From contig OZ025781.1 of assembly GCA_964019425.1 (NCBI GenBank), positions 1,742,501 through 1,806,500 on the forward strand: DNA of 64,000 nucleotides, in the 5' to 3' direction. The position numbers and the translations under genes are program-made. Origin of the DNA: Flectonema sp. DT1601. Lineage: Eukaryota; Euglenozoa; Diplonemea; Diplonemida; Diplonemidae. Positions 1 through 64,000 of the stretch are shown here, piece after piece (the first letter of the stretch is position 1; the number at the start of each line of letters is the position of its first letter). Below the pieces are notes generated by a model. The model was given only the letters and a program-made list of their open reading frames with translations. It had not been told where the DNA came from and ran no database searches.

Positions 1-281
1 AAAAAAAAAGGATAATAAAATCTGAATAAGTTAAATTTAATCGTAAAAAGAAAATGTCAAAAATTGAAGGCGAGTCATTCAGCCAATCAACGCATAGAAA
101 GCCGACATCATTCCCTTCAAAGTAAGGGAAAGTACATTAGGAATCCTCAGCACCGAATTAAGGTTTCATTGCAATCTTCTTTTGCGGGGAGTGAGCAGAA
201 ACTTTTTACATTTTTAGTAAGGTGTCAAGAGGAGGATAATTTCTTCTCTCACAGATCCCCCGAGGAAGGGTTTCCCATAAT

Positions 282-794
282 ATGTTCCGCTCAGTACAAA
301 CATTAGTTCTAACAAAGGAAAGTATTCTATTAGGAAGATGGAACAGCGGTGGTTACAAACACAGAATAACTGGAGTTGCAAAAGACACGAGTGCGGTGTG
401 CGAAGAGCAACTAAAAAAGGAAGCAATCCAAAACGTTGCGGAAATGACGGGAGTAAACTTACTTCCGCACAATGTAGATAAAAGAGCTGTAATGTTGTTT
501 ACGGAAACAGATCCTTTCTCTTTAACAATAGAACACGTCTTTCTCGTAACAATACCTGAGGAGTTACCTCTCGTTGGTCATCCTGAATTCTCACCTTTGT
601 GGTCTCCACTGAGAACTATCCCATTCAATGAGATGCCTGAAGATGATGCTGTCTGGTACCCATCTGTTCTAAAACATAAATATATCCATGGGAAGTTTAC
701 CTTTAATGGAAAAGACATGCAAGCTTCAAATATTTGGACTGTTCCAAATATAGAACTCGCAAACATAAATAACGAACATCTTTTATTTTGTTAA
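282..794 (+). CDS. MTH1/NUDT1-like Nudix protein with eroded Nudix box
   Basis: A 170-residue protein. The N-terminus (QTLVLTKESILLGRWNSGG) and the C-terminal half (IPFNEMPEDDAVWYP, then KYIHGKFTFNGKD) align by eye with the whole length of animal NUDT1/MTH1, which hydrolyses oxidised purine dNTPs such as 8-oxo-dGTP. The usual length is about 156 residues. The catalytic helix, normally REUXEEXGU, reads QNVAEMTGV here, so most metal-binding glutamates are gone and activity is doubtful. The loop before it is also rearranged. The ATG at 282 is the first after a good trans-splice acceptor (CTTCTCTCACAG ending near 254). It is the first gene of the + strand series and may be a nucleotide-binding relic rather than a working hydrolase. 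Family call fairly sure, function uncertain. Confidence 0.75.
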   Translation: MFRSVQTLVLTKESILLGRWNSGGYKHRITGVAKDTSAVCEEQLKKEAIQNVAEMTGVNLLPHNVDKRAVMLFTETDPFSLTIEHVFLVTIPEELPLVGHPEFSPLWSPLRTIPFNEMPEDDAVWYPSVLKHKYIHGKFTFNGKDMQASNIWTVPNIELANINNEHLLFC

Positions 795-977
795 ACTTTT
801 CTGAATTCTTCCGTTAGATACTTTTGATTACTGACAACACAGATTTCAGTATTGTGAGAGTTCACTTTGGAAATGAGAGTAAATTATAATATTCTCCCAC
901 AGACATATAAAAATTGAGAAGCTTTGTGTGTTCTTATCCATCCTCACTAAAGTTATACTCACAACAGTTCTCCACAA

Positions 978-3431
978 ATGACGACGAGAGAGAAGTCCCC
1001 GAAGTCAAAACACTCCAGGGGGGAGGTGGCAGCACTTCCCAGTACTGATGAAAAAGGAGCTATAAGATACAGACAGCTGGTGCAAGAATTGGAAACCGTC
1101 AGATCTGAAAAGACAGCGAAGAAGACGATATCAGTTTTAGAGGAATTGATTTGTATTGAAAGACATGTCGAAGGTGGAGTACTCAGCGTACTGACAGCGA
1201 TGATAAAGATTGAAAAGGTTGCCTTACAAGAGTTACTATCAGTATTGTTATGGAAGAGTTCAACTCACAATGATGGTCATTCTATAACAGCTACTCGATT
1301 CGATTCTTTATCTAAAGCAGCAATTGAGGGAGCAAAGTCAGGCAGCTCTCCAGAAGTTAGAAGAACAGCCTTCACAGTTATTCTAACACTTTACTTACTT
1401 CAAACTATCTCAACCAGACTTACGTTGTCTCTTCCTCCAGAATTCGTCTCCAGAACAGTACAAGTCCTTCAAAGTAATTTAGAACACAAACAAACAGAAA
1501 AACGAGGATTCGCTTCCAAGACTACGTGGCATGAGGGGAAAAAGATCAGACTTCAGTCTCATCTCTCTACCTTACAAGTGTTTAGTAAATTATTTATAAC
1601 ACAAATGTTTCCAGTCATGAGTTTGAGTAAGAATCCAAAACTGAGTACCGTTTCAGTAGCTTCGATAATAATCAGAACAGCGATTGAATATTCTTACAAA
1701 GAAAAGGACATCCCAGTCGTGAGAGAATCATTAGTGTGTTTGTGTCAAATGGCTGAAGTTGAACCAGAATGTGTTGGAGGAGTTGCACAGTATTTACCAA
1801 CAGAAATGAGACTAATTCTAAACAACTCACCAGTTAATAAAGACAAAGACAAAAGGAGTAAAGATATCGATGGGAAGGATGTCGTAATTCACTGCTGGGA
1901 TCCTTTTACTGCGTCAGCCTTAGCAAAGTTATGTCTGGCTGTCCTACACAAACAAGGACAGGAAGCTGCAGCAAGAAGTAAGTTTATGAGATGTTTGCTG
2001 CAGCTATTTCATTATCCAAAAGATTTAGTTTTCACTGATGTAGTAAATGGAATAGTAAGGAGGTCTGGTTTATTTTATATGTTCCTTCAAAAAGATGCAG
2101 TTTATGGAGGGAGTGAAACTCTACTAAACTACACCGTCAACAGGATTCAATCTCTTTTGAAAAGTGGTGAACAGCTTCGTTGTAATGTAGGAGCCAGACT
2201 GATATCAGCAATATGTGAACAGTGTTTAGCGAATAGACATTTACTTAGTGATCAAACAGCAGCAATGACGTCACTAACAAGTTGTATAGCTCCAATTAAA
2301 GATGAGTTAGAGAAAGCTTCCTTTGATCCATTACTTACGGTAAATCGATTGAAGGCATTAACTTGGTTAACAGCTGTTGTTATTTCAACTCACTCAGCTG
2401 AGCATACTCACACTCATCATAAAGTTGGTTTAGCTACTGATTTATTAACCACATTGTGTGTGACCATTCAAGGTTCTCCTTTACAATCTGATTTAGTGTT
2501 AGAGTTGCTAAAGTGTTTTATAAAGAGTTTGCGACTACTCGCACCAGGCCCACAGCAGGACAGAGAATTACTGGTCCCAGCCTTCACGGGTCTCATAATT
2601 TATTTGATAAAGAATTGCATTGCGAAGACGAGTATCCAGGGGATATATAATCTGCTGCAGGACTTTTTGATGAACGTCGACGTCTTAAGTGCGAAGAGAG
2701 TGAGTGGAGCACCAGCACTACTGGACATGGATACCATCGCTAATCAAAGAGCTCATGGCGGTGTAAATACTCTGCTGTTGATATTACAAGTTCTTGATGG
2801 TAACAATGCCGAGCAGTCTCTGTTGTCTTCCTCATCTGATTCTTCTGAACGCGACAAGTTGTATCGAACAGGAAGACTTCTAATTGAAGTCATTCGATTT
2901 ACGGGAGACTTCGGTAACGTTCTCGTCAACTCAGGTCCAGACTGTAATGGAAACATGCGATCACTTCTTTTGAGACTACGCTCCTTGTTGTACACACAAC
3001 AGAACCACATCGCGTGGGAAATTGGTCTCGCGCTACTAAAAATAGCGAGTCGGGCTGTTACACATGTCCGTGTCGCAGTTTATGAAATATTAACAAGTGT
3101 CTGTGAGGCGAGAATCGAACTGCAGTCGCTGCTTCAGCCGTTGGTCAGTATTGTTGATGAGTTGCTTTCGCTGTCGGAGTCTTTTGAATTCGCTCAAAAT
3201 GCAGCTTCTGACCCGCAAGCACTCGTTGACAGCGCTACCCTCGCTCATCGTTTCTTTCAGCAACACGAGGCGTTGAAAGAACGCCTCGCAGTTTATGTTC
3301 GCTTTGCTGAACTCAAACGATACAAATTACTCGGCGACGTATCTGAGGATATGCTCGCTCAGGCGTTTGACTACGAAAAGAGACTGACGAGTAAAGCAGA
3401 CGTGGAACCTGTTTTGATGTTTCAGACTTGA
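978..3431 (+). CDS. Large alpha-helical solenoid protein, family not recognised
   Basis: An 817-residue protein with no signal peptide or membrane segment. After a basic, Ser/Lys-rich N-terminus (about residues 1-25) it is almost entirely amphipathic helices of 20-40 residues, the look of an ARM/HEAT solenoid. There is a charged, Lys/Asp-rich break near residue 290 and a Ser-rich loop near 615-630. Several helices (for example a Trp-Asp-Pro-Phe helix near 312 and the C-terminal third) recall large-chain trunks of adaptin or TSET/TPLATE-type coats, but I cannot support that assignment. The ATG is 17 nt downstream of a possible AG acceptor (CTCACAACAG). A single open frame with no sign of an intron. 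Confidence 0.8.
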   Translation: MTTREKSPKSKHSRGEVAALPSTDEKGAIRYRQLVQELETVRSEKTAKKTISVLEELICIERHVEGGVLSVLTAMIKIEKVALQELLSVLLWKSSTHNDGHSITATRFDSLSKAAIEGAKSGSSPEVRRTAFTVILTLYLLQTISTRLTLSLPPEFVSRTVQVLQSNLEHKQTEKRGFASKTTWHEGKKIRLQSHLSTLQVFSKLFITQMFPVMSLSKNPKLSTVSVASIIIRTAIEYSYKEKDIPVVRESLVCLCQMAEVEPECVGGVAQYLPTEMRLILNNSPVNKDKDKRSKDIDGKDVVIHCWDPFTASALAKLCLAVLHKQGQEAAARSKFMRCLLQLFHYPKDLVFTDVVNGIVRRSGLFYMFLQKDAVYGGSETLLNYTVNRIQSLLKSGEQLRCNVGARLISAICEQCLANRHLLSDQTAAMTSLTSCIAPIKDELEKASFDPLLTVNRLKALTWLTAVVISTHSAEHTHTHHKVGLATDLLTTLCVTIQGSPLQSDLVLELLKCFIKSLRLLAPGPQQDRELLVPAFTGLIIYLIKNCIAKTSIQGIYNLLQDFLMNVDVLSAKRVSGAPALLDMDTIANQRAHGGVNTLLLILQVLDGNNAEQSLLSSSSDSSERDKLYRTGRLLIEVIRFTGDFGNVLVNSGPDCNGNMRSLLLRLRSLLYTQQNHIAWEIGLALLKIASRAVTHVRVAVYEILTSVCEARIELQSLLQPLVSIVDELLSLSESFEFAQNAASDPQALVDSATLAHRFFQQHEALKERLAVYVRFAELKRYKLLGDVSEDMLAQAFDYEKRLTSKADVEPVLMFQT

Positions 3432-3758
3432 GAGCGGTTTCGCTTACCTGTCGATGCCGCTGATAGTTTCAAGTTGACACTTCACTGTAGTCACTTGATC
3501 TTTATATAAATTGTACCACACTACTGACCACCTGTTTGGTTTGAACTACTTTACTGACGAATACATTCCGTTAATGTAGTGAGAAAGTAGCCTTCGGAAG
3601 AACCACATTGTGGCACGAGGTACTCTGAATGGGGAATTCCCTGTCGGGTTCGGGGAGTTTTTAGTGAAGATGTAAACCTGAATGAAAATATTTCACTCTT
3701 TACGACCAATTACTTATTTCATTTTAGTTACTTATCTTACTTTCCCTTCCCAATCAGT

Positions 3759-4589
3759 ATGATGGCAAAGTCTGAGAACAATCAAATGGAACAGACGACT
3801 GAAGCAACAACCCCACCAGCTGCAACAGATAGTGGCGAGGATGGGGAATCACAAAAGATGAAACCAGTTTATGAAAATCATGAATTGGGAACTCTACCAA
3901 ATGAAAGTCAGAGGCCGTGTGAACACAATGACTGGGATGATGTTCGAACGAGGAAAGGTTTTAAAATATTACGATGCAGGCAGTGCCAAAAGACTTGGAA
4001 ACTAACGAGCTCTGCTCCCCGCTGTATGGACTTTCTTCACGACAGCTGTGAGGCCGGAGAGAATTGCACCCGTCTTCACGTCAGTAGGAAGAAGAAATCA
4101 GTATCTGATCGATACAAAGAGTTCGGAGAAGTTATTTATGAAAAGCAACGTGAGAAGGAAGCCCGCGATCGAGAAGTCAGTTTAGCTAAAATAACAACAA
4201 TAGAATCTGTGTCACTTGAAACTGACAGCTCTCCAATGGAGACTTTAGAGGTAAAAAGATTAATAGCAGCAGCAGTAAATACTGTAGCTGAGTCAGAAGG
4301 TAGTATTGGTCCTCAGTGTGTGTCTACTGGAGAGTCGAGAGTAAATAGCGAAAAGAAGATGTTGGATCTCGTTGATGATATTTGTCAGGACGCGCAATCG
4401 AAGTCTCTTCCGAGTTGTCGAGACACGAACTGGCATGAGGCCTATTCAAATGTTGTTACAGCTCCAGCAGGCTCTGTCTTTGCTACATACTCAAAGAACG
4501 ACTTCGACGGGTTTGAGGCCGAAGCTCCTGAAGTTCTTCCTGCTCCTTCGTACACTTCATTTTTGTGGGGAAACTTCTTTTCTGATTAG
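3759..4589 (+). CDS. CCCH zinc-finger protein
   Basis: A 276-residue protein. Residues about 89-107 form a CX7CX5CX3H finger (CMDFLHDSCEAGENCTRLH), the RNA-binding CCCH class that is numerous in kinetoplastids and acts on mRNA stability or translation. Just before it lies a CRQCQKTW segment, a possible extra Cys pair. The acidic, Thr/Pro-rich N-terminus and the long C-terminal tail look disordered. It begins with two consecutive ATG codons after the acceptor CTTCCCAATCAG. A second CCCH gene lies at 17,258, so the window carries two such proteins. RNA binding is inferred from the finger; no target can be named. Confidence 0.8.
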   Translation: MMAKSENNQMEQTTEATTPPAATDSGEDGESQKMKPVYENHELGTLPNESQRPCEHNDWDDVRTRKGFKILRCRQCQKTWKLTSSAPRCMDFLHDSCEAGENCTRLHVSRKKKSVSDRYKEFGEVIYEKQREKEARDREVSLAKITTIESVSLETDSSPMETLEVKRLIAAAVNTVAESEGSIGPQCVSTGESRVNSEKKMLDLVDDICQDAQSKSLPSCRDTNWHEAYSNVVTAPAGSVFATYSKNDFDGFEAEAPEVLPAPSYTSFLWGNFFSD

Positions 4590-5171
4590 AAGGTCGAAAC
4601 TAACACATCTCGAAAGTTGTTTTCTATCAAATTAAAAGATTACTGTGTGAAGGAATTGTTTAATAAATAACTGAGCTTCGTTACAATGAGAATGAAGAAC
4701 CTGTTCGACCATCTGTTGGAATATTTTTGAACCACAACTTGTGAACACTTTTTGTATTCTTAGATACTGACAGCTGGGTTACTAATATTTAATTCCCAAA
4801 AACAATTTACTTTTACTGACAAGACTCTGAGCAGTAGTAACTTAGAAGTGTCTTTTTTAATCGACACAGTCTGGCAGCGACATAATTATAAATTTCAGAT
4901 GCATCGATATGCTTGTTGCGATCAACACTTCTCTGGTTGTGAATAGATTTTTGAGGGTTTTCCAGTATTTAAATTAGTCGTTCTGACAAACCCCCCGCTC
5001 AATCTTCCCAAACAGAAAAGTTACCCTTTGCATATGGTCTTCTTTTAAATTTCTGTTTTTTCTCTCTTTTTTTTTTTTTTGTTTTTTTTTCTGTATTTTT
5101 TGTTTTCCCGAAGTTTTCCCAACCGGCAGTCTCATTACCACAATATAATAGAATTCTGGTCTATACGAACA

Positions 5172-5205
<34 letters not shown>

Positions 5206-8200
5206 AAGGGAAAGGAAATTAAAGGGAAGAATAGAATGAGCGACATATCGAACTCTTCTTTCTTGACCTTTAGGAACATGAGGTGAGTTGATCAATTTTT
5301 GTTCTTGCAATTGCATCAAACTAATATGATGCGAAACCAAACATTCTGTGAAGACGTTGACAAGTTAGTTAAGAGGTCAGTGACAGTGGCAGGATTTTTG
5401 CAAAAAAAAAAAAAAAAAAAAAAATCCTTTTTCCCTCCTGTATTGTTCCCCCTTTTTTTTTTTTTTTTAATTGTGGCCTAAGAATTGTTTCCTAGGCGAG
5501 AAATACTTGCGAAGGGTACTTTATCTTTTTATTTTTAAAAAAAAAAAAAAAAAAGTAAAAAAAAAGAAATCGCTTTTACTGGAATGTGTATTTCTGAGAT
5601 AAAGAAAATTAGTATTTATCACGTAGCCGCTCATATAATGTTGCACATATTTATTTTTGTCTCCAATTCTTGATATTTTTCTTTTCTTTCCGGTTTTCGA
5701 CGTCTTTCCCTCGTTCTTGTGCGTCTTTTGTTTACTTTTTTATTCCTTTTCTTCAATTCTTTTTTTTTTCTTTTTTTGACTTTATTTATGGGGGGCCGTC
5801 AACCCTTTTTTCGGGACAAAAAATTATTTACTAGCGTCTAATCAAAAAAAATCAGTGCGGGTTCTATTTCGAGTGAAGTCCCGATGTTGTGCTGGTTATG
5901 TTTATTAGACGTTGGAAGAAGGGGGGGAAAAAAGTAAAGAAAGAAGAATAAAAAAACAGCGGGTTATTATCATTAGCCTCTCACGAGCAAGATTTTTTTT
6001 TTTTTTTTTTTTTGCGAAGATGTATCAAGAAAGAAACGAGAAAAGTTTTTCAGCTCTTGGCAGGCTCCTGATCATCCGTTCTTGTGTGGTTTTTTTTTTT
6101 TTTAAATTGTTTTTTTTTTGAATTTTGAAAAAATACTAATTTTCAGCCGCTATGACAAGTTATCAAAAATTTAAGTTGTTTCTATTCTATTTTTTTTTTT
6201 GTTGACCACATCCCTCAAGTCTCTAACCGTAGTAATGATCTGCAGTAGAACGGGATGAGTGTGGCAGGCTACAGATCATCTGCTTTCCTTCTAAAGTCAT
6301 TTTATATAAAAAAAAAAACTACTGCAGCATCAAGTTAGTAGCTAATCTTTCGTTCTTTTTTTTAATACCGAACAATAAATTAAAACACTAGACACAGATT
6401 CCTGTCGTTATGTAGAATGAGACTCTGATTAGAGCAGTTCAAAACTATAGAAGTGGATAGAAGGACCGCAGTAATAATGGTAACCCAATCTCCTTCATCG
6501 CAACTCGTTTTTGTTGTAAACTAGAATCAGAGTAGTCATCAGTTTGAGACGGTTAACCTCCCAGTTATCCCTTTATACAGATTTACTAACAAATAAAATG
6601 CTCTCTTTGATTTCCTTTTTTCTTGTTTCTTTTTTTTTTATTATGATGAGTGTTGCTTTTTGTGGGGCGGTAGGGTGAAACGAAATTCTTTTTTTATGAG
6701 ATATTATCAAATATTATCCTTTTTTTTTTTGTATATTTGGTTAACTTCGTTTTACTTTGTGTTAACGTTGTGAGGTGCAATTCATTTGTGTGATGTGTTA
6801 TCCCTGTCTTGATGTCTGTTTACTTAAACAAGTAGAAATTAGTATTCTCGAAGCACTGTCATCGCCTATGTAGTTTTGGTTTTTTTTTTTTTTTTTTTTT
6901 GGTTGCAGTCGCTGCCTAAACTCGTTTTTTAATTTTTTTTTTATTTTATTCATTATTCTCCATTATTTTCGAGTTGTTTTATTACAGACAGTCAAAAAAA
7001 AAAAAAAAAAAAAAAACGCTGAAGCATGAGGAGGGAAACAAAGCGGTATTCACAGCATTAGAGGGTGATGCTAGTAGAAGATATTCCATATTCTCTCTTT
7101 TTAGTTTCGGCGGAGCAGCAAGGAGATATTTTTGTTGAAAGATAGTGGGGTGGGGGGGGGGGGGTGGACTTAGCTCGCAAAATCAGATAATTATAATTAC
7201 TACTTCAGAAGTTTATTCCTCCTTCCGTTAGTAATACGAATTGAGTTTAAATATGGCTGTTGTCAACCTCTTCGTTCGGTACACTTTTGCGAGAACCATT
7301 TTTTTTGTCGATGGGTACCTGACGAAGTTTTTTTTCTTTTTCCTTTTCTGTTTTTATTGAAAACAACTACTACGATGATATGCACGTGACTCGTCCCTGA
7401 AAGTCAACGTTGTATCTTTTTTGTATTTTATGCCACTTGTGAAGTAGACACGGGATAGGAATCAAATTCCTGCGAATGTACAAAAAGGACCCGAGAAAAT
7501 CATCAGCAGCGTTCTCAACGAATTATCACAACGTTGCTTTGCTTTGTTGAAGTTGTTTTTAAAAAAAACAGAACCTTAAAACGAGAGGAGGTCATTAAAG
7601 AAGTAACGCTTGTGTTTTTTTTTTTTTTTTTTTTTTTTTTTGCGGAAAAAAAAACCTATGTCACTTTTTTTTTTTAAATGTGAAACAAAAAAACCCGCTT
7701 CTTAATATTTTAATCAAAACTGTAATTGAGTCCGTCCGCTTGTCTCGTCGACGGAACTGTTGTTTCACTTTCCCATTGTAACCGTTAATAACGGTCGTTA
7801 ATATATGAATCAGTTTTAGTGTTGTTAGTTTCTTTCCTTTTTGAAAAAAAAAAAAAAAAAAGTAAAAAGGCAAAAGTATTATAAACTTTTGTCTGCGTTC
7901 GTATATGGATCGTCTGGGAGCAAAAAAGACCACTTGTGTAGCATCTAATTATAAGTTAGTGGTATTAATCATTCGAAGGGGATGCAAGCATGTCATCTCG
8001 ACATGGTCGCATGGTCGTGTCAATCATTCGGTAAACTAACCCCTCGACACCAAAGAATCAAAAAGAGCAATTTATAAATGCTCTTTTTTTTTTTTTTTTT
8101 TTTTTTTTTATATATTCTGAATTCATTTATTTTTTGTGTTTGTTTTTTTTTTTAAAAAAAAAAAAGAAATCAACCTTTCCCCTCTTCCCCCCCTTTTTTT

Positions 8201-9412
8201 TCTCTATTTTTCTATCTCAGAAAACTTCACATGCCACCTTGTGCTTTCTTAAGTAAGCAATCAATAAAGGTTGAAGGTTCTGAACCGGAGATTGTGGAAA
8301 CTACCCCGCTTTGTTTTTGAGATCAGTTTATTTTTATTTGATGCAATATATTTTGTCATTTTTTTTCTTTTATTTGTTCATTTTTTTCCTGTTTTTGACT
8401 TGCACTCAACAAGCAGAGAACTCTCTTTATGTTTAAGTCAAAAGTCGGAGGTAAAAAAACGAGAGAGAGCTCTCTATTTGTCCTCCCTTGCACTGTCCTC
8501 TCGAGGTGCCCTACTTGCGAAGTTGGTGCTACTGGTTTTTTATATACTTGTGTTTGACACTGAAGTTGCTAAAAAGCGAAACCTCAGTTATTTGCTAACT
8601 TGTCAGATACCTGAAATGAACAACTTTCAAGTAAAGAGTGTAATACTACAGTAGTTCCTTTCGTTAAAGTGAAACCATCACAGTTGTTATGTTCCGTTCT
8701 TTCCGCAGTTAAATTCTGTTCTTTCCTATCGCATACAATGAATTTAGTTTTTTCAGTCACCTGTTTCTGAGTCTGTGATTGTAATTCTTTTTAATACGAT
8801 GGATGACCAAAGTCAAGAGGAGTACCTCTCACACTGTTCGTGTGTACACTCTTCATTAGTTTCCATGAGAAGCTCTTATTGGAAAGTACTGACTTGTTGT
8901 CAGAAAGGAACCTTATTGTTGATTTTGCCCGCATGACACGGTGGGTTCACAAGCTGTCAGAAAAAAGTTCACAGCGATCAGTTATGAGAAAATACTTCGC
9001 AGACTAAAAGGCTGAATGCCTCGTAGCAGAAAAGGTGAGGAAAAATATATTTTTTGAATCTGGTAAGCCGCTGTTCCTGTTCTTCTATTTTGGTTTGTTG
9101 TTGTCGGTGTTTTGAATCGACACTGCACCTGATCGAAAATATAGACCTCGTCTTGGGGAGCTGATGTTTTTGTGCATCCTGTTGTATCAGAGAGGCACGT
9201 CAGCTTCCCAAGGAATGTGTACTTAATAATACATACAAGTGATATATTATTCAATTTATATTAAGTCTTTGGTGTTTGTTTTATTTATTTACAATCGACT
9301 TACAGCGAAATATATTCGTGAAGGATGTGCAAACGACTCTTTAACACAAATGAGAGCACTATGTGAGTTAGTCTGCATTCAACATCATTTTAATTAAAAC
9401 AGTAGACACACG
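4590..9412 (+). other. 4.8-kb gene-poor region rich in A/T homopolymers
   Basis: I see no convincing gene here. The DNA holds dozens of poly-A and poly-T runs, including about 33 A near 5,171-5,203, T runs near 6,883-6,900 and 7,615-7,641, and one G run near 7,148-7,163. Open frames in it are short, lack good starts or are made of homopolymer codons. It separates two genes on the same strand, so it is not a strand switch. It could hold a promoter, an untranslated region or non-coding RNA, but nothing in the sequence decides this. Confidence 0.6.
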
Positions 9413-10159
9413 ATGAGTGATAAATATTTAAATGTTATCACGAGGGATAATTTAATGGTAATAACTATGAAGGGTACGGGAGAAGAATCGTGGGGCACCA
9501 GTAGGATGGAGCACCGACTAAGTCCAGGAATGGTTGAAGAACTCCACCACAGCTTTGATGAAGCAATAAAGAGAGAAGACATCAAAGGTGTTGTACTGAC
9601 TGGAGATGGTAGATTTTGGAGCAACGGTTTTGACTTAAAATGGGCAGCAAAAGTTGGAACACCTGAGACAATACAACAACTTCAATTTCGATTGGAGTCT
9701 CTCCTTGCTAAGATTCTTGTGTTCCCTTTGCCAACAGTTGCGATACTAAACGGACACACAACAGCAGCTGGTTCAATGATGGCCTTAGCATTTGACACTC
9801 GCGTTATGAACAAAGATAAGGGATGGTTCTTCGTACCGGGAATAAACATCGGGTTGGTTTACACTCCGGGAATGACCCAACTGATGATGCAAAAGACACC
9901 TCAGCAAATGCACAATCACTTTATTGCACAGGGAAGTCGTTTTTCTGGGAAAGACCTCTACTCTCTCGGAGTAGTGGAAGCGATCTGCTCACCGTCAACT
10001 CTTTTCGAAGACGGTTTCTCTGTTGCTCTCAATCTCTCTAAGAAAGTAAAATATCCAAACTTCAAAGACACGATGCATCGCATTAAAATAAACATGTACG
10101 AACCTACGTACAAACTTCTAAAGGACAGCACAGCTGACCTTGGCATGAGCAAGCTTTGA
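9413..10159 (+). CDS. Enoyl-CoA hydratase/isomerase-family protein with C-terminal SKL
   Basis: A 248-residue crotonase-fold protein. Typical segments are GVVLTGDGRFWSNGFDLKWA (oxyanion/CoA region, residues about 62-80) and PTVAILNGHTTAAGSMMALA (about 105-124), closest by eye to the plant delta3,delta2-enoyl-CoA isomerase group. It ends in Ser-Lys-Leu, a canonical PTS1 signal, so it should be imported into peroxisomes or glycosomes. The Glu of QPE-type hydratases is replaced (VPGINIGL), and the acidic residues used by plant and yeast isomerases are also not obvious at the aligned sites. It may act on another CoA ester or be inactive. The peroxisomal ABC transporter gene at 12,453 is a fitting neighbour. 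Start is the first ATG after several AG sites. Confidence 0.85.
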   Translation: MSDKYLNVITRDNLMVITMKGTGEESWGTSRMEHRLSPGMVEELHHSFDEAIKREDIKGVVLTGDGRFWSNGFDLKWAAKVGTPETIQQLQFRLESLLAKILVFPLPTVAILNGHTTAAGSMMALAFDTRVMNKDKGWFFVPGINIGLVYTPGMTQLMMQKTPQQMHNHFIAQGSRFSGKDLYSLGVVEAICSPSTLFEDGFSVALNLSKKVKYPNFKDTMHRIKINMYEPTYKLLKDSTADLGMSKL

Positions 10160-10353
10160 GTTCTTATTTTAGATGTGTGCGAACGTTGCCTCTATTGAGG
10201 GGTTACTATGTACTGCGATACCAGCAGTAGTTTGGCAGCATTTTATGTTTTATGTTGTTTATTTTCTTATCTTTCTGTTAGTCACATAAAATAATGATGT
10301 CAGTCTCTTATTTAGAGAGATGGTGCTCACAAGTAGTGTCTTTCAGTTGTCCA

Positions 10354-11645
10354 ATGCGAAGTCATATTTATTATAACAGGAAGGCGGAAGGCAATAACAT
10401 GCATAAAGGTACCGTTAAGAAATGGTACAACGACAGAGGTTTCGGGTTCATTGCAGGGTCTGACGGCCAAGATGTATTTGTACACCACACTGACTTGGGA
10501 GGGATGGAACTGATAGTTGGAGGTGAGGTGTGTTGTGTTCTTATTATAATTTGATGATATAAAATCTCATCATCACAAACAACTAAAACCAGGTGACCTA
10601 TAACATCAGAGAAGAAGAAGAGGGCCGTCCTAACAACGGTAAACTGAAAGCTACAGATATAACAGGAGCGATACAAAGAAGACGGCAACATGGAAAAGTA
10701 GGAAACTGCACCAGTATCTCTTCCATATTAGGAGGAGGAGGGCGGATAGCTGGAAGTGGTGGATCGCGTCAACGGGAACCGATTACGGACCCGCTGGCTG
10801 CTTCATTAGCTGAAGTTATTCCACACGATCAGAACTCTCATAATATTTTAGTTTCGACAATAAAGACTCGACAGAGAGAGAATATTATATTCAAACATCA
10901 CTGGCAGGAATTTTGTAAAAAGTACGGCGGAGGTTCTCTTGATCCCCTTCGCTATGACACAGCCTGCCTTGTGTATGCTCTACAACATTGTGAAAAACTC
11001 ACCAAAGAGTGTGCTGCTGTCCCTCATGCAGCAACTGCAGCTACCCTGGTAGACGCAATTAAAAGAGCGCAGCGAGACTGTCCAAAGTTCAGAGAACGAT
11101 GGTCAGAATATTGCGCAATTCATGGTGACGGTATTCATGATCCGAGTTCTCATGATTTGATGTTCTTAAAAGATGCAATTGAGACGTTAGGTGAGTTAAA
11201 TGGTGAAGTGACAGAACAACCTCAGTCGTTATCTCAACGGGAACAAGTTATTCAACAAATTAAACAAATGCAGCAGCAGCAACAACAGCAACACCAACAG
11301 GAGCAGGTGTTGCAGCAAATTCAACAACTGCAGCAGAGTCAAGAGCCTCGGCAGCCGTCGCTCCAACAGCAAGTCTTGCAGCACCTTCAACAGGTGCAGC
11401 AACAGCAACAACCACTTCAAGGAGTTGAAGTCCTTCAGCAGCAACAACAACAACAACAACAACAAGAACAACAACAGGGAATAGAAATCCTTCAGCAGCA
11501 ACTCATTCAACAACTCCAACAAGTGCAGCAGCCACAACCACACGAACAGCAGCTACCACCACCTCAGGCTCCTCGTCTTCCACCTCAGGACCCTACCTTG
11601 GGTACCATCGCTTCATTACTTTCTCAGAGGTATTCACCATACTGA
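10354..11645 (+). CDS. Cold-shock domain protein with duplicated W-C-DP module and poly-Q tail (spliced)
   Basis: Coding exons 10,354-10,527 and 10,593-11,645, about 408 residues. The cold-shock domain (from MHKGTVKKWYNDRGFGFI) is interrupted by a 65-nt intron; removing it restores VGGEV-TYNIREEEEGRP and completes the fold. RNP1-like GFGFI and RNP2-like DVFVHH suggest single-stranded RNA binding. Two copies of a roughly 48-residue module follow (exon 2 near 10,848 and 11,049), sharing IKxxQRxxxxFxxxWxE(F/Y)C and DPxxxxD. The last third is Gln-rich. The trans-splice site is probably TGTCTTTCAG at 10,346, making 10,354 the first ATG; an in-frame ATG at 10,399 would start right at the domain, and one lies upstream at 10,294. 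Kinetoplastid RBP16 is a cold-shock RNA-binding protein of another layout. Confidence 0.85.
10528..10592 (+). other. Cis-spliced intron, 65 nt, phase 0
   Basis: Begins GTGTGTTG and ends AACTAAAACCAG. It joins a Glu codon (GAG) to a Val codon (GTG). Unspliced, the frame stops at 10,552 in the middle of the cold-shock domain. The 3' end is A-rich with a CTAAAAC stretch that could be the branch site, and lacks a strong pyrimidine tract. Confidence 0.85.
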
Positions 11646-12452
11646 GATAATTGTTTAATCGTTAGCTACTATCTGTGTCACCATCTCTTAGTTCAAATAC
11701 TGATGATGATTTATTCACCCGATATCATCTCACCTCAGATGTGCATTACTTCTGCAACACAGCAGCCTGTTGATGAGTCGGATACACTACCGCATCACAT
11801 CATGAGCCTGATGAGTAGGTTGAAAGCATTTCCACGGCTTTTGAACTGGCTGTGATGTTGTGGTGCAAGAGAGCCTTCGCGTGAGATGTGTCGGAGTGGT
11901 AATGAATAATTGATACCTTTATTTTCGCCTTTCCTTGTGGTTCTGTACAAGGATTAATCCATGCAAGACACGACCTGTCGGCTCAACAGAGCGGACAGCG
12001 CGACCAGATTGAAGTAGACCAGCTGTGTTCCGTACACTACTAATTATTCTCAATTATTTTAAAAATGTTTTCTTCCCTTGAGAAGGTATTTGTTCGATGC
12101 TGAACCAGAAGATTCTCTTCAACTTAAAGTGCGCAGCAATACGATGTTCAGATGGAAACAACTGCTGTGGAAGTAGAAGAGGACTTCCTTTCAGATTTCC
12201 CTCTTTTGGAGAGTAATAACCTGCGGATATTAGTGACACAAGCCGCGTGCTGTATCTTCGCTTTATTGCGCGATGACTGTGAGGGGATGTCTCTAAATCT
12301 CTTCGCACCTTTTTTTTTTGGCTACTTTTTGTTTTCTCTTTCTAATAAACGAGTAGTTCATTTTTAACAAGTGAACAATCGATGCCTCGCTTGAGGTTCG
12401 CTAGTGGGAACTCACGTCACGTAATTTTAGAAATTATTACACTCAACAGGTG
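11646..12452 (+). other. Intergenic region, no gene seen
   Basis: About 0.8 kb of AT-rich DNA between the cold-shock gene and the ABC transporter. A 71-codon open frame at 12,152 ends in hydrophobic, T-run-encoded residues and has no recognisable features. The 3' end TTATTACACTCAACAG is a good trans-splice acceptor for the next gene. Confidence 0.5.
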
Positions 12453-14477
12453 ATGAGAATATCTGAGAGTCTGCGTGGAATTGTTTTTACTGTTTTCGAT
12501 TATTTACTCACGTTATTTCCAACAAAGGAAGGCAGCAGGGGAGGTAACATGGCTACTCTCAGTAAGCTGGCTCAGGATAAGACATGGCTGGGACTCATTA
12601 AAGTGTTCGCAGGCATCATTACTTCAGAAAAGAAGGGAAAGGGACTCATCACGGTTTGGGGAACTTTTATCTTCACATCATTAGTGATACTACCGATATT
12701 TAATATTCGCAAGAGAGCACAACGCAAAGCAGAATTAGCTGCTGATGGAAAGAAGAGATCGATTCCAATTAACAAGGAAGCTTTATCAAAGTTACTAGTC
12801 GTATTGAAAAAACACATTCTCACAAGACACGGATTATATTTAGCGACTTACATCCTGACATTGTGTACCAGAATATTGATTACTGTGAAGCTAGCTGACC
12901 AGGGAGGTATATTGGGTTCTTACATGGGTTCTAAGAATTGGAAACAAATGTTTTTGGGACAAGTTGATCTCGGGCTTTGGTTCATGGCTGGAGCAGTAGC
13001 GACAGCGAGCATGAAGTTCCTCGAGAAACGAGTAGTGCTCTCAACCAGAGGGATACTTTACAAAGAGTTGTTGAGTCATTACTTAAATGAAAACAATCTT
13101 TACTATCACAGCGCTAGGAAGGTCGATGATGCCCCTTCCCGACTCACCGCTGATTTGGAAGAATTCACTTCATCAGCTGTGAGAACTCTGGGACACATAT
13201 TAAAGCCATCGATTGATATCATTCATCTTTCTATTGTTATCGCTGGGAGAATTGGTTTCGCTGGTCTAGCTGGATTTTTATCATTCTTCGTTATATCCCA
13301 AAAGATGCTTCAAGGTGTGTTGAATGCTCTTCCAAGAAGCTTGAAACAGATTTCAATCAGAAAGCAGGAGCTTGAGGCAGAGCTACGCTCCCATCACTCG
13401 CAGCTCCACAACTACAGGGAGCAGATAGCACTGCAGGATGGAACTGATACCGAGCGTGAGACACTTGAAAAGCGTTTCAAGAAACTTCACAACCACCAAC
13501 TATTAACAGCTTGCACCTACTTCGTAGTAGATGTTCTAAACACATACGTACTTAAGTACGGTGGTGCTATGTGTGGATTCTCTGTTCTCATTCCGGCAGT
13601 CTACTTTTCGGATGACAAAACGCCACCTCACAAACTTACTGCCGGGTACTTATCAAACAGTGCGTTGTTACAGACTCTAGCTACAGAGATTAAAGATTTA
13701 GTTGAGGCCTTAACAGAAATACCTCGCGTCAAGGGTCTAGCAACCAGAGTATCGGATTTGACTGATGCGATGTCTGCCGCCAAGAAGGAAGTGTTGGCAT
13801 CTAAATTTGTGAAGTACTCAAAAGACGCGGAAGATGGAATTGAAGTCGGGAAGCTGACTATAATCCCTCCTGGGAATCCTGAAAACCCCAACCCGGAACC
13901 GTTAGTTAGCGATCTCGACATTTCTATTAAACGTGGAGAACACACCGTCATCAGAGGTGCTAATGGAATCGGAAAGAGTTCCTTCTTTCGGACCCTCTGC
14001 GGTCTGTGGAACCCGCACTCAGTTGAAACTCTGGTAATGCCCCCAAAGGATTCCTTCTTCGTAGTCTCACAGGATTGTTACTTCCCGGCAGACTTTTCTC
14101 TCGCGGAACAGATTTGTTATCCGTCGAAGACTTCACTTGTCGGAGAGGAGGGAACAGAACTCGGTGAGAAGCTTTTGAAGAGCGTTGGGCTCGAAGATTT
14201 TACTTCAAAACTTCACAGCGTTGGGGATTGGAGGAATAGACTTTCAGGAGGTCAGAAGCAGAGACTGTCGTGGGCACGCATGTTGTTCCATAAACCAGTT
14301 TACGCTCTAATCGATGAGGGAACTTCAGCTGTTGATGCTGCTGGGTGTCAGTTACTTCACACACAAGCACTCGAATCAAACATTACTTTGGTGTCGATCT
14401 CCCACCACGAGAATGTTGATCGTAACCACCTCCGTACTCTCGACTTCTATGCAGGAGGACACAAAATTTCTGAATAA
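12453..14477 (+). CDS. ABC transporter, subfamily D (peroxisomal/glycosomal acyl-CoA half-transporter)
   Basis: About 674 residues, the usual length of an ABCD half-transporter: one N-terminal membrane domain and one C-terminal ATPase. Membrane segments fall near residues 65-85, 110-135, 160-180, 265-290 and 345-370. The family block (DAPSRLTADLEEF, compare the NPDQRLT-type motif of ABCD proteins) is near 225. The ATPase has Walker A (GANGIGKSS, about 505), the signature LSGGQKQRLSWARM (about 595), Walker B (YALIDEGTSAVD, about 618) and an H-loop (SISHH). The family moves long-chain fatty acyl-CoA into peroxisomes or glycosomes as dimers; GAT1-3 do this in trypanosomes. The first ATG (12,453) is three bases after acceptor ACTCAACAG; an in-frame ATG at 12,549 is the alternative. 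Confidence 0.92.
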   Translation: MRISESLRGIVFTVFDYLLTLFPTKEGSRGGNMATLSKLAQDKTWLGLIKVFAGIITSEKKGKGLITVWGTFIFTSLVILPIFNIRKRAQRKAELAADGKKRSIPINKEALSKLLVVLKKHILTRHGLYLATYILTLCTRILITVKLADQGGILGSYMGSKNWKQMFLGQVDLGLWFMAGAVATASMKFLEKRVVLSTRGILYKELLSHYLNENNLYYHSARKVDDAPSRLTADLEEFTSSAVRTLGHILKPSIDIIHLSIVIAGRIGFAGLAGFLSFFVISQKMLQGVLNALPRSLKQISIRKQELEAELRSHHSQLHNYREQIALQDGTDTERETLEKRFKKLHNHQLLTACTYFVVDVLNTYVLKYGGAMCGFSVLIPAVYFSDDKTPPHKLTAGYLSNSALLQTLATEIKDLVEALTEIPRVKGLATRVSDLTDAMSAAKKEVLASKFVKYSKDAEDGIEVGKLTIIPPGNPENPNPEPLVSDLDISIKRGEHTVIRGANGIGKSSFFRTLCGLWNPHSVETLVMPPKDSFFVVSQDCYFPADFSLAEQICYPSKTSLVGEEGTELGEKLLKSVGLEDFTSKLHSVGDWRNRLSGGQKQRLSWARMLFHKPVYALIDEGTSAVDAAGCQLLHTQALESNITLVSISHHENVDRNHLRTLDFYAGGHKISE

Positions 14478-16382
14478 AAGTATTTTATTGCATCTTTTGA
14501 TCACATTTTCTTTTTCTGTAATATTTCCTTGACATCTCTATCACTGACCTTTTCTTCTCTCCTTCGAGCAATAGAACCTCTTTGGAAGAAGCTACCGGTC
14601 TGTTAGTTGGTATCGGGTTCCCGTAGTAATTGGTGTTAATGTTGTCAGGTATATGTAATGCAAACTATTACTAATCAGGTATCAGCGGCACCAACCTGAC
14701 CGTTGAATATGCAAGGCCGTGAGGCTTTTGCGAGTGTTTTTAATTAAAAAAGATTGTCGATTTCTTAATTCTAACTGAGAAGGATTACGAGCAACAATGT
14801 CCACCTTTGTGCTACCACATTGTCTCTTTTGATTCCTTTTAGTTTTTTATTTCTAATTCACTTGTAATCTTTTCAGTCAAAGTAAATTTCCGTGTCACAG
14901 CGGTTCGATCTATTGCTTTTTGTGTTTCACATAAAATGTGAAACCAGGTGGCAAACGCTGCTCTGCCTGTTTTCTTATTTTCTGACGGAATAGAATGATT
15001 GCTTTGTGAGTACACCTGAAGAGTCGCTAAAAAGGTGATTAAATCACCTTTTTATTATAAGGACAGCCATCGCATGGTCTGAATGTTGATTTTTGATTCC
15101 AGCAACCCTACTGGAGCAACAACACGGTAGGAATGCAGCAAACAAAATAGAAAAGCGAGGCAATCTCATCTACTTTTGTGCACAAAATAAAATCTGTTTT
15201 TTTTTTTGAAACCCTCCAAAAAAAAATAAATATAAAAAATGTAAACTTCTGTTCTTCTACTTTCCCTTTTTTCTCATTGTTATTTATTGCGTGTGTTAGT
15301 CGTTGTTATGATGTGAAAATTAAATTGCCTCATTAAATCTAAATCTCTCAAACAATCCACCTCTGGTAGACTTACAAAAGAAATTGAAAAACGCACACTT
15401 ATTGTGATGCGACCTTACAATATATTTAACGCACCGAGTAAGAAGAGAAAAGTGTTGGGTGGGGACGACCTGACGCATGCAACAACGACAGCTGGCTAAC
15501 AAATAATTAATAAAATGTCTCCGAGGGAAAAACATGAAAGTGTCAGCTGGTCAATTACATGACAAAGACATACCCCAGAGTGTTTTATTTTTATCTATTT
15601 TTGATTTCTTTAAGTGCACAAAAAACTGGATTATCTGAGAAACCACTCCTTTCTTTATTCCACCAAAGTGATGTTGTGAATTATTAAGATTTTAGTCTTT
15701 TAAAAAAGAAACCCCCGAAATTGGCTTCAAGGCCTCTCTTCGTCTCTATAAACAGGTACATTGCGATACCACTTTCGTATATAAGTCTTATTAAGATATA
15801 AAAAATAAAAAAACCGATCTGCTATAAACTAACTGTTGGCCTTTTTATTAGTGAAATCCGAAAACCAACGGAGTTTTCACTGGTAAACCTTGATGTGTTG
15901 CTCCTTAACTACTCTTTCTGTCCTCGGCTCGGTGGGTGAGAGTGAGCGCTTTATTTCTTTCGTATCATTTTCCTCTATTTAATAATAATCCTTGAAGCTC
16001 TCTGTTGCTTTTCAATTCTAAAGATTTGCAGCTCAATTAAAAATAATGAGTGCTGGTAATCACATCACTGCTGAGATCACATCACTGCTGAGATCACATC
16101 ACTGCTGAGATCACATCACTGCTGAGATCACATCACTGCTGAGATCACATCACTGCTGAGATCACATCACTGCTGAGATCACATCACTGCTGAGATCACA
16201 TCACTGCTGAGATCACATCACTGCTGAGATCACATCTCATTATAAACTTTTTTTTTAGTTTTTGAGAATTGTAACACAGAAAGTCATCATATTCTCTTTG
16301 AGTAGAAATATTAAGAAAAACATGTCGTGAGAATGTTGTTAGTTTTAATCTCCTCTCAGAGTTGTTTATCATCACACAGATA
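14478..16382 (+). other. 1.9-kb intergenic region
   Basis: AT-rich spacer with no supported gene. Apart from the minisatellite at 16,060-16,237, annotated separately, I see only scattered short A/T runs. TCTCCTCTCAGAGTTG and ATCATCACACAG at the 3' end are candidate trans-splice acceptors for the LYR gene. Confidence 0.5.
16060..16237. repeat. 17-bp minisatellite, about 10 copies
   Basis: The unit GAGATCACATCACTGCT is repeated head to tail with no visible variation; I count ten copies of its TCACTGCT core. It lies about 145 bp upstream of the next start codon, in what should be spacer or 5' untranslated RNA. Perfect copies point to recent slippage or unequal exchange. Confidence 0.95.
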
Positions 16383-16820
16383 ATGAACATAAGAATATGG
16401 AAAGCTTACAGACGATCATTAAGTCTCGCTAGAAACAACCTTTCAGGATCTGACAGAGCGATTAGTATGTTGAAATATAGAAATGCTATTCGTTTGGAAT
16501 ACCTCCGCTACGCGAACACTTCCAACGCCGATGACATTGAACAGCTGATTGAGTGCCATGAGAAGATAAACACTTTTCTAGAATGGTGGTGGGCTTCTTG
16601 GGAAGATCCCATCGAGAAGCCTTCTTTTAAAACAGATTGGAAGAATGAGACTCGATTTATGGGAGAGGAGGAAGCTAAGAAACATTACGCGTCGTTACTA
16701 AAGAAACGAGTGGAAGGACTTCGAGAATTTAATCAACAAGTTGATCAGTTGCTGCAATCTCGGCCAGCTGTTCCTACGAGTGAGTGGCAGAACCCGGAAC
16801 CTGAATGGAAAGTTCCTTAA
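16383..16820 (+). CDS. LYR-motif mitochondrial protein, possibly NDUFB9-like
   Basis: About 145 residues from the ATG at 16,383, which comes two bases after ATCATCACACAG. Residues about 4-65 (IWKAYRRSLSLAR, KYRNAIRLEYLRYAN, DDIEQLIECHEKI) match the three-helix LYR family by eye: an aromatic-Arg pair, a basic second helix with Arg, and a third helix after N..D...I. These proteins serve in Fe-S transfer or as complex I subunits and bind acyl carrier protein. The Trp-rich middle and the C-terminal basic helix (HYASLLKKRVEGL, then a Pro-rich end) recall NDUFB9/B22 of complex I. Family reasonably likely; the subunit identity is a guess. Confidence 0.65.
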   Translation: MNIRIWKAYRRSLSLARNNLSGSDRAISMLKYRNAIRLEYLRYANTSNADDIEQLIECHEKINTFLEWWWASWEDPIEKPSFKTDWKNETRFMGEEEAKKHYASLLKKRVEGLREFNQQVDQLLQSRPAVPTSEWQNPEPEWKVP

Positions 16821-17257
16821 AGAGATACAGATGTAGTAGGTACTCATATTGTGGGCAAATATCTGCCATCTGAAGCTGTGACTTCGATAGCCAGTCTTCA
16901 TGAGGAGGTCAACTTGTTATCATCACGACGACTATTAAGATTGCGTGACTTGGGGTAATGTTTCTGTTATTTATAAAAAAATGATGACTTCTCAGAATAG
17001 TCGAAAAGCTATTCCGTAACGTGCTTCTTAATTTGCAGACTGGCTACCAAAGTTCGTAAAAATATAACCCCCCGGAACTAATATTGGTATCGCGTACTTT
17101 ATCAAGAGTATTAAGCAACGCCTGTCTAAGTGAAGTCCTTATTGCTGCTACTGAGTCAATCAGTAGTAATTACTTTCACAAGATATCAGTCGGTTTATTT
17201 AGTTGAGAAGTCGAGTAGTTATTTTATTTTTTAACAGTTGGATTTCACAACTAAATA
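16821..17257 (+). other. Intergenic spacer
   Basis: About 0.44 kb with no gene seen. It ends in a pyrimidine-rich acceptor (TTATTTTATTTTTTAACAG, AG near 17,236) about 20 nt before the next ATG. Confidence 0.5.
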
Positions 17258-17710
17258 ATGCAGCCTTCAGACTCCGACTCTGAGAGAGATGTTGAGAGAG
17301 TAGAGAAGGTTAATTGCAGCTGTTCGTTGAATACGTCAAATGACGGAACCGTTTCAGTTTCTGAAGAGAAGGCTGATGAAGTCAGAACACCGAAAGCATA
17401 TCGCGAAGGGTTTGAAGACATTCGAAAGACACCTTCTGCTAGACCGTTGTGTAAGTTGAGTCCATGTCCTTTTGGTGATAGTTGTTTCTTCAGACATCAA
17501 GCAACACCAACTTCGACGACACAATTCTCACCAGATGAGGCAGTCACTCCTGAGCAAGTGACTCCTCCAAAGTTCAACGAACAATCAGAAGATCGAATGA
17601 TTGAAGATCCGGAATCGATGTTTCAGCCGGAGAACAGTTGGCGAGAGCCACTACGTTGGCGTCACGATCCTTACGGATACCAACCTTACGTAATGGCAAA
17701 CGAACCTTAG
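17258..17710 (+). CDS. Small CCCH zinc-finger protein
   Basis: A 150-residue protein with one finger near residues 67-82: CKLSPCPFGDSCFFRH, a CX4CX5CX3H arrangement. The flanks are acidic, Ser/Thr/Pro-rich and probably disordered. The C-terminus (WREPLRWRHDPYGYQPY) is rich in Trp, Arg and Tyr. Small single-finger CCCH proteins are a hallmark of kinetoplastid mRNA regulation (the ZFP family), so an RNA-binding role is inferred. The acceptor at 17,236 and first ATG at 17,258 agree. It differs from the CCCH protein at 3,759 in spacing (CX4C rather than CX7C) and elsewhere in sequence, so the two are not recent duplicates. Confidence 0.75.
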   Translation: MQPSDSDSERDVERVEKVNCSCSLNTSNDGTVSVSEEKADEVRTPKAYREGFEDIRKTPSARPLCKLSPCPFGDSCFFRHQATPTSTTQFSPDEAVTPEQVTPPKFNEQSEDRMIEDPESMFQPENSWREPLRWRHDPYGYQPYVMANEP

Positions 17711-18424
17711 TAAGTTTGGTAAAACAAGTATCGATTTATCTTTTAGTCTTCATTAAAGTCCTAAATGTTGAATTGTTGAATGCATTCCAGCGCACCTCGT
17801 TGCGTTACATTTCATCTCTGCGATCTGTAGTCGTTTGTACGAATCACATTAATAATACTCAAAAGTGATTTACTCCACTCGTATTCTTATGGCGTGAGTT
17901 AATAGATCGCCACAATGTAGTTATTCTTTTTGTTTATTTTATTTTCTATATCTAATAAGCAAAGCCATCGCTTGCTTTCCTAATCGCAGGGTCGTTTCCC
18001 TGCTTTACAGAGATCTTGAAGACCACACGAAGTACAAAGTGACCTGTTCACTAGTGGTTGATCAGCAGTTTGTTGATTATGACCAGCTGCGGGTTAACTG
18101 TGCAAGAAGAAGGAGTGGTAGACTCTGGTTTAATTATAGTTCCTACTTACACATTTTATTTATTCAAATTACTTTTAGATTCTCAATGAGCTTAAACCCC
18201 CGTTTTGTAAAACAATCTCAGTGACTATGACCACTGGCGGGGGGATTTCGGGCTGCGCGAGATGATTTATTCCTACATTGCTTCCTCTCTATTAGTAGTT
18301 CTATTTACGCTCGTTTTGCGTTTTCTTTTAAATATTTTCGTGTAGAAACATGAAATATATTTGAGTCTACTGTCTTACGAGTATCAATTATGATCAACTT
18401 GTAACAGGTACCTCAGAACAAAAC
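17711..18424 (+). other. Intergenic region, no gene seen
   Basis: About 0.7 kb of AT-rich spacer. Open frames here are short and lack recognisable features. CAACTTGTAACAG near 18,409 is a plausible trans-splice acceptor for the membrane-protein gene that follows. Confidence 0.5.
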
Positions 18425-20908
18425 ATGGAAATAGATTTTGAACCTCCTCGACCCCCGAAGGTACTGTTCCCAGTGAAGGTGGCAATTTTCATTACAACGA
18501 TTTTATCATCAGCTGTTTCGTTAGTTGCTGGGATCTTATTGTACGAAGAGTCTGTAGTCGCACTTGAGGATGCGGTTCGTGTTTCCAGCAACGCGACGAT
18601 GAGTGTAGTCGGTAAACAAGTTGCCCATTCATTTGCACAGTCCGAACAGGCTGCTGATGCAGCAAATAGGGCAGTGCTGAGGATGATTCCCAAAGATAAC
18701 AATCCTTATGAAGAATTACTTAATCGATGGACTGATTTTGCCTTTGCTAATGTTAAATCACAAAACGAGCGCGTGATGGGTGTTGGAATGAGATGCGTGA
18801 GGCGCATTGATGAGCCGTGGAATAATCAATATGGGTACTTTAGGGGATCTGTTTGGTGGGATCCGATGACTGGACAAGACGGCAGCTATTGGAAACTCTA
18901 TGCAAAATCAATTAGCTTCCCCGGAATGATTAATCCTTTCACAAATGCCAGCGTTTGGAACATAAGTGAGCCCAGACCTTATCGAGCTATCGTTTCTGAG
19001 TTGGATTCATTCACAGGTGAGACGCTTGAAGCATACGATTCATTGGGGGACTCAGTAAGGAAGTGGGTCAAATTTTTAAACACTCAAGGGTCTGTGGGAC
19101 GTTGGGTTGGTCCATATTTCTGGCACTCACCTGATCACACAATATATCAATATTTAGAATATCGGGTAAAGGGAATTCAATTGCAATCTTTCCCAGATTT
19201 CGACATCGTTCAAATCGCGTTCTTCACATTCGATTCCTGGGTTGAGCTTCTTCAAAACTACGATGACGGAACTCAACAAATGGTTTTACTGAATCACAAG
19301 ACTGGCGTTGTTTTCGCGCACACGTTCTTCAGTGCGCGAACTATTAAAAACGGATGTGGTAGGTGTACCAGTCAAACTTGTATTTCCTTCGATTCCTGCG
19401 CTGTTTTACTGTCTTCACTCGGACCAACTATTACTGAAGCAGGAGCTAAGGCATCACGAAAGTCAAATGGACAGTTCTTTACAGCAAGTTTACCAACCAC
19501 AGACTTACAATTCAGGGTAGAGATTGGTAAGCGTTTCGAGCCTAACGACACAGAAGAACTAAACCCTCTACCGAAGGTGATCCGAATGGAATTTATTAAT
19601 TTGCCTTCTGGTGAATATTATATTCGTATGGAAAGAGTTGTTCAGTATTCCGAAGAGCAGATACAACTTCTTTGGATTAAGTCAACGTCGTCAGTGACGG
19701 ACAAAGTTAACGCCGCATTAATTCAACTGATTATATTATGCGGATTGATATTCGTAATGGATGGTTTCATTGCTGTGTTTGAAGTTATTTTTATTGCAGT
19801 GCCGCTGTCAAAATTACAAAAGTGCGTTCAATTTCTCGAAGTTATGGAACTGAAGGAGTGCAAAGATATTTTAGGTGAAGTGTACGCTTGTATTGGAATT
19901 GCTGAAGTCTGGGAAGTGATATTGGGATTGTCATTCGCTGTTATTTCGTTAGACAACTACAGGACATTTCTTCCAAAAGCTCTTCTTGTGTCCCGCAACT
20001 CAGACGACAAGAATAAGGAAGATGATGTTTCCGTCAATTCCAAGAGAAGTAAAGTACCATCTGTGCGATCCCACAGTACTCACTCTTCAGAATCCATTAC
20101 ACACAACAAGTCTACGAGGTTCAATAAAACTGTGTCGGACATCTCTTGTGGTTCGCTGTTAGTTATTACTGTCAGCCCATTAATCAAATCGACCTTCAAC
20201 ACGGGACTATTCGCTGATTTGGTTTCTTTAATTGACATGTGCGGCACGAAATCGAAAGGCGTGTGTTACGGATTCTATCCTGGCTCACCCAATACATTTC
20301 TTATCGGATGGGGTATGTCTATGAAATGTGATAATGTTGCAGTCAGGGCTGCAACAGCAGCTACAGAAATCAGGAAAGCAACTCCTGCAAGACACACGGT
20401 AGCAGCAGCAATAGCTGCCGGATCTTGTCGATATGGAAATGTTGGTTCGCGATCACTGAGAGGGTTTGGAATGTTCGGCGGTCTTGTTGATCACTTGCAC
20501 CAAATTCATGAATACACTGGAGTACAGGTATCAGGTTGTGGTGAATCAATGATTTGTATTTCTGATGTTCAAAGGATAAAAGGATCATTTGAAACTTGTG
20601 CCGTTGGAATACTTCAATCATCTCAATCAGTGATGCACATTATTAATGAAATCATCTCACAGATTGACGCGACTAACAATGAATGGATGTACCAACTTGC
20701 AGACGCTGCGAGCTCTACGGACGAGTTGATTCACTCGTTGCTTTCTGCAGTTATTTCGGAACAACCAATTTCAGAAGACCACGACGCTTTTAAATGTGAA
20801 AATCTCAAACCCTCACAGTCATCGTTGCTCGCGTTATTGTCAGACAGAAAACATGATCCCTCCTCCATAGTATTTCATTCCCACTTCCACCCTGTCGGTT
20901 GCTACTAA
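18425..20908 (+). CDS. Two-TM membrane sensor-like protein with degenerate class III cyclase domain
   Basis: An 827-residue protein. A transmembrane segment at about residues 20-40 and another at about 433-460 bracket a large, probably extracellular region containing FRGSVWWDPMTG and SVGRWVGPYFWHSPD segments, like Cache-type ligand sensors. After a Ser/Lys-rich linker (about 520-565), residues about 567-760 resemble a class III adenylyl/guanylyl cyclase fold: SGSLLVITVSP-like first strand, AAAIAAGSCRYGNVGSRSLR (compare GIhtGxvxaGnvGs) and a following FGxxVxxxxxL-like helix. The two metal-binding Asp residues of active cyclases are not evident, so it is probably non-catalytic or regulatory. 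Topology matches receptor cyclases of trypanosomes. Start ATG is the first after the acceptor near 18,409. Confidence 0.7.
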   Translation: MEIDFEPPRPPKVLFPVKVAIFITTILSSAVSLVAGILLYEESVVALEDAVRVSSNATMSVVGKQVAHSFAQSEQAADAANRAVLRMIPKDNNPYEELLNRWTDFAFANVKSQNERVMGVGMRCVRRIDEPWNNQYGYFRGSVWWDPMTGQDGSYWKLYAKSISFPGMINPFTNASVWNISEPRPYRAIVSELDSFTGETLEAYDSLGDSVRKWVKFLNTQGSVGRWVGPYFWHSPDHTIYQYLEYRVKGIQLQSFPDFDIVQIAFFTFDSWVELLQNYDDGTQQMVLLNHKTGVVFAHTFFSARTIKNGCGRCTSQTCISFDSCAVLLSSLGPTITEAGAKASRKSNGQFFTASLPTTDLQFRVEIGKRFEPNDTEELNPLPKVIRMEFINLPSGEYYIRMERVVQYSEEQIQLLWIKSTSSVTDKVNAALIQLIILCGLIFVMDGFIAVFEVIFIAVPLSKLQKCVQFLEVMELKECKDILGEVYACIGIAEVWEVILGLSFAVISLDNYRTFLPKALLVSRNSDDKNKEDDVSVNSKRSKVPSVRSHSTHSSESITHNKSTRFNKTVSDISCGSLLVITVSPLIKSTFNTGLFADLVSLIDMCGTKSKGVCYGFYPGSPNTFLIGWGMSMKCDNVAVRAATAATEIRKATPARHTVAAAIAAGSCRYGNVGSRSLRGFGMFGGLVDHLHQIHEYTGVQVSGCGESMICISDVQRIKGSFETCAVGILQSSQSVMHIINEIISQIDATNNEWMYQLADAASSTDELIHSLLSAVISEQPISEDHDAFKCENLKPSQSSLLALLSDRKHDPSSIVFHSHFHPVGCY

Positions 20909-21539
20909 TCGGGAAGCTCGGTGTTAGTTAGATTATTATTTTAACTCCAAAGTAATTAATTATCGTTTTTATTATTTATTATGACCCCAGACTTCTGTTT
21001 AAATGTTCTCTTTTTTTAATGAAAGCTTTTGCAGTATATAGACACCGCAATTTCGGTAATGTGACAAGTTCTTTTTTTATTTTATTTTTAATATTATGCT
21101 TAGCCCTTTTTTTTTTGTGAATGTAATTTGACTGTGAGCTCTTTTAAGACGAAGTTGATTCCTTGTGACTTTAAAGTTTGTAAGTAATTCAACAAAAAAA
21201 AACTCAAATGTTAGATTTGTGGAGCTGAACTATTTTCATAGCTCAACCATCGAGTTTTGAAAGTCTTTTATTCACAGTACTTGTAAACTCACATGTGTGT
21301 GTTAATTGCACAGATTTGCCCTGCGTTTACCGCTGTGGTTTCTTCTTCTGAGATGCCATGTAAGCAGCAGAAGTAATTTTCAGCCTTTTCAATTTATAAA
21401 TTTACACAAGCAGCATTTCCTATCTCAGACTGTTGTCTAACAAGCATTTACAAGCATTACGCTGTGCATTATTTATTAATTAACGAGATAACACGTACTA
21501 GTTGAACATAATAATACTTTCTCAGATGGATATGAAAAA
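20909..21539 (+). other. Intergenic region, no gene seen
   Basis: About 0.63 kb of AT-rich spacer with several T runs. It ends in ACTTTCTCAG (AG at 21,524-21,525), the likely trans-splice acceptor for the next gene. Confidence 0.5.
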
Positions 21540-24500
21540 ATGGAATGCGATGCTCGTCAGGCAGTCGACTGCGTGCTGTCAGAAGACCAAGTTGCAGTAC
21601 TGCAGGATGTGTTTTCAGACAACGAAGACGGATTAGAAGAGAAAGAGTTTACAAATATAATGTTAGAGATGTTCCCTGGCGGCTATTCAAAAACAGACTT
21701 TCAAATTTTATTCATGAGAATAGACACCCAAAGTATCGGAAGAATCCATTGGCATGACGTGGAATCGTTTTTGTTATTCAACAGGGCACGACAGAGTGAC
21801 ACGCACCTCAACAGGGAAAGTGCGAATGAAATGACGGAGTACAGCGCCAGGAATACAAAATGGGAAACCCACCAACAAACCATTTCTCAAATAGTTTGCC
21901 ATCCAAGGCTTCCAAAATATTACACAGCAGGGGAAGACGGGGTAGTAAAAATGTGGAATGGAACAACGCTCAGCTTAGAAGCGACAGTTCACAGCGGAAA
22001 TGCAAACACCTGGATCACTTCAATGCTTGTTGTTCCGACAACACCAGAATTACTTATTGTATCAACTATCGATCGCTGTATTTCTCTCTACGATGCAACA
22101 ACAGGTGATATGGTTCGTGTCTATCGCGGTCGAAAACAAAAAGGAAAGAAAATATGGAAGCGCGAGGTTTTGTACCGAGACCCACCTCCCAAGTCCCAAT
22201 TGACATCTGCTGGATTTGAGAACCTTCAAAGTACTCATCAATATTCCTCAACTCTTATGTCTCATTTGAGATCAAAGCAACTGATAGATGTCATAGCACT
22301 GGAACACCTTAATAAAGTACCGACTGCTTTGGGTATGATTCTTTCTGTTTTAATGATTCTCGCGAGGTGCGGGTAGTTAATAAATAATTTACCTTTGAAT
22401 TCAAACAATCAGCTGTTTACGGAGAATGTGAAGGACTACTCGTGGGATCAGATGACGGGCAGCTGTTGTTGTACGACGTACTGAGAGAGACGTCGAGTGA
22501 GTTCAGCGTTCCGTGTTTGAGCCACTCGGAGGTAGACGGGGATCGCATTGCCGGTTGGCAAACAGGTCACAACTCAGCTATTACTTCAATGAAAACTGCT
22601 TCAACAATTGAAAGTATTCTAACTGGTGGGATGGATGGAACAATCAGAGTCATGTCTGTTGAAAGAGGATGTCTGTTGCGAGTACTGGGCGGATCAACAA
22701 ACGAGTTAGCTACGCATGAAGTTGGTCATCGAAAGTCAGTTTATAACATCACTTGGTCTGCGGACCATCGAATTATCGCCTCTTGTGGTGCCGAGCGCGA
22801 TGTGTTGCTGTGGAATCCTTTCATTACCAAACCGTTAACCCGCTTGGCAGGTTCTCGCTCTCCCCTCGTAGACATCGTTTTCAACGATGCTGAGTCGCAG
22901 CTTTTGAGTCTCTCTGCTGACAGCACTGTCCGTATTTGGGACATCAGAATGTGGCAATGTCTTCACATCTTTCGCAATAAGGAAGTTGATCGCCTCGGAG
23001 CACTTGCATTCGATTCAAAGAGGGGTCGCATCCTAACGGGGTCAACACGTCTCCATACTAAGGCGCTGACTAAGAGAGCTGATAATTTTTCGGAAGGGTA
23101 TTTTGGGCATAGACAAGGAACCAATGCGGGATTGGTATACTCCCAGCAGTTTGGAATTGTTATTTCTGCAGACGAGCGTCGAGTGATTGTCTGGAATGCA
23201 GCAACAGCAACAATAGTGACAGAATGGCAGATCCCTGAGGGAGTGACTTCCTTATCATTTGATGTCTCAGAAAGAAGACTTATTACTGGAACAACAAGCG
23301 GCGATCTTCTTGTTTGGAATTACGCAAATGCCACTCTCATCAAAATGTATCGCGGAGGAGTGCGGAAGGCAACGAATGGTAATCAAAAACCCAAAGTTAA
23401 TGAGGCTCAGCCAATCATCGTTGCAGCAGTTGATAAACCTCATCGCGTTGATGTTGTTGTTTCAATTCAAGATCAGAAACGTATTCTGCTACACGAAGAT
23501 AACGCGTCGCATTCCCAAATACAAAATTCCAGATCTGTTGACGTCCGAGAGTATCTCGGTGCCTACAGTATATTCTTTGTTCCACCTTGTACGCTTCTTA
23601 TTGGTACTGGTGTATCTTTGGGGGTACTGTTTATGAGTCAAGTTTGCAAACCTATTTTACTTCCAATGTTATCCATTCGAATAAAAGAGAACGAGGCAGG
23701 CAGGTGGACTACTTCAAATGCGGAGAGTGTTGGTTCCAAAAAGCTGACTTTTTCGTACAAACACATGAAATCTGACAACGATGCTAAAGGAGGAAATGTT
23801 GATTCAGATGTTCAATCGAAGACTTACTTTCAAGAGCAAGAACGGATAGGAGATGGAACCACAGCAATGCTCAAACAGGATGTAGATGCCGCCACCACTG
23901 CTGCGAGCAACAGTGAGCGACAGTCGCAAGCAGCTGATGTTCACAAGAGACTCGAATTTTCACAATCAACCACAGACAAGAAAGCAATACTTTGGTATGG
24001 CATCTTATTGGGACCGTTGCATGCAGGCCTCCCTAGTTCAATGCAAAAAGTGAATGCGAACTTTCAAAAAGAATGGCTGACTGTCGACACTTACATAGAA
24101 AGCATAACCGTAATAACTAGACTACAACATACAGCAGTGACGTGTAGGGGTGATGGGACGATAAGTTTTTGGTCTTATCCAAGTGCTCAAATGACTGAAG
24201 AAGAGTTCGGGGAGTTATTAAGATTTCAAGCATCTTACAAACGTGGCAATGCTGTGCATGTCCTATGTCTCGACCAGTCTGAAGACACACTTTTCACTGG
24301 TGATGTCTGTGGCTACTTCAGTAGCTATTCTCTTAATAATCTTGTGTATCAGACTGACTTACTGCAATCACCCGAGTTGGTTGAAAAGTCTGTCGGGTTT
24401 CGGGTATTTGATGTCGGCATCACAGCAATAGTGCACCTCCCGAAAACGAAAACGCTCCTCGTTGGATCAGCCAAATGTGAAATAACTTTACTAAAGGGTA

Positions 24501-26353
24501 ACGAAATTCATAAAAACACGGCAGTCATCTGGCTCTACGGGACCCCGAACCCGATGATGAAAAACATTACAACAAATACGGAGCCAACTCACCGATTGCC
24601 AGTTGACTCTGCCACTGCTACATATTGTCTGGACCTTTATAGAAAGCAAAGTATCGTAACAGCTGTTGGGGGAGGTGTCGATTCCGTTGCTGGAATCAAG
24701 CAACTCTTCAGCGGTGGCAGTTGTTCTTCCTCAGAGTACAACTATCACTATAATGACACCAATTACGATACCGACAACTGCTTTCATTGGTCCAAAACAG
24801 CGACCTACTACCTCTTTGAAGACGTCAACAGCTTGCACTTTGATAAGTTGATTAAGGAAATGCTAACCTCTGAAGAACCGATGCTTGTTCAAAACGAAGG
24901 AGAAAAGTTATTCTTGTCAGATGTGAACTTGATTGACAACGCCGATACAGCTGCTGATGAAGCGCCGTCGATGAAGCTGCCGCTAGCCCGCCTTGGGAGT
25001 ACTGCTACTGTGAATACCCCCAGAGAACACCATCTGGAGAAGCAGCCAACAAGCTTTCGTTATATTCCAACTAGACCTCTGACACACCTGTCAAGTAGTG
25101 ATACGAGAAAAGGGGTAGACTTTAATACGAGGAGGCCGATGGCCTGTCGCCAGAAGTCCGATTGCAAAATGGTGCGCAATAACAATTCACTAAACATGTC
25201 AATCAACAAAGCGGCTTACCAGGGTTCTGTTTTAACTGGTTTGGTAGAAAGTCTCCCAACTTGTGTGACACAACCACCTCAAGAGATTATAGACCTTCAG
25301 AGAAAGCTTCTCGGCTTCGACGACAAGGACGGTGACTTATCTAAGAAGACTAGACAGCAGGTAGAAAGCTGCCCCAATGCTAAAGAAGCAACAGCAATGT
25401 CAGCAGTAAGGTACTCATATCCGCTGCAGTTGCAGCAACCACCGCAAATTAAGAGATATGCTGTTCGTAGAGGAGGGAGGTATTCGAATAAGGAAGATTA
25501 CGATTTTCAATCCAACAACGACACAGAGAATACTCGAATGACATTTAGGAAACGGATCTACAAAAAGCCTTCAATCGCACTCACAACAATTAACGGACCA
25601 AATTGGGAATTCAGTGATCTGGTCTCTGATGCCATCGAAGAAGATTACTCCTCGGGCTCTGACGATCCCGAAGTACATTATTGGCAATGTGATGATAGTG
25701 TCTCTGCTGTTCGAAGACCCCAGGCTCCAAAACTTGCTTTAGACAAACAATCATATTCCCGGACTCATGGTCTTATCCGACTCACACAATCACCAACACC
25801 AGATGCTAATGAAATCGATGTGCCAACTGTTGAAGAGTCAACTGAACTGAGTGACGGTGATGAAACGTTGTTCACTTCAATTCGTAAAGAAACTTCATTA
25901 CTATTATCTGAGGTGGGAAATACCTCTGCAATTGGACTCAGCACTCATGTGAGCAATCGATCAACTTCGAGTGAGGAAGGCAGTGACGATGAAAAAAAGA
26001 TTTCGAAGACCCTTCCCCGTCAGGACAACAAACCACAAGACGGTTTCGCTGCCGCTGCTCAAGAGCGGCTTTGGTTCAAACGCGCCCAGCAAGAGTGTCC
26101 CCCAACAAAGCGGCGCAACCGTAAGTACGACGTTGGCACCATTCCAATTAGAGCTTTAATGAATTTACAAATTCTGAAACCTGCACATGTTCAGGACCCG
26201 AGAAGGTATCATCACTTCAAAAAACATGAAATCAGAGCAGCTGAATCCAGAGACGGGGAGCAGATGTACCGCGTGCAGCTCCCAACTTGGGCTTTTGGGA
26301 AGGCGCAGATGATCCGATCACACCAATACCAATCATCATCATCACCATCATGA
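21540..26353 (+). CDS. EF-hand plus WD40-repeat protein, WDR49/WDR64-like (spliced)
   Basis: Exons 21,540-22,332 and 22,413-26,353, 1,577 residues. Residues about 10-85 look like a degenerate EF-hand pair (FSDNEDGLEEKEF, IDTQSIGRIHWHD). Many WD40 repeats follow from about 105 to 620, with VKMWNG, VRIWDIR, VIVWNA and LLVWNY strand ends, then a long charged, low-complexity tail. The order EF-hand then WD40 is that of WDR49/WDR64-type proteins, which I associate with cilia; a flagellar role is an inference. The 80-nt intron is needed to read through a WD repeat: KVPTAL joins AVYGECEGLLVGSDDG. Two ATGs at 21,526 and 21,532 lie in another frame between the acceptor and this start, so the true 5' end needs transcript data. 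Confidence 0.85.
22333..22412 (+). other. Cis-spliced intron, 80 nt, phase 1
   Basis: Begins GTATGATT and ends TTCAAACAATCAG. Splicing forms a new Ala codon (G plus CT) inside a WD40 repeat. Without it the frame ends at the TAG near 22,374 and the downstream frame has no ATG. The A-rich 3' end resembles those of the two other introns in the window. Confidence 0.85.
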
Positions 26354-26540
26354 AGTGATTCATGGTGAGGGTTTGACTTCTCGTTGGTAGTGATCATCAA
26401 ACATTCTTACACTGAGTTGTTCCTCAGCATTCTATATTCGTCTTTTGTTTCTAATTCCAATTACATTTACCCAACCTCGAAATACTTACATTGTTTCTTA
26501 GTATCGCACTCTTAGTTCTTCAACAGTTGTTTTTCACAAT

Positions 26541-27727
26541 ATGACGAAATCTAAAATGTATCGCAAGAAGGAAAAGAAAGAAGTAGAAGCCGACCCCGTG
26601 ATTAGGGCTCTAAAAGCCAGCCAACGGGGTGATGTAATCCGCGTGAAGGCTCACCTTTTAAATGAAGAAAATCAAAATAAAATTAAAGACTACGTAGAGA
26701 AGCAAGATGAGATATCAGTTTTTGAAGTTCAAGGTAGCATAGGGATGGCAGGTTTGAGAAGGTACTCTCCGATACTGTGTAACCACTTGGACACTTTGAG
26801 GAGATTGAGTTTGCCAGCAAACAATTTAACAGTCCCGTGTGTGTTGGATCTGGTGTGTGCCTTAAAACTTCCAGAAAATAAAACCTTGGAGCTGTTGGAC
26901 TTATCAAGTAACCCAATCCAGTCTGAAGGATTTAAAGTTCTGATGTCGAATGTTCTCATGAATACAACTTTAAAAGCGTTACTGCTATCGAAATGTAGTA
27001 TCGGCGATCAGGGTGTTGTCGCTTCGCGTCAGTACTTTATTGGGAAACGCCGTACCGCAAACAACGATTTTTACATCAACTTGTCTCAAAACCAGATTGG
27101 ACCTACTGGTTACATGGTCATAATGAAATCACTCCCGTCTTGGATGTCTATCACATTGACGAGACAGAAGCCTCCAGTCGTAATGTCGTCCCCATTACAC
27201 ACGCCAGTAAAGGGAATCGAAGACGTAGTTAATTTGCCGTCAATAGAAACACAGCCAAAGGAAGTAACAGAATCTGAAGTTGATAGCGAGTCCGAGTCCG
27301 AGTCCGAGGAAGAAGTTGAGGAAGATAATGAAGAGGAAGACATTGAAGAAGTAAATATTGAAGAGGAGGGAGAGGAGGAATTGGAAGAACGGAATTCACA
27401 ATCTGGTGAGTCGGGTGATGTCGATGCGGCTTCCTGTGAACCCGATTCTGAAACAGACGATTCTCGACCATCAGATATCATTCATCAAACGAAGCGTCCC
27501 AAACTCGTGTCTACTGCTGAGACCTCTGCCCCCATCAAACCTCGCGGTATACCTGTCCGCCCTCGATGTAGTTTAGCGATAGTGTCTTTGGTATGTTTGT
27601 TTGTTTACTAAAGAACATAAAGCAAGTTTTGGAACAAAATAAATAACTGAAACAGAAAAACGGAGGAGAGCGTGTTGCGGTGTACCGCCCTACGATGTAT
27701 CACAGGAGGCTTTACGTACCGAAGTAA
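26541..27727 (+). CDS. Leucine-rich-repeat protein with acidic tail (spliced)
   Basis: Exon 26,541-27,590 codes for 350 residues and a predicted last exon 27,656-27,727 adds 23, about 373 in all. Residues about 65-195 contain ribonuclease-inhibitor-type LRRs (LRRLSLPANNLT, LELLDLSSNPIQSEG, LKALLLSKCSIGDQG, INLSQNQIGPTG), a protein-binding fold. Residues about 225-290 are almost all Glu, Asp and Ser, followed by a basic Pro-rich tail. The N-terminus is Lys-rich. Unspliced, the protein would end in VCLFVY from T-rich DNA. The spliced C-terminus (VYRPTMYHRRLYVPK) looks more like protein. The partner and pathway are unknown. ATG is 14 nt after a possible acceptor (CTTCAACAG). Confidence 0.75.
27591..27655 (+). 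other. Probable cis-spliced intron, 65 nt, phase 0
   Basis: Begins GTATGTTTG and ends AATAACTGAAACAG. It has the same length and phase as the cold-shock gene intron, and a similar A-rich 3' end with a CTGAAAC stretch. Removing it extends the LRR protein by 23 codons to a TAA at 27,725-27,727. Less certain than the other two because no known domain crosses the junction. Confidence 0.65.
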
Positions 27728-27962
27728 GTTGCTGGGTGCGACTTTCGGTTCTACGCTTCAACTGCCTAAAAATCGAGTTCGAATTAATAAAATTATGAAC
27801 TTGTTGGTAGTTGACCGTTCCATGTGTGAATGATTTCATTAAATTACTTTTCAGGAACCCCAACACGAATATTAGATACACTTCACAATAAGAGCAGAGG
27901 AGTGTTTTGTTTTCCTGTTTGGAACTTTCAGTCCATTTCCTAAACTCAGAATAAGGAATAAG

Positions 27963-29255
27963 ATGCCGCAAAAGCTATGGGAAGGCAAATGGTCCCCCCT
28001 CCGACTCGACACCGTGTCGTTAGTCGTCAGCGAAGTTCGTTCGTTTGTCGAAATATTTACCGCCCTGAAGGCAGAGATGGATAGCAATCTAGTATCTCAT
28101 GAAGGGTTAGGGCCAATGGAACGGAGAAAGTATCAAATGTTAAGAAGTGCACAATTGCGATTAGATATTTTAACACATTTCTACGATACTCATAAGAAAG
28201 ATAAAAGATCAGAAAGAATAAAGATTGCTGTTCGAACACTAAGAGGACTTCTAACTGAACAAGGTGTCGAAGAAGATCAATTCGTTCCAGAGGTCAGTCA
28301 CGGACCCATGTCAATGAGAGATCCCAGCCGGTCACCTTCAGGATCTCCTGGTAAGAGTAAAAACCTTCCTTCAGCTATCAGTCCTTCGGCAAGATCAGGA
28401 GATTCTCCTCAATCAGAACGAAAAGATGAGCCCACCGCCCTGCAACTGCTGCAGCAAAAGAATAAAGAAGACGGTTTGCGTTCACGGCTGAAATTCAGCA
28501 CTGAAAGAGAAACAGAATTGACGGGTAAGATAAGTACTTTAGAACAGGAGAATTTGAAATTGGAAAGAGCGATGCTCGAGATGTCTGAAGGACGTGAGCG
28601 AATGAAGAGTATTGTTGAAGAACAAGTGTACACGGTTTCTTTAATGACAAAAGTGACAGGGCTGCTTCATTTTGAATTGAAACGCACACTGTTCAAAACA
28701 GTTTCGCAAGGAATTATCTTCTGGTGTTTATCAACATGTTTTATAGTACACACAATTGTAACTGCTGGTGTTCATTTAATGAATTCCTATTTGTTTCTAC
28801 GAGGTCACTTTGATGATTCCCTTGGTGTTTGGAGCATGTTGTTTATTGATTGTGTAGCTGTCTCAATAATATTGGGTTTATCACATGAGTGGGTTTCGTT
28901 TGCTGATCACGATATCAATCACGGATCAATTCATTGGTTTATTGAGTCTGTTGTTATGCGTCGTGACGATGCCGTGGAGGCCGCTCGAAAATATGCATCT
29001 CGCTACACAGAACATATTGTAAAAGCGTCTCAAATCGATTTGTCAGCATATCAGCGAACTCAAAACCAGCGAAATGAAGCGGCTGCTGCTGCAGCAGCAG
29101 CTGCAGTAATCAATCCAAATTCTACGACGGGATCGCTTTCGGTTCCTCCTTCTCCACCAATTCGGGGAAAGACTGGTTCCCTTCCCAGAGCTTCTTCTTT
29201 CTCGTCACAGAGAAGAGCGTCCAACAGTATGCACAGTACGCTCCCACCACAATAA
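27963..29255 (+). CDS. Two-TM coiled-coil protein, family not recognised
   Basis: A 430-residue protein I cannot assign. It has a helical N-terminal part (to about 105), a Ser/Pro-rich linker (about 110-155), a coiled coil (about 160-220, with ELTGKISTLEQENLKLERAM), then two hydrophobic segments near 240-265 and 285-305 separated by a short loop. The order suggests a hairpin anchored in a membrane with a long cytoplasmic N-terminus. After that come a short helix region, an Ala run (about 370-378) and a Ser/Pro/Arg-rich tail. The ATG at 27,963 is two bases after AATAAG; no strong pyrimidine tract is obvious just upstream. No signal peptide. Confidence 0.75.
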   Translation: MPQKLWEGKWSPLRLDTVSLVVSEVRSFVEIFTALKAEMDSNLVSHEGLGPMERRKYQMLRSAQLRLDILTHFYDTHKKDKRSERIKIAVRTLRGLLTEQGVEEDQFVPEVSHGPMSMRDPSRSPSGSPGKSKNLPSAISPSARSGDSPQSERKDEPTALQLLQQKNKEDGLRSRLKFSTERETELTGKISTLEQENLKLERAMLEMSEGRERMKSIVEEQVYTVSLMTKVTGLLHFELKRTLFKTVSQGIIFWCLSTCFIVHTIVTAGVHLMNSYLFLRGHFDDSLGVWSMLFIDCVAVSIILGLSHEWVSFADHDINHGSIHWFIESVVMRRDDAVEAARKYASRYTEHIVKASQIDLSAYQRTQNQRNEAAAAAAAAAVINPNSTTGSLSVPPSPPIRGKTGSLPRASSFSSQRRASNSMHSTLPPQ

Positions 29256-29533
29256 GGTAACGTCTGCAACCATTCTTTATCTCATTTAGTGAGTACTTTA
29301 TTAGATTATTCCTCAGTTATGTTCAGTTCGTTGCTTTGTAGATTTGGAAGAGCAGTCTGAAGGAGGAGGAAATATTATTTTGAAGTTACTTCATCATAAC
29401 AGACAGTGTAAACATGGCAATGGAGAATAGCTTTGAGTGGTACTGGAGACAGATGGTATACTTGTTGTAAGAAATCTAGTCTTAAAGGTAATTCACTGCG
29501 TCGTTATTTAAATATGATTTACTAGTGTCACCA

Positions 29534-32500
29534 ATGAATAAAAATGGAAACGGAAGATGGAATTGGATGACCATGTGGTATAGTACAAAGGCACAAGACT
29601 ACATTAAGATACTGCATGACGTAAGAGAGCAACCGATGATTAAGTTACTGATTCAGTCGAGAGAGGTTGAAAGTGGGCTGACTACATCCCAATCAGCTAC
29701 TGTTACGAGTAGCTTAGTGTTAGCAGCGAGAGAATGCGCCATGCTGCAGCCAGCTAACAAGCGATGGAACAACTGGATACCAGCTGTGTGGAGAAATAAA
29801 CGCAGCAACCAACAAAACAAGGAATGCGAATCTAAGAAAGTAAGTTATGTTCGCCTCTTGGAAAGCGATAATTTCAAAATGCTAGCAATCTTACAACAGA
29901 TTGCTATCAACGATACGACGTACGCTGTTAAAGAATGGCATCAGTGGATTCCTGTTCCCTGGCATTACCATCTTCCAACTGCATCAACTGATTGTATTAA
30001 TTATTTATTTCTTCTGCAAACTTGTAAAGGTGACCTTAAATATCTGATGTGGTTGAGGGAAGTCACAACAGATGCCTTTCGAGAAGCGCATGAAGCGGCC
30101 ATAGCAGCATCATTTGTGTGCGTTGTTTCGATTAGTGAGGTTTTACGGAAGCACGAAAGTGGCGTAAGGAGCAAGCCATGGAAGTGGATTACATCGATTT
30201 GGAGTGGCACATCAAAGAAATGTCTCGCAACCGGACCACGCACTAGGAGATATCTGCATATGATGGAACATGATCGGTGTAGAAATCCAGCAATCGCTAA
30301 GTTGATCGAACTGTCTGACGAGTTGCAAAGTGCCACACAGACGGCAGCAGTTGTTGCTGTCGTTGGTTGCTTATCAGCAGCCTCTGATGTTTCAACTTTC
30401 AGTGACATCGCAACGGCTTCGGCATTGTGCATCGTTACAACAGTTGGATTTGCTGTAGACACAGCTTTCTGGATGTCGTACACCCCAAATGTTGATATGA
30501 ATGACAATTGGATGACTGGCGTTCTTAGCATTCCCTGTTACGAACATTTTACTTATGTAGAACGTTGTGGGTGCTTGAAACACGGAGTAGAATTAACCGA
30601 TACGAGAATAAATAACTTCCTTCAGGGGAATGTTGAGCCGTATCAGTACCCGGAAGATACCTCCACGGACATGGCGATGAGAGTTGCTGACGGAGCTGCA
30701 CTTATTGCTTCTGCTGTGGCACCACATTTCCAGCGCTGGAATACTGCTCTGCGCATAATTGGTCAGATTTCTCTGTTTAAGCAACTTGCTCCCTACATGC
30801 TTGGCTACATCGCACTTTCTTCAGATGTTGGAGAAGCTCTAGCAGACTTGGCATCACTAATGTCTGTGAGCCAGTCAGGGCCACAGAGCAACACCCAGCT
30901 TATCATCGGACTTTATTATTTACTAGTTTACCGACGTGGCGAACGCGGAAACCACCCGACATGTGCCTTGTCAGAACATTCTGAAAGCAGTCCCGGGGTT
31001 GTAAAAGAAAATGCTTCCGAAAGTGATCTGTTTCCAATTAGAAAGTATGCTTGTCTAGTAAAATTCGTGTACCAAGAAACTGCGGCAGATGTTCAGCGTC
31101 TCGCTGCTCAGCAAGGATTTACCCTTTTAGCGTATGAACCATTAGTCAACGCACGTCACCCGCCTTATTGCCTCTTTCAAGATGACACCTCGAAGGAAAT
31201 AATTATCGCAGTCAGGGGAACCAAACACCTTTCTGACATCCTTATCGACATCTGCGCCAAACCAGCCGTTCTGAAAACACCGAATAATAGTTATAAAGTC
31301 CACAGAGGAATGCTCCGCTCTGCTCTTTGGATTGCAGTGAAGATTTGGCATCCGCTGTTGGTTCTGGCGAGTAAGGGATACGAATTTAAAATAGTCGGCC
31401 ACTCGCTTGGTGCGGGGATAGGAGCACTTTTAGCAACGATATTGAGAGAGTTTGAAATCATTCCGAGACTTGAATGTGTTGGATTTGCGATGCCCAGTTG
31501 CTGTGAGCGATCTTTAGCAGAGAAAGCTGAGGCGTATTGTATTAGTGCTGTGAATGGAGATGATCTGGTACCTCGAGTAAGATCAACTTCCCTTCACAAC
31601 TTAATGACAGCAGTAGCTGATCCGGTTCTACAAGACAGAAGTGAAAAAGATCTCTCTGGAGATACTTCAGCTGTCTTGGGTCGTCTTGCAACTATTTGGG
31701 CACCTCGCGTAAGAAAGCAATCGGCAAAACCGAAAAAAAATGCACCCGCCTCAACTAAAGAAAATTTAAAAGACAACTACCTGAGATCCTTAGGGGGATC
31801 AACTGAGGATACTTTTGTTAATGTCGTAGTAGTTTTCGAGCGTCAGGATTATGGTCTTGAGGAGCTGTCTATCGAAGTGAGGCCGACGGCACCGCTGTCC
31901 ATAGTTCGGGCGCAGGCAGCCGCAGCAGCCAGCATGGCGGCTGCGTCCAATGCTAATATTTTCATTGACAACCACTTGATCACCGAGTCAGATGTAACAA
32001 GGCGAATTGATGAATTCTTTCCGCGGTACATGACGACACGGAATTGCAGTGTTTATATGACTCGAAAGATTGAGGAGTGTAGCGCGAGCGAGTTGCTAGT
32101 TCTGCAATTTGCAAATCCTGGTGAGAGTCCAGAGAGCATCGGACTGCTGCAACTTGACTTCAATGTGTCAACAGTGAAGGCAATTGTCGCCGCTTTAGCG
32201 GCGAAATCAGGGCGTATCAACCCGACTGCAATTGAGGTTTGGAGTGTTTCACCTGATGGTGTCCAAAATCGCATTCCCGTTGGTGTTTCTGGGGAAGGTT
32301 GGAATCAAACTCTCCGCTCTCTTAATCTTAAAAGCGGTGACATTCTACTTGGCAGAGATTCTTGGGGTGCTCGACTGCTAAACAAGCAAACAAGCGATGC
32401 GCCCCTCGGCAACATCTTATCAAACTGTGGCTCCAACACAAGTCTGAGGGACACCACCACTGACTCCACTGGAGAGTTGGCAGCGGGAGATGATTTGATT

Positions 32501-32920
32501 GAATTCTGGCCTCCTGGTAAGATTATCCATTTGTATTTTGTATGTGGTGTGGTAAAAGCAGCCTTACTCCGACCGTGGGCACGAGTATTGGAAAGAATAG
32601 AACTCAGTTCAAAAATGGGAGATGACCATCGAATGGATTCATTGATGCGGTCCTTGCGTTCATTAACACGTTGTCGGGAACGAAACCACCCAATTCCGGA
32701 ATGGGAGCCATTTGGTGCGGCCATGCAGTGTCGATGCTGTCGAACAAATTTCGCTTGGGAATCCACCAGTTCCACAGCAGCATCTCAGCTGCGATCTCGA
32801 GCCCACTGTCACCACTGTGGTAAGATAGTGTGCACTGAGTGCAGACAAAATAAACTTTCTTCTGATGCTTCTCCATCTCCTGCGCCGATATGTGATACTT
32901 GTTTCTTCAATGTGACATAA
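29534..32920 (+). CDS. Class 3 lipase with N-terminal Trp-rich repeats and C-terminal FYVE finger
   Basis: About 1,128 residues. The lipase core at about 540-700 has IIIAVRGTKHLSDILID, the nucleophile elbow GHSLGAG (Ser near 623) and NGDDLVPRV (likely catalytic Asp), typical of Lipase_3/diacylglycerol-lipase enzymes acting on acylglycerols or phospholipids. Residues about 1065-1125 form a FYVE-type zinc finger (CRCCRTNF, AHCHHCGKIVCTECR, CDTC), which normally binds PI3P on endosomes. The first 300 residues hold several WxxWIPxxW-like motifs (RWNWMTMW, RWNNWIPAVW, WHQWIPVPW, WKWITSIW) spaced about 75-130 residues apart. Two or more hydrophobic helices at about 275-325 may be membrane-associated. 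The first ATG is nine bases after TTTACTAG. A PI3P-targeted lipase on endosomal membranes is the inference. Confidence 0.85.
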   Translation: MNKNGNGRWNWMTMWYSTKAQDYIKILHDVREQPMIKLLIQSREVESGLTTSQSATVTSSLVLAARECAMLQPANKRWNNWIPAVWRNKRSNQQNKECESKKVSYVRLLESDNFKMLAILQQIAINDTTYAVKEWHQWIPVPWHYHLPTASTDCINYLFLLQTCKGDLKYLMWLREVTTDAFREAHEAAIAASFVCVVSISEVLRKHESGVRSKPWKWITSIWSGTSKKCLATGPRTRRYLHMMEHDRCRNPAIAKLIELSDELQSATQTAAVVAVVGCLSAASDVSTFSDIATASALCIVTTVGFAVDTAFWMSYTPNVDMNDNWMTGVLSIPCYEHFTYVERCGCLKHGVELTDTRINNFLQGNVEPYQYPEDTSTDMAMRVADGAALIASAVAPHFQRWNTALRIIGQISLFKQLAPYMLGYIALSSDVGEALADLASLMSVSQSGPQSNTQLIIGLYYLLVYRRGERGNHPTCALSEHSESSPGVVKENASESDLFPIRKYACLVKFVYQETAADVQRLAAQQGFTLLAYEPLVNARHPPYCLFQDDTSKEIIIAVRGTKHLSDILIDICAKPAVLKTPNNSYKVHRGMLRSALWIAVKIWHPLLVLASKGYEFKIVGHSLGAGIGALLATILREFEIIPRLECVGFAMPSCCERSLAEKAEAYCISAVNGDDLVPRVRSTSLHNLMTAVADPVLQDRSEKDLSGDTSAVLGRLATIWAPRVRKQSAKPKKNAPASTKENLKDNYLRSLGGSTEDTFVNVVVVFERQDYGLEELSIEVRPTAPLSIVRAQAAAAASMAAASNANIFIDNHLITESDVTRRIDEFFPRYMTTRNCSVYMTRKIEECSASELLVLQFANPGESPESIGLLQLDFNVSTVKAIVAALAAKSGRINPTAIEVWSVSPDGVQNRIPVGVSGEGWNQTLRSLNLKSGDILLGRDSWGARLLNKQTSDAPLGNILSNCGSNTSLRDTTTDSTGELAAGDDLIEFWPPGKIIHLYFVCGVVKAALLRPWARVLERIELSSKMGDDHRMDSLMRSLRSLTRCRERNHPIPEWEPFGAAMQCRCCRTNFAWESTSSTAASQLRSRAHCHHCGKIVCTECRQNKLSSDASPSPAPICDTCFFNVT

Positions 32921-33286
32921 GATTGATTATTGAAATAATAACAATAGGAACTGGAATGATACATTTCATGTTGCCTGATTCGCTCAATGCCAGCGGTTTG
33001 TGAGAAACCAGCTGTGCTCCAGGTCTCTTGCTTGTAAAAGAAGGTTTGTTACATAGCAGAGCTTCTCTTCTCTTGCTACTCTTGATGCGGGTGGCGCTAT
33101 CTATCCTCCAATTCTTGAAATCTAACTTTAGTTAAACGAGCGTCTGCTGTCAGAAAGTTGATTTAATAGTTTTTATGTGACAGTATTTTTCCATTCCAGA
33201 CCCAGCGCTTCGAGTTGAGATAAAGCAGTTCCTATTTTCTTAGTTTATCCATTATTTCCTCAGTTTAGAATATCGTAAGTTGCGAA
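32921..33286 (+). other. Intergenic spacer
   Basis: About 0.37 kb with no gene. It ends in ATCCATTATTTCCTCAG, a strong trans-splice acceptor about 24 nt before the next ATG. Confidence 0.5.
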
Positions 33287-35653
33287 ATGGAAGATCGCAA
33301 AGCAAGAGAAGAGGCCCATGCAGCAGCATTTCGAGCATTTGATCTTGATGGCAGTGGAGAGATTTGCTCTGTCGATATCCCTTTTGCAGTGGCTGCATGT
33401 GACGATTTAGAGAATATTGAAATCACTGAACAAGATTTGACATGGGCAATGAGACGTCACGGAGTTAAAAAGGGGGGCATAGCAACAAAGGCGCAGTTCG
33501 GTGGAGTTGCAGAGGCGCTTTGGAAAAGAAGGATTGAACCAAGAATTAAATTAGAAATGCAGCACCAGGAAGAGAGGCAGGAGCGGGAACGGCGCGAATT
33601 AGCAGCAGCGATGCCAGTGAAAAACCCGAACAAGCGATTGTTCGACTCTACCCAGGACAAGGTAGGGCGAGCTTTCTACGCATTTGATACTGACAATTCG
33701 GGTGAAGTAAGCGGAGTTGATCTCAATCGGATGTTGCAAATGACGGGAATTAAACAGTTTGATCAAAATAAACTTTCCGAAGTGTTGTTTAAGATTGGCA
33801 AGGCGCGTTCGGGTTTATTCCAACTCGCTGAATTTCGTACCATTTATTGCATGATGTTAGACCTACCATTACCCAGCACCGGACAAGATTCACAACTGAC
33901 TCAATCCACCCAGCAACAGCAGCAACCGTTACCAGCAGGGCTTCCGCCTCCGATCGATGCATCACAACTTGCCAGTACCTGTAGAAGTGACATTTCTAAT
34001 TTGGATCAGCCGCTGACTTGTCCAACCAGACAACCTGACGCGCATGTAAATGCAATCTTACAAGCTGCTCACGCAAACAGTTCGAATACCGCAACCAGCC
34101 TACCAATTCATTTGTCTCAGGCAACAACAAACCCGGAATTTACTAATCCGCTCATGAATGAATTACAGAATGAATTACAGACAGATCATATGCTTCAACA
34201 AAAGCAAGCTGAAAGAGATAGAGTTCTGATGGAAGAGCTCGCACGGCATGAACGTGAGGAGGAGGAGGCGATGATGATGTACGCACAACAACAGCGGGGC
34301 TTACAAAACCTCTCGGCAACTACAGAGAGTCATGCGGGGCTACCCAACCACAATTCTCTAGCTTCAAGTCCCATTTTTAGCAATCAGAATAGTTGTGCAG
34401 AGGTTCCTGAATTCCAACAGTTCTTTGAGCCACTACAACCCCTCCGAAAAGTTCACATTGTTGGTGACAAGGAGCAGGTTCGAATGTTGGTCGAAGCGCA
34501 TCCTGCTATTCAAGGTTGGAACGACGTTTATGAGACACATGTTGGAGCCACAGCAGCTGTACTCAGGGATATGCCGTCAAAGGGAGCAGTTGGGGTTAGG
34601 TTTGGTGATGGCACTGTAGCTTGGTATCCAAGGGCATGTGTTTGCGTTGATAATACTGTTGCTCAGACATCTATCCATTCGAAAAGTAAGATTCCCTCTC
34701 AAGAGATCCAAAGAACAGTTGGAGTTACTGACTTGCCGTTAGGGAGACTCATAAACAAAATCAACTTCGGCGGGCTTGAATCTGATGTGTCGAGTGTCGA
34801 TTCTTCCGTTCCTCCAGGGCGGTTTGATATGGCGAATATGGAGCTATCACACCACTTCGTTCACAATCAAGAGCAACACGTTGTCATCCAGCCTGATGAG
34901 CATGGAAATGATCTTCCGTTAGCATCAAGTTTTGATCCGGAGCGCATTGATGCTGACACAGATGATACATCGTTACCACCCCAAATGTCGCACACTCGGT
35001 ACTGCCCTCCACAAAGAGGTGAGTACAAAATGCCAGATGTTCCGAAGTATGACATTACAGAACTTGACGCAATTTATCCACTGGGGAAAAAGAAATCAGA
35101 AGTAAAGGACCCAGAACTAGAACTTATTTTCACCCTCTTTGACTGCAACAATGAGCGCGAAGTGCCACGCAGGGATTTGCACACGATGCTGAAGTCTCTG
35201 GGGTATGTTGTCCCCAGACTTGAACTTGAAGCACTGTTCTCAAATTTTGGAAAATCTGAATCTGGAAACATGATGCTGTCGGAATTCAAAATGTTGGTGA
35301 AAGACATCGGGAAACGTCACAAGCGGTCAAAGAAACTCTGCAGCATTAACCGCTTGAAGCCCATAAACTCCCTTGCAGTCAAATCCCATTCACAAGAAGA
35401 TCTCCGTTCCATGTATTTCTTATTTGCTGAAAACAGCGACTCTGAAATTACACGTAAGCAGCTCACGATCTGCCTCAACTCCCTCGGTCTCGATGATACT
35501 TTCGAAGTTGATGTTTTTCTTGAAGTTGACAATACACTGTCAAACCCAAATCAACTGCCCAAAGATATTACAATTCCCTTGGGTACATTCTTGAAACTTG
35601 TGAAGCAGCTACAGACAAGTCGGTTTGCAAAGCATCTCGAATTAATTGGTTAG
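33287..35653 (+). CDS. Multi-EF-hand protein with central SH3-like (MIB-type) segment
   Basis: A 788-residue protein. Two clear EF-hand loops lie in the N-terminal part (DLDGSGEICSVD near 19, DTDNSGEVSGVD near 135). Two degenerate hands lie in the C-terminal part (DCNNEREVPRRD near 620, AENSDSEITRKQ near 710). Charged helices (about 85-110 and 300-325) may be coiled coils, and Gln/Pro-rich linkers separate the parts. Residues about 405-450 (GWNDVYETHVGATAAVL, then VGVRFGDGTVAWYP) resemble a Mind-bomb-type SH3 repeat. A calcium-responsive scaffold is plausible; no family is recognised. It is the last + strand gene before the mobile-element island. ATG is the first after the acceptor near 33,262. 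Confidence 0.8.
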   Translation: MEDRKAREEAHAAAFRAFDLDGSGEICSVDIPFAVAACDDLENIEITEQDLTWAMRRHGVKKGGIATKAQFGGVAEALWKRRIEPRIKLEMQHQEERQERERRELAAAMPVKNPNKRLFDSTQDKVGRAFYAFDTDNSGEVSGVDLNRMLQMTGIKQFDQNKLSEVLFKIGKARSGLFQLAEFRTIYCMMLDLPLPSTGQDSQLTQSTQQQQQPLPAGLPPPIDASQLASTCRSDISNLDQPLTCPTRQPDAHVNAILQAAHANSSNTATSLPIHLSQATTNPEFTNPLMNELQNELQTDHMLQQKQAERDRVLMEELARHEREEEEAMMMYAQQQRGLQNLSATTESHAGLPNHNSLASSPIFSNQNSCAEVPEFQQFFEPLQPLRKVHIVGDKEQVRMLVEAHPAIQGWNDVYETHVGATAAVLRDMPSKGAVGVRFGDGTVAWYPRACVCVDNTVAQTSIHSKSKIPSQEIQRTVGVTDLPLGRLINKINFGGLESDVSSVDSSVPPGRFDMANMELSHHFVHNQEQHVVIQPDEHGNDLPLASSFDPERIDADTDDTSLPPQMSHTRYCPPQRGEYKMPDVPKYDITELDAIYPLGKKKSEVKDPELELIFTLFDCNNEREVPRRDLHTMLKSLGYVVPRLELEALFSNFGKSESGNMMLSEFKMLVKDIGKRHKRSKKLCSINRLKPINSLAVKSHSQEDLRSMYFLFAENSDSEITRKQLTICLNSLGLDDTFEVDVFLEVDNTLSNPNQLPKDITIPLGTFLKLVKQLQTSRFAKHLELIG

Positions 35654-36209
35654 AAACGAATGTCTAGATTTTTACTGTACAATTTTAATGTTCTTGTATT
35701 CAAGTTTAGTTGTTTATTTTCAGTGCTTTCATTTAAACTGCTGTTTCCCCCATAAGGACGATTCCAACACGGCAAAGATGTATGCAGCTAAGTTAACATT
35801 TATTACTTCAGTGATTATAAAAACGTGGTCTTTCCCTTGTAATAGCTTGCATGGAGCATGTCCCCAGCCCACTATGCTGATGCAGAGAGCAGAATTGTCG
35901 CGCACATTGCAGAGATAAGTTTGACAGACCTGTTGTGAATGATTTATAAAATAATTTCAAATGCAACAGATAACCCAAGCCACATGCCCAATAACCCACT
36001 GTAACCTAGCCGCGGTTTTCATTCTTGCATATTTACAAAAAAAAAGAAAATTAACCCTTACCACCATAAGAACCCCTAAAACAACAGGTCCAATTATGTT
36101 TTTTCAAAAAGAGAAAAGGTACCCCCCCAGAAATAACGATACTGGATGAGGGCAAAACCCAAGAAAATTTCTCATAAGGAATTTAAAAAAAGGCAAGAAT
36201 GATAAAAAG
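35654..36209. other. End of the + strand gene cluster, no gene seen
   Basis: Spacer after the last + strand gene. Base composition shifts to A-rich, low-GC DNA from about 36,040. The open frames near 35,646 and 35,961 have no recognisable features. Confidence 0.45.
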
Positions 36210-36758
36210 ATGATTAAGATTACTGACACTTCTAAAACACAGAAACCGACAACAATAACTTGCACAGATCAAATAATCAATGCGATTAAAACTACTACGA
36301 AAAATGACACCTGCGCCAACACATCTGATAATGGCAATACGGATGAGACATCAAAGAAGAACAAGAACTCATGCATTCTGCCACCTATCACACCGCCACA
36401 AAGATCTATAGAACCGACATATGTAGACACAGATAATATCAAGAGAATATGTCGATACTGTGGGAAGACTAAAAAATCGATTATTCATCATTTAACCAAA
36501 TGCTAATTGTTCAAAGCTTCAAAGGACTATCCGACTTATATAGATGAAGATGATAAGACGAGATATGAAGTTACAAACGAAAAGATTAATGAGAATAATA
36601 AAGTTATCTCGGTAATCAAGGACAGAGAGACAACCAGTATGCGATCTATCAAGAAAAGCGGCAAGTTAATAACACAAACGATTCATGTCAAAAATCCGTC
36701 TACCATCTTTATTATATCCAAAGTTTTTTTAGTACAATTATTCACAAGAAACACTTAG
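36210..36758 (+). other. A-rich open frame with a C2HC-like motif, probably a decayed fragment
   Basis: A 98-codon frame ends with a CX2CX9HX4C motif (CRYCGKTKKSIIHHLTKC). The same frame continues without a break for another 83 codons after a stop (TAA at 36,504-36,506). Codon use is strongly A-rich and Thr/Lys/Asn-rich, unlike the genes to its left. The C2HC motif has the same kind of spacing as the one at the C-terminus of the nearby LINE ORF2 (CX2CX8HX4C), but the rest does not match. It could be a remnant of a mobile element or a host gene relic. I cannot name it. Confidence 0.3.
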
Positions 36759-36839
36759 CAAAATTCGGATTCCAGAAAAAAAAAATTTTTTTTTTTTGAC
36801 CTTTTTTTTTTTGACTTTCTGATACTAAATTATCGACGG

Positions 36840-37302
36840 TTAAAGTTCTACAGGCTGGTCTTGTGTACCAAGGCTGTTAAGATTAGTCTCGGTCCAGAAT
36901 CGAAACGATTGTTGCCTGTGCATTACCTCTGCATACCAACCTGGTGGGGGCTTGATAACTATGTCTTGAATGTTGAGGTTGCTTCCAGATACATAAGCGT
37001 GGTTCATATTTAGAGCCCAGAAAAGGACAACATATCCACAAATAACGTTGTTGGTAGCTGGTTGCACACCAGTCTTAATAAATGAGATGTCAAAATTACT
37101 AAAAGCAAAACGGAGTGCCGCTTTGGTAGTGCTGGTGATGCAGTCTAGACGAGGATCAACTACAACTAAGGAGTTCCCTTCCCCAATAGTTGTAACAGCC
37201 AGTAGCCAGTGTGAGGTTTCATACTTTTTTATAGTTTTTTTTCTGAGAATCCACCATCTTAAGTTCCAAGTGAGATTTGGACTGTTAGCTTTTGGCTAAG
37301 TT
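36840..37302 (-). pseudogene. Fossil fragment resembling a CE-clan (Ulp1/adenain-like) cysteine protease
   Basis: An open stretch of about 154 codons on the - strand with no ATG. By eye it has the order His-Trp strand, Asp, Gln, then Cys-Gly (SHWLLAV, VVVDP, TGVQP, VICGYVVLFW) seen in the CE clan, which includes SUMO proteases and the proteases of adenoviruses and Polinton-like elements. It lies among mobile sequences next to a tRNA gene. It is incomplete, so I treat it as a fossil. I see no capsid or polymerase neighbour that would identify the source element. Confidence 0.45.
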
Positions 37303-37608
37303 GCCTGAAAGGCAAGAACAAAAAAACTACTCTCATCTGAAGAAAACATAATACACAAAGAACACACATACAAGTACATCGCATCGCTTGCTGAACCTCC
37401 TGAGCGAAAGCAAGTCGGGTATCTCTCGCAGGTTTGCGAACCTGTGTTTGTAACTGTAAAAAATGTCTCACAAATTACCCTCATCTGTTATATCTGTCAA
37501 TTATAAATAACAATTTTAAAATCATTTTTTACTTTGAAGAACAAGAAACAAACAATCAACTCACTACCTTCTTTATGACTATTCATGCAAGTGTTTGATT
37601 TAATGGTG

Positions 37609-37615
37609 AAAAAAA
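37609..37615 (-). terminator. RNA polymerase III terminator of tRNA-Glu
   Basis: Seven T residues on the - strand begin two bases after the tRNA discriminator base. Runs of four or more T end Pol III transcripts. Confidence 0.8.
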
Positions 37616-37616
37616 G

Positions 37617-37688
37617 TTCCTCCTCTGGGGTTCGAACCCAGGTCGCCTGGGTGAAAGCCAGGTATACTAACCACTGTACTAAAGAGGA
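37617..37688 (-). tRNA. tRNA-Glu (anticodon UUC)
   Basis: A full cloverleaf can be drawn. Seven-base acceptor stem TCCTCTT/AGGAGGA (one G-T pair), D-arm with AGTGGTTAG, anticodon stem CCTGG/CCAGG around loop CTTTCAC (anticodon TTC), and T arm CTGGG/CCCAG around TTCGAAC. The B-box GGTTCGAACCC is perfect. It has 72 bases with discriminator A, no intron, no encoded CCA. It is on the strand opposite to the protein gene cluster. Confidence 0.95.
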
Positions 37689-37701
37689 CATATTACTTTT
37701 C

Positions 37702-37727
37702 TTTTTTTTTTTTTTTTTTTTTTTTTT
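37702..37727 (-). repeat. A26 run upstream of the tRNA gene
   Basis: Twenty-six A residues as read on the - strand, ending 13 bases before the 5' end of tRNA-Glu. It could be the poly(A) tail of an old retroposed - strand RNA or simple slippage; the sequence before it is not recognised. Confidence 0.6.
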
Positions 37728-37939
37728 GGTTACACTCGTCTGTGCTTCCAGACTCTTTGTTTTTGTTCTTTTCACTTCTTTGTTTTGTCTTTCTTTTATA
37801 CTTTCTTTTGGTTTAAGTCTGACAAATTGGAAAACACGGGAAACATAGGTAGGCTCCGCCTGAGGACGTAAGAAGAGCGGCAACGGGAAAAAATAAATGG
37901 TCACGCGTCCTTGAAATTGGACACACGAAGCTAATTCGG

Positions 37940-38159
37940 TTACCATTCCTACCATCGATAAGGAAAAACAAAGAATCGAGCATATAACTAGAGCGGTGGT
38001 CAAAGACCACTTGAACAGCCCGAAGGCCTGCCCTCAAGAGAAATTTATAAGGAGAATAGGAGAAAAAGGAGACAGGAGTGTTGGAAGAGACACTGCGACA
38101 ACACCGAAGGTGATGTGCAGTTACCCAACCAGGAGATGATTGATAATGATGAAAATACT
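37940..38159. repeat. 220-bp direct repeat, left copy (flank of LINE)
   Basis: Identical base for base to 43,680-43,899. It abuts the 3' end of the LINE. The duplicated sequence looks like part of the pre-insertion locus, because the right copy continues into an open frame that the left copy loses at the junction. Confidence 0.95.
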
Positions 38160-38187
38160 AAATATTGATAAAACACTTAAATGGCGA

Positions 38188-41100
38188 CTACGTGTCACCT
38201 ACACAATTCCAAAGTCTCAGGTTGGATGCTTGTTCCATCCACCTGATCAACATCGCTACTGAAGGAAGCCAGCTGGTGGCAAAGATTGAGCCAAGACTGG
38301 CAGGAATGCCGTTGATGAGGATTAGATCACTTGATCGGTCCCATTTGCCTGTCAATGTAGAAAAGCCAAGGATTTCATATCTGGCTGCATCGAGTTTCTG
38401 TGATGGACAGCCTACGAGTAGGTGGAGTTGGTTGGATGGAGCGCTATGGCAGAATGGACATTTGATGGCTTTCCGCCAGTTTTGCATCAGTGGATGACAC
38501 CCCGTTCTAAAATTCGCAATTCTGATTTCATCGCTCCTTTTCATGTCGGGAGGATATTTTATCGCGGCACCTTTGACGGTGTTTTTATAGCAAGTGTAAC
38601 CAATTCTGTTCCAAATGTCCTTCGTGATCCCCCTCCTCACTCGGGATTTGTGATAGAAGAAGGATCCTCGGATTGGGATTTGAGGGAGGTATCTGTTGTG
38701 AGCCGATTTCTTAGCAAGTTCATCAACTTCGTCGTGTGCTTCTATCCCCATATGAGAAGGGATGAATTGAAGATGTACTTTCATACCGCAGTTCCGTAGG
38801 TTCTCGAGGATGCCGAGGGATCTGGTGTTTCTCTGTTTACACCTGCCACCCTTCAACTCGTCCAACAATGATTTTGAGTCGGTATAGATTCTGACTGACT
38901 TAGTTAGCCCGTCTTTCTGTACCTTCCAGTTTAAGTAGTTTGCCGCATTTTTCAAGGCATGTTGCTCAGTTCTGTAGCTGCAATCCGCACGCACTAATCT
39001 GGTCGCATGAGCACGTTTCTTTCCGTCTCGTGACCTAGCAATGAGAGCCGCGCCTGACGCATTCGAAGAGTATGAACCGTCACAGTTGATCACCATGTCC
39101 ACCGGAGGAAGTGTCGCGTTGTAGGTAAGGAATTTCTCCCTGTCCACTGCGGGATCAGGGGATTTTGTAAAACCGCAGCTGTTGCTGATTTGAACATTGT
39201 CCGAAGCAATCCAAGGTTTGATAGAGTCAGGTTGAACGATCCCCACACTTTCTAGTTGACCTTCAGAACGGGGAATGAGGCCACCCCAGAAGCTTCGAGG
39301 CGATGCGAGTGAGTTGGTGTCCGGCACCCAGGTCATGGCTTTGTACCTGAAATAGGCAATTTTAGTCTGCTTTTCGATTTGTCTTTTAAACGGTAAGATG
39401 TCGGCTTCCCAAAGGAGCAACTCCCTCGGAGTACATCTGCTGCATCCTGTTACGAGTCTCGCTATTTTTCTCATCTCGAAGTCGATAGCATCCGTTTTAT
39501 GCTGGTTGAGCAACCAACCAAAGCTGTCCAGTGCATAGGAAATCCTCGCTGTCACGTACAAGTTTTTAACCATCTTTAGGGTCTTGTAGTCCAATTCATA
39601 TGGCTGGAGGCACTGCAGAAGGGAGATCCCTTTCTTCAGTTCGTCGTGTATTTTCTCTAACTGTTTATCAAACCTGAGCCTGTTATCAATGTAAACACCC
39701 AGATATTTCACTGAGTCCGTGATCGGCAGTAGGAAGGCAATTTTAATTTTCGCTTTGACATTCATCTCGTCGTGGATGTTCAACATCAGTAAATCTTCTA
39801 ATTCTTGTTGAGTCCTGATGGGTTTCCCCTCTACTTCGAGGATCGTTTCACCACTCAGTAAAGTGGGCCTTGTCGTCGTCGTGTTGATCACGCTGTCTAG
39901 ATCAAAATAGTCAATATCTAACGAACGTACTTCCAGTGATTTTGAGAATAAGAGTTCGCGGTCGCTAGTATCAGTCAGGGTTACTTCTTTCGATTGAATA
40001 TCCATTTTCAGAGCGCAAGTCTTGGAGACTGAAAGTGCCATGTCATTATCACGGCACCACTTGTCAACGATGTCAAGTATTCGTTGAGCGTTTGAGATTG
40101 CTTCGTCCATGGTCGAGCCAAATACTGCACAAGCGGTGTCGTCTGCATACAGTGCGGTCAAAGTCGTTTCCTTCTCTTGTGAGAGAATCTTACACAGATC
40201 GTCAACATATATTAAATAGAGTAGTGGGCCTAAGATTGATCCTTGAGGCACTCCTTTTGACAGCGTACGAAACTTACTGAAATGTCCATTTGCATCAACT
40301 CTGACCTTCCTATTGGTTAGAAAGTCCGTTATCCATCGAACGATGAAGGTTGGGATGCCCATTCTTTGTAGTTTTGAAAGTAAAATTCGATGGTTAATCC
40401 TATCGAAGGCTGCTGTGAAATCGAATGACAAGAAGACTGACCTCCTCCCCTTCGTGTGGTTGTTTACCATGGCGTCCACCAGAATTGTGATTTGTTCGCA
40501 GGTATTTCTGCCCCGTCTGAAGCCAGCTTGAATCGGACTGAGTGCTGAGTTTTCGGTAAGCCAATGCATGAGCCTGTCGTACACCAACCTCTCAGCCAGT
40601 TTGCCAACAACCGAAGTGAGTGTGATTGGTCTGTAGCTTTTAATATCGTTCCGCGGTTTGCCCGACTTGAACATCGGTTTGATTAACCCCTGTTTCCAAA
40701 GATATGGAACATTGGAGGATCTCCACGAAGAATTGATCACCTTTAATAAACAGTCAACTGCCTTCTGAGATAAGTTCTTAAGCATTTCGTTGTGAATACC
40801 GTCAGGGCCTGCTGCTTTGCGAGGCTTCAGGTTTTTAATTGCTGCTGATATCTCGGTATCTGTGAAGTCACAACAGATGTCCAATTCCAAGTCTTCTTTC
40901 TTCAATGAAGGGGCTTCGAGTTTAGCAGCATCCCCATCGGCCACAGAGAGGTCCAGAAATGCTGCAGGTAAATCGTTCTCAGATATATTTGATACGCTGA
41001 TGTCCTTACCAGCGTCCTGTTGGAGTTCTTTAATCTTCTTGAAGGCGAAGTTAAAGTTGTTCCCCTTCCTCAGTTGGTCTTTCAGGTGACTACCTTTTGA

Positions 41101-42105
41101 TTTTATAGATTCAGGTGAAGAGGTCTTCCACTTACGTCGGCGCTTGCCCTTAAATAAGATTCTCCTCCGCACGTTCCTCGCAGCTACTTCATGTATTATG
41201 TTATTTAATAATCCAACATTACCAGTGGCATCATCCGAGAACTTAGCCCTATCAATTCTTCTATCAAGTTGCTGTCTGAAAGCACTCCAGTTTGTAGATT
41301 TGAAATCCCAGACAGTTCGTTTCCTTGCTCCAACTGTTGCTTGAGAGAGGTGAGCCATTGTGTCGAAGATAGCGAGTAGAGGTCGATGATCCGAGTTATG
41401 TTTACTGTCTTCATTTATGATTGAAAATTCTTCTAATACAATTGATCCTTTAAAGAATATAACGTCAGGTGAGGTACCACCGCCAGGAATGTCGTGTTTG
41501 GGCCGAGTTATTTGACCAGGTCTGTTTGCTACGAGAACGTCATTGCGATCCGCCCAATTAAATAATTCTTTACCAGATTTGGTTGTCCTGGTAGACCAGA
41601 CGAGGTTGTGTGCGTTGAAGTCGCCCGCAATAATAGACTTCGTTGTGATCGGAAGATCATCTTCTCTAATGATACACCCAGGGGGAGCGTAAACGTTAAT
41701 AACATTGACACCACCAACATTCAGCATCATAGCTTCGATACCGCTTGTTCTCGAAAACAATTCTTCATCACTGATTCCTTGTGAGAAGCATCTCTTTGCC
41801 ATTATTATAATGCCACCACCTTTTGTATTTCTGTCCTTCCTATATGTATAATAGCCAGGGTGCGAAATGTGTTCCTTCGACCAGGTTTCCTGTAAGCACA
41901 GTACATCCGGCGAGTAGTGAGAAAGGAGTCTTTGAATATAAGACCCCTTCTGACTTATCGATCTACAGTTCCAGCTCAACACTGAGAGTAACGAATTTTC
42001 AGGTCCAGGGTTGCGTTCAACGTCGCCTGCCAGCAGTAATAAACTTCGGGTCAGTTCTTTTTCAGTTTGAGAGATAGTCGGTGCTGTTACAGTAGTCGGC
42101 TTCAC
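38188..42105 (-). CDS. LINE ORF2: 2A peptide, APE endonuclease, reverse transcriptase, RNase H, C2HC finger
   Basis: 1,305 codons counted from the GTG at 42,105; no ATG precedes the 2A peptide. Residues 22-35 are the 2A motif. The endonuclease at about 42-250 has LSWNCRSI, CLQETW, AGDFNAHNLVW and SDHRPL. The RT at about 425-700 has RKAAGPDGIHNEMLKN, SYRPITLTSVVGKLAE, FDFTAAFDRINHR, GVPQGSILGPLLY and the catalytic YADD (about 653-656). RNase H from about 1004 has CDGSYSSNASGAAL, TEQHAL, IYTDSKSLLDEL and an HDEVDELAK end. A CX2CX8HX4C finger lies at about 1214-1232. All catalytic residues I checked are present. The frame stays open upstream to the ORF1 stop, so ORF2 is probably made by read-through of that UGA, with 2A releasing a product of about 1,271 residues. 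Confidence 0.93.
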   Translation of the reverse strand: MKPTTVTAPTISQTEKELTRSLLLLAGDVERNPGPENSLLSVLSWNCRSISQKGSYIQRLLSHYSPDVLCLQETWSKEHISHPGYYTYRKDRNTKGGGIIIMAKRCFSQGISDEELFSRTSGIEAMMLNVGGVNVINVYAPPGCIIREDDLPITTKSIIAGDFNAHNLVWSTRTTKSGKELFNWADRNDVLVANRPGQITRPKHDIPGGGTSPDVIFFKGSIVLEEFSIINEDSKHNSDHRPLLAIFDTMAHLSQATVGARKRTVWDFKSTNWSAFRQQLDRRIDRAKFSDDATGNVGLLNNIIHEVAARNVRRRILFKGKRRRKWKTSSPESIKSKGSHLKDQLRKGNNFNFAFKKIKELQQDAGKDISVSNISENDLPAAFLDLSVADGDAAKLEAPSLKKEDLELDICCDFTDTEISAAIKNLKPRKAAGPDGIHNEMLKNLSQKAVDCLLKVINSSWRSSNVPYLWKQGLIKPMFKSGKPRNDIKSYRPITLTSVVGKLAERLVYDRLMHWLTENSALSPIQAGFRRGRNTCEQITILVDAMVNNHTKGRRSVFLSFDFTAAFDRINHRILLSKLQRMGIPTFIVRWITDFLTNRKVRVDANGHFSKFRTLSKGVPQGSILGPLLYLIYVDDLCKILSQEKETTLTALYADDTACAVFGSTMDEAISNAQRILDIVDKWCRDNDMALSVSKTCALKMDIQSKEVTLTDTSDRELLFSKSLEVRSLDIDYFDLDSVINTTTTRPTLLSGETILEVEGKPIRTQQELEDLLMLNIHDEMNVKAKIKIAFLLPITDSVKYLGVYIDNRLRFDKQLEKIHDELKKGISLLQCLQPYELDYKTLKMVKNLYVTARISYALDSFGWLLNQHKTDAIDFEMRKIARLVTGCSRCTPRELLLWEADILPFKRQIEKQTKIAYFRYKAMTWVPDTNSLASPRSFWGGLIPRSEGQLESVGIVQPDSIKPWIASDNVQISNSCGFTKSPDPAVDREKFLTYNATLPPVDMVINCDGSYSSNASGAALIARSRDGKKRAHATRLVRADCSYRTEQHALKNAANYLNWKVQKDGLTKSVRIYTDSKSLLDELKGGRCKQRNTRSLGILENLRNCGMKVHLQFIPSHMGIEAHDEVDELAKKSAHNRYLPQIPIRGSFFYHKSRVRRGITKDIWNRIGYTCYKNTVKGAAIKYPPDMKRSDEIRIANFRTGCHPLMQNWRKAIKCPFCHSAPSNQLHLLVGCPSQKLDAARYEILGFSTLTGKWDRSSDLILINGIPASLGSIFATSWLPSVAMLIRWMEQASNLRLWNCVGDT
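42001..42042 (-). other. 2A ribosome-skipping peptide
   Basis: Encodes LLLLAGDVERNPGP, an exact match to the D(V/I)ExNPGP consensus with the usual hydrophobic run before it. In viruses and in T. cruzi L1Tc this sequence makes the ribosome skip the Gly-Pro bond and release the upstream protein. Confidence 0.95.
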
Positions 42106-42168
42106 CAGAACTTTACTATGATGTGAGTCATTTTTAGAATTTGAAGTTGACGGTGTTCGTTTGTCAAG

Positions 42169-43593
42169 TCAGTTTGAATTATCCATTTCCACATCAGTCG
42201 TTTCAGTAGTATCGGTTGGTTCTTCAGCACAGTGTCGCTTCAGATCACCAGATATAACTGGACCCTTGCCCGGGTTGAAGGTCGGCCCCAATTTGACCGG
42301 CTTTTCTCTTTTAGTTTCCATGTTGATTACAAGGTACGCATCTTTACCCATGTCGACGAAGCTTGGTGATGGAACCGATTCAGAGATTGCAATTAACGTT
42401 TTGTTGCCTCCCTTATGAAAACTAGCCACAATTGTGTGACTCCACTTGTATGCGTGCAACAGGTGATCGCTGATCTGTTGCGTCGTGAACTTCTTAATAG
42501 CCAGTGATTTAATTATAAAACGCTGACCAGTCGGCAGTGCGGGTTTCAGAGAATCCCCGAGTGATTCTCTCACTTTTTGAGTAAACCCGGGTTGAACTTT
42601 CAGCCCAAAGCACTCTCGGAACTTCGTGATGTAGAAGCTACCTTTGATTGCTGAAAGAACTGAAAGTTTGCCCAGCACCGCTTTGAAGCCCAAGTCCTTA
42701 ACGAACTGAACTGTGTTCCAAGAGTCTTGGCCATTAGACCAAGATGGGTTTCTGATGAATAGATCTCTCTTCTCACTGGAGGTGTCGCTGTTGTTGTATT
42801 CCAGAATTTCAGAAATTCTGAAGTTTGGCACACGGATCGCCATAGATGTGTGCATATCGCATTTTTTAAATCCGAAGGGCGATGTCTTCAGCTCCCACTT
42901 TTTAATTAATTCTTTCACCTTAGTGGTGAGAGTGCTCTCTGCTGATTTACTCCAGTCTTGTATGAATAGAACTGGGTCCGGCTGTGGTGGCTCGATGGCG
43001 TCTTCTCTTGCGGCAGTGAAATCTTTGCCACAAATCGGGGTGACAAATACCCTACGAATGACGCAGGTTCCGCACTTCTTTACGACTGGAAGTGCGACTG
43101 GGACTGTTGTTTTAAACAGTTTAGACTTTGAGATGGCAGTCCAGTCGCCCTTCGTTCGTGTTTGCTTCAGTGCTTCATAATCAGCCTTTGAGCTGATGAG
43201 CACGAGTCCGTCCGCGTTGTTTTTGGAGGCATCGATTGCTTCTGAGAATTTAAGCGTAGGTGTTGCTTTAGCCCACGCTGCGTGAATGTACCACTCTGGC
43301 AGAGTGGGTTTCTTGTTGTTGGTAGTTGGCGTCGGGCCTCCATCATTTCCATCCCTCACCGTGCTCGCCGCTTCCTGTCGTTGTCCCCCGGACTCCTTCC
43401 CCTTCCTCTCTTGCTCTGTCGTCTTTCTCTTTGACGACTCTCCTTGTTTCTCTCCGGAGTCCTCCGTCAGCTGCTCCAGCACTCTCATCGTGAGAGTCAA
43501 AACCCTCCTTCTCTTTTCTTCTCCTGCTAGTCCTTTCTCCACTTCTTGTACTAACCGCATCACATCCAAAAGCAGCTCCTTACAACTGCTCAT
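42169..43593 (-). CDS. LINE ORF1 protein
   Basis: 474 residues from the first ATG at 43,593; a TTG-initiated extension to 43,626 is unlikely. Residues 1-45 form a short helical/coiled-coil segment, followed by a Lys/Glu/Gln-rich disordered stretch to about 95. The rest is folded-looking, with KKCGTCVIRRVF and a Trp/Lys-rich middle. The segment near residues 375-420 (RFIIKSLAIKKFTTQQI, then a second strand pair) could be an RRM-like fold as in ORF1 proteins of other LINEs, but I cannot confirm it. An RNA-binding nucleoprotein role is the family expectation. It ends with UGA followed by C, a leaky context, and the same frame runs on into ORF2. L1Tc and ingi are generally described with one large frame, so a separate ORF1 is notable. 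Confidence 0.85.
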   Translation of the reverse strand: MSSCKELLLDVMRLVQEVEKGLAGEEKRRRVLTLTMRVLEQLTEDSGEKQGESSKRKTTEQERKGKESGGQRQEAASTVRDGNDGGPTPTTNNKKPTLPEWYIHAAWAKATPTLKFSEAIDASKNNADGLVLISSKADYEALKQTRTKGDWTAISKSKLFKTTVPVALPVVKKCGTCVIRRVFVTPICGKDFTAAREDAIEPPQPDPVLFIQDWSKSAESTLTTKVKELIKKWELKTSPFGFKKCDMHTSMAIRVPNFRISEILEYNNSDTSSEKRDLFIRNPSWSNGQDSWNTVQFVKDLGFKAVLGKLSVLSAIKGSFYITKFRECFGLKVQPGFTQKVRESLGDSLKPALPTGQRFIIKSLAIKKFTTQQISDHLLHAYKWSHTIVASFHKGGNKTLIAISESVPSPSFVDMGKDAYLVINMETKREKPVKLGPTFNPGKGPVISGDLKRHCAEEPTDTTETTDVEMDNSN

Positions 43594-43657
43594 TATAGTT
43601 TTATGTCTGTCAGAAAACCCGCACAAAATCGACTCTCACCAGGTAATGGTAGGAAAT

Positions 43658-43672
43658 CAATAAAGTACAGAA
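43658..43672 (-). other. Spliced-leader 3' end at the LINE 5' terminus
   Basis: Reads TTCTGTACTTTATTG on the - strand, identical to the last 15 nt of the SL-like sequence at 44,528-44,566. Only seven further bases (AAAATTC) separate it from the flanking repeat. It is best explained as a remnant of the SL exon on the LINE RNA that was copied. Confidence 0.8.
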
Positions 43673-43679
43673 GAATTTT

Positions 43680-43899
43680 TTACCATTCCTACCATCGATA
43701 AGGAAAAACAAAGAATCGAGCATATAACTAGAGCGGTGGTCAAAGACCACTTGAACAGCCCGAAGGCCTGCCCTCAAGAGAAATTTATAAGGAGAATAGG
43801 AGAAAAAGGAGACAGGAGTGTTGGAAGAGACACTGCGACAACACCGAAGGTGATGTGCAGTTACCCAACCAGGAGATGATTGATAATGATGAAAATACT
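43680..43899. repeat. 220-bp direct repeat, right copy (flank of LINE)
   Basis: Identical to 37,940-38,159 and abutting the 5' end of the LINE. On the + strand it contains a coding-like stretch (TIPTIDKEKQRIEHITRAVV and on to an in-frame TGA) and, in a second frame, the start of the open frame that continues into the small zinc-binding protein. Confidence 0.95.
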
Positions 43900-44121
43900 G
43901 GAAAGGAGATACCGCAAGCAGCGATCAAGAATCCGGTGAAACACCCGACGAAGGGATGGTGTGATAGGTGTGGAGAGCGGATCGCGAAGGGAACGCGGGT
44001 AGTCATGTGCGTGAAGTGTGACTACGCTGAATGCTGCGGATTGTTGGAGAGATCGCGGCGTGGGAAAGAGAAGAGGAAAAGGAAATCACGGGGATCGCGA
44101 TCGAAAAACGATGCCATGTGA
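43876..44121 (+). CDS. Small zinc-binding (ZZ/ribbon-like) protein, possibly a fragment
   Basis: 81 residues from the ATG at 43,876; the frame is open back to 43,732, giving up to 129 residues without another ATG. Four Cys in two pairs (WCDRCGERIAKGTRVV, then MCVKCDYAECCG) resemble a ZZ-type or similar zinc finger. The C-terminus is very Lys/Arg-rich, like a nuclear localisation signal. The LINE insertion duplicated and separated its 5' part. It may be the 3' end of a host gene or of another mobile element; no family is named. Confidence 0.4.
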   Translation: MIDNDENTGKEIPQAAIKNPVKHPTKGWCDRCGERIAKGTRVVMCVKCDYAECCGLLERSRRGKEKRKRKSRGSRSKNDAM

Positions 44122-44527
44122 GAAGCATGAAACGGAAAGTGAATGAACGGAAAAAATTAAATGTAAAGAAGTGAACTTGTAAAAAATGTAAAGAAGCAAA
44201 CATGTTAAAAGAAAAATGAAAAAAAAAAAAAAAAGAAGAGTGAAAAGGAAGACAGAGTTGTATGTAAACTGTATGTAAATGTAAGAAGAAAGAAAAAACA
44301 CGCTGGAAGTGGGAGTGCAACCATCAGCGCAAACACAACCACAAATATTGTTTTTTTTTTCCTTTTTCTTTTCTTCGCTTCGGCGACAGATATGGTAGGA
44401 CCTAGAAAACCGGCCCAAAACTTGTGTTGCAGTTTATCTTTTTAGCGCACACTCATGTAACATAAGGATCGCTGGTTCCGAGGGTTTGCTCTCCTGCCAT
44501 ACTTGCCTCTCACCTCCCTCAAAAAAA
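44122..44527 (+). other. Spacer between zinc ORF and satellite array
   Basis: About 0.4 kb, purine-rich to 44,320 with a run of about 16 A near 44,219-44,234, then pyrimidine-rich. No gene seen. It ends in CCTCCCTC and seven A residues directly before the SL sequence. Confidence 0.5.
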
Positions 44528-44566
44528 AACCAACGATTCTAAAGCTACAGTTTCTGTACTTTATTG
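44528..44566 (+). other. Complete 39-nt spliced-leader sequence fused to the satellite array
   Basis: Runs from AACCAACGATTCTAAAGC to CAGTTTCTGTACTTTATTG, 39 nt, the usual SL length in kinetoplastids and diplonemids. It is followed by TTTTTTCCC and not by the GT of an SL RNA intron, so this is not an SL RNA gene. It ends exactly at the first base of the 463-bp repeat unit, at the position where all later units have CACAG. It looks like the 5' end of a reverse-transcribed, trans-spliced RNA. Confidence 0.9.
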
Positions 44567-47500
44567 TTTTTTCCCTCCCTCGCCCCATCCCCGTCAGCGA
44601 GTAGGAAAGCGCAGCTAGGAATTTTTCCACGCAAGCGGATCCCACAACCCGACCACCCTTCCCCACGCTCACCCCATCCACCCTCCCCCACCCCAACAAA
44701 AGAAGAAAACGGCGGCAGCCACGTGACACACTCGTGTTCGTGTAGCGAAGCGTTTCGGCGACTTCGAAGACGACGACGACGACGACGACGTAGAAGAGAC
44801 GGTGTATGTGACTGACCTTCTTCTTCCTTATTTATCTATTTACTTTTGTTAATTACTTCCTCTTAATTTCATTCCTCTCTTAGATTGTTGTTTATTTGCT
44901 TATTTATTTGTTTGTTTATTTGTCTGTTTATCTGTCTGTATATTCTGTTACTATCTGTTATCTTGTTACATTTATCTGTATATTAGAGTACATTTTTGTT
45001 ATTGTTAAATTAAAACATCTTCTTCACAGTTTTTTCCCTCCCTCGCCCCATCCCCGTCAGCGAGTAGGAAAGCGCAGCTAGGAATTTTTCCACGCAAGCG
45101 GATCCCACAACCCGACCACCCTTCCCCACGCTCACCCCATCCACCCTCCCCCACCCCAACAAAAGAAGAAAACGGCGGCAGCCACGTGACACACTCGTGT
45201 TCGTGTAGCGAAGCGTTTCGGCGACTTCGAAGACGACGACGACGACGACGACGTAGAAGAGACGGTGTATGTGACTGACCTTCTTCTTCCTTATTTATCT
45301 ATTTACTTTTGTTAATTACTTCCTCTTAATTTCATTCCTCTCTTAGATTGTTGTTTATTTGCTTATTTATTTGTTTGTTTATTTGTCTGTTTATCTGTCT
45401 GTATATTCTGTTACTATCTGTTATCTTGTTACATTTATCTGTATATTAGAGTACATTTTTGTTATTGTTAAATTAAAACATCTTCTTCACAGTTTTTTCC
45501 CTCCCTCGCCCCATCCCCGTCAGCGAGTAGGAAAGCGCAGCTAGGAATTTTTCCACGCAAGCGGATCCCACAACCCGACCACCCTTCCCCACGCTCACCC
45601 CATCCACCCTCCCCCACCCCAACAAAAGAAGAAAACGGCGGCAGCCACGTGACACACTCGTGTTCGTGTAGCGAAGCGTTTCGGCGACTTCGAAGACGAC
45701 GACGACGACGACGACGTAGAAGAGACGGTGTATGTGACTGACCTTCTTCTTCCTTATTTATCTATTTACTTTTGTTAATTACTTCCTCTTAATTTCATTC
45801 CTCTCTTAGATTGTTGTTTATTTGCTTATTTATTTGTTTGTTTATTTGTCTGTTTATCTGTCTGTATATTCTGTTACTATCTGTTATCTTGTTACATTTA
45901 TCTGTATATTAGAGTACATTTTTGTTATTGTTAAATTAAAACATCTTCTTCACAGTTTTTTCCCTCCCTCGCCCCATCCCCGTCAGCGAGTAGGAAAGCG
46001 CAGCTAGGAATTTTTCCACGCAAGCGGATCCCACAACCCGACCACCCTTCCCCACGCTCACCCCATCCACCCTCCCCCACCCCAACAAAAGAAGAAAACG
46101 GCGGCAGCCACGTGACACACTCGTGTTCGTGTAGCGAAGCGTTTCGGCGACTTCGAAGACGACGACGACGACGACGACGTAGAAGAGACGGTGTATGTGA
46201 CTGACCTTCTTCTTCCTTATTTATCTATTTACTTTTGTTAATTACTTCCTCTTAATTTCATTCCTCTCTTAGATTGTTGTTTATTTGCTTATTTATTTGT
46301 TTGTTTATTTGTCTGTTTATCTGTCTGTATATTCTGTTACTATCTGTTATCTTGTTACATTTATCTGTATATTAGAGTACATTTTTGTTATTGTTAAATT
46401 AAAACATCTTCTTCACAGTTTTTTCCCTCCCTCGCCCCATCCCCGTCAGCGAGTAGGAAAGCGCAGCTAGGAATTTTTCCACGCAAGCGGATCCCACAAC
46501 CCGACCACCCTTCCCCACGCTCACCCCATCCACCCTCCCCCACCCCAACAAAAGAAGAAAACGGCGGCAGCCACGTGACACACTCGTGTTCGTGTAGCGA
46601 AGCGTTTCGGCGACTTCGAAGACGACGACGACGACGACGACGTAGAAGAGACGGTGTATGTGACTGACCTTCTTCTTCCTTATTTATCTATTTACTTTTG
46701 TTAATTACTTCCTCTTAATTTCATTCCTCTCTTAGATTGTTGTTTATTTGCTTATTTATTTGTTTGTTTATTTGTCTGTTTATCTGTCTGTATATTCTGT
46801 TACTATCTGTTATCTTGTTACATTTATCTGTATATTAGAGTACATTTTTGTTATTGTTAAATTAAAACATCTTCTTCACAGTTTTTTCCCTCCCTCGCCC
46901 CATCCCCGTCAGCGAGTAGGAAAGCGCAGCTAGGAATTTTTCCACGCAAGCGGATCCCACAACCCGACCACCCTTCCCCACGCTCACCCCATCCACCCTC
47001 CCCCACCCCAACAAAAGAAGAAAACGGCGGCAGCCACGTGACACACTCGTGTTCGTGTAGCGAAGCGTTTCGGCGACTTCGAAGACGACGACGACGACGA
47101 CGACGTAGAAGAGACGGTGTATGTGACTGACCTTCTTCTTCCTTATTTATCTATTTACTTTTGTTAATTACTTCCTCTTAATTTCATTCCTCTCTTAGAT
47201 TGTTGTTTATTTGCTTATTTATTTGTTTGTTTATTTGTCTGTTTATCTGTCTGTATATTCTGTTACTATCTGTTATCTTGTTACATTTATCTGTATATTA
47301 GAGTACATTTTTGTTATTGTTAAATTAAAACATCTTCTTCACAGTTTTTTCCCTCCCTCGCCCCATCCCCGTCAGCGAGTAGGAAAGCGCAGCTAGGAAT
47401 TTTTCCACGCAAGCGGATCCCACAACCCGACCACCCTTCCCCACGCTCACCCCATCCACCCTCCCCCACCCCAACAAAAGAAGAAAACGGCGGCAGCCAC

Positions 47501-50500
47501 GTGACACACTCGTGTTCGTGTAGCGAAGCGTTTCGGCGACTTCGAAGACGACGACGACGACGACGACGTAGAAGAGACGGTGTATGTGACTGACCTTCTT
47601 CTTCCTTATTTATCTATTTACTTTTGTTAATTACTTCCTCTTAATTTCATTCCTCTCTTAGATTGTTGTTTATTTGCTTATTTATTTGTTTGTTTATTTG
47701 TCTGTTTATCTGTCTGTATATTCTGTTACTATCTGTTATCTTGTTACATTTATCTGTATATTAGAGTACATTTTTGTTATTGTTAAATTAAAACATCTTC
47801 TTCACAGTTTTTTCCCTCCCTCGCCCCATCCCCGTCAGCGAGTAGGAAAGCGCAGCTAGGAATTTTTCCACGCAAGCGGATCCCACAACCCGACCACCCT
47901 TCCCCACGCTCACCCCATCCACCCTCCCCCACCCCAACAAAAGAAGAAAACGGCGGCAGCCACGTGACACACTCGTGTTCGTGTAGCGAAGCGTTTCGGC
48001 GACTTCGAAGACGACGACGACGACGACGACGTAGAAGAGACGGTGTATGTGACTGACCTTCTTCTTCCTTATTTATCTATTTACTTTTGTTAATTACTTC
48101 CTCTTAATTTCATTCCTCTCTTAGATTGTTGTTTATTTGCTTATTTATTTGTTTGTTTATTTGTCTGTTTATCTGTCTGTATATTCTGTTACTATCTGTT
48201 ATCTTGTTACATTTATCTGTATATTAGAGTACATTTTTGTTATTGTTAAATTAAAACATCTTCTTCACAGTTTTTTCCCTCCCTCGCCCCATCCCCGTCA
48301 GCGAGTAGGAAAGCGCAGCTAGGAATTTTTCCACGCAAGCGGATCCCACAACCCGACCACCCTTCCCCACGCTCACCCCATCCACCCTCCCCCACCCCAA
48401 CAAAAGAAGAAAACGGCGGCAGCCACGTGACACACTCGTGTTCGTGTAGCGAAGCGTTTCGGCGACTTCGAAGACGACGACGACGACGACGACGTAGAAG
48501 AGACGGTGTATGTGACTGACCTTCTTCTTCCTTATTTATCTATTTACTTTTGTTAATTACTTCCTCTTAATTTCATTCCTCTCTTAGATTGTTGTTTATT
48601 TGCTTATTTATTTGTTTGTTTATTTGTCTGTTTATCTGTCTGTATATTCTGTTACTATCTGTTATCTTGTTACATTTATCTGTATATTAGAGTACATTTT
48701 TGTTATTGTTAAATTAAAACATCTTCTTCACAGTTTTTTCCCTCCCTCGCCCCATCCCCGTCAGCGAGTAGGAAAGCGCAGCTAGGAATTTTTCCACGCA
48801 AGCGGATCCCACAACCCGACCACCCTTCCCCACGCTCACCCCATCCACCCTCCCCCACCCCAACAAAAGAAGAAAACGGCGGCAGCCACGTGACACACTC
48901 GTGTTCGTGTAGCGAAGCGTTTCGGCGACTTCGAAGACGACGACGACGACGACGACGTAGAAGAGACGGTGTATGTGACTGACCTTCTTCTTCCTTATTT
49001 ATCTATTTACTTTTGTTAATTACTTCCTCTTAATTTCATTCCTCTCTTAGATTGTTGTTTATTTGCTTATTTATTTGTTTGTTTATTTGTCTGTTTATCT
49101 GTCTGTATATTCTGTTACTATCTGTTATCTTGTTACATTTATCTGTATATTAGAGTACATTTTTGTTATTGTTAAATTAAAACATCTTCTTCACAGTTTT
49201 TTCCCTCCCTCGCCCCATCCCCGTCAGCGAGTAGGAAAGCGCAGCTAGGAATTTTTCCACGCAAGCGGATCCCACAACCCGACCACCCTTCCCCACGCTC
49301 ACCCCATCCACCCTCCCCCACCCCAACAAAAGAAGAAAACGGCGGCAGCCACGTGACACACTCGTGTTCGTGTAGCGAAGCGTTTCGGCGACTTCGAAGA
49401 CGACGACGACGACGACGACGTAGAAGAGACGGTGTATGTGACTGACCTTCTTCTTCCTTATTTATCTATTTACTTTTGTTAATTACTTCCTCTTAATTTC
49501 ATTCCTCTCTTAGATTGTTGTTTATTTGCTTATTTATTTGTTTGTTTATTTGTCTGTTTATCTGTCTGTATATTCTGTTACTATCTGTTATCTTGTTACA
49601 TTTATCTGTATATTAGAGTACATTTTTGTTATTGTTAAATTAAAACATCTTCTTCACAGTTTTTTCCCTCCCTCGCCCCATCCCCGTCAGCGAGTAGGAA
49701 AGCGCAGCTAGGAATTTTTCCACGCAAGCGGATCCCACAACCCGACCACCCTTCCCCACGCTCACCCCATCCACCCTCCCCCACCCCAACAAAAGAAGAA
49801 AACGGCGGCAGCCACGTGACACACTCGTGTTCGTGTAGCGAAGCGTTTCGGCGACTTCGAAGACGACGACGACGACGACGACGTAGAAGAGACGGTGTAT
49901 GTGACTGACCTTCTTCTTCCTTATTTATCTATTTACTTTTGTTAATTACTTCCTCTTAATTTCATTCCTCTCTTAGATTGTTGTTTATTTGCTTATTTAT
50001 TTGTTTGTTTATTTGTCTGTTTATCTGTCTGTATATTCTGTTACTATCTGTTATCTTGTTACATTTATCTGTATATTAGAGTACATTTTTGTTATTGTTA
50101 AATTAAAACATCTTCTTCACAGTTTTTTCCCTCCCTCGCCCCATCCCCGTCAGCGAGTAGGAAAGCGCAGCTAGGAATTTTTCCACGCAAGCGGATCCCA
50201 CAACCCGACCACCCTTCCCCACGCTCACCCCATCCACCCTCCCCCACCCCAACAAAAGAAGAAAACGGCGGCAGCCACGTGACACACTCGTGTTCGTGTA
50301 GCGAAGCGTTTCGGCGACTTCGAAGACGACGACGACGACGACGACGTAGAAGAGACGGTGTATGTGACTGACCTTCTTCTTCCTTATTTATCTATTTACT
50401 TTTGTTAATTACTTCCTCTTAATTTCATTCCTCTCTTAGATTGTTGTTTATTTGCTTATTTATTTGTTTGTTTATTTGTCTGTTTATCTGTCTGTATATT

Positions 50501-53500
50501 CTGTTACTATCTGTTATCTTGTTACATTTATCTGTATATTAGAGTACATTTTTGTTATTGTTAAATTAAAACATCTTCTTCACAGTTTTTTCCCTCCCTC
50601 GCCCCATCCCCGTCAGCGAGTAGGAAAGCGCAGCTAGGAATTTTTCCACGCAAGCGGATCCCACAACCCGACCACCCTTCCCCACGCTCACCCCATCCAC
50701 CCTCCCCCACCCCAACAAAAGAAGAAAACGGCGGCAGCCACGTGACACACTCGTGTTCGTGTAGCGAAGCGTTTCGGCGACTTCGAAGACGACGACGACG
50801 ACGACGACGTAGAAGAGACGGTGTATGTGACTGACCTTCTTCTTCCTTATTTATCTATTTACTTTTGTTAATTACTTCCTCTTAATTTCATTCCTCTCTT
50901 AGATTGTTGTTTATTTGCTTATTTATTTGTTTGTTTATTTGTCTGTTTATCTGTCTGTATATTCTGTTACTATCTGTTATCTTGTTACATTTATCTGTAT
51001 ATTAGAGTACATTTTTGTTATTGTTAAATTAAAACATCTTCTTCACAGTTTTTTCCCTCCCTCGCCCCATCCCCGTCAGCGAGTAGGAAAGCGCAGCTAG
51101 GAATTTTTCCACGCAAGCGGATCCCACAACCCGACCACCCTTCCCCACGCTCACCCCATCCACCCTCCCCCACCCCAACAAAAGAAGAAAACGGCGGCAG
51201 CCACGTGACACACTCGTGTTCGTGTAGCGAAGCGTTTCGGCGACTTCGAAGACGACGACGACGACGACGACGTAGAAGAGACGGTGTATGTGACTGACCT
51301 TCTTCTTCCTTATTTATCTATTTACTTTTGTTAATTACTTCCTCTTAATTTCATTCCTCTCTTAGATTGTTGTTTATTTGCTTATTTATTTGTTTGTTTA
51401 TTTGTCTGTTTATCTGTCTGTATATTCTGTTACTATCTGTTATCTTGTTACATTTATCTGTATATTAGAGTACATTTTTGTTATTGTTAAATTAAAACAT
51501 CTTCTTCACAGTTTTTTCCCTCCCTCGCCCCATCCCCGTCAGCGAGTAGGAAAGCGCAGCTAGGAATTTTTCCACGCAAGCGGATCCCACAACCCGACCA
51601 CCCTTCCCCACGCTCACCCCATCCACCCTCCCCCACCCCAACAAAAGAAGAAAACGGCGGCAGCCACGTGACACACTCGTGTTCGTGTAGCGAAGCGTTT
51701 CGGCGACTTCGAAGACGACGACGACGACGACGACGTAGAAGAGACGGTGTATGTGACTGACCTTCTTCTTCCTTATTTATCTATTTACTTTTGTTAATTA
51801 CTTCCTCTTAATTTCATTCCTCTCTTAGATTGTTGTTTATTTGCTTATTTATTTGTTTGTTTATTTGTCTGTTTATCTGTCTGTATATTCTGTTACTATC
51901 TGTTATCTTGTTACATTTATCTGTATATTAGAGTACATTTTTGTTATTGTTAAATTAAAACATCTTCTTCACAGTTTTTTCCCTCCCTCGCCCCATCCCC
52001 GTCAGCGAGTAGGAAAGCGCAGCTAGGAATTTTTCCACGCAAGCGGATCCCACAACCCGACCACCCTTCCCCACGCTCACCCCATCCACCCTCCCCCACC
52101 CCAACAAAAGAAGAAAACGGCGGCAGCCACGTGACACACTCGTGTTCGTGTAGCGAAGCGTTTCGGCGACTTCGAAGACGACGACGACGACGACGACGTA
52201 GAAGAGACGGTGTATGTGACTGACCTTCTTCTTCCTTATTTATCTATTTACTTTTGTTAATTACTTCCTCTTAATTTCATTCCTCTCTTAGATTGTTGTT
52301 TATTTGCTTATTTATTTGTTTGTTTATTTGTCTGTTTATCTGTCTGTATATTCTGTTACTATCTGTTATCTTGTTACATTTATCTGTATATTAGAGTACA
52401 TTTTTGTTATTGTTAAATTAAAACATCTTCTTCACAGTTTTTTCCCTCCCTCGCCCCATCCCCGTCAGCGAGTAGGAAAGCGCAGCTAGGAATTTTTCCA
52501 CGCAAGCGGATCCCACAACCCGACCACCCTTCCCCACGCTCACCCCATCCACCCTCCCCCACCCCAACAAAAGAAGAAAACGGCGGCAGCCACGTGACAC
52601 ACTCGTGTTCGTGTAGCGAAGCGTTTCGGCGACTTCGAAGACGACGACGACGACGACGACGTAGAAGAGACGGTGTATGTGACTGACCTTCTTCTTCCTT
52701 ATTTATCTATTTACTTTTGTTAATTACTTCCTCTTAATTTCATTCCTCTCTTAGATTGTTGTTTATTTGCTTATTTATTTGTTTGTTTATTTGTCTGTTT
52801 ATCTGTCTGTATATTCTGTTACTATCTGTTATCTTGTTACATTTATCTGTATATTAGAGTACATTTTTGTTATTGTTAAATTAAAACATCTTCTTCACAG
52901 TTTTTTCCCTCCCTCGCCCCATCCCCGTCAGCGAGTAGGAAAGCGCAGCTAGGAATTTTTCCACGCAAGCGGATCCCACAACCCGACCACCCTTCCCCAC
53001 GCTCACCCCATCCACCCTCCCCCACCCCAACAAAAGAAGAAAACGGCGGCAGCCACGTGACACACTCGTGTTCGTGTAGCGAAGCGTTTCGGCGACTTCG
53101 AAGACGACGACGACGACGACGACGTAGAAGAGACGGTGTATGTGACTGACCTTCTTCTTCCTTATTTATCTATTTACTTTTGTTAATTACTTCCTCTTAA
53201 TTTCATTCCTCTCTTAGATTGTTGTTTATTTGCTTATTTATTTGTTTGTTTATTTGTCTGTTTATCTGTCTGTATATTCTGTTACTATCTGTTATCTTGT
53301 TACATTTATCTGTATATTAGAGTACATTTTTGTTATTGTTAAATTAAAACATCTTCTTCACAGTTTTTTCCCTCCCTCGCCCCATCCCCGTCAGCGAGTA
53401 GGAAAGCGCAGCTAGGAATTTTTCCACGCAAGCGGATCCCACAACCCGACCACCCTTCCCCACGCTCACCCCATCCACCCTCCCCCACCCCAACAAAAGA

Positions 53501-56500
53501 AGAAAACGGCGGCAGCCACGTGACACACTCGTGTTCGTGTAGCGAAGCGTTTCGGCGACTTCGAAGACGACGACGACGACGACGACGTAGAAGAGACGGT
53601 GTATGTGACTGACCTTCTTCTTCCTTATTTATCTATTTACTTTTGTTAATTACTTCCTCTTAATTTCATTCCTCTCTTAGATTGTTGTTTATTTGCTTAT
53701 TTATTTGTTTGTTTATTTGTCTGTTTATCTGTCTGTATATTCTGTTACTATCTGTTATCTTGTTACATTTATCTGTATATTAGAGTACATTTTTGTTATT
53801 GTTAAATTAAAACATCTTCTTCACAGTTTTTTCCCTCCCTCGCCCCATCCCCGTCAGCGAGTAGGAAAGCGCAGCTAGGAATTTTTCCACGCAAGCGGAT
53901 CCCACAACCCGACCACCCTTCCCCACGCTCACCCCATCCACCCTCCCCCACCCCAACAAAAGAAGAAAACGGCGGCAGCCACGTGACACACTCGTGTTCG
54001 TGTAGCGAAGCGTTTCGGCGACTTCGAAGACGACGACGACGACGACGACGTAGAAGAGACGGTGTATGTGACTGACCTTCTTCTTCCTTATTTATCTATT
54101 TACTTTTGTTAATTACTTCCTCTTAATTTCATTCCTCTCTTAGATTGTTGTTTATTTGCTTATTTATTTGTTTGTTTATTTGTCTGTTTATCTGTCTGTA
54201 TATTCTGTTACTATCTGTTATCTTGTTACATTTATCTGTATATTAGAGTACATTTTTGTTATTGTTAAATTAAAACATCTTCTTCACAGTTTTTTCCCTC
54301 CCTCGCCCCATCCCCGTCAGCGAGTAGGAAAGCGCAGCTAGGAATTTTTCCACGCAAGCGGATCCCACAACCCGACCACCCTTCCCCACGCTCACCCCAT
54401 CCACCCTCCCCCACCCCAACAAAAGAAGAAAACGGCGGCAGCCACGTGACACACTCGTGTTCGTGTAGCGAAGCGTTTCGGCGACTTCGAAGACGACGAC
54501 GACGACGACGACGTAGAAGAGACGGTGTATGTGACTGACCTTCTTCTTCCTTATTTATCTATTTACTTTTGTTAATTACTTCCTCTTAATTTCATTCCTC
54601 TCTTAGATTGTTGTTTATTTGCTTATTTATTTGTTTGTTTATTTGTCTGTTTATCTGTCTGTATATTCTGTTACTATCTGTTATCTTGTTACATTTATCT
54701 GTATATTAGAGTACATTTTTGTTATTGTTAAATTAAAACATCTTCTTCACAGTTTTTTCCCTCCCTCGCCCCATCCCCGTCAGCGAGTAGGAAAGCGCAG
54801 CTAGGAATTTTTCCACGCAAGCGGATCCCACAACCCGACCACCCTTCCCCACGCTCACCCCATCCACCCTCCCCCACCCCAACAAAAGAAGAAAACGGCG
54901 GCAGCCACGTGACACACTCGTGTTCGTGTAGCGAAGCGTTTCGGCGACTTCGAAGACGACGACGACGACGACGACGTAGAAGAGACGGTGTATGTGACTG
55001 ACCTTCTTCTTCCTTATTTATCTATTTACTTTTGTTAATTACTTCCTCTTAATTTCATTCCTCTCTTAGATTGTTGTTTATTTGCTTATTTATTTGTTTG
55101 TTTATTTGTCTGTTTATCTGTCTGTATATTCTGTTACTATCTGTTATCTTGTTACATTTATCTGTATATTAGAGTACATTTTTGTTATTGTTAAATTAAA
55201 ACATCTTCTTCACAGTTTTTTCCCTCCCTCGCCCCATCCCCGTCAGCGAGTAGGAAAGCGCAGCTAGGAATTTTTCCACGCAAGCGGATCCCACAACCCG
55301 ACCACCCTTCCCCACGCTCACCCCATCCACCCTCCCCCACCCCAACAAAAGAAGAAAACGGCGGCAGCCACGTGACACACTCGTGTTCGTGTAGCGAAGC
55401 GTTTCGGCGACTTCGAAGACGACGACGACGACGACGACGTAGAAGAGACGGTGTATGTGACTGACCTTCTTCTTCCTTATTTATCTATTTACTTTTGTTA
55501 ATTACTTCCTCTTAATTTCATTCCTCTCTTAGATTGTTGTTTATTTGCTTATTTATTTGTTTGTTTATTTGTCTGTTTATCTGTCTGTATATTCTGTTAC
55601 TATCTGTTATCTTGTTACATTTATCTGTATATTAGAGTACATTTTTGTTATTGTTAAATTAAAACATCTTCTTCACAGTTTTTTCCCTCCCTCGCCCCAT
55701 CCCCGTCAGCGAGTAGGAAAGCGCAGCTAGGAATTTTTCCACGCAAGCGGATCCCACAACCCGACCACCCTTCCCCACGCTCACCCCATCCACCCTCCCC
55801 CACCCCAACAAAAGAAGAAAACGGCGGCAGCCACGTGACACACTCGTGTTCGTGTAGCGAAGCGTTTCGGCGACTTCGAAGACGACGACGACGACGACGA
55901 CGTAGAAGAGACGGTGTATGTGACTGACCTTCTTCTTCCTTATTTATCTATTTACTTTTGTTAATTACTTCCTCTTAATTTCATTCCTCTCTTAGATTGT
56001 TGTTTATTTGCTTATTTATTTGTTTGTTTATTTGTCTGTTTATCTGTCTGTATATTCTGTTACTATCTGTTATCTTGTTATATTTATCTGTATATTAGAG
56101 TACATTTTTGTTATTGTTAAATTAAAACATCTTCTTCACAGTTTTTTCCCTCCCTCGCCCCATCCCCGTCAGCGAGTAGGAAAGCGCAGCTAGGAATTTT
56201 TCCACGCAAGCGGATCCCACAACCCGACCACCCTTCCCCACGCTCACCCCATCCACCCTCCCCCACCCCAACAAAAGAAGAAAACGGCGGCAGCCACGTG
56301 ACACACTCGTGTTCGTGTAGCGAAGCGTTTCGGCGACTTCGAAGACGACGACGACGACGACGACGTAGAAGAGACGGTGTATGTGACTGACCTTCTTCTT
56401 CCTTATTTATCTATTTACTTTTGTTAATTACTTCCTCTTAATTTCATTCCTCTCTTAGATTGTTGTTTATTTGCTTATTTATTTGTTTGTTTATTTGTCT

Positions 56501-59500
56501 GTTTATCTGTCTGTATATTCTGTTACTATCTGTTATCTTGTTACATTTATCTGTATATTAGAGTACATTTTTGTTATTGTTAAATTAAAACATCTTCTTC
56601 ACAGTTTTTTCCCTCCCTCGCCCCATCCCCGTCAGCGAGTAGGAAAGCGCAGCTAGGAATTTTTCCACGCAAGCGGATCCCACAACCCGACCACCCTTCC
56701 CCACGCTCACCCCATCCACCCTCCCCCACCCCAACAAAAGAAGAAAACGGCGGCAGCCACGTGACACACTCGTGTTCGTGTAGCGAAGCGTTTCGGCGAC
56801 TTCGAAGACGACGACGACGACGACGACGTAGAAGAGACGGTGTATGTGACTGACCTTCTTCTTCCTTATTTATCTATTTACTTTTGTTAATTACTTCCTC
56901 TTAATTTCATTCCTCTCTTAGATTGTTGTTTATTTGCTTATTTATTTGTTTGTTTATTTGTCTGTTTATCTGTCTGTATATTCTGTTACTATCTGTTATC
57001 TTGTTACATTTATCTGTATATTAGAGTACATTTTTGTTATTGTTAAATTAAAACATCTTCTTCACAGTTTTTTCCCTCCCTCGCCCCATCCCCGTCAGCG
57101 AGTAGGAAAGCGCAGCTAGGAATTTTTCCACGCAAGCGGATCCCACAACCCGACCACCCTTCCCCACGCTCACCCCATCCACCCTCCCCCACCCCAACAA
57201 AAGAAGAAAACGGCGGCAGCCACGTGACACACTCGTGTTCGTGTAGCGAAGCGTTTCGGCGACTTCGAAGACGACGACGACGACGACGACGTAGAAGAGA
57301 CGGTGTATGTGACTGACCTTCTTCTTCCTTATTTATCTATTTACTTTTGTTAATTACTTCCTCTTAATTTCATTCCTCTCTTAGATTGTTGTTTATTTGC
57401 TTATTTATTTGTTTGTTTATTTGTCTGTTTATCTGTCTGTATATTCTGTTACTATCTGTTATCTTGTTACATTTATCTGTATATTAGAGTACATTTTTGT
57501 TATTGTTAAATTAAAACATCTTCTTCACAGTTTTTTCCCTCCCTCGCCCCATCCCCGTCAGCGAGTAGGAAAGCGCAGCTAGGAATTTTTCCACGCAAGC
57601 GGATCCCACAACCCGACCACCCTTCCCCACGCTCACCCCATCCACCCTCCCCCACCCCAACAAAAGAAGAAAACGGCGGCAGCCACGTGACACACTCGTG
57701 TTCGTGTAGCGAAGCGTTTCGGCGACTTCGAAGACGACGACGACGACGACGACGTAGAAGAGACGGTGTATGTGACTGACCTTCTTCTTCCTTATTTATC
57801 TATTTACTTTTGTTAATTACTTCCTCTTAATTTCATTCCTCTCTTAGATTGTTGTTTATTTGCTTATTTATTTGTTTGTTTATTTGTCTGTTTATCTGTC
57901 TGTATATTCTGTTACTATCTGTTATCTTGTTACATTTATCTGTATATTAGAGTACATTTTTGTTATTGTTAAATTAAAACATCTTCTTCACAGTTTTTTC
58001 CCTCCCTCGCCCCATCCCCGTCAGCGAGTAGGAAAGCGCAGCTAGGAATTTTTCCACGCAAGCGGATCCCACAACCCGACCACCCTTCCCCACGCTCACC
58101 CCATCCACCCTCCCCCACCCCAACAAAAGAAGAAAACGGCGGCAGCCACGTGACACACTCGTGTTCGTGTAGCGAAGCGTTTCGGCGACTTCGAAGACGA
58201 CGACGACGACGACGACGTAGAAGAGACGGTGTATGTGACTGACCTTCTTCTTCCTTATTTATCTATTTACTTTTGTTAATTACTTCCTCTTAATTTCATT
58301 CCTCTCTTAGATTGTTGTTTATTTGCTTATTTATTTGTTTGTTTATTTGTCTGTTTATCTGTCTGTATATTCTGTTACTATCTGTTATCTTGTTACATTT
58401 ATCTGTATATTAGAGTACATTTTTGTTATTGTTAAATTAAAACATCTTCTTCACAGTTTTTTCCCTCCCTCGCCCCATCCCCGTCAGCGAGTAGGAAAGC
58501 GCAGCTAGGAATTTTTCCACGCAAGCGGATCCCACAACCCGACCACCCTTCCCCACGCTCACCCCATCCACCCTCCCCCACCCCAACAAAAGAAGAAAAC
58601 GGCGGCAGCCACGTGACACACTCGTGTTCGTGTAGCGAAGCGTTTCGGCGACTTCGAAGACGACGACGACGACGACGACGTAGAAGAGACGGTGTATGTG
58701 ACTGACCTTCTTCTTCCTTATTTATCTATTTACTTTTGTTAATTACTTCCTCTTAATTTCATTCCTCTCTTAGATTGTTGTTTATTTGCTTATTTATTTG
58801 TTTGTTTATTTGTCTGTTTATCTGTCTGTATATTCTGTTACTATCTGTTATCTTGTTACATTTATCTGTATATTAGAGTACATTTTTGTTATTGTTAAAT
58901 TAAAACATCTTCTTCACAGTTTTTTCCCTCCCTCGCCCCATCCCCGTCAGCGAGTAGGAAAGCGCAGCTAGGAATTTTTCCACGCAAGCGGATCCCACAA
59001 CCCGACCACCCTTCCCCACGCTCACCCCATCCACCCTCCCCCACCCCAACAAAAGAAGAAAACGGCGGCAGCCACGTGACACACTCGTGTTCGTGTAGCG
59101 AAGCGTTTCGGCGACTTCGAAGACGACGACGACGACGACGACGTAGAAGAGACGGTGTATGTGACTGACCTTCTTCTTCCTTATTTATCTATTTACTTTT
59201 GTTAATTACTTCCTCTTAATTTCATTCCTCTCTTAGATTGTTGTTTATTTGCTTATTTATTTGTTTGTTTATTTGTCTGTTTATCTGTCTGTATATTCTG
59301 TTACTATCTGTTATCTTGTTACATTTATCTGTATATTAGAGTACATTTTTGTTATTGTTAAATTAAAACATCTTCTTCACAGTTTTTTCCCTCCCTCGCC
59401 CCATCCCCGTCAGCGAGTAGGAAAGCGCAGCTAGGAATTTTTCCACGCAAGCGGATCCCACAACCCGACCACCCTTCCCCACGCTCACCCCATCCACCCT

Positions 59501-62500
59501 CCCCCACCCCAACAAAAGAAGAAAACGGCGGCAGCCACGTGACACACTCGTGTTCGTGTAGCGAAGCGTTTCGGCGACTTCGAAGACGACGACGACGACG
59601 ACGACGTAGAAGAGACGGTGTATGTGACTGACCTTCTTCTTCCTTATTTATCTATTTACTTTTGTTAATTACTTCCTCTTAATTTCATTCCTCTCTTAGA
59701 TTGTTGTTTATTTGCTTATTTATTTGTTTGTTTATTTGTCTGTTTATCTGTCTGTATATTCTGTTACTATCTGTTATCTTGTTACATTTATCTGTATATT
59801 AGAGTACATTTTTGTTATTGTTAAATTAAAACATCTTCTTCACAGTTTTTTCCCTCCCTCGCCCCATCCCCGTCAGCGAGTAGGAAAGCGCAGCTAGGAA
59901 TTTTTCCACGCAAGCGGATCCCACAACCCGACCACCCTTCCCCACGCTCACCCCATCCACCCTCCCCCACCCCAACAAAAGAAGAAAACGGCGGCAGCCA
60001 CGTGACACACTCGTGTTCGTGTAGCGAAGCGTTTCGGCGACTTCGAAGACGACGACGACGACGACGACGTAGAAGAGACGGTGTATGTGACTGACCTTCT
60101 TCTTCCTTATTTATCTATTTACTTTTGTTAATTACTTCCTCTTAATTTCATTCCTCTCTTAGATTGTTGTTTATTTGCTTATTTATTTGTTTGTTTATTT
60201 GTCTGTTTATCTGTCTGTATATTCTGTTACTATCTGTTATCTTGTTACATTTATCTGTATATTAGAGTACATTTTTGTTATTGTTAAATTAAAACATCTT
60301 CTTCACAGTTTTTTCCCTCCCTCGCCCCATCCCCGTCAGCGAGTAGGAAAGCGCAGCTAGGAATTTTTCCACGCAAGCGGATCCCACAACCCGACCACCC
60401 TTCCCCACGCTCACCCCATCCACCCTCCCCCACCCCAACAAAAGAAGAAAACGGCGGCAGCCACGTGACACACTCGTGTTCGTGTAGCGAAGCGTTTCGG
60501 CGACTTCGAAGACGACGACGACGACGACGACGTAGAAGAGACGGTGTATGTGACTGACCTTCTTCTTCCTTATTTATCTATTTACTTTTGTTAATTACTT
60601 CCTCTTAATTTCATTCCTCTCTTAGATTGTTGTTTATTTGCTTATTTATTTGTTTGTTTATTTGTCTGTTTATCTGTCTGTATATTCTGTTACTATCTGT
60701 TATCTTGTTATATTTATCTGTATATTAGAGTACATTTTTGTTATTGTTAAATTAAAACATCTTCTTCACAGTTTTTTCCCTCCCTCGCCCCATCCCCGTC
60801 AGCGAGTAGGAAAGCGCAGCTAGGAATTTTTCCACGCAAGCGGATCCCACAACCCGACCACCCTTCCCCACGCTCACCCCATCCACCCTCCCCCACCCCA
60901 ACAAAAGAAGAAAACGGCGGCAGCCACGTGACACACTCGTGTTCGTGTAGCGAAGCGTTTCGGCGACTTCGAAGACGACGACGACGACGACGACGTAGAA
61001 GAGACGGTGTATGTGACTGACCTTCTTCTTCCTTATTTATCTATTTACTTTTGTTAATTACTTCCTCTTAATTTCATTCCTCTCTTAGATTGTTGTTTAT
61101 TTGCTTATTTATTTGTTTGTTTATTTGTCTGTTTATCTGTCTGTATATTCTGTTACTATCTGTTATCTTGTTACATTTATCTGTATATTAGAGTACATTT
61201 TTGTTATTGTTAAATTAAAACATCTTCTTCACAGTTTTTTCCCTCCCTCGCCCCATCCCCGTCAGCGAGTAGGAAAGCGCAGCTAGGAATTTTTCCACGC
61301 AAGCGGATCCCACAACCCGACCACCCTTCCCCACGCTCACCCCATCCACCCTCCCCCACCCCAACAAAAGAAGAAAACGGCGGCAGCCACGTGACACACT
61401 CGTGTTCGTGTAGCGAAGCGTTTCGGCGACTTCGAAGACGACGACGACGACGACGACGTAGAAGAGACGGTGTATGTGACTGACCTTCTTCTTCCTTATT
61501 TATCTATTTACTTTTGTTAATTACTTCCTCTTAATTTCATTCCTCTCTTAGATTGTTGTTTATTTGCTTATTTATTTGTTTGTTTATTTGTCTGTTTATC
61601 TGTCTGTATATTCTGTTACTATCTGTTATCTTGTTACATTTATCTGTATATTAGAGTACATTTTTGTTATTGTTAAATTAAAACATCTTCTTCACAGTTT
61701 TTTCCCTCCCTCGCCCCATCCCCGTCAGCGAGTAGGAAAGCGCAGCTAGGAATTTTTCCACGCAAGCGGATCCCACAACCCGACCACCCTTCCCCACGCT
61801 CACCCCATCCACCCTCCCCCACCCCAACAAAAGAAGAAAACGGCGGCAGCCACGTGACACACTCGTGTTCGTGTAGCGAAGCGTTTCGGCGACTTCGAAG
61901 ACGACGACGACGACGACGACGTAGAAGAGACGGTGTATGTGACTGACCTTCTTCTTCCTTATTTATCTATTTACTTTTGTTAATTACTTCCTCTTAATTT
62001 CATTCCTCTCTTAGATTGTTGTTTATTTGCTTATTTATTTGTTTGTTTATTTGTCTGTTTATCTGTCTGTATATTCTGTTACTATCTGTTATCTTGTTAC
62101 ATTTATCTGTATATTAGAGTACATTTTTGTTATTGTTAAATTAAAACATCTTCTTCACAGTTTTTTCCCTCCCTCGCCCCATCCCCGTCAGCGAGTAGGA
62201 AAGCGCAGCTAGGAATTTTTCCACGCAAGCGGATCCCACAACCCGACCACCCTTCCCCACGCTCACCCCATCCACCCTCCCCCACCCCAACAAAAGAAGA
62301 AAACGGCGGCAGCCACGTGACACACTCGTGTTCGTGTAGCGAAGCGTTTCGGCGACTTCGAAGACGACGACGACGACGACGACGTAGAAGAGACGGTGTA
62401 TGTGACTGACCTTCTTCTTCCTTATTTATCTATTTACTTTTGTTAATTACTTCCTCTTAATTTCATTCCTCTCTTAGATTGTTGTTTATTTGCTTATTTA

Positions 62501-64000
62501 TTTGTTTGTTTATTTGTCTGTTTATCTGTCTGTATATTCTGTTACTATCTGTTATCTTGTTACATTTATCTGTATATTAGAGTACATTTTTGTTATTGTT
62601 AAATTAAAACATCTTCTTCACAGTTTTTTCCCTCCCTCGCCCCATCCCCGTCAGCGAGTAGGAAAGCGCAGCTAGGAATTTTTCCACGCAAGCGGATCCC
62701 ACAACCCGACCACCCTTCCCCACGCTCACCCCATCCACCCTCCCCCACCCCAACAAAAGAAGAAAACGGCGGCAGCCACGTGACACACTCGTGTTCGTGT
62801 AGCGAAGCGTTTCGGCGACTTCGAAGACGACGACGACGACGACGACGTAGAAGAGACGGTGTATGTGACTGACCTTCTTCTTCCTTATTTATCTATTTAC
62901 TTTTGTTAATTACTTCCTCTTAATTTCATTCCTCTCTTAGATTGTTGTTTATTTGCTTATTTATTTGTTTGTTTATTTGTCTGTTTATCTGTCTGTATAT
63001 TCTGTTACTATCTGTTATCTTGTTACATTTATCTGTATATTAGAGTACATTTTTGTTATTGTTAAATTAAAACATCTTCTTCACAGTTTTTTCCCTCCCT
63101 CGCCCCATCCCCGTCAGCGAGTAGGAAAGCGCAGCTAGGAATTTTTCCACGCAAGCGGATCCCACAACCCGACCACCCTTCCCCACGCTCACCCCATCCA
63201 CCCTCCCCCACCCCAACAAAAGAAGAAAACGGCGGCAGCCACGTGACACACTCGTGTTCGTGTAGCGAAGCGTTTCGGCGACTTCGAAGACGACGACGAC
63301 GACGACGACGTAGAAGAGACGGTGTATGTGACTGACCTTCTTCTTCCTTATTTATCTATTTACTTTTGTTAATTACTTCCTCTTAATTTCATTCCTCTCT
63401 TAGATTGTTGTTTATTTGCTTATTTATTTGTTTGTTTATTTGTCTGTTTATCTGTCTGTATATTCTGTTACTATCTGTTATCTTGTTACATTTATCTGTA
63501 TATTAGAGTACATTTTTGTTATTGTTAAATTAAAACATCTTCTTCACAGTTTTTTCCCTCCCTCGCCCCATCCCCGTCAGCGAGTAGGAAAGCGCAGCTA
63601 GGAATTTTTCCACGCAAGCGGATCCCACAACCCGACCACCCTTCCCCACGCTCACCCCATCCACCCTCCCCCACCCCAACAAAAGAAGAAAACGGCGGCA
63701 GCCACGTGACACACTCGTGTTCGTGTAGCGAAGCGTTTCGGCGACTTCGAAGACGACGACGACGACGACGACGTAGAAGAGACGGTGTATGTGACTGACC
63801 TTCTTCTTCCTTATTTATCTATTTACTTTTGTTAATTACTTCCTCTTAATTTCATTCCTCTCTTAGATTGTTGTTTATTTGCTTATTTATTTGTTTGTTT
63901 ATTTGTCTGTTTATCTGTCTGTATATTCTGTTACTATCTGTTATCTTGTTACATTTATCTGTATATTAGAGTACATTTTTGTTATTGTTAAATTAAAACA
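44567..64000. repeat. 463-bp tandem satellite array, 41 full copies plus 451 bp, continuing past the window
   Basis: Counting the unit from the T after AG (44,567, 45,030 and so on), each has a T6 run, a C-rich 130-bp part, CACGTGACACACTCG, a (GAC)7 run, then long pyrimidine and TTTA/TTTG-rich DNA ending CTTCTTCACAG. Copies look identical except C to T at 56,081 and 60,711, exactly ten units apart. Each copy contains 60-61-codon open frames on both strands, which I take as accidental. AG sites after pyrimidine tracts (CTCTCTTAG and TTCTTCACAG) make + strand transcripts good trans-splicing substrates. I see no tRNA, 5S or SL RNA gene inside the unit. Confidence 0.97.

Follow-up and report, generated by a model that had tools for sequence, protein, structure and literature searches.

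A spliced leader heads a putative RLE-type non-LTR retrotransposon with acceptor-bounded repeat units in the diplonemid Flectonema sp. DT1601

The window analysed here, a stretch of 64,000 nucleotides, ends within a long array of tandem repeats that opens with a complete 39-nt spliced leader (SL), AACCAACGATTCTAAAGCTACAGTTTCTGTACTTTATTG. The question raised by this locus is how a whole SL came to stand in the genome where a repeat would have its splice acceptor. In agreement with the initial annotation, the SL directly abuts a run of six Ts (T6), and in later units, beginning with unit 2 at position 45030, the same run is preceded by CTTCTTCACAG. The junction had been described as exact to the base; it does lie at the acceptor position, but it is ambiguous by one base because the SL and the acceptor both end in G. 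A 20-nt core of the SL gave a single match within the 64-kb window with up to three mismatches allowed (shuffle mean 0.01). The complete units of the array were identical in 39 of 41 cases, and the other two share one substitution. In the 60 nt that end with the acceptor AG, the pyrimidine content was only 58%. The predicted RNA fold of the SL plus unit 1 was no more stable than those of shuffled sequences (z = 1.29), and the Rfam scan of the window gave one tRNA as its sole match. The coordinates of these features are provided in Table 1.

Table 1. Features of the SL-headed array and of its upstream flank in the window
Feature	Positions	Strand	Basis
Complete 39-nt SL, 5′ end of the putative retrotransposon copy	44528..44566	+	sequence, core search, 17 SL-bearing copies
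Segment p of unit 1, 186 nt; after the SL, recurs as terminal partial unit before the body	44567..44752	+	
Segment q of unit 1, 277 nt; T-rich, ends in the acceptor; proposed outron (putative function)	44753..45029	+	
CTTCTTCACAG, putative trans-splice acceptor at unit boundary; at all 41/41 unit ends in the window	45019..45029	+	
Tandem array of 463-bp units: 41 complete in the window; total of 51 plus a 186-bp partial unit, end beyond the window	44567..64000	+	
A-run directly upstream of the SL	44521..44527	+	
Upstream flank type A	43900..44520	+	likeness to flanks of C53, C17 and C27

The host genome contains 702 exact copies of the SL 37-mer, 620 of which continue with GTACAGT and not with the T6/C-rich sequence that the initial annotation had named as the contrary case. 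These 620 copies support, at sequence level, the identification of the 39-nt segment as the SL. Two sampled SL RNA gene arrays (unit lengths, 623 and 610 bp) comprised the SL followed by GT, together with a 5S rRNA gene. In addition, the SL is two letters away from one listed euglenozoan SL. The SL, its linkage to 5S rRNA and the protein hits point to a euglenozoan host, perhaps a diplonemid. The possibility that the window SL is a fragment of an SL RNA gene was rejected, given that it is followed by T6 in place of the GT donor and the SL intron.

A 65-nt query spanning the SL–T6 junction was searched in the 89.5-Mb host assembly, and other genomic copies with the same SL edge, whose search had been proposed, were found at 16 places, distributed over 14 contigs; 13 of them matched the query at all 65 positions, two at 64 and one at 98%. 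Thirteen of the 16 arrays were read to their end, where a partial unit of about 186 bp is followed by one common body; in the other three (C24, C27 and C30) the start of the body behind the array was found by letter pattern only. The shared body was alike over up to 7 kb, with at least 97% identity over long stretches in most of the pairs listed. A search for the body start that was independent of the SL returned 18 places, namely the 16 junctions, a chimeric copy on C52 (L056) and a 5′-truncated copy without SL on C34 (L096, C34:623300-624400); in the body start of the latter, the AAGTCTTTT repeat is multiplied. The SL was exact over its last 37 nt in all 17 SL-bearing copies of this family (family 1), and in 15 of them its first bases were present as well. 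This exactness is weak evidence, because the first units of 16 copies differ on average in only 0.8% of their bases, and two or three SL changes in all would be expected under drift. The number of complete units (n), derived from the coordinates of junction and body start, was 1 in 11 of the 17 copies, including the chimera, and 6 in two, the remaining values being 26, 34, 51 (the window copy) and approximately 107. The pattern of the 3′ end of the family had 88 matches in the genome with up to two mismatches, some of them possibly from relatives, which suggests from sequence that most family-1 copies are without their 5′ end.

The organization of the element is SL, n units of about 463 bp, a 186-bp partial unit, a frame of 2885 codons, a 3′UTR and an A tail, which amounts to 11.2 kb with one unit. 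This length was obtained from C23, in which two copies lie head to tail with their SLs at 413941 and 425184; the first of them has a single open frame of 2885 codons, with the first ATG at codon 46, and then the 3′UTR; long terminal repeats were not noticed in it. In all of four other copies with unique flanks (4/4), the 3′ end was ...TATCTTCCCG followed by an A tract. The second C23 copy (L018) bears, from C23:425860 onward, an insertion of about 740 bp in its body, 731 bp of which are 100% identical to positions 37711-38441 of the window. Pfam revealed OTU, RVT_1 (PF00078) and UCH domains in the element frame. A database protein identical over the searched reverse transcriptase (RT) region (P0001) carries RVT_1 (PF00078) and RNase H1 N-terminal domains. 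After the RT, CCHC and D..D motifs could be aligned in most of the 15 sequences compared, with P0013 unaligned and P0032 diverged at that place, and we take this pattern to be that of a restriction-like endonuclease (RLE). The nearest named relative was the SLACS 132 kDa protein (SLACS-like) of Diplonema papillatum, with 37% identity. The RT half, searched against solved structures, matched 13 sequences, all of them ubiquitin hydrolases. The RT domain, the C-terminal CCHC/D..D motifs and the 3′ A tail that define an RLE-type non-LTR element are all present, and the array does not stand independent of a mobile element. Judged by its sequence, the window repeat is the front of an RLE-type non-LTR retrotransposon and its satellite appearance is only apparent. 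The designation as a satellite must consequently be abandoned: most copies consist of one full and one partial unit in the 5′ region of this element.

In our opinion, with a probability of roughly 0.85, the RNA of the element was trans-spliced, reverse-transcribed and inserted together with its SL, which stands in consequence at the 5′ end of the new copy. The RNA would be made from a putative promoter within the array or by read-through, and the host SL would be added in the cell at the AG closing a repeat unit. The SL-capped RNA would then serve as template for reverse transcription from its A tail, insertion usually taking place beside A-runs, for instance those in the 3′ tails of other elements. 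A copy made in this way would open with the SL exactly at the acceptor position. Since each unit has an acceptor of its own, the array could yield further SL-capped RNAs, and the number of units would afterwards shift in place, here to 51. The earlier proposal that RNA of the repeat was trans-spliced, reverse-transcribed and reinserted is retained as the most likely one, but not in its form of a satellite RNA added at the border of an array already present. The junction and its recurrence, the body with its tail, the related families, the alternative acceptors and the local homogeneity of the arrays are direct observations. In this regard, a genomic SL at the place where the RNA has its acceptor AG is the mark of an SL-tagged retrocopy, and in family 1 the next unit shows the acceptor at the corresponding position.

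The related families bear on whether the SL is acquired anew. In family 2, the SL is joined at the position after CCCCCAG in four read copies (L025, L050, L055 and L051, the last with one mismatch in the SL) and in five others (L067, L075, L076, L080 and L081) it follows CATTCAG, which lies 20 nt further downstream within this repeat; L075 and L076 share their flank, and the downstream type thus represents four insertion sites. As far as can be judged from sequence, an SL at either of two AGs is likely what trans-splicing would give. Two further families with their own repeats have units ending in CCTCTCAG and carry the SL at the matching place (L052 in one; L062 and L085 in the other).

Alternatively, the element could carry the SL as a fixed component passed on by inheritance, with an internal promoter starting at the first SL base and no fresh trans-splicing in each cycle. 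This would explain both the full unit kept in the n = 1 copies and the near-absence of copies without a full unit, and internal promoters are described for trypanosomatid non-LTR elements (Pr77; PMC8190864). However, we consider it improbable given the two AGs of family 2. By number of substitutions, L050, joined at the upstream AG, is nearest to the downstream-type L075 and L076 (one) and farther from L055 of its own type (four), in a distance table that includes poorly aligned columns (deletions, A tracts and the two-unit L025); in the eight variable columns up to position 351, L050 had no substitution difference from L075 and L076. This suggests, with few sites to judge by, that the type of junction in family 2 does not follow descent.

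A second argument against an inherited SL is that the SL also heads truncated pieces of elements and many other sequences. In L087 and L089 it precedes 5′-truncated pieces of family-1 coding sequence, with matches of 98 and 100%. In a catalogue restricted to exact copies of an SL 33-mer, from which mutated SLs were left out, 69 SL instances outside SL genes were read and fell into 24 sequence clusters; in 45 of the 69, a frame of 60 codons or more begins at the first ATG present within 150 nt. In L040, L057, L063, L071, L088 and L091, a new SL is joined to an older one that was cut after an AG inside it.

Other members of this catalogue showed additional particularities. In L033 (C3:8330) and L093 (C83:399319), the SL is followed by the relic TACTTTATTG, which is not cut after AG. 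One of the clusters comprises 13 SL-headed members, most of them starting with ATCTCGATCC (L031, L033, L039, L061, L064, L069, L078, L082, L083, L088, L092, L093 and L095). L053, L070 and L038 have sequence other than the SL intron after the SL and upstream sequence of SL RNA genes before it, the matches, SL included, being of 139, 99 and 73 bp, respectively; shorter matches of this kind were found in L054, L077, L083 and L095. These are read as retrocopies, which may lie behind an SL promoter.

It must be noted that the use of a unit-end acceptor removes everything upstream of it, and therefore copies without a full unit should arise and be common. None was found among the 17 SL-bearing copies of family 1 nor among the 12 of the related families (those of family 2 listed above together with L052, L062 and L085), L044 being too short to judge. 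The only candidate is L105, possibly a decayed case, in which a shortened SL and p are joined to other sequence. Two reasons could account for this scarcity: RNAs that lack a full unit make poor templates, or the unit is restored during insertion. In the chimera L056 on C52, the SL and the p of the L052 family precede q, p and body of family 1, and the change from one family to the other falls on the usual p/q boundary. Additionally, the first and the last p were identical in 10 of the 13 copies compared; in the copy on C47 the two are not identical and q begins with a variant letter. Both the chimera and the identity of the p segments fit a template switch, but also recombination. A possible though doubtful extension of the preferred reading is that the unit is a self-renewing trans-splicing module, in which p would hold promoter and 5′UTR and q would be an outron with the acceptor. 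The unit would be rebuilt at each jump by the reverse transcriptase switching from unspliced RNA (q-p-body) to SL-capped RNA (SL-p). If this were true, L056 would be a template switch caught in the act, and this would account for the near-absence of copies without a full unit and for the match between first and last p in the 10 copies.

Directly before the SL, 4 to 8 As were present in 15 of the 17 SL-bearing copies, whereas in the other two (C54b and C1) there were no As and the first letter of the SL was absent. The upstream flank of the window copy (43900-44520 plus the A-run) belongs to type A and is 98.9-99.7% identical over about 630 bp to the C53, C17 and C27 loci, with a weaker likeness to the flank type A′. 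Both types are repeated sequences, probably the tails of other retroelements, and in L010, L015 and L018 the upstream flank is the 3′ end of the own family. No clear target-site duplication was seen in the four copies inspected by eye.

These data also bear on the remaining explanations of the junction. That the RNA came from a satellite without any link to a mobile element and, once trans-spliced, was retroposed at the edge of the array accounts for the SL, the array and the exact junction, all of them real, but it is very unlikely in view of the retrotransposon body behind the 13 arrays read to their end, the body start behind the other three and the presence of only one full unit in 11 of the 17 SL-bearing copies. 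It is equally improbable that the SL was acquired when the element inserted into an SL RNA gene or recombined with one. The SLACS, CZAR and CRE elements do insert in such genes (PMC12278014), and some other SL-headed sequences (L053, L070 and L038) have SL-gene sequence upstream. However, the flanks of family 1 are A-runs, ends of elements and unrelated sequence, no SL-gene upstream region was seen in them, and the first bases of the SL are present in 15 of the 17 copies. An assembly artefact or chimera, which the long array and the position of the window copy near the contig end might suggest, is scarcely conceivable: the junction occurs at 16 places distributed over 14 contigs, at 10 of these places n is 1 and a long array is absent, and related families with different repeats show such a junction too.

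With respect to known systems, mouse L1 also has tandem 5′ monomers, in variable number, before a non-LTR element, but these are promoter units that are not known to carry trans-splice acceptors or an SL. The SLACS, CZAR and CRE elements of trypanosomatids are of RLE type and resemble family 1 in the RT with RLE motif, the A tail and, in some species, internal repeat regions (PMC12278014). In contrast, they lie inside SL RNA genes, while family 1 lies beside A-runs, element tails and other sequence and carries the SL before acceptor-bounded units. The ingi and L1Tc elements, with the internal promoter Pr77, are likewise non-LTR elements of a trans-splicing group, but their transcripts are described as unspliced (PMC8190864). 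In the mRNA recycling of dinoflagellates, trans-spliced RNA of host genes has been reverse-transcribed and reinserted, leaving a genomic SL or stacked relics (PMC12014239; PMC3229502). The SL there marks retroposed trans-spliced RNA, as it probably does here, but there it belongs to host genes and here to an autonomous-looking retrotransposon and its relatives in another eukaryotic group. The use of an SL in Paulinella has been described as well (PMC6053224). The genome paper of Diplonema reports SLACS-like reverse transcriptases and SL-5S-U2 repeats, and an SL-headed element was not met in the accessible part of it (PMC10161547). Within the literature searched, composed mostly of papers open without subscription and published outside preprint servers, we found no report of a non-LTR element that opens with an SL before acceptor-bounded repeats. 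SL-tagged retrogenes were already known from dinoflagellates, and the SL-headed retrotransposon with acceptor-bounded units is without precedent in that literature.

On the preferred reading, the copies constitute a DNA record of trans-splicing, each one marking which AG took the SL, and they extend SL-marked retroposition beyond dinoflagellates to another group and to autonomous-looking elements. They also suggest how, in a host that trans-splices, a retrotransposon could come by capped RNA fit for translation even if no promoter lies at its exact 5′ end.

The window copy and that on C52 do not differ in the 463-bp unit or in any of the 1834 bp of body that were compared, yet n is 51 in the former and 1 in the latter, and therefore the size of the array has changed since the two lineages split; their upstream flanks differ (78% alike over 167 bp). 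On this sequence comparison, the number of units would change in place after insertion, in the window copy to 51. Units within an array were identical on C53 and on C17 (6/6 in each) and on C30 and C27 (17/17 units read in each), while on C24 there were two kinds among the 16 units read. The copies on C6 and C53 showed no base difference in the compared body and 13 differences in the unit, and therefore units can be exchanged apart from the body. Whether the arrays are a stock of acceptors, spent by jumping and regrown in place, is a question that can now be tested directly.

Upstream of the array, the window contains on the reverse strand (38191-43635) a non-LTR element of APE type, with RVT_1 and endonuclease domains in 38191-42168. 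Its frame includes GDVERNPGP, which we take to resemble a 2A peptide. Finally, a 17-bp tandem repeat with 10.5 perfect copies was found at positions 16059-16236.
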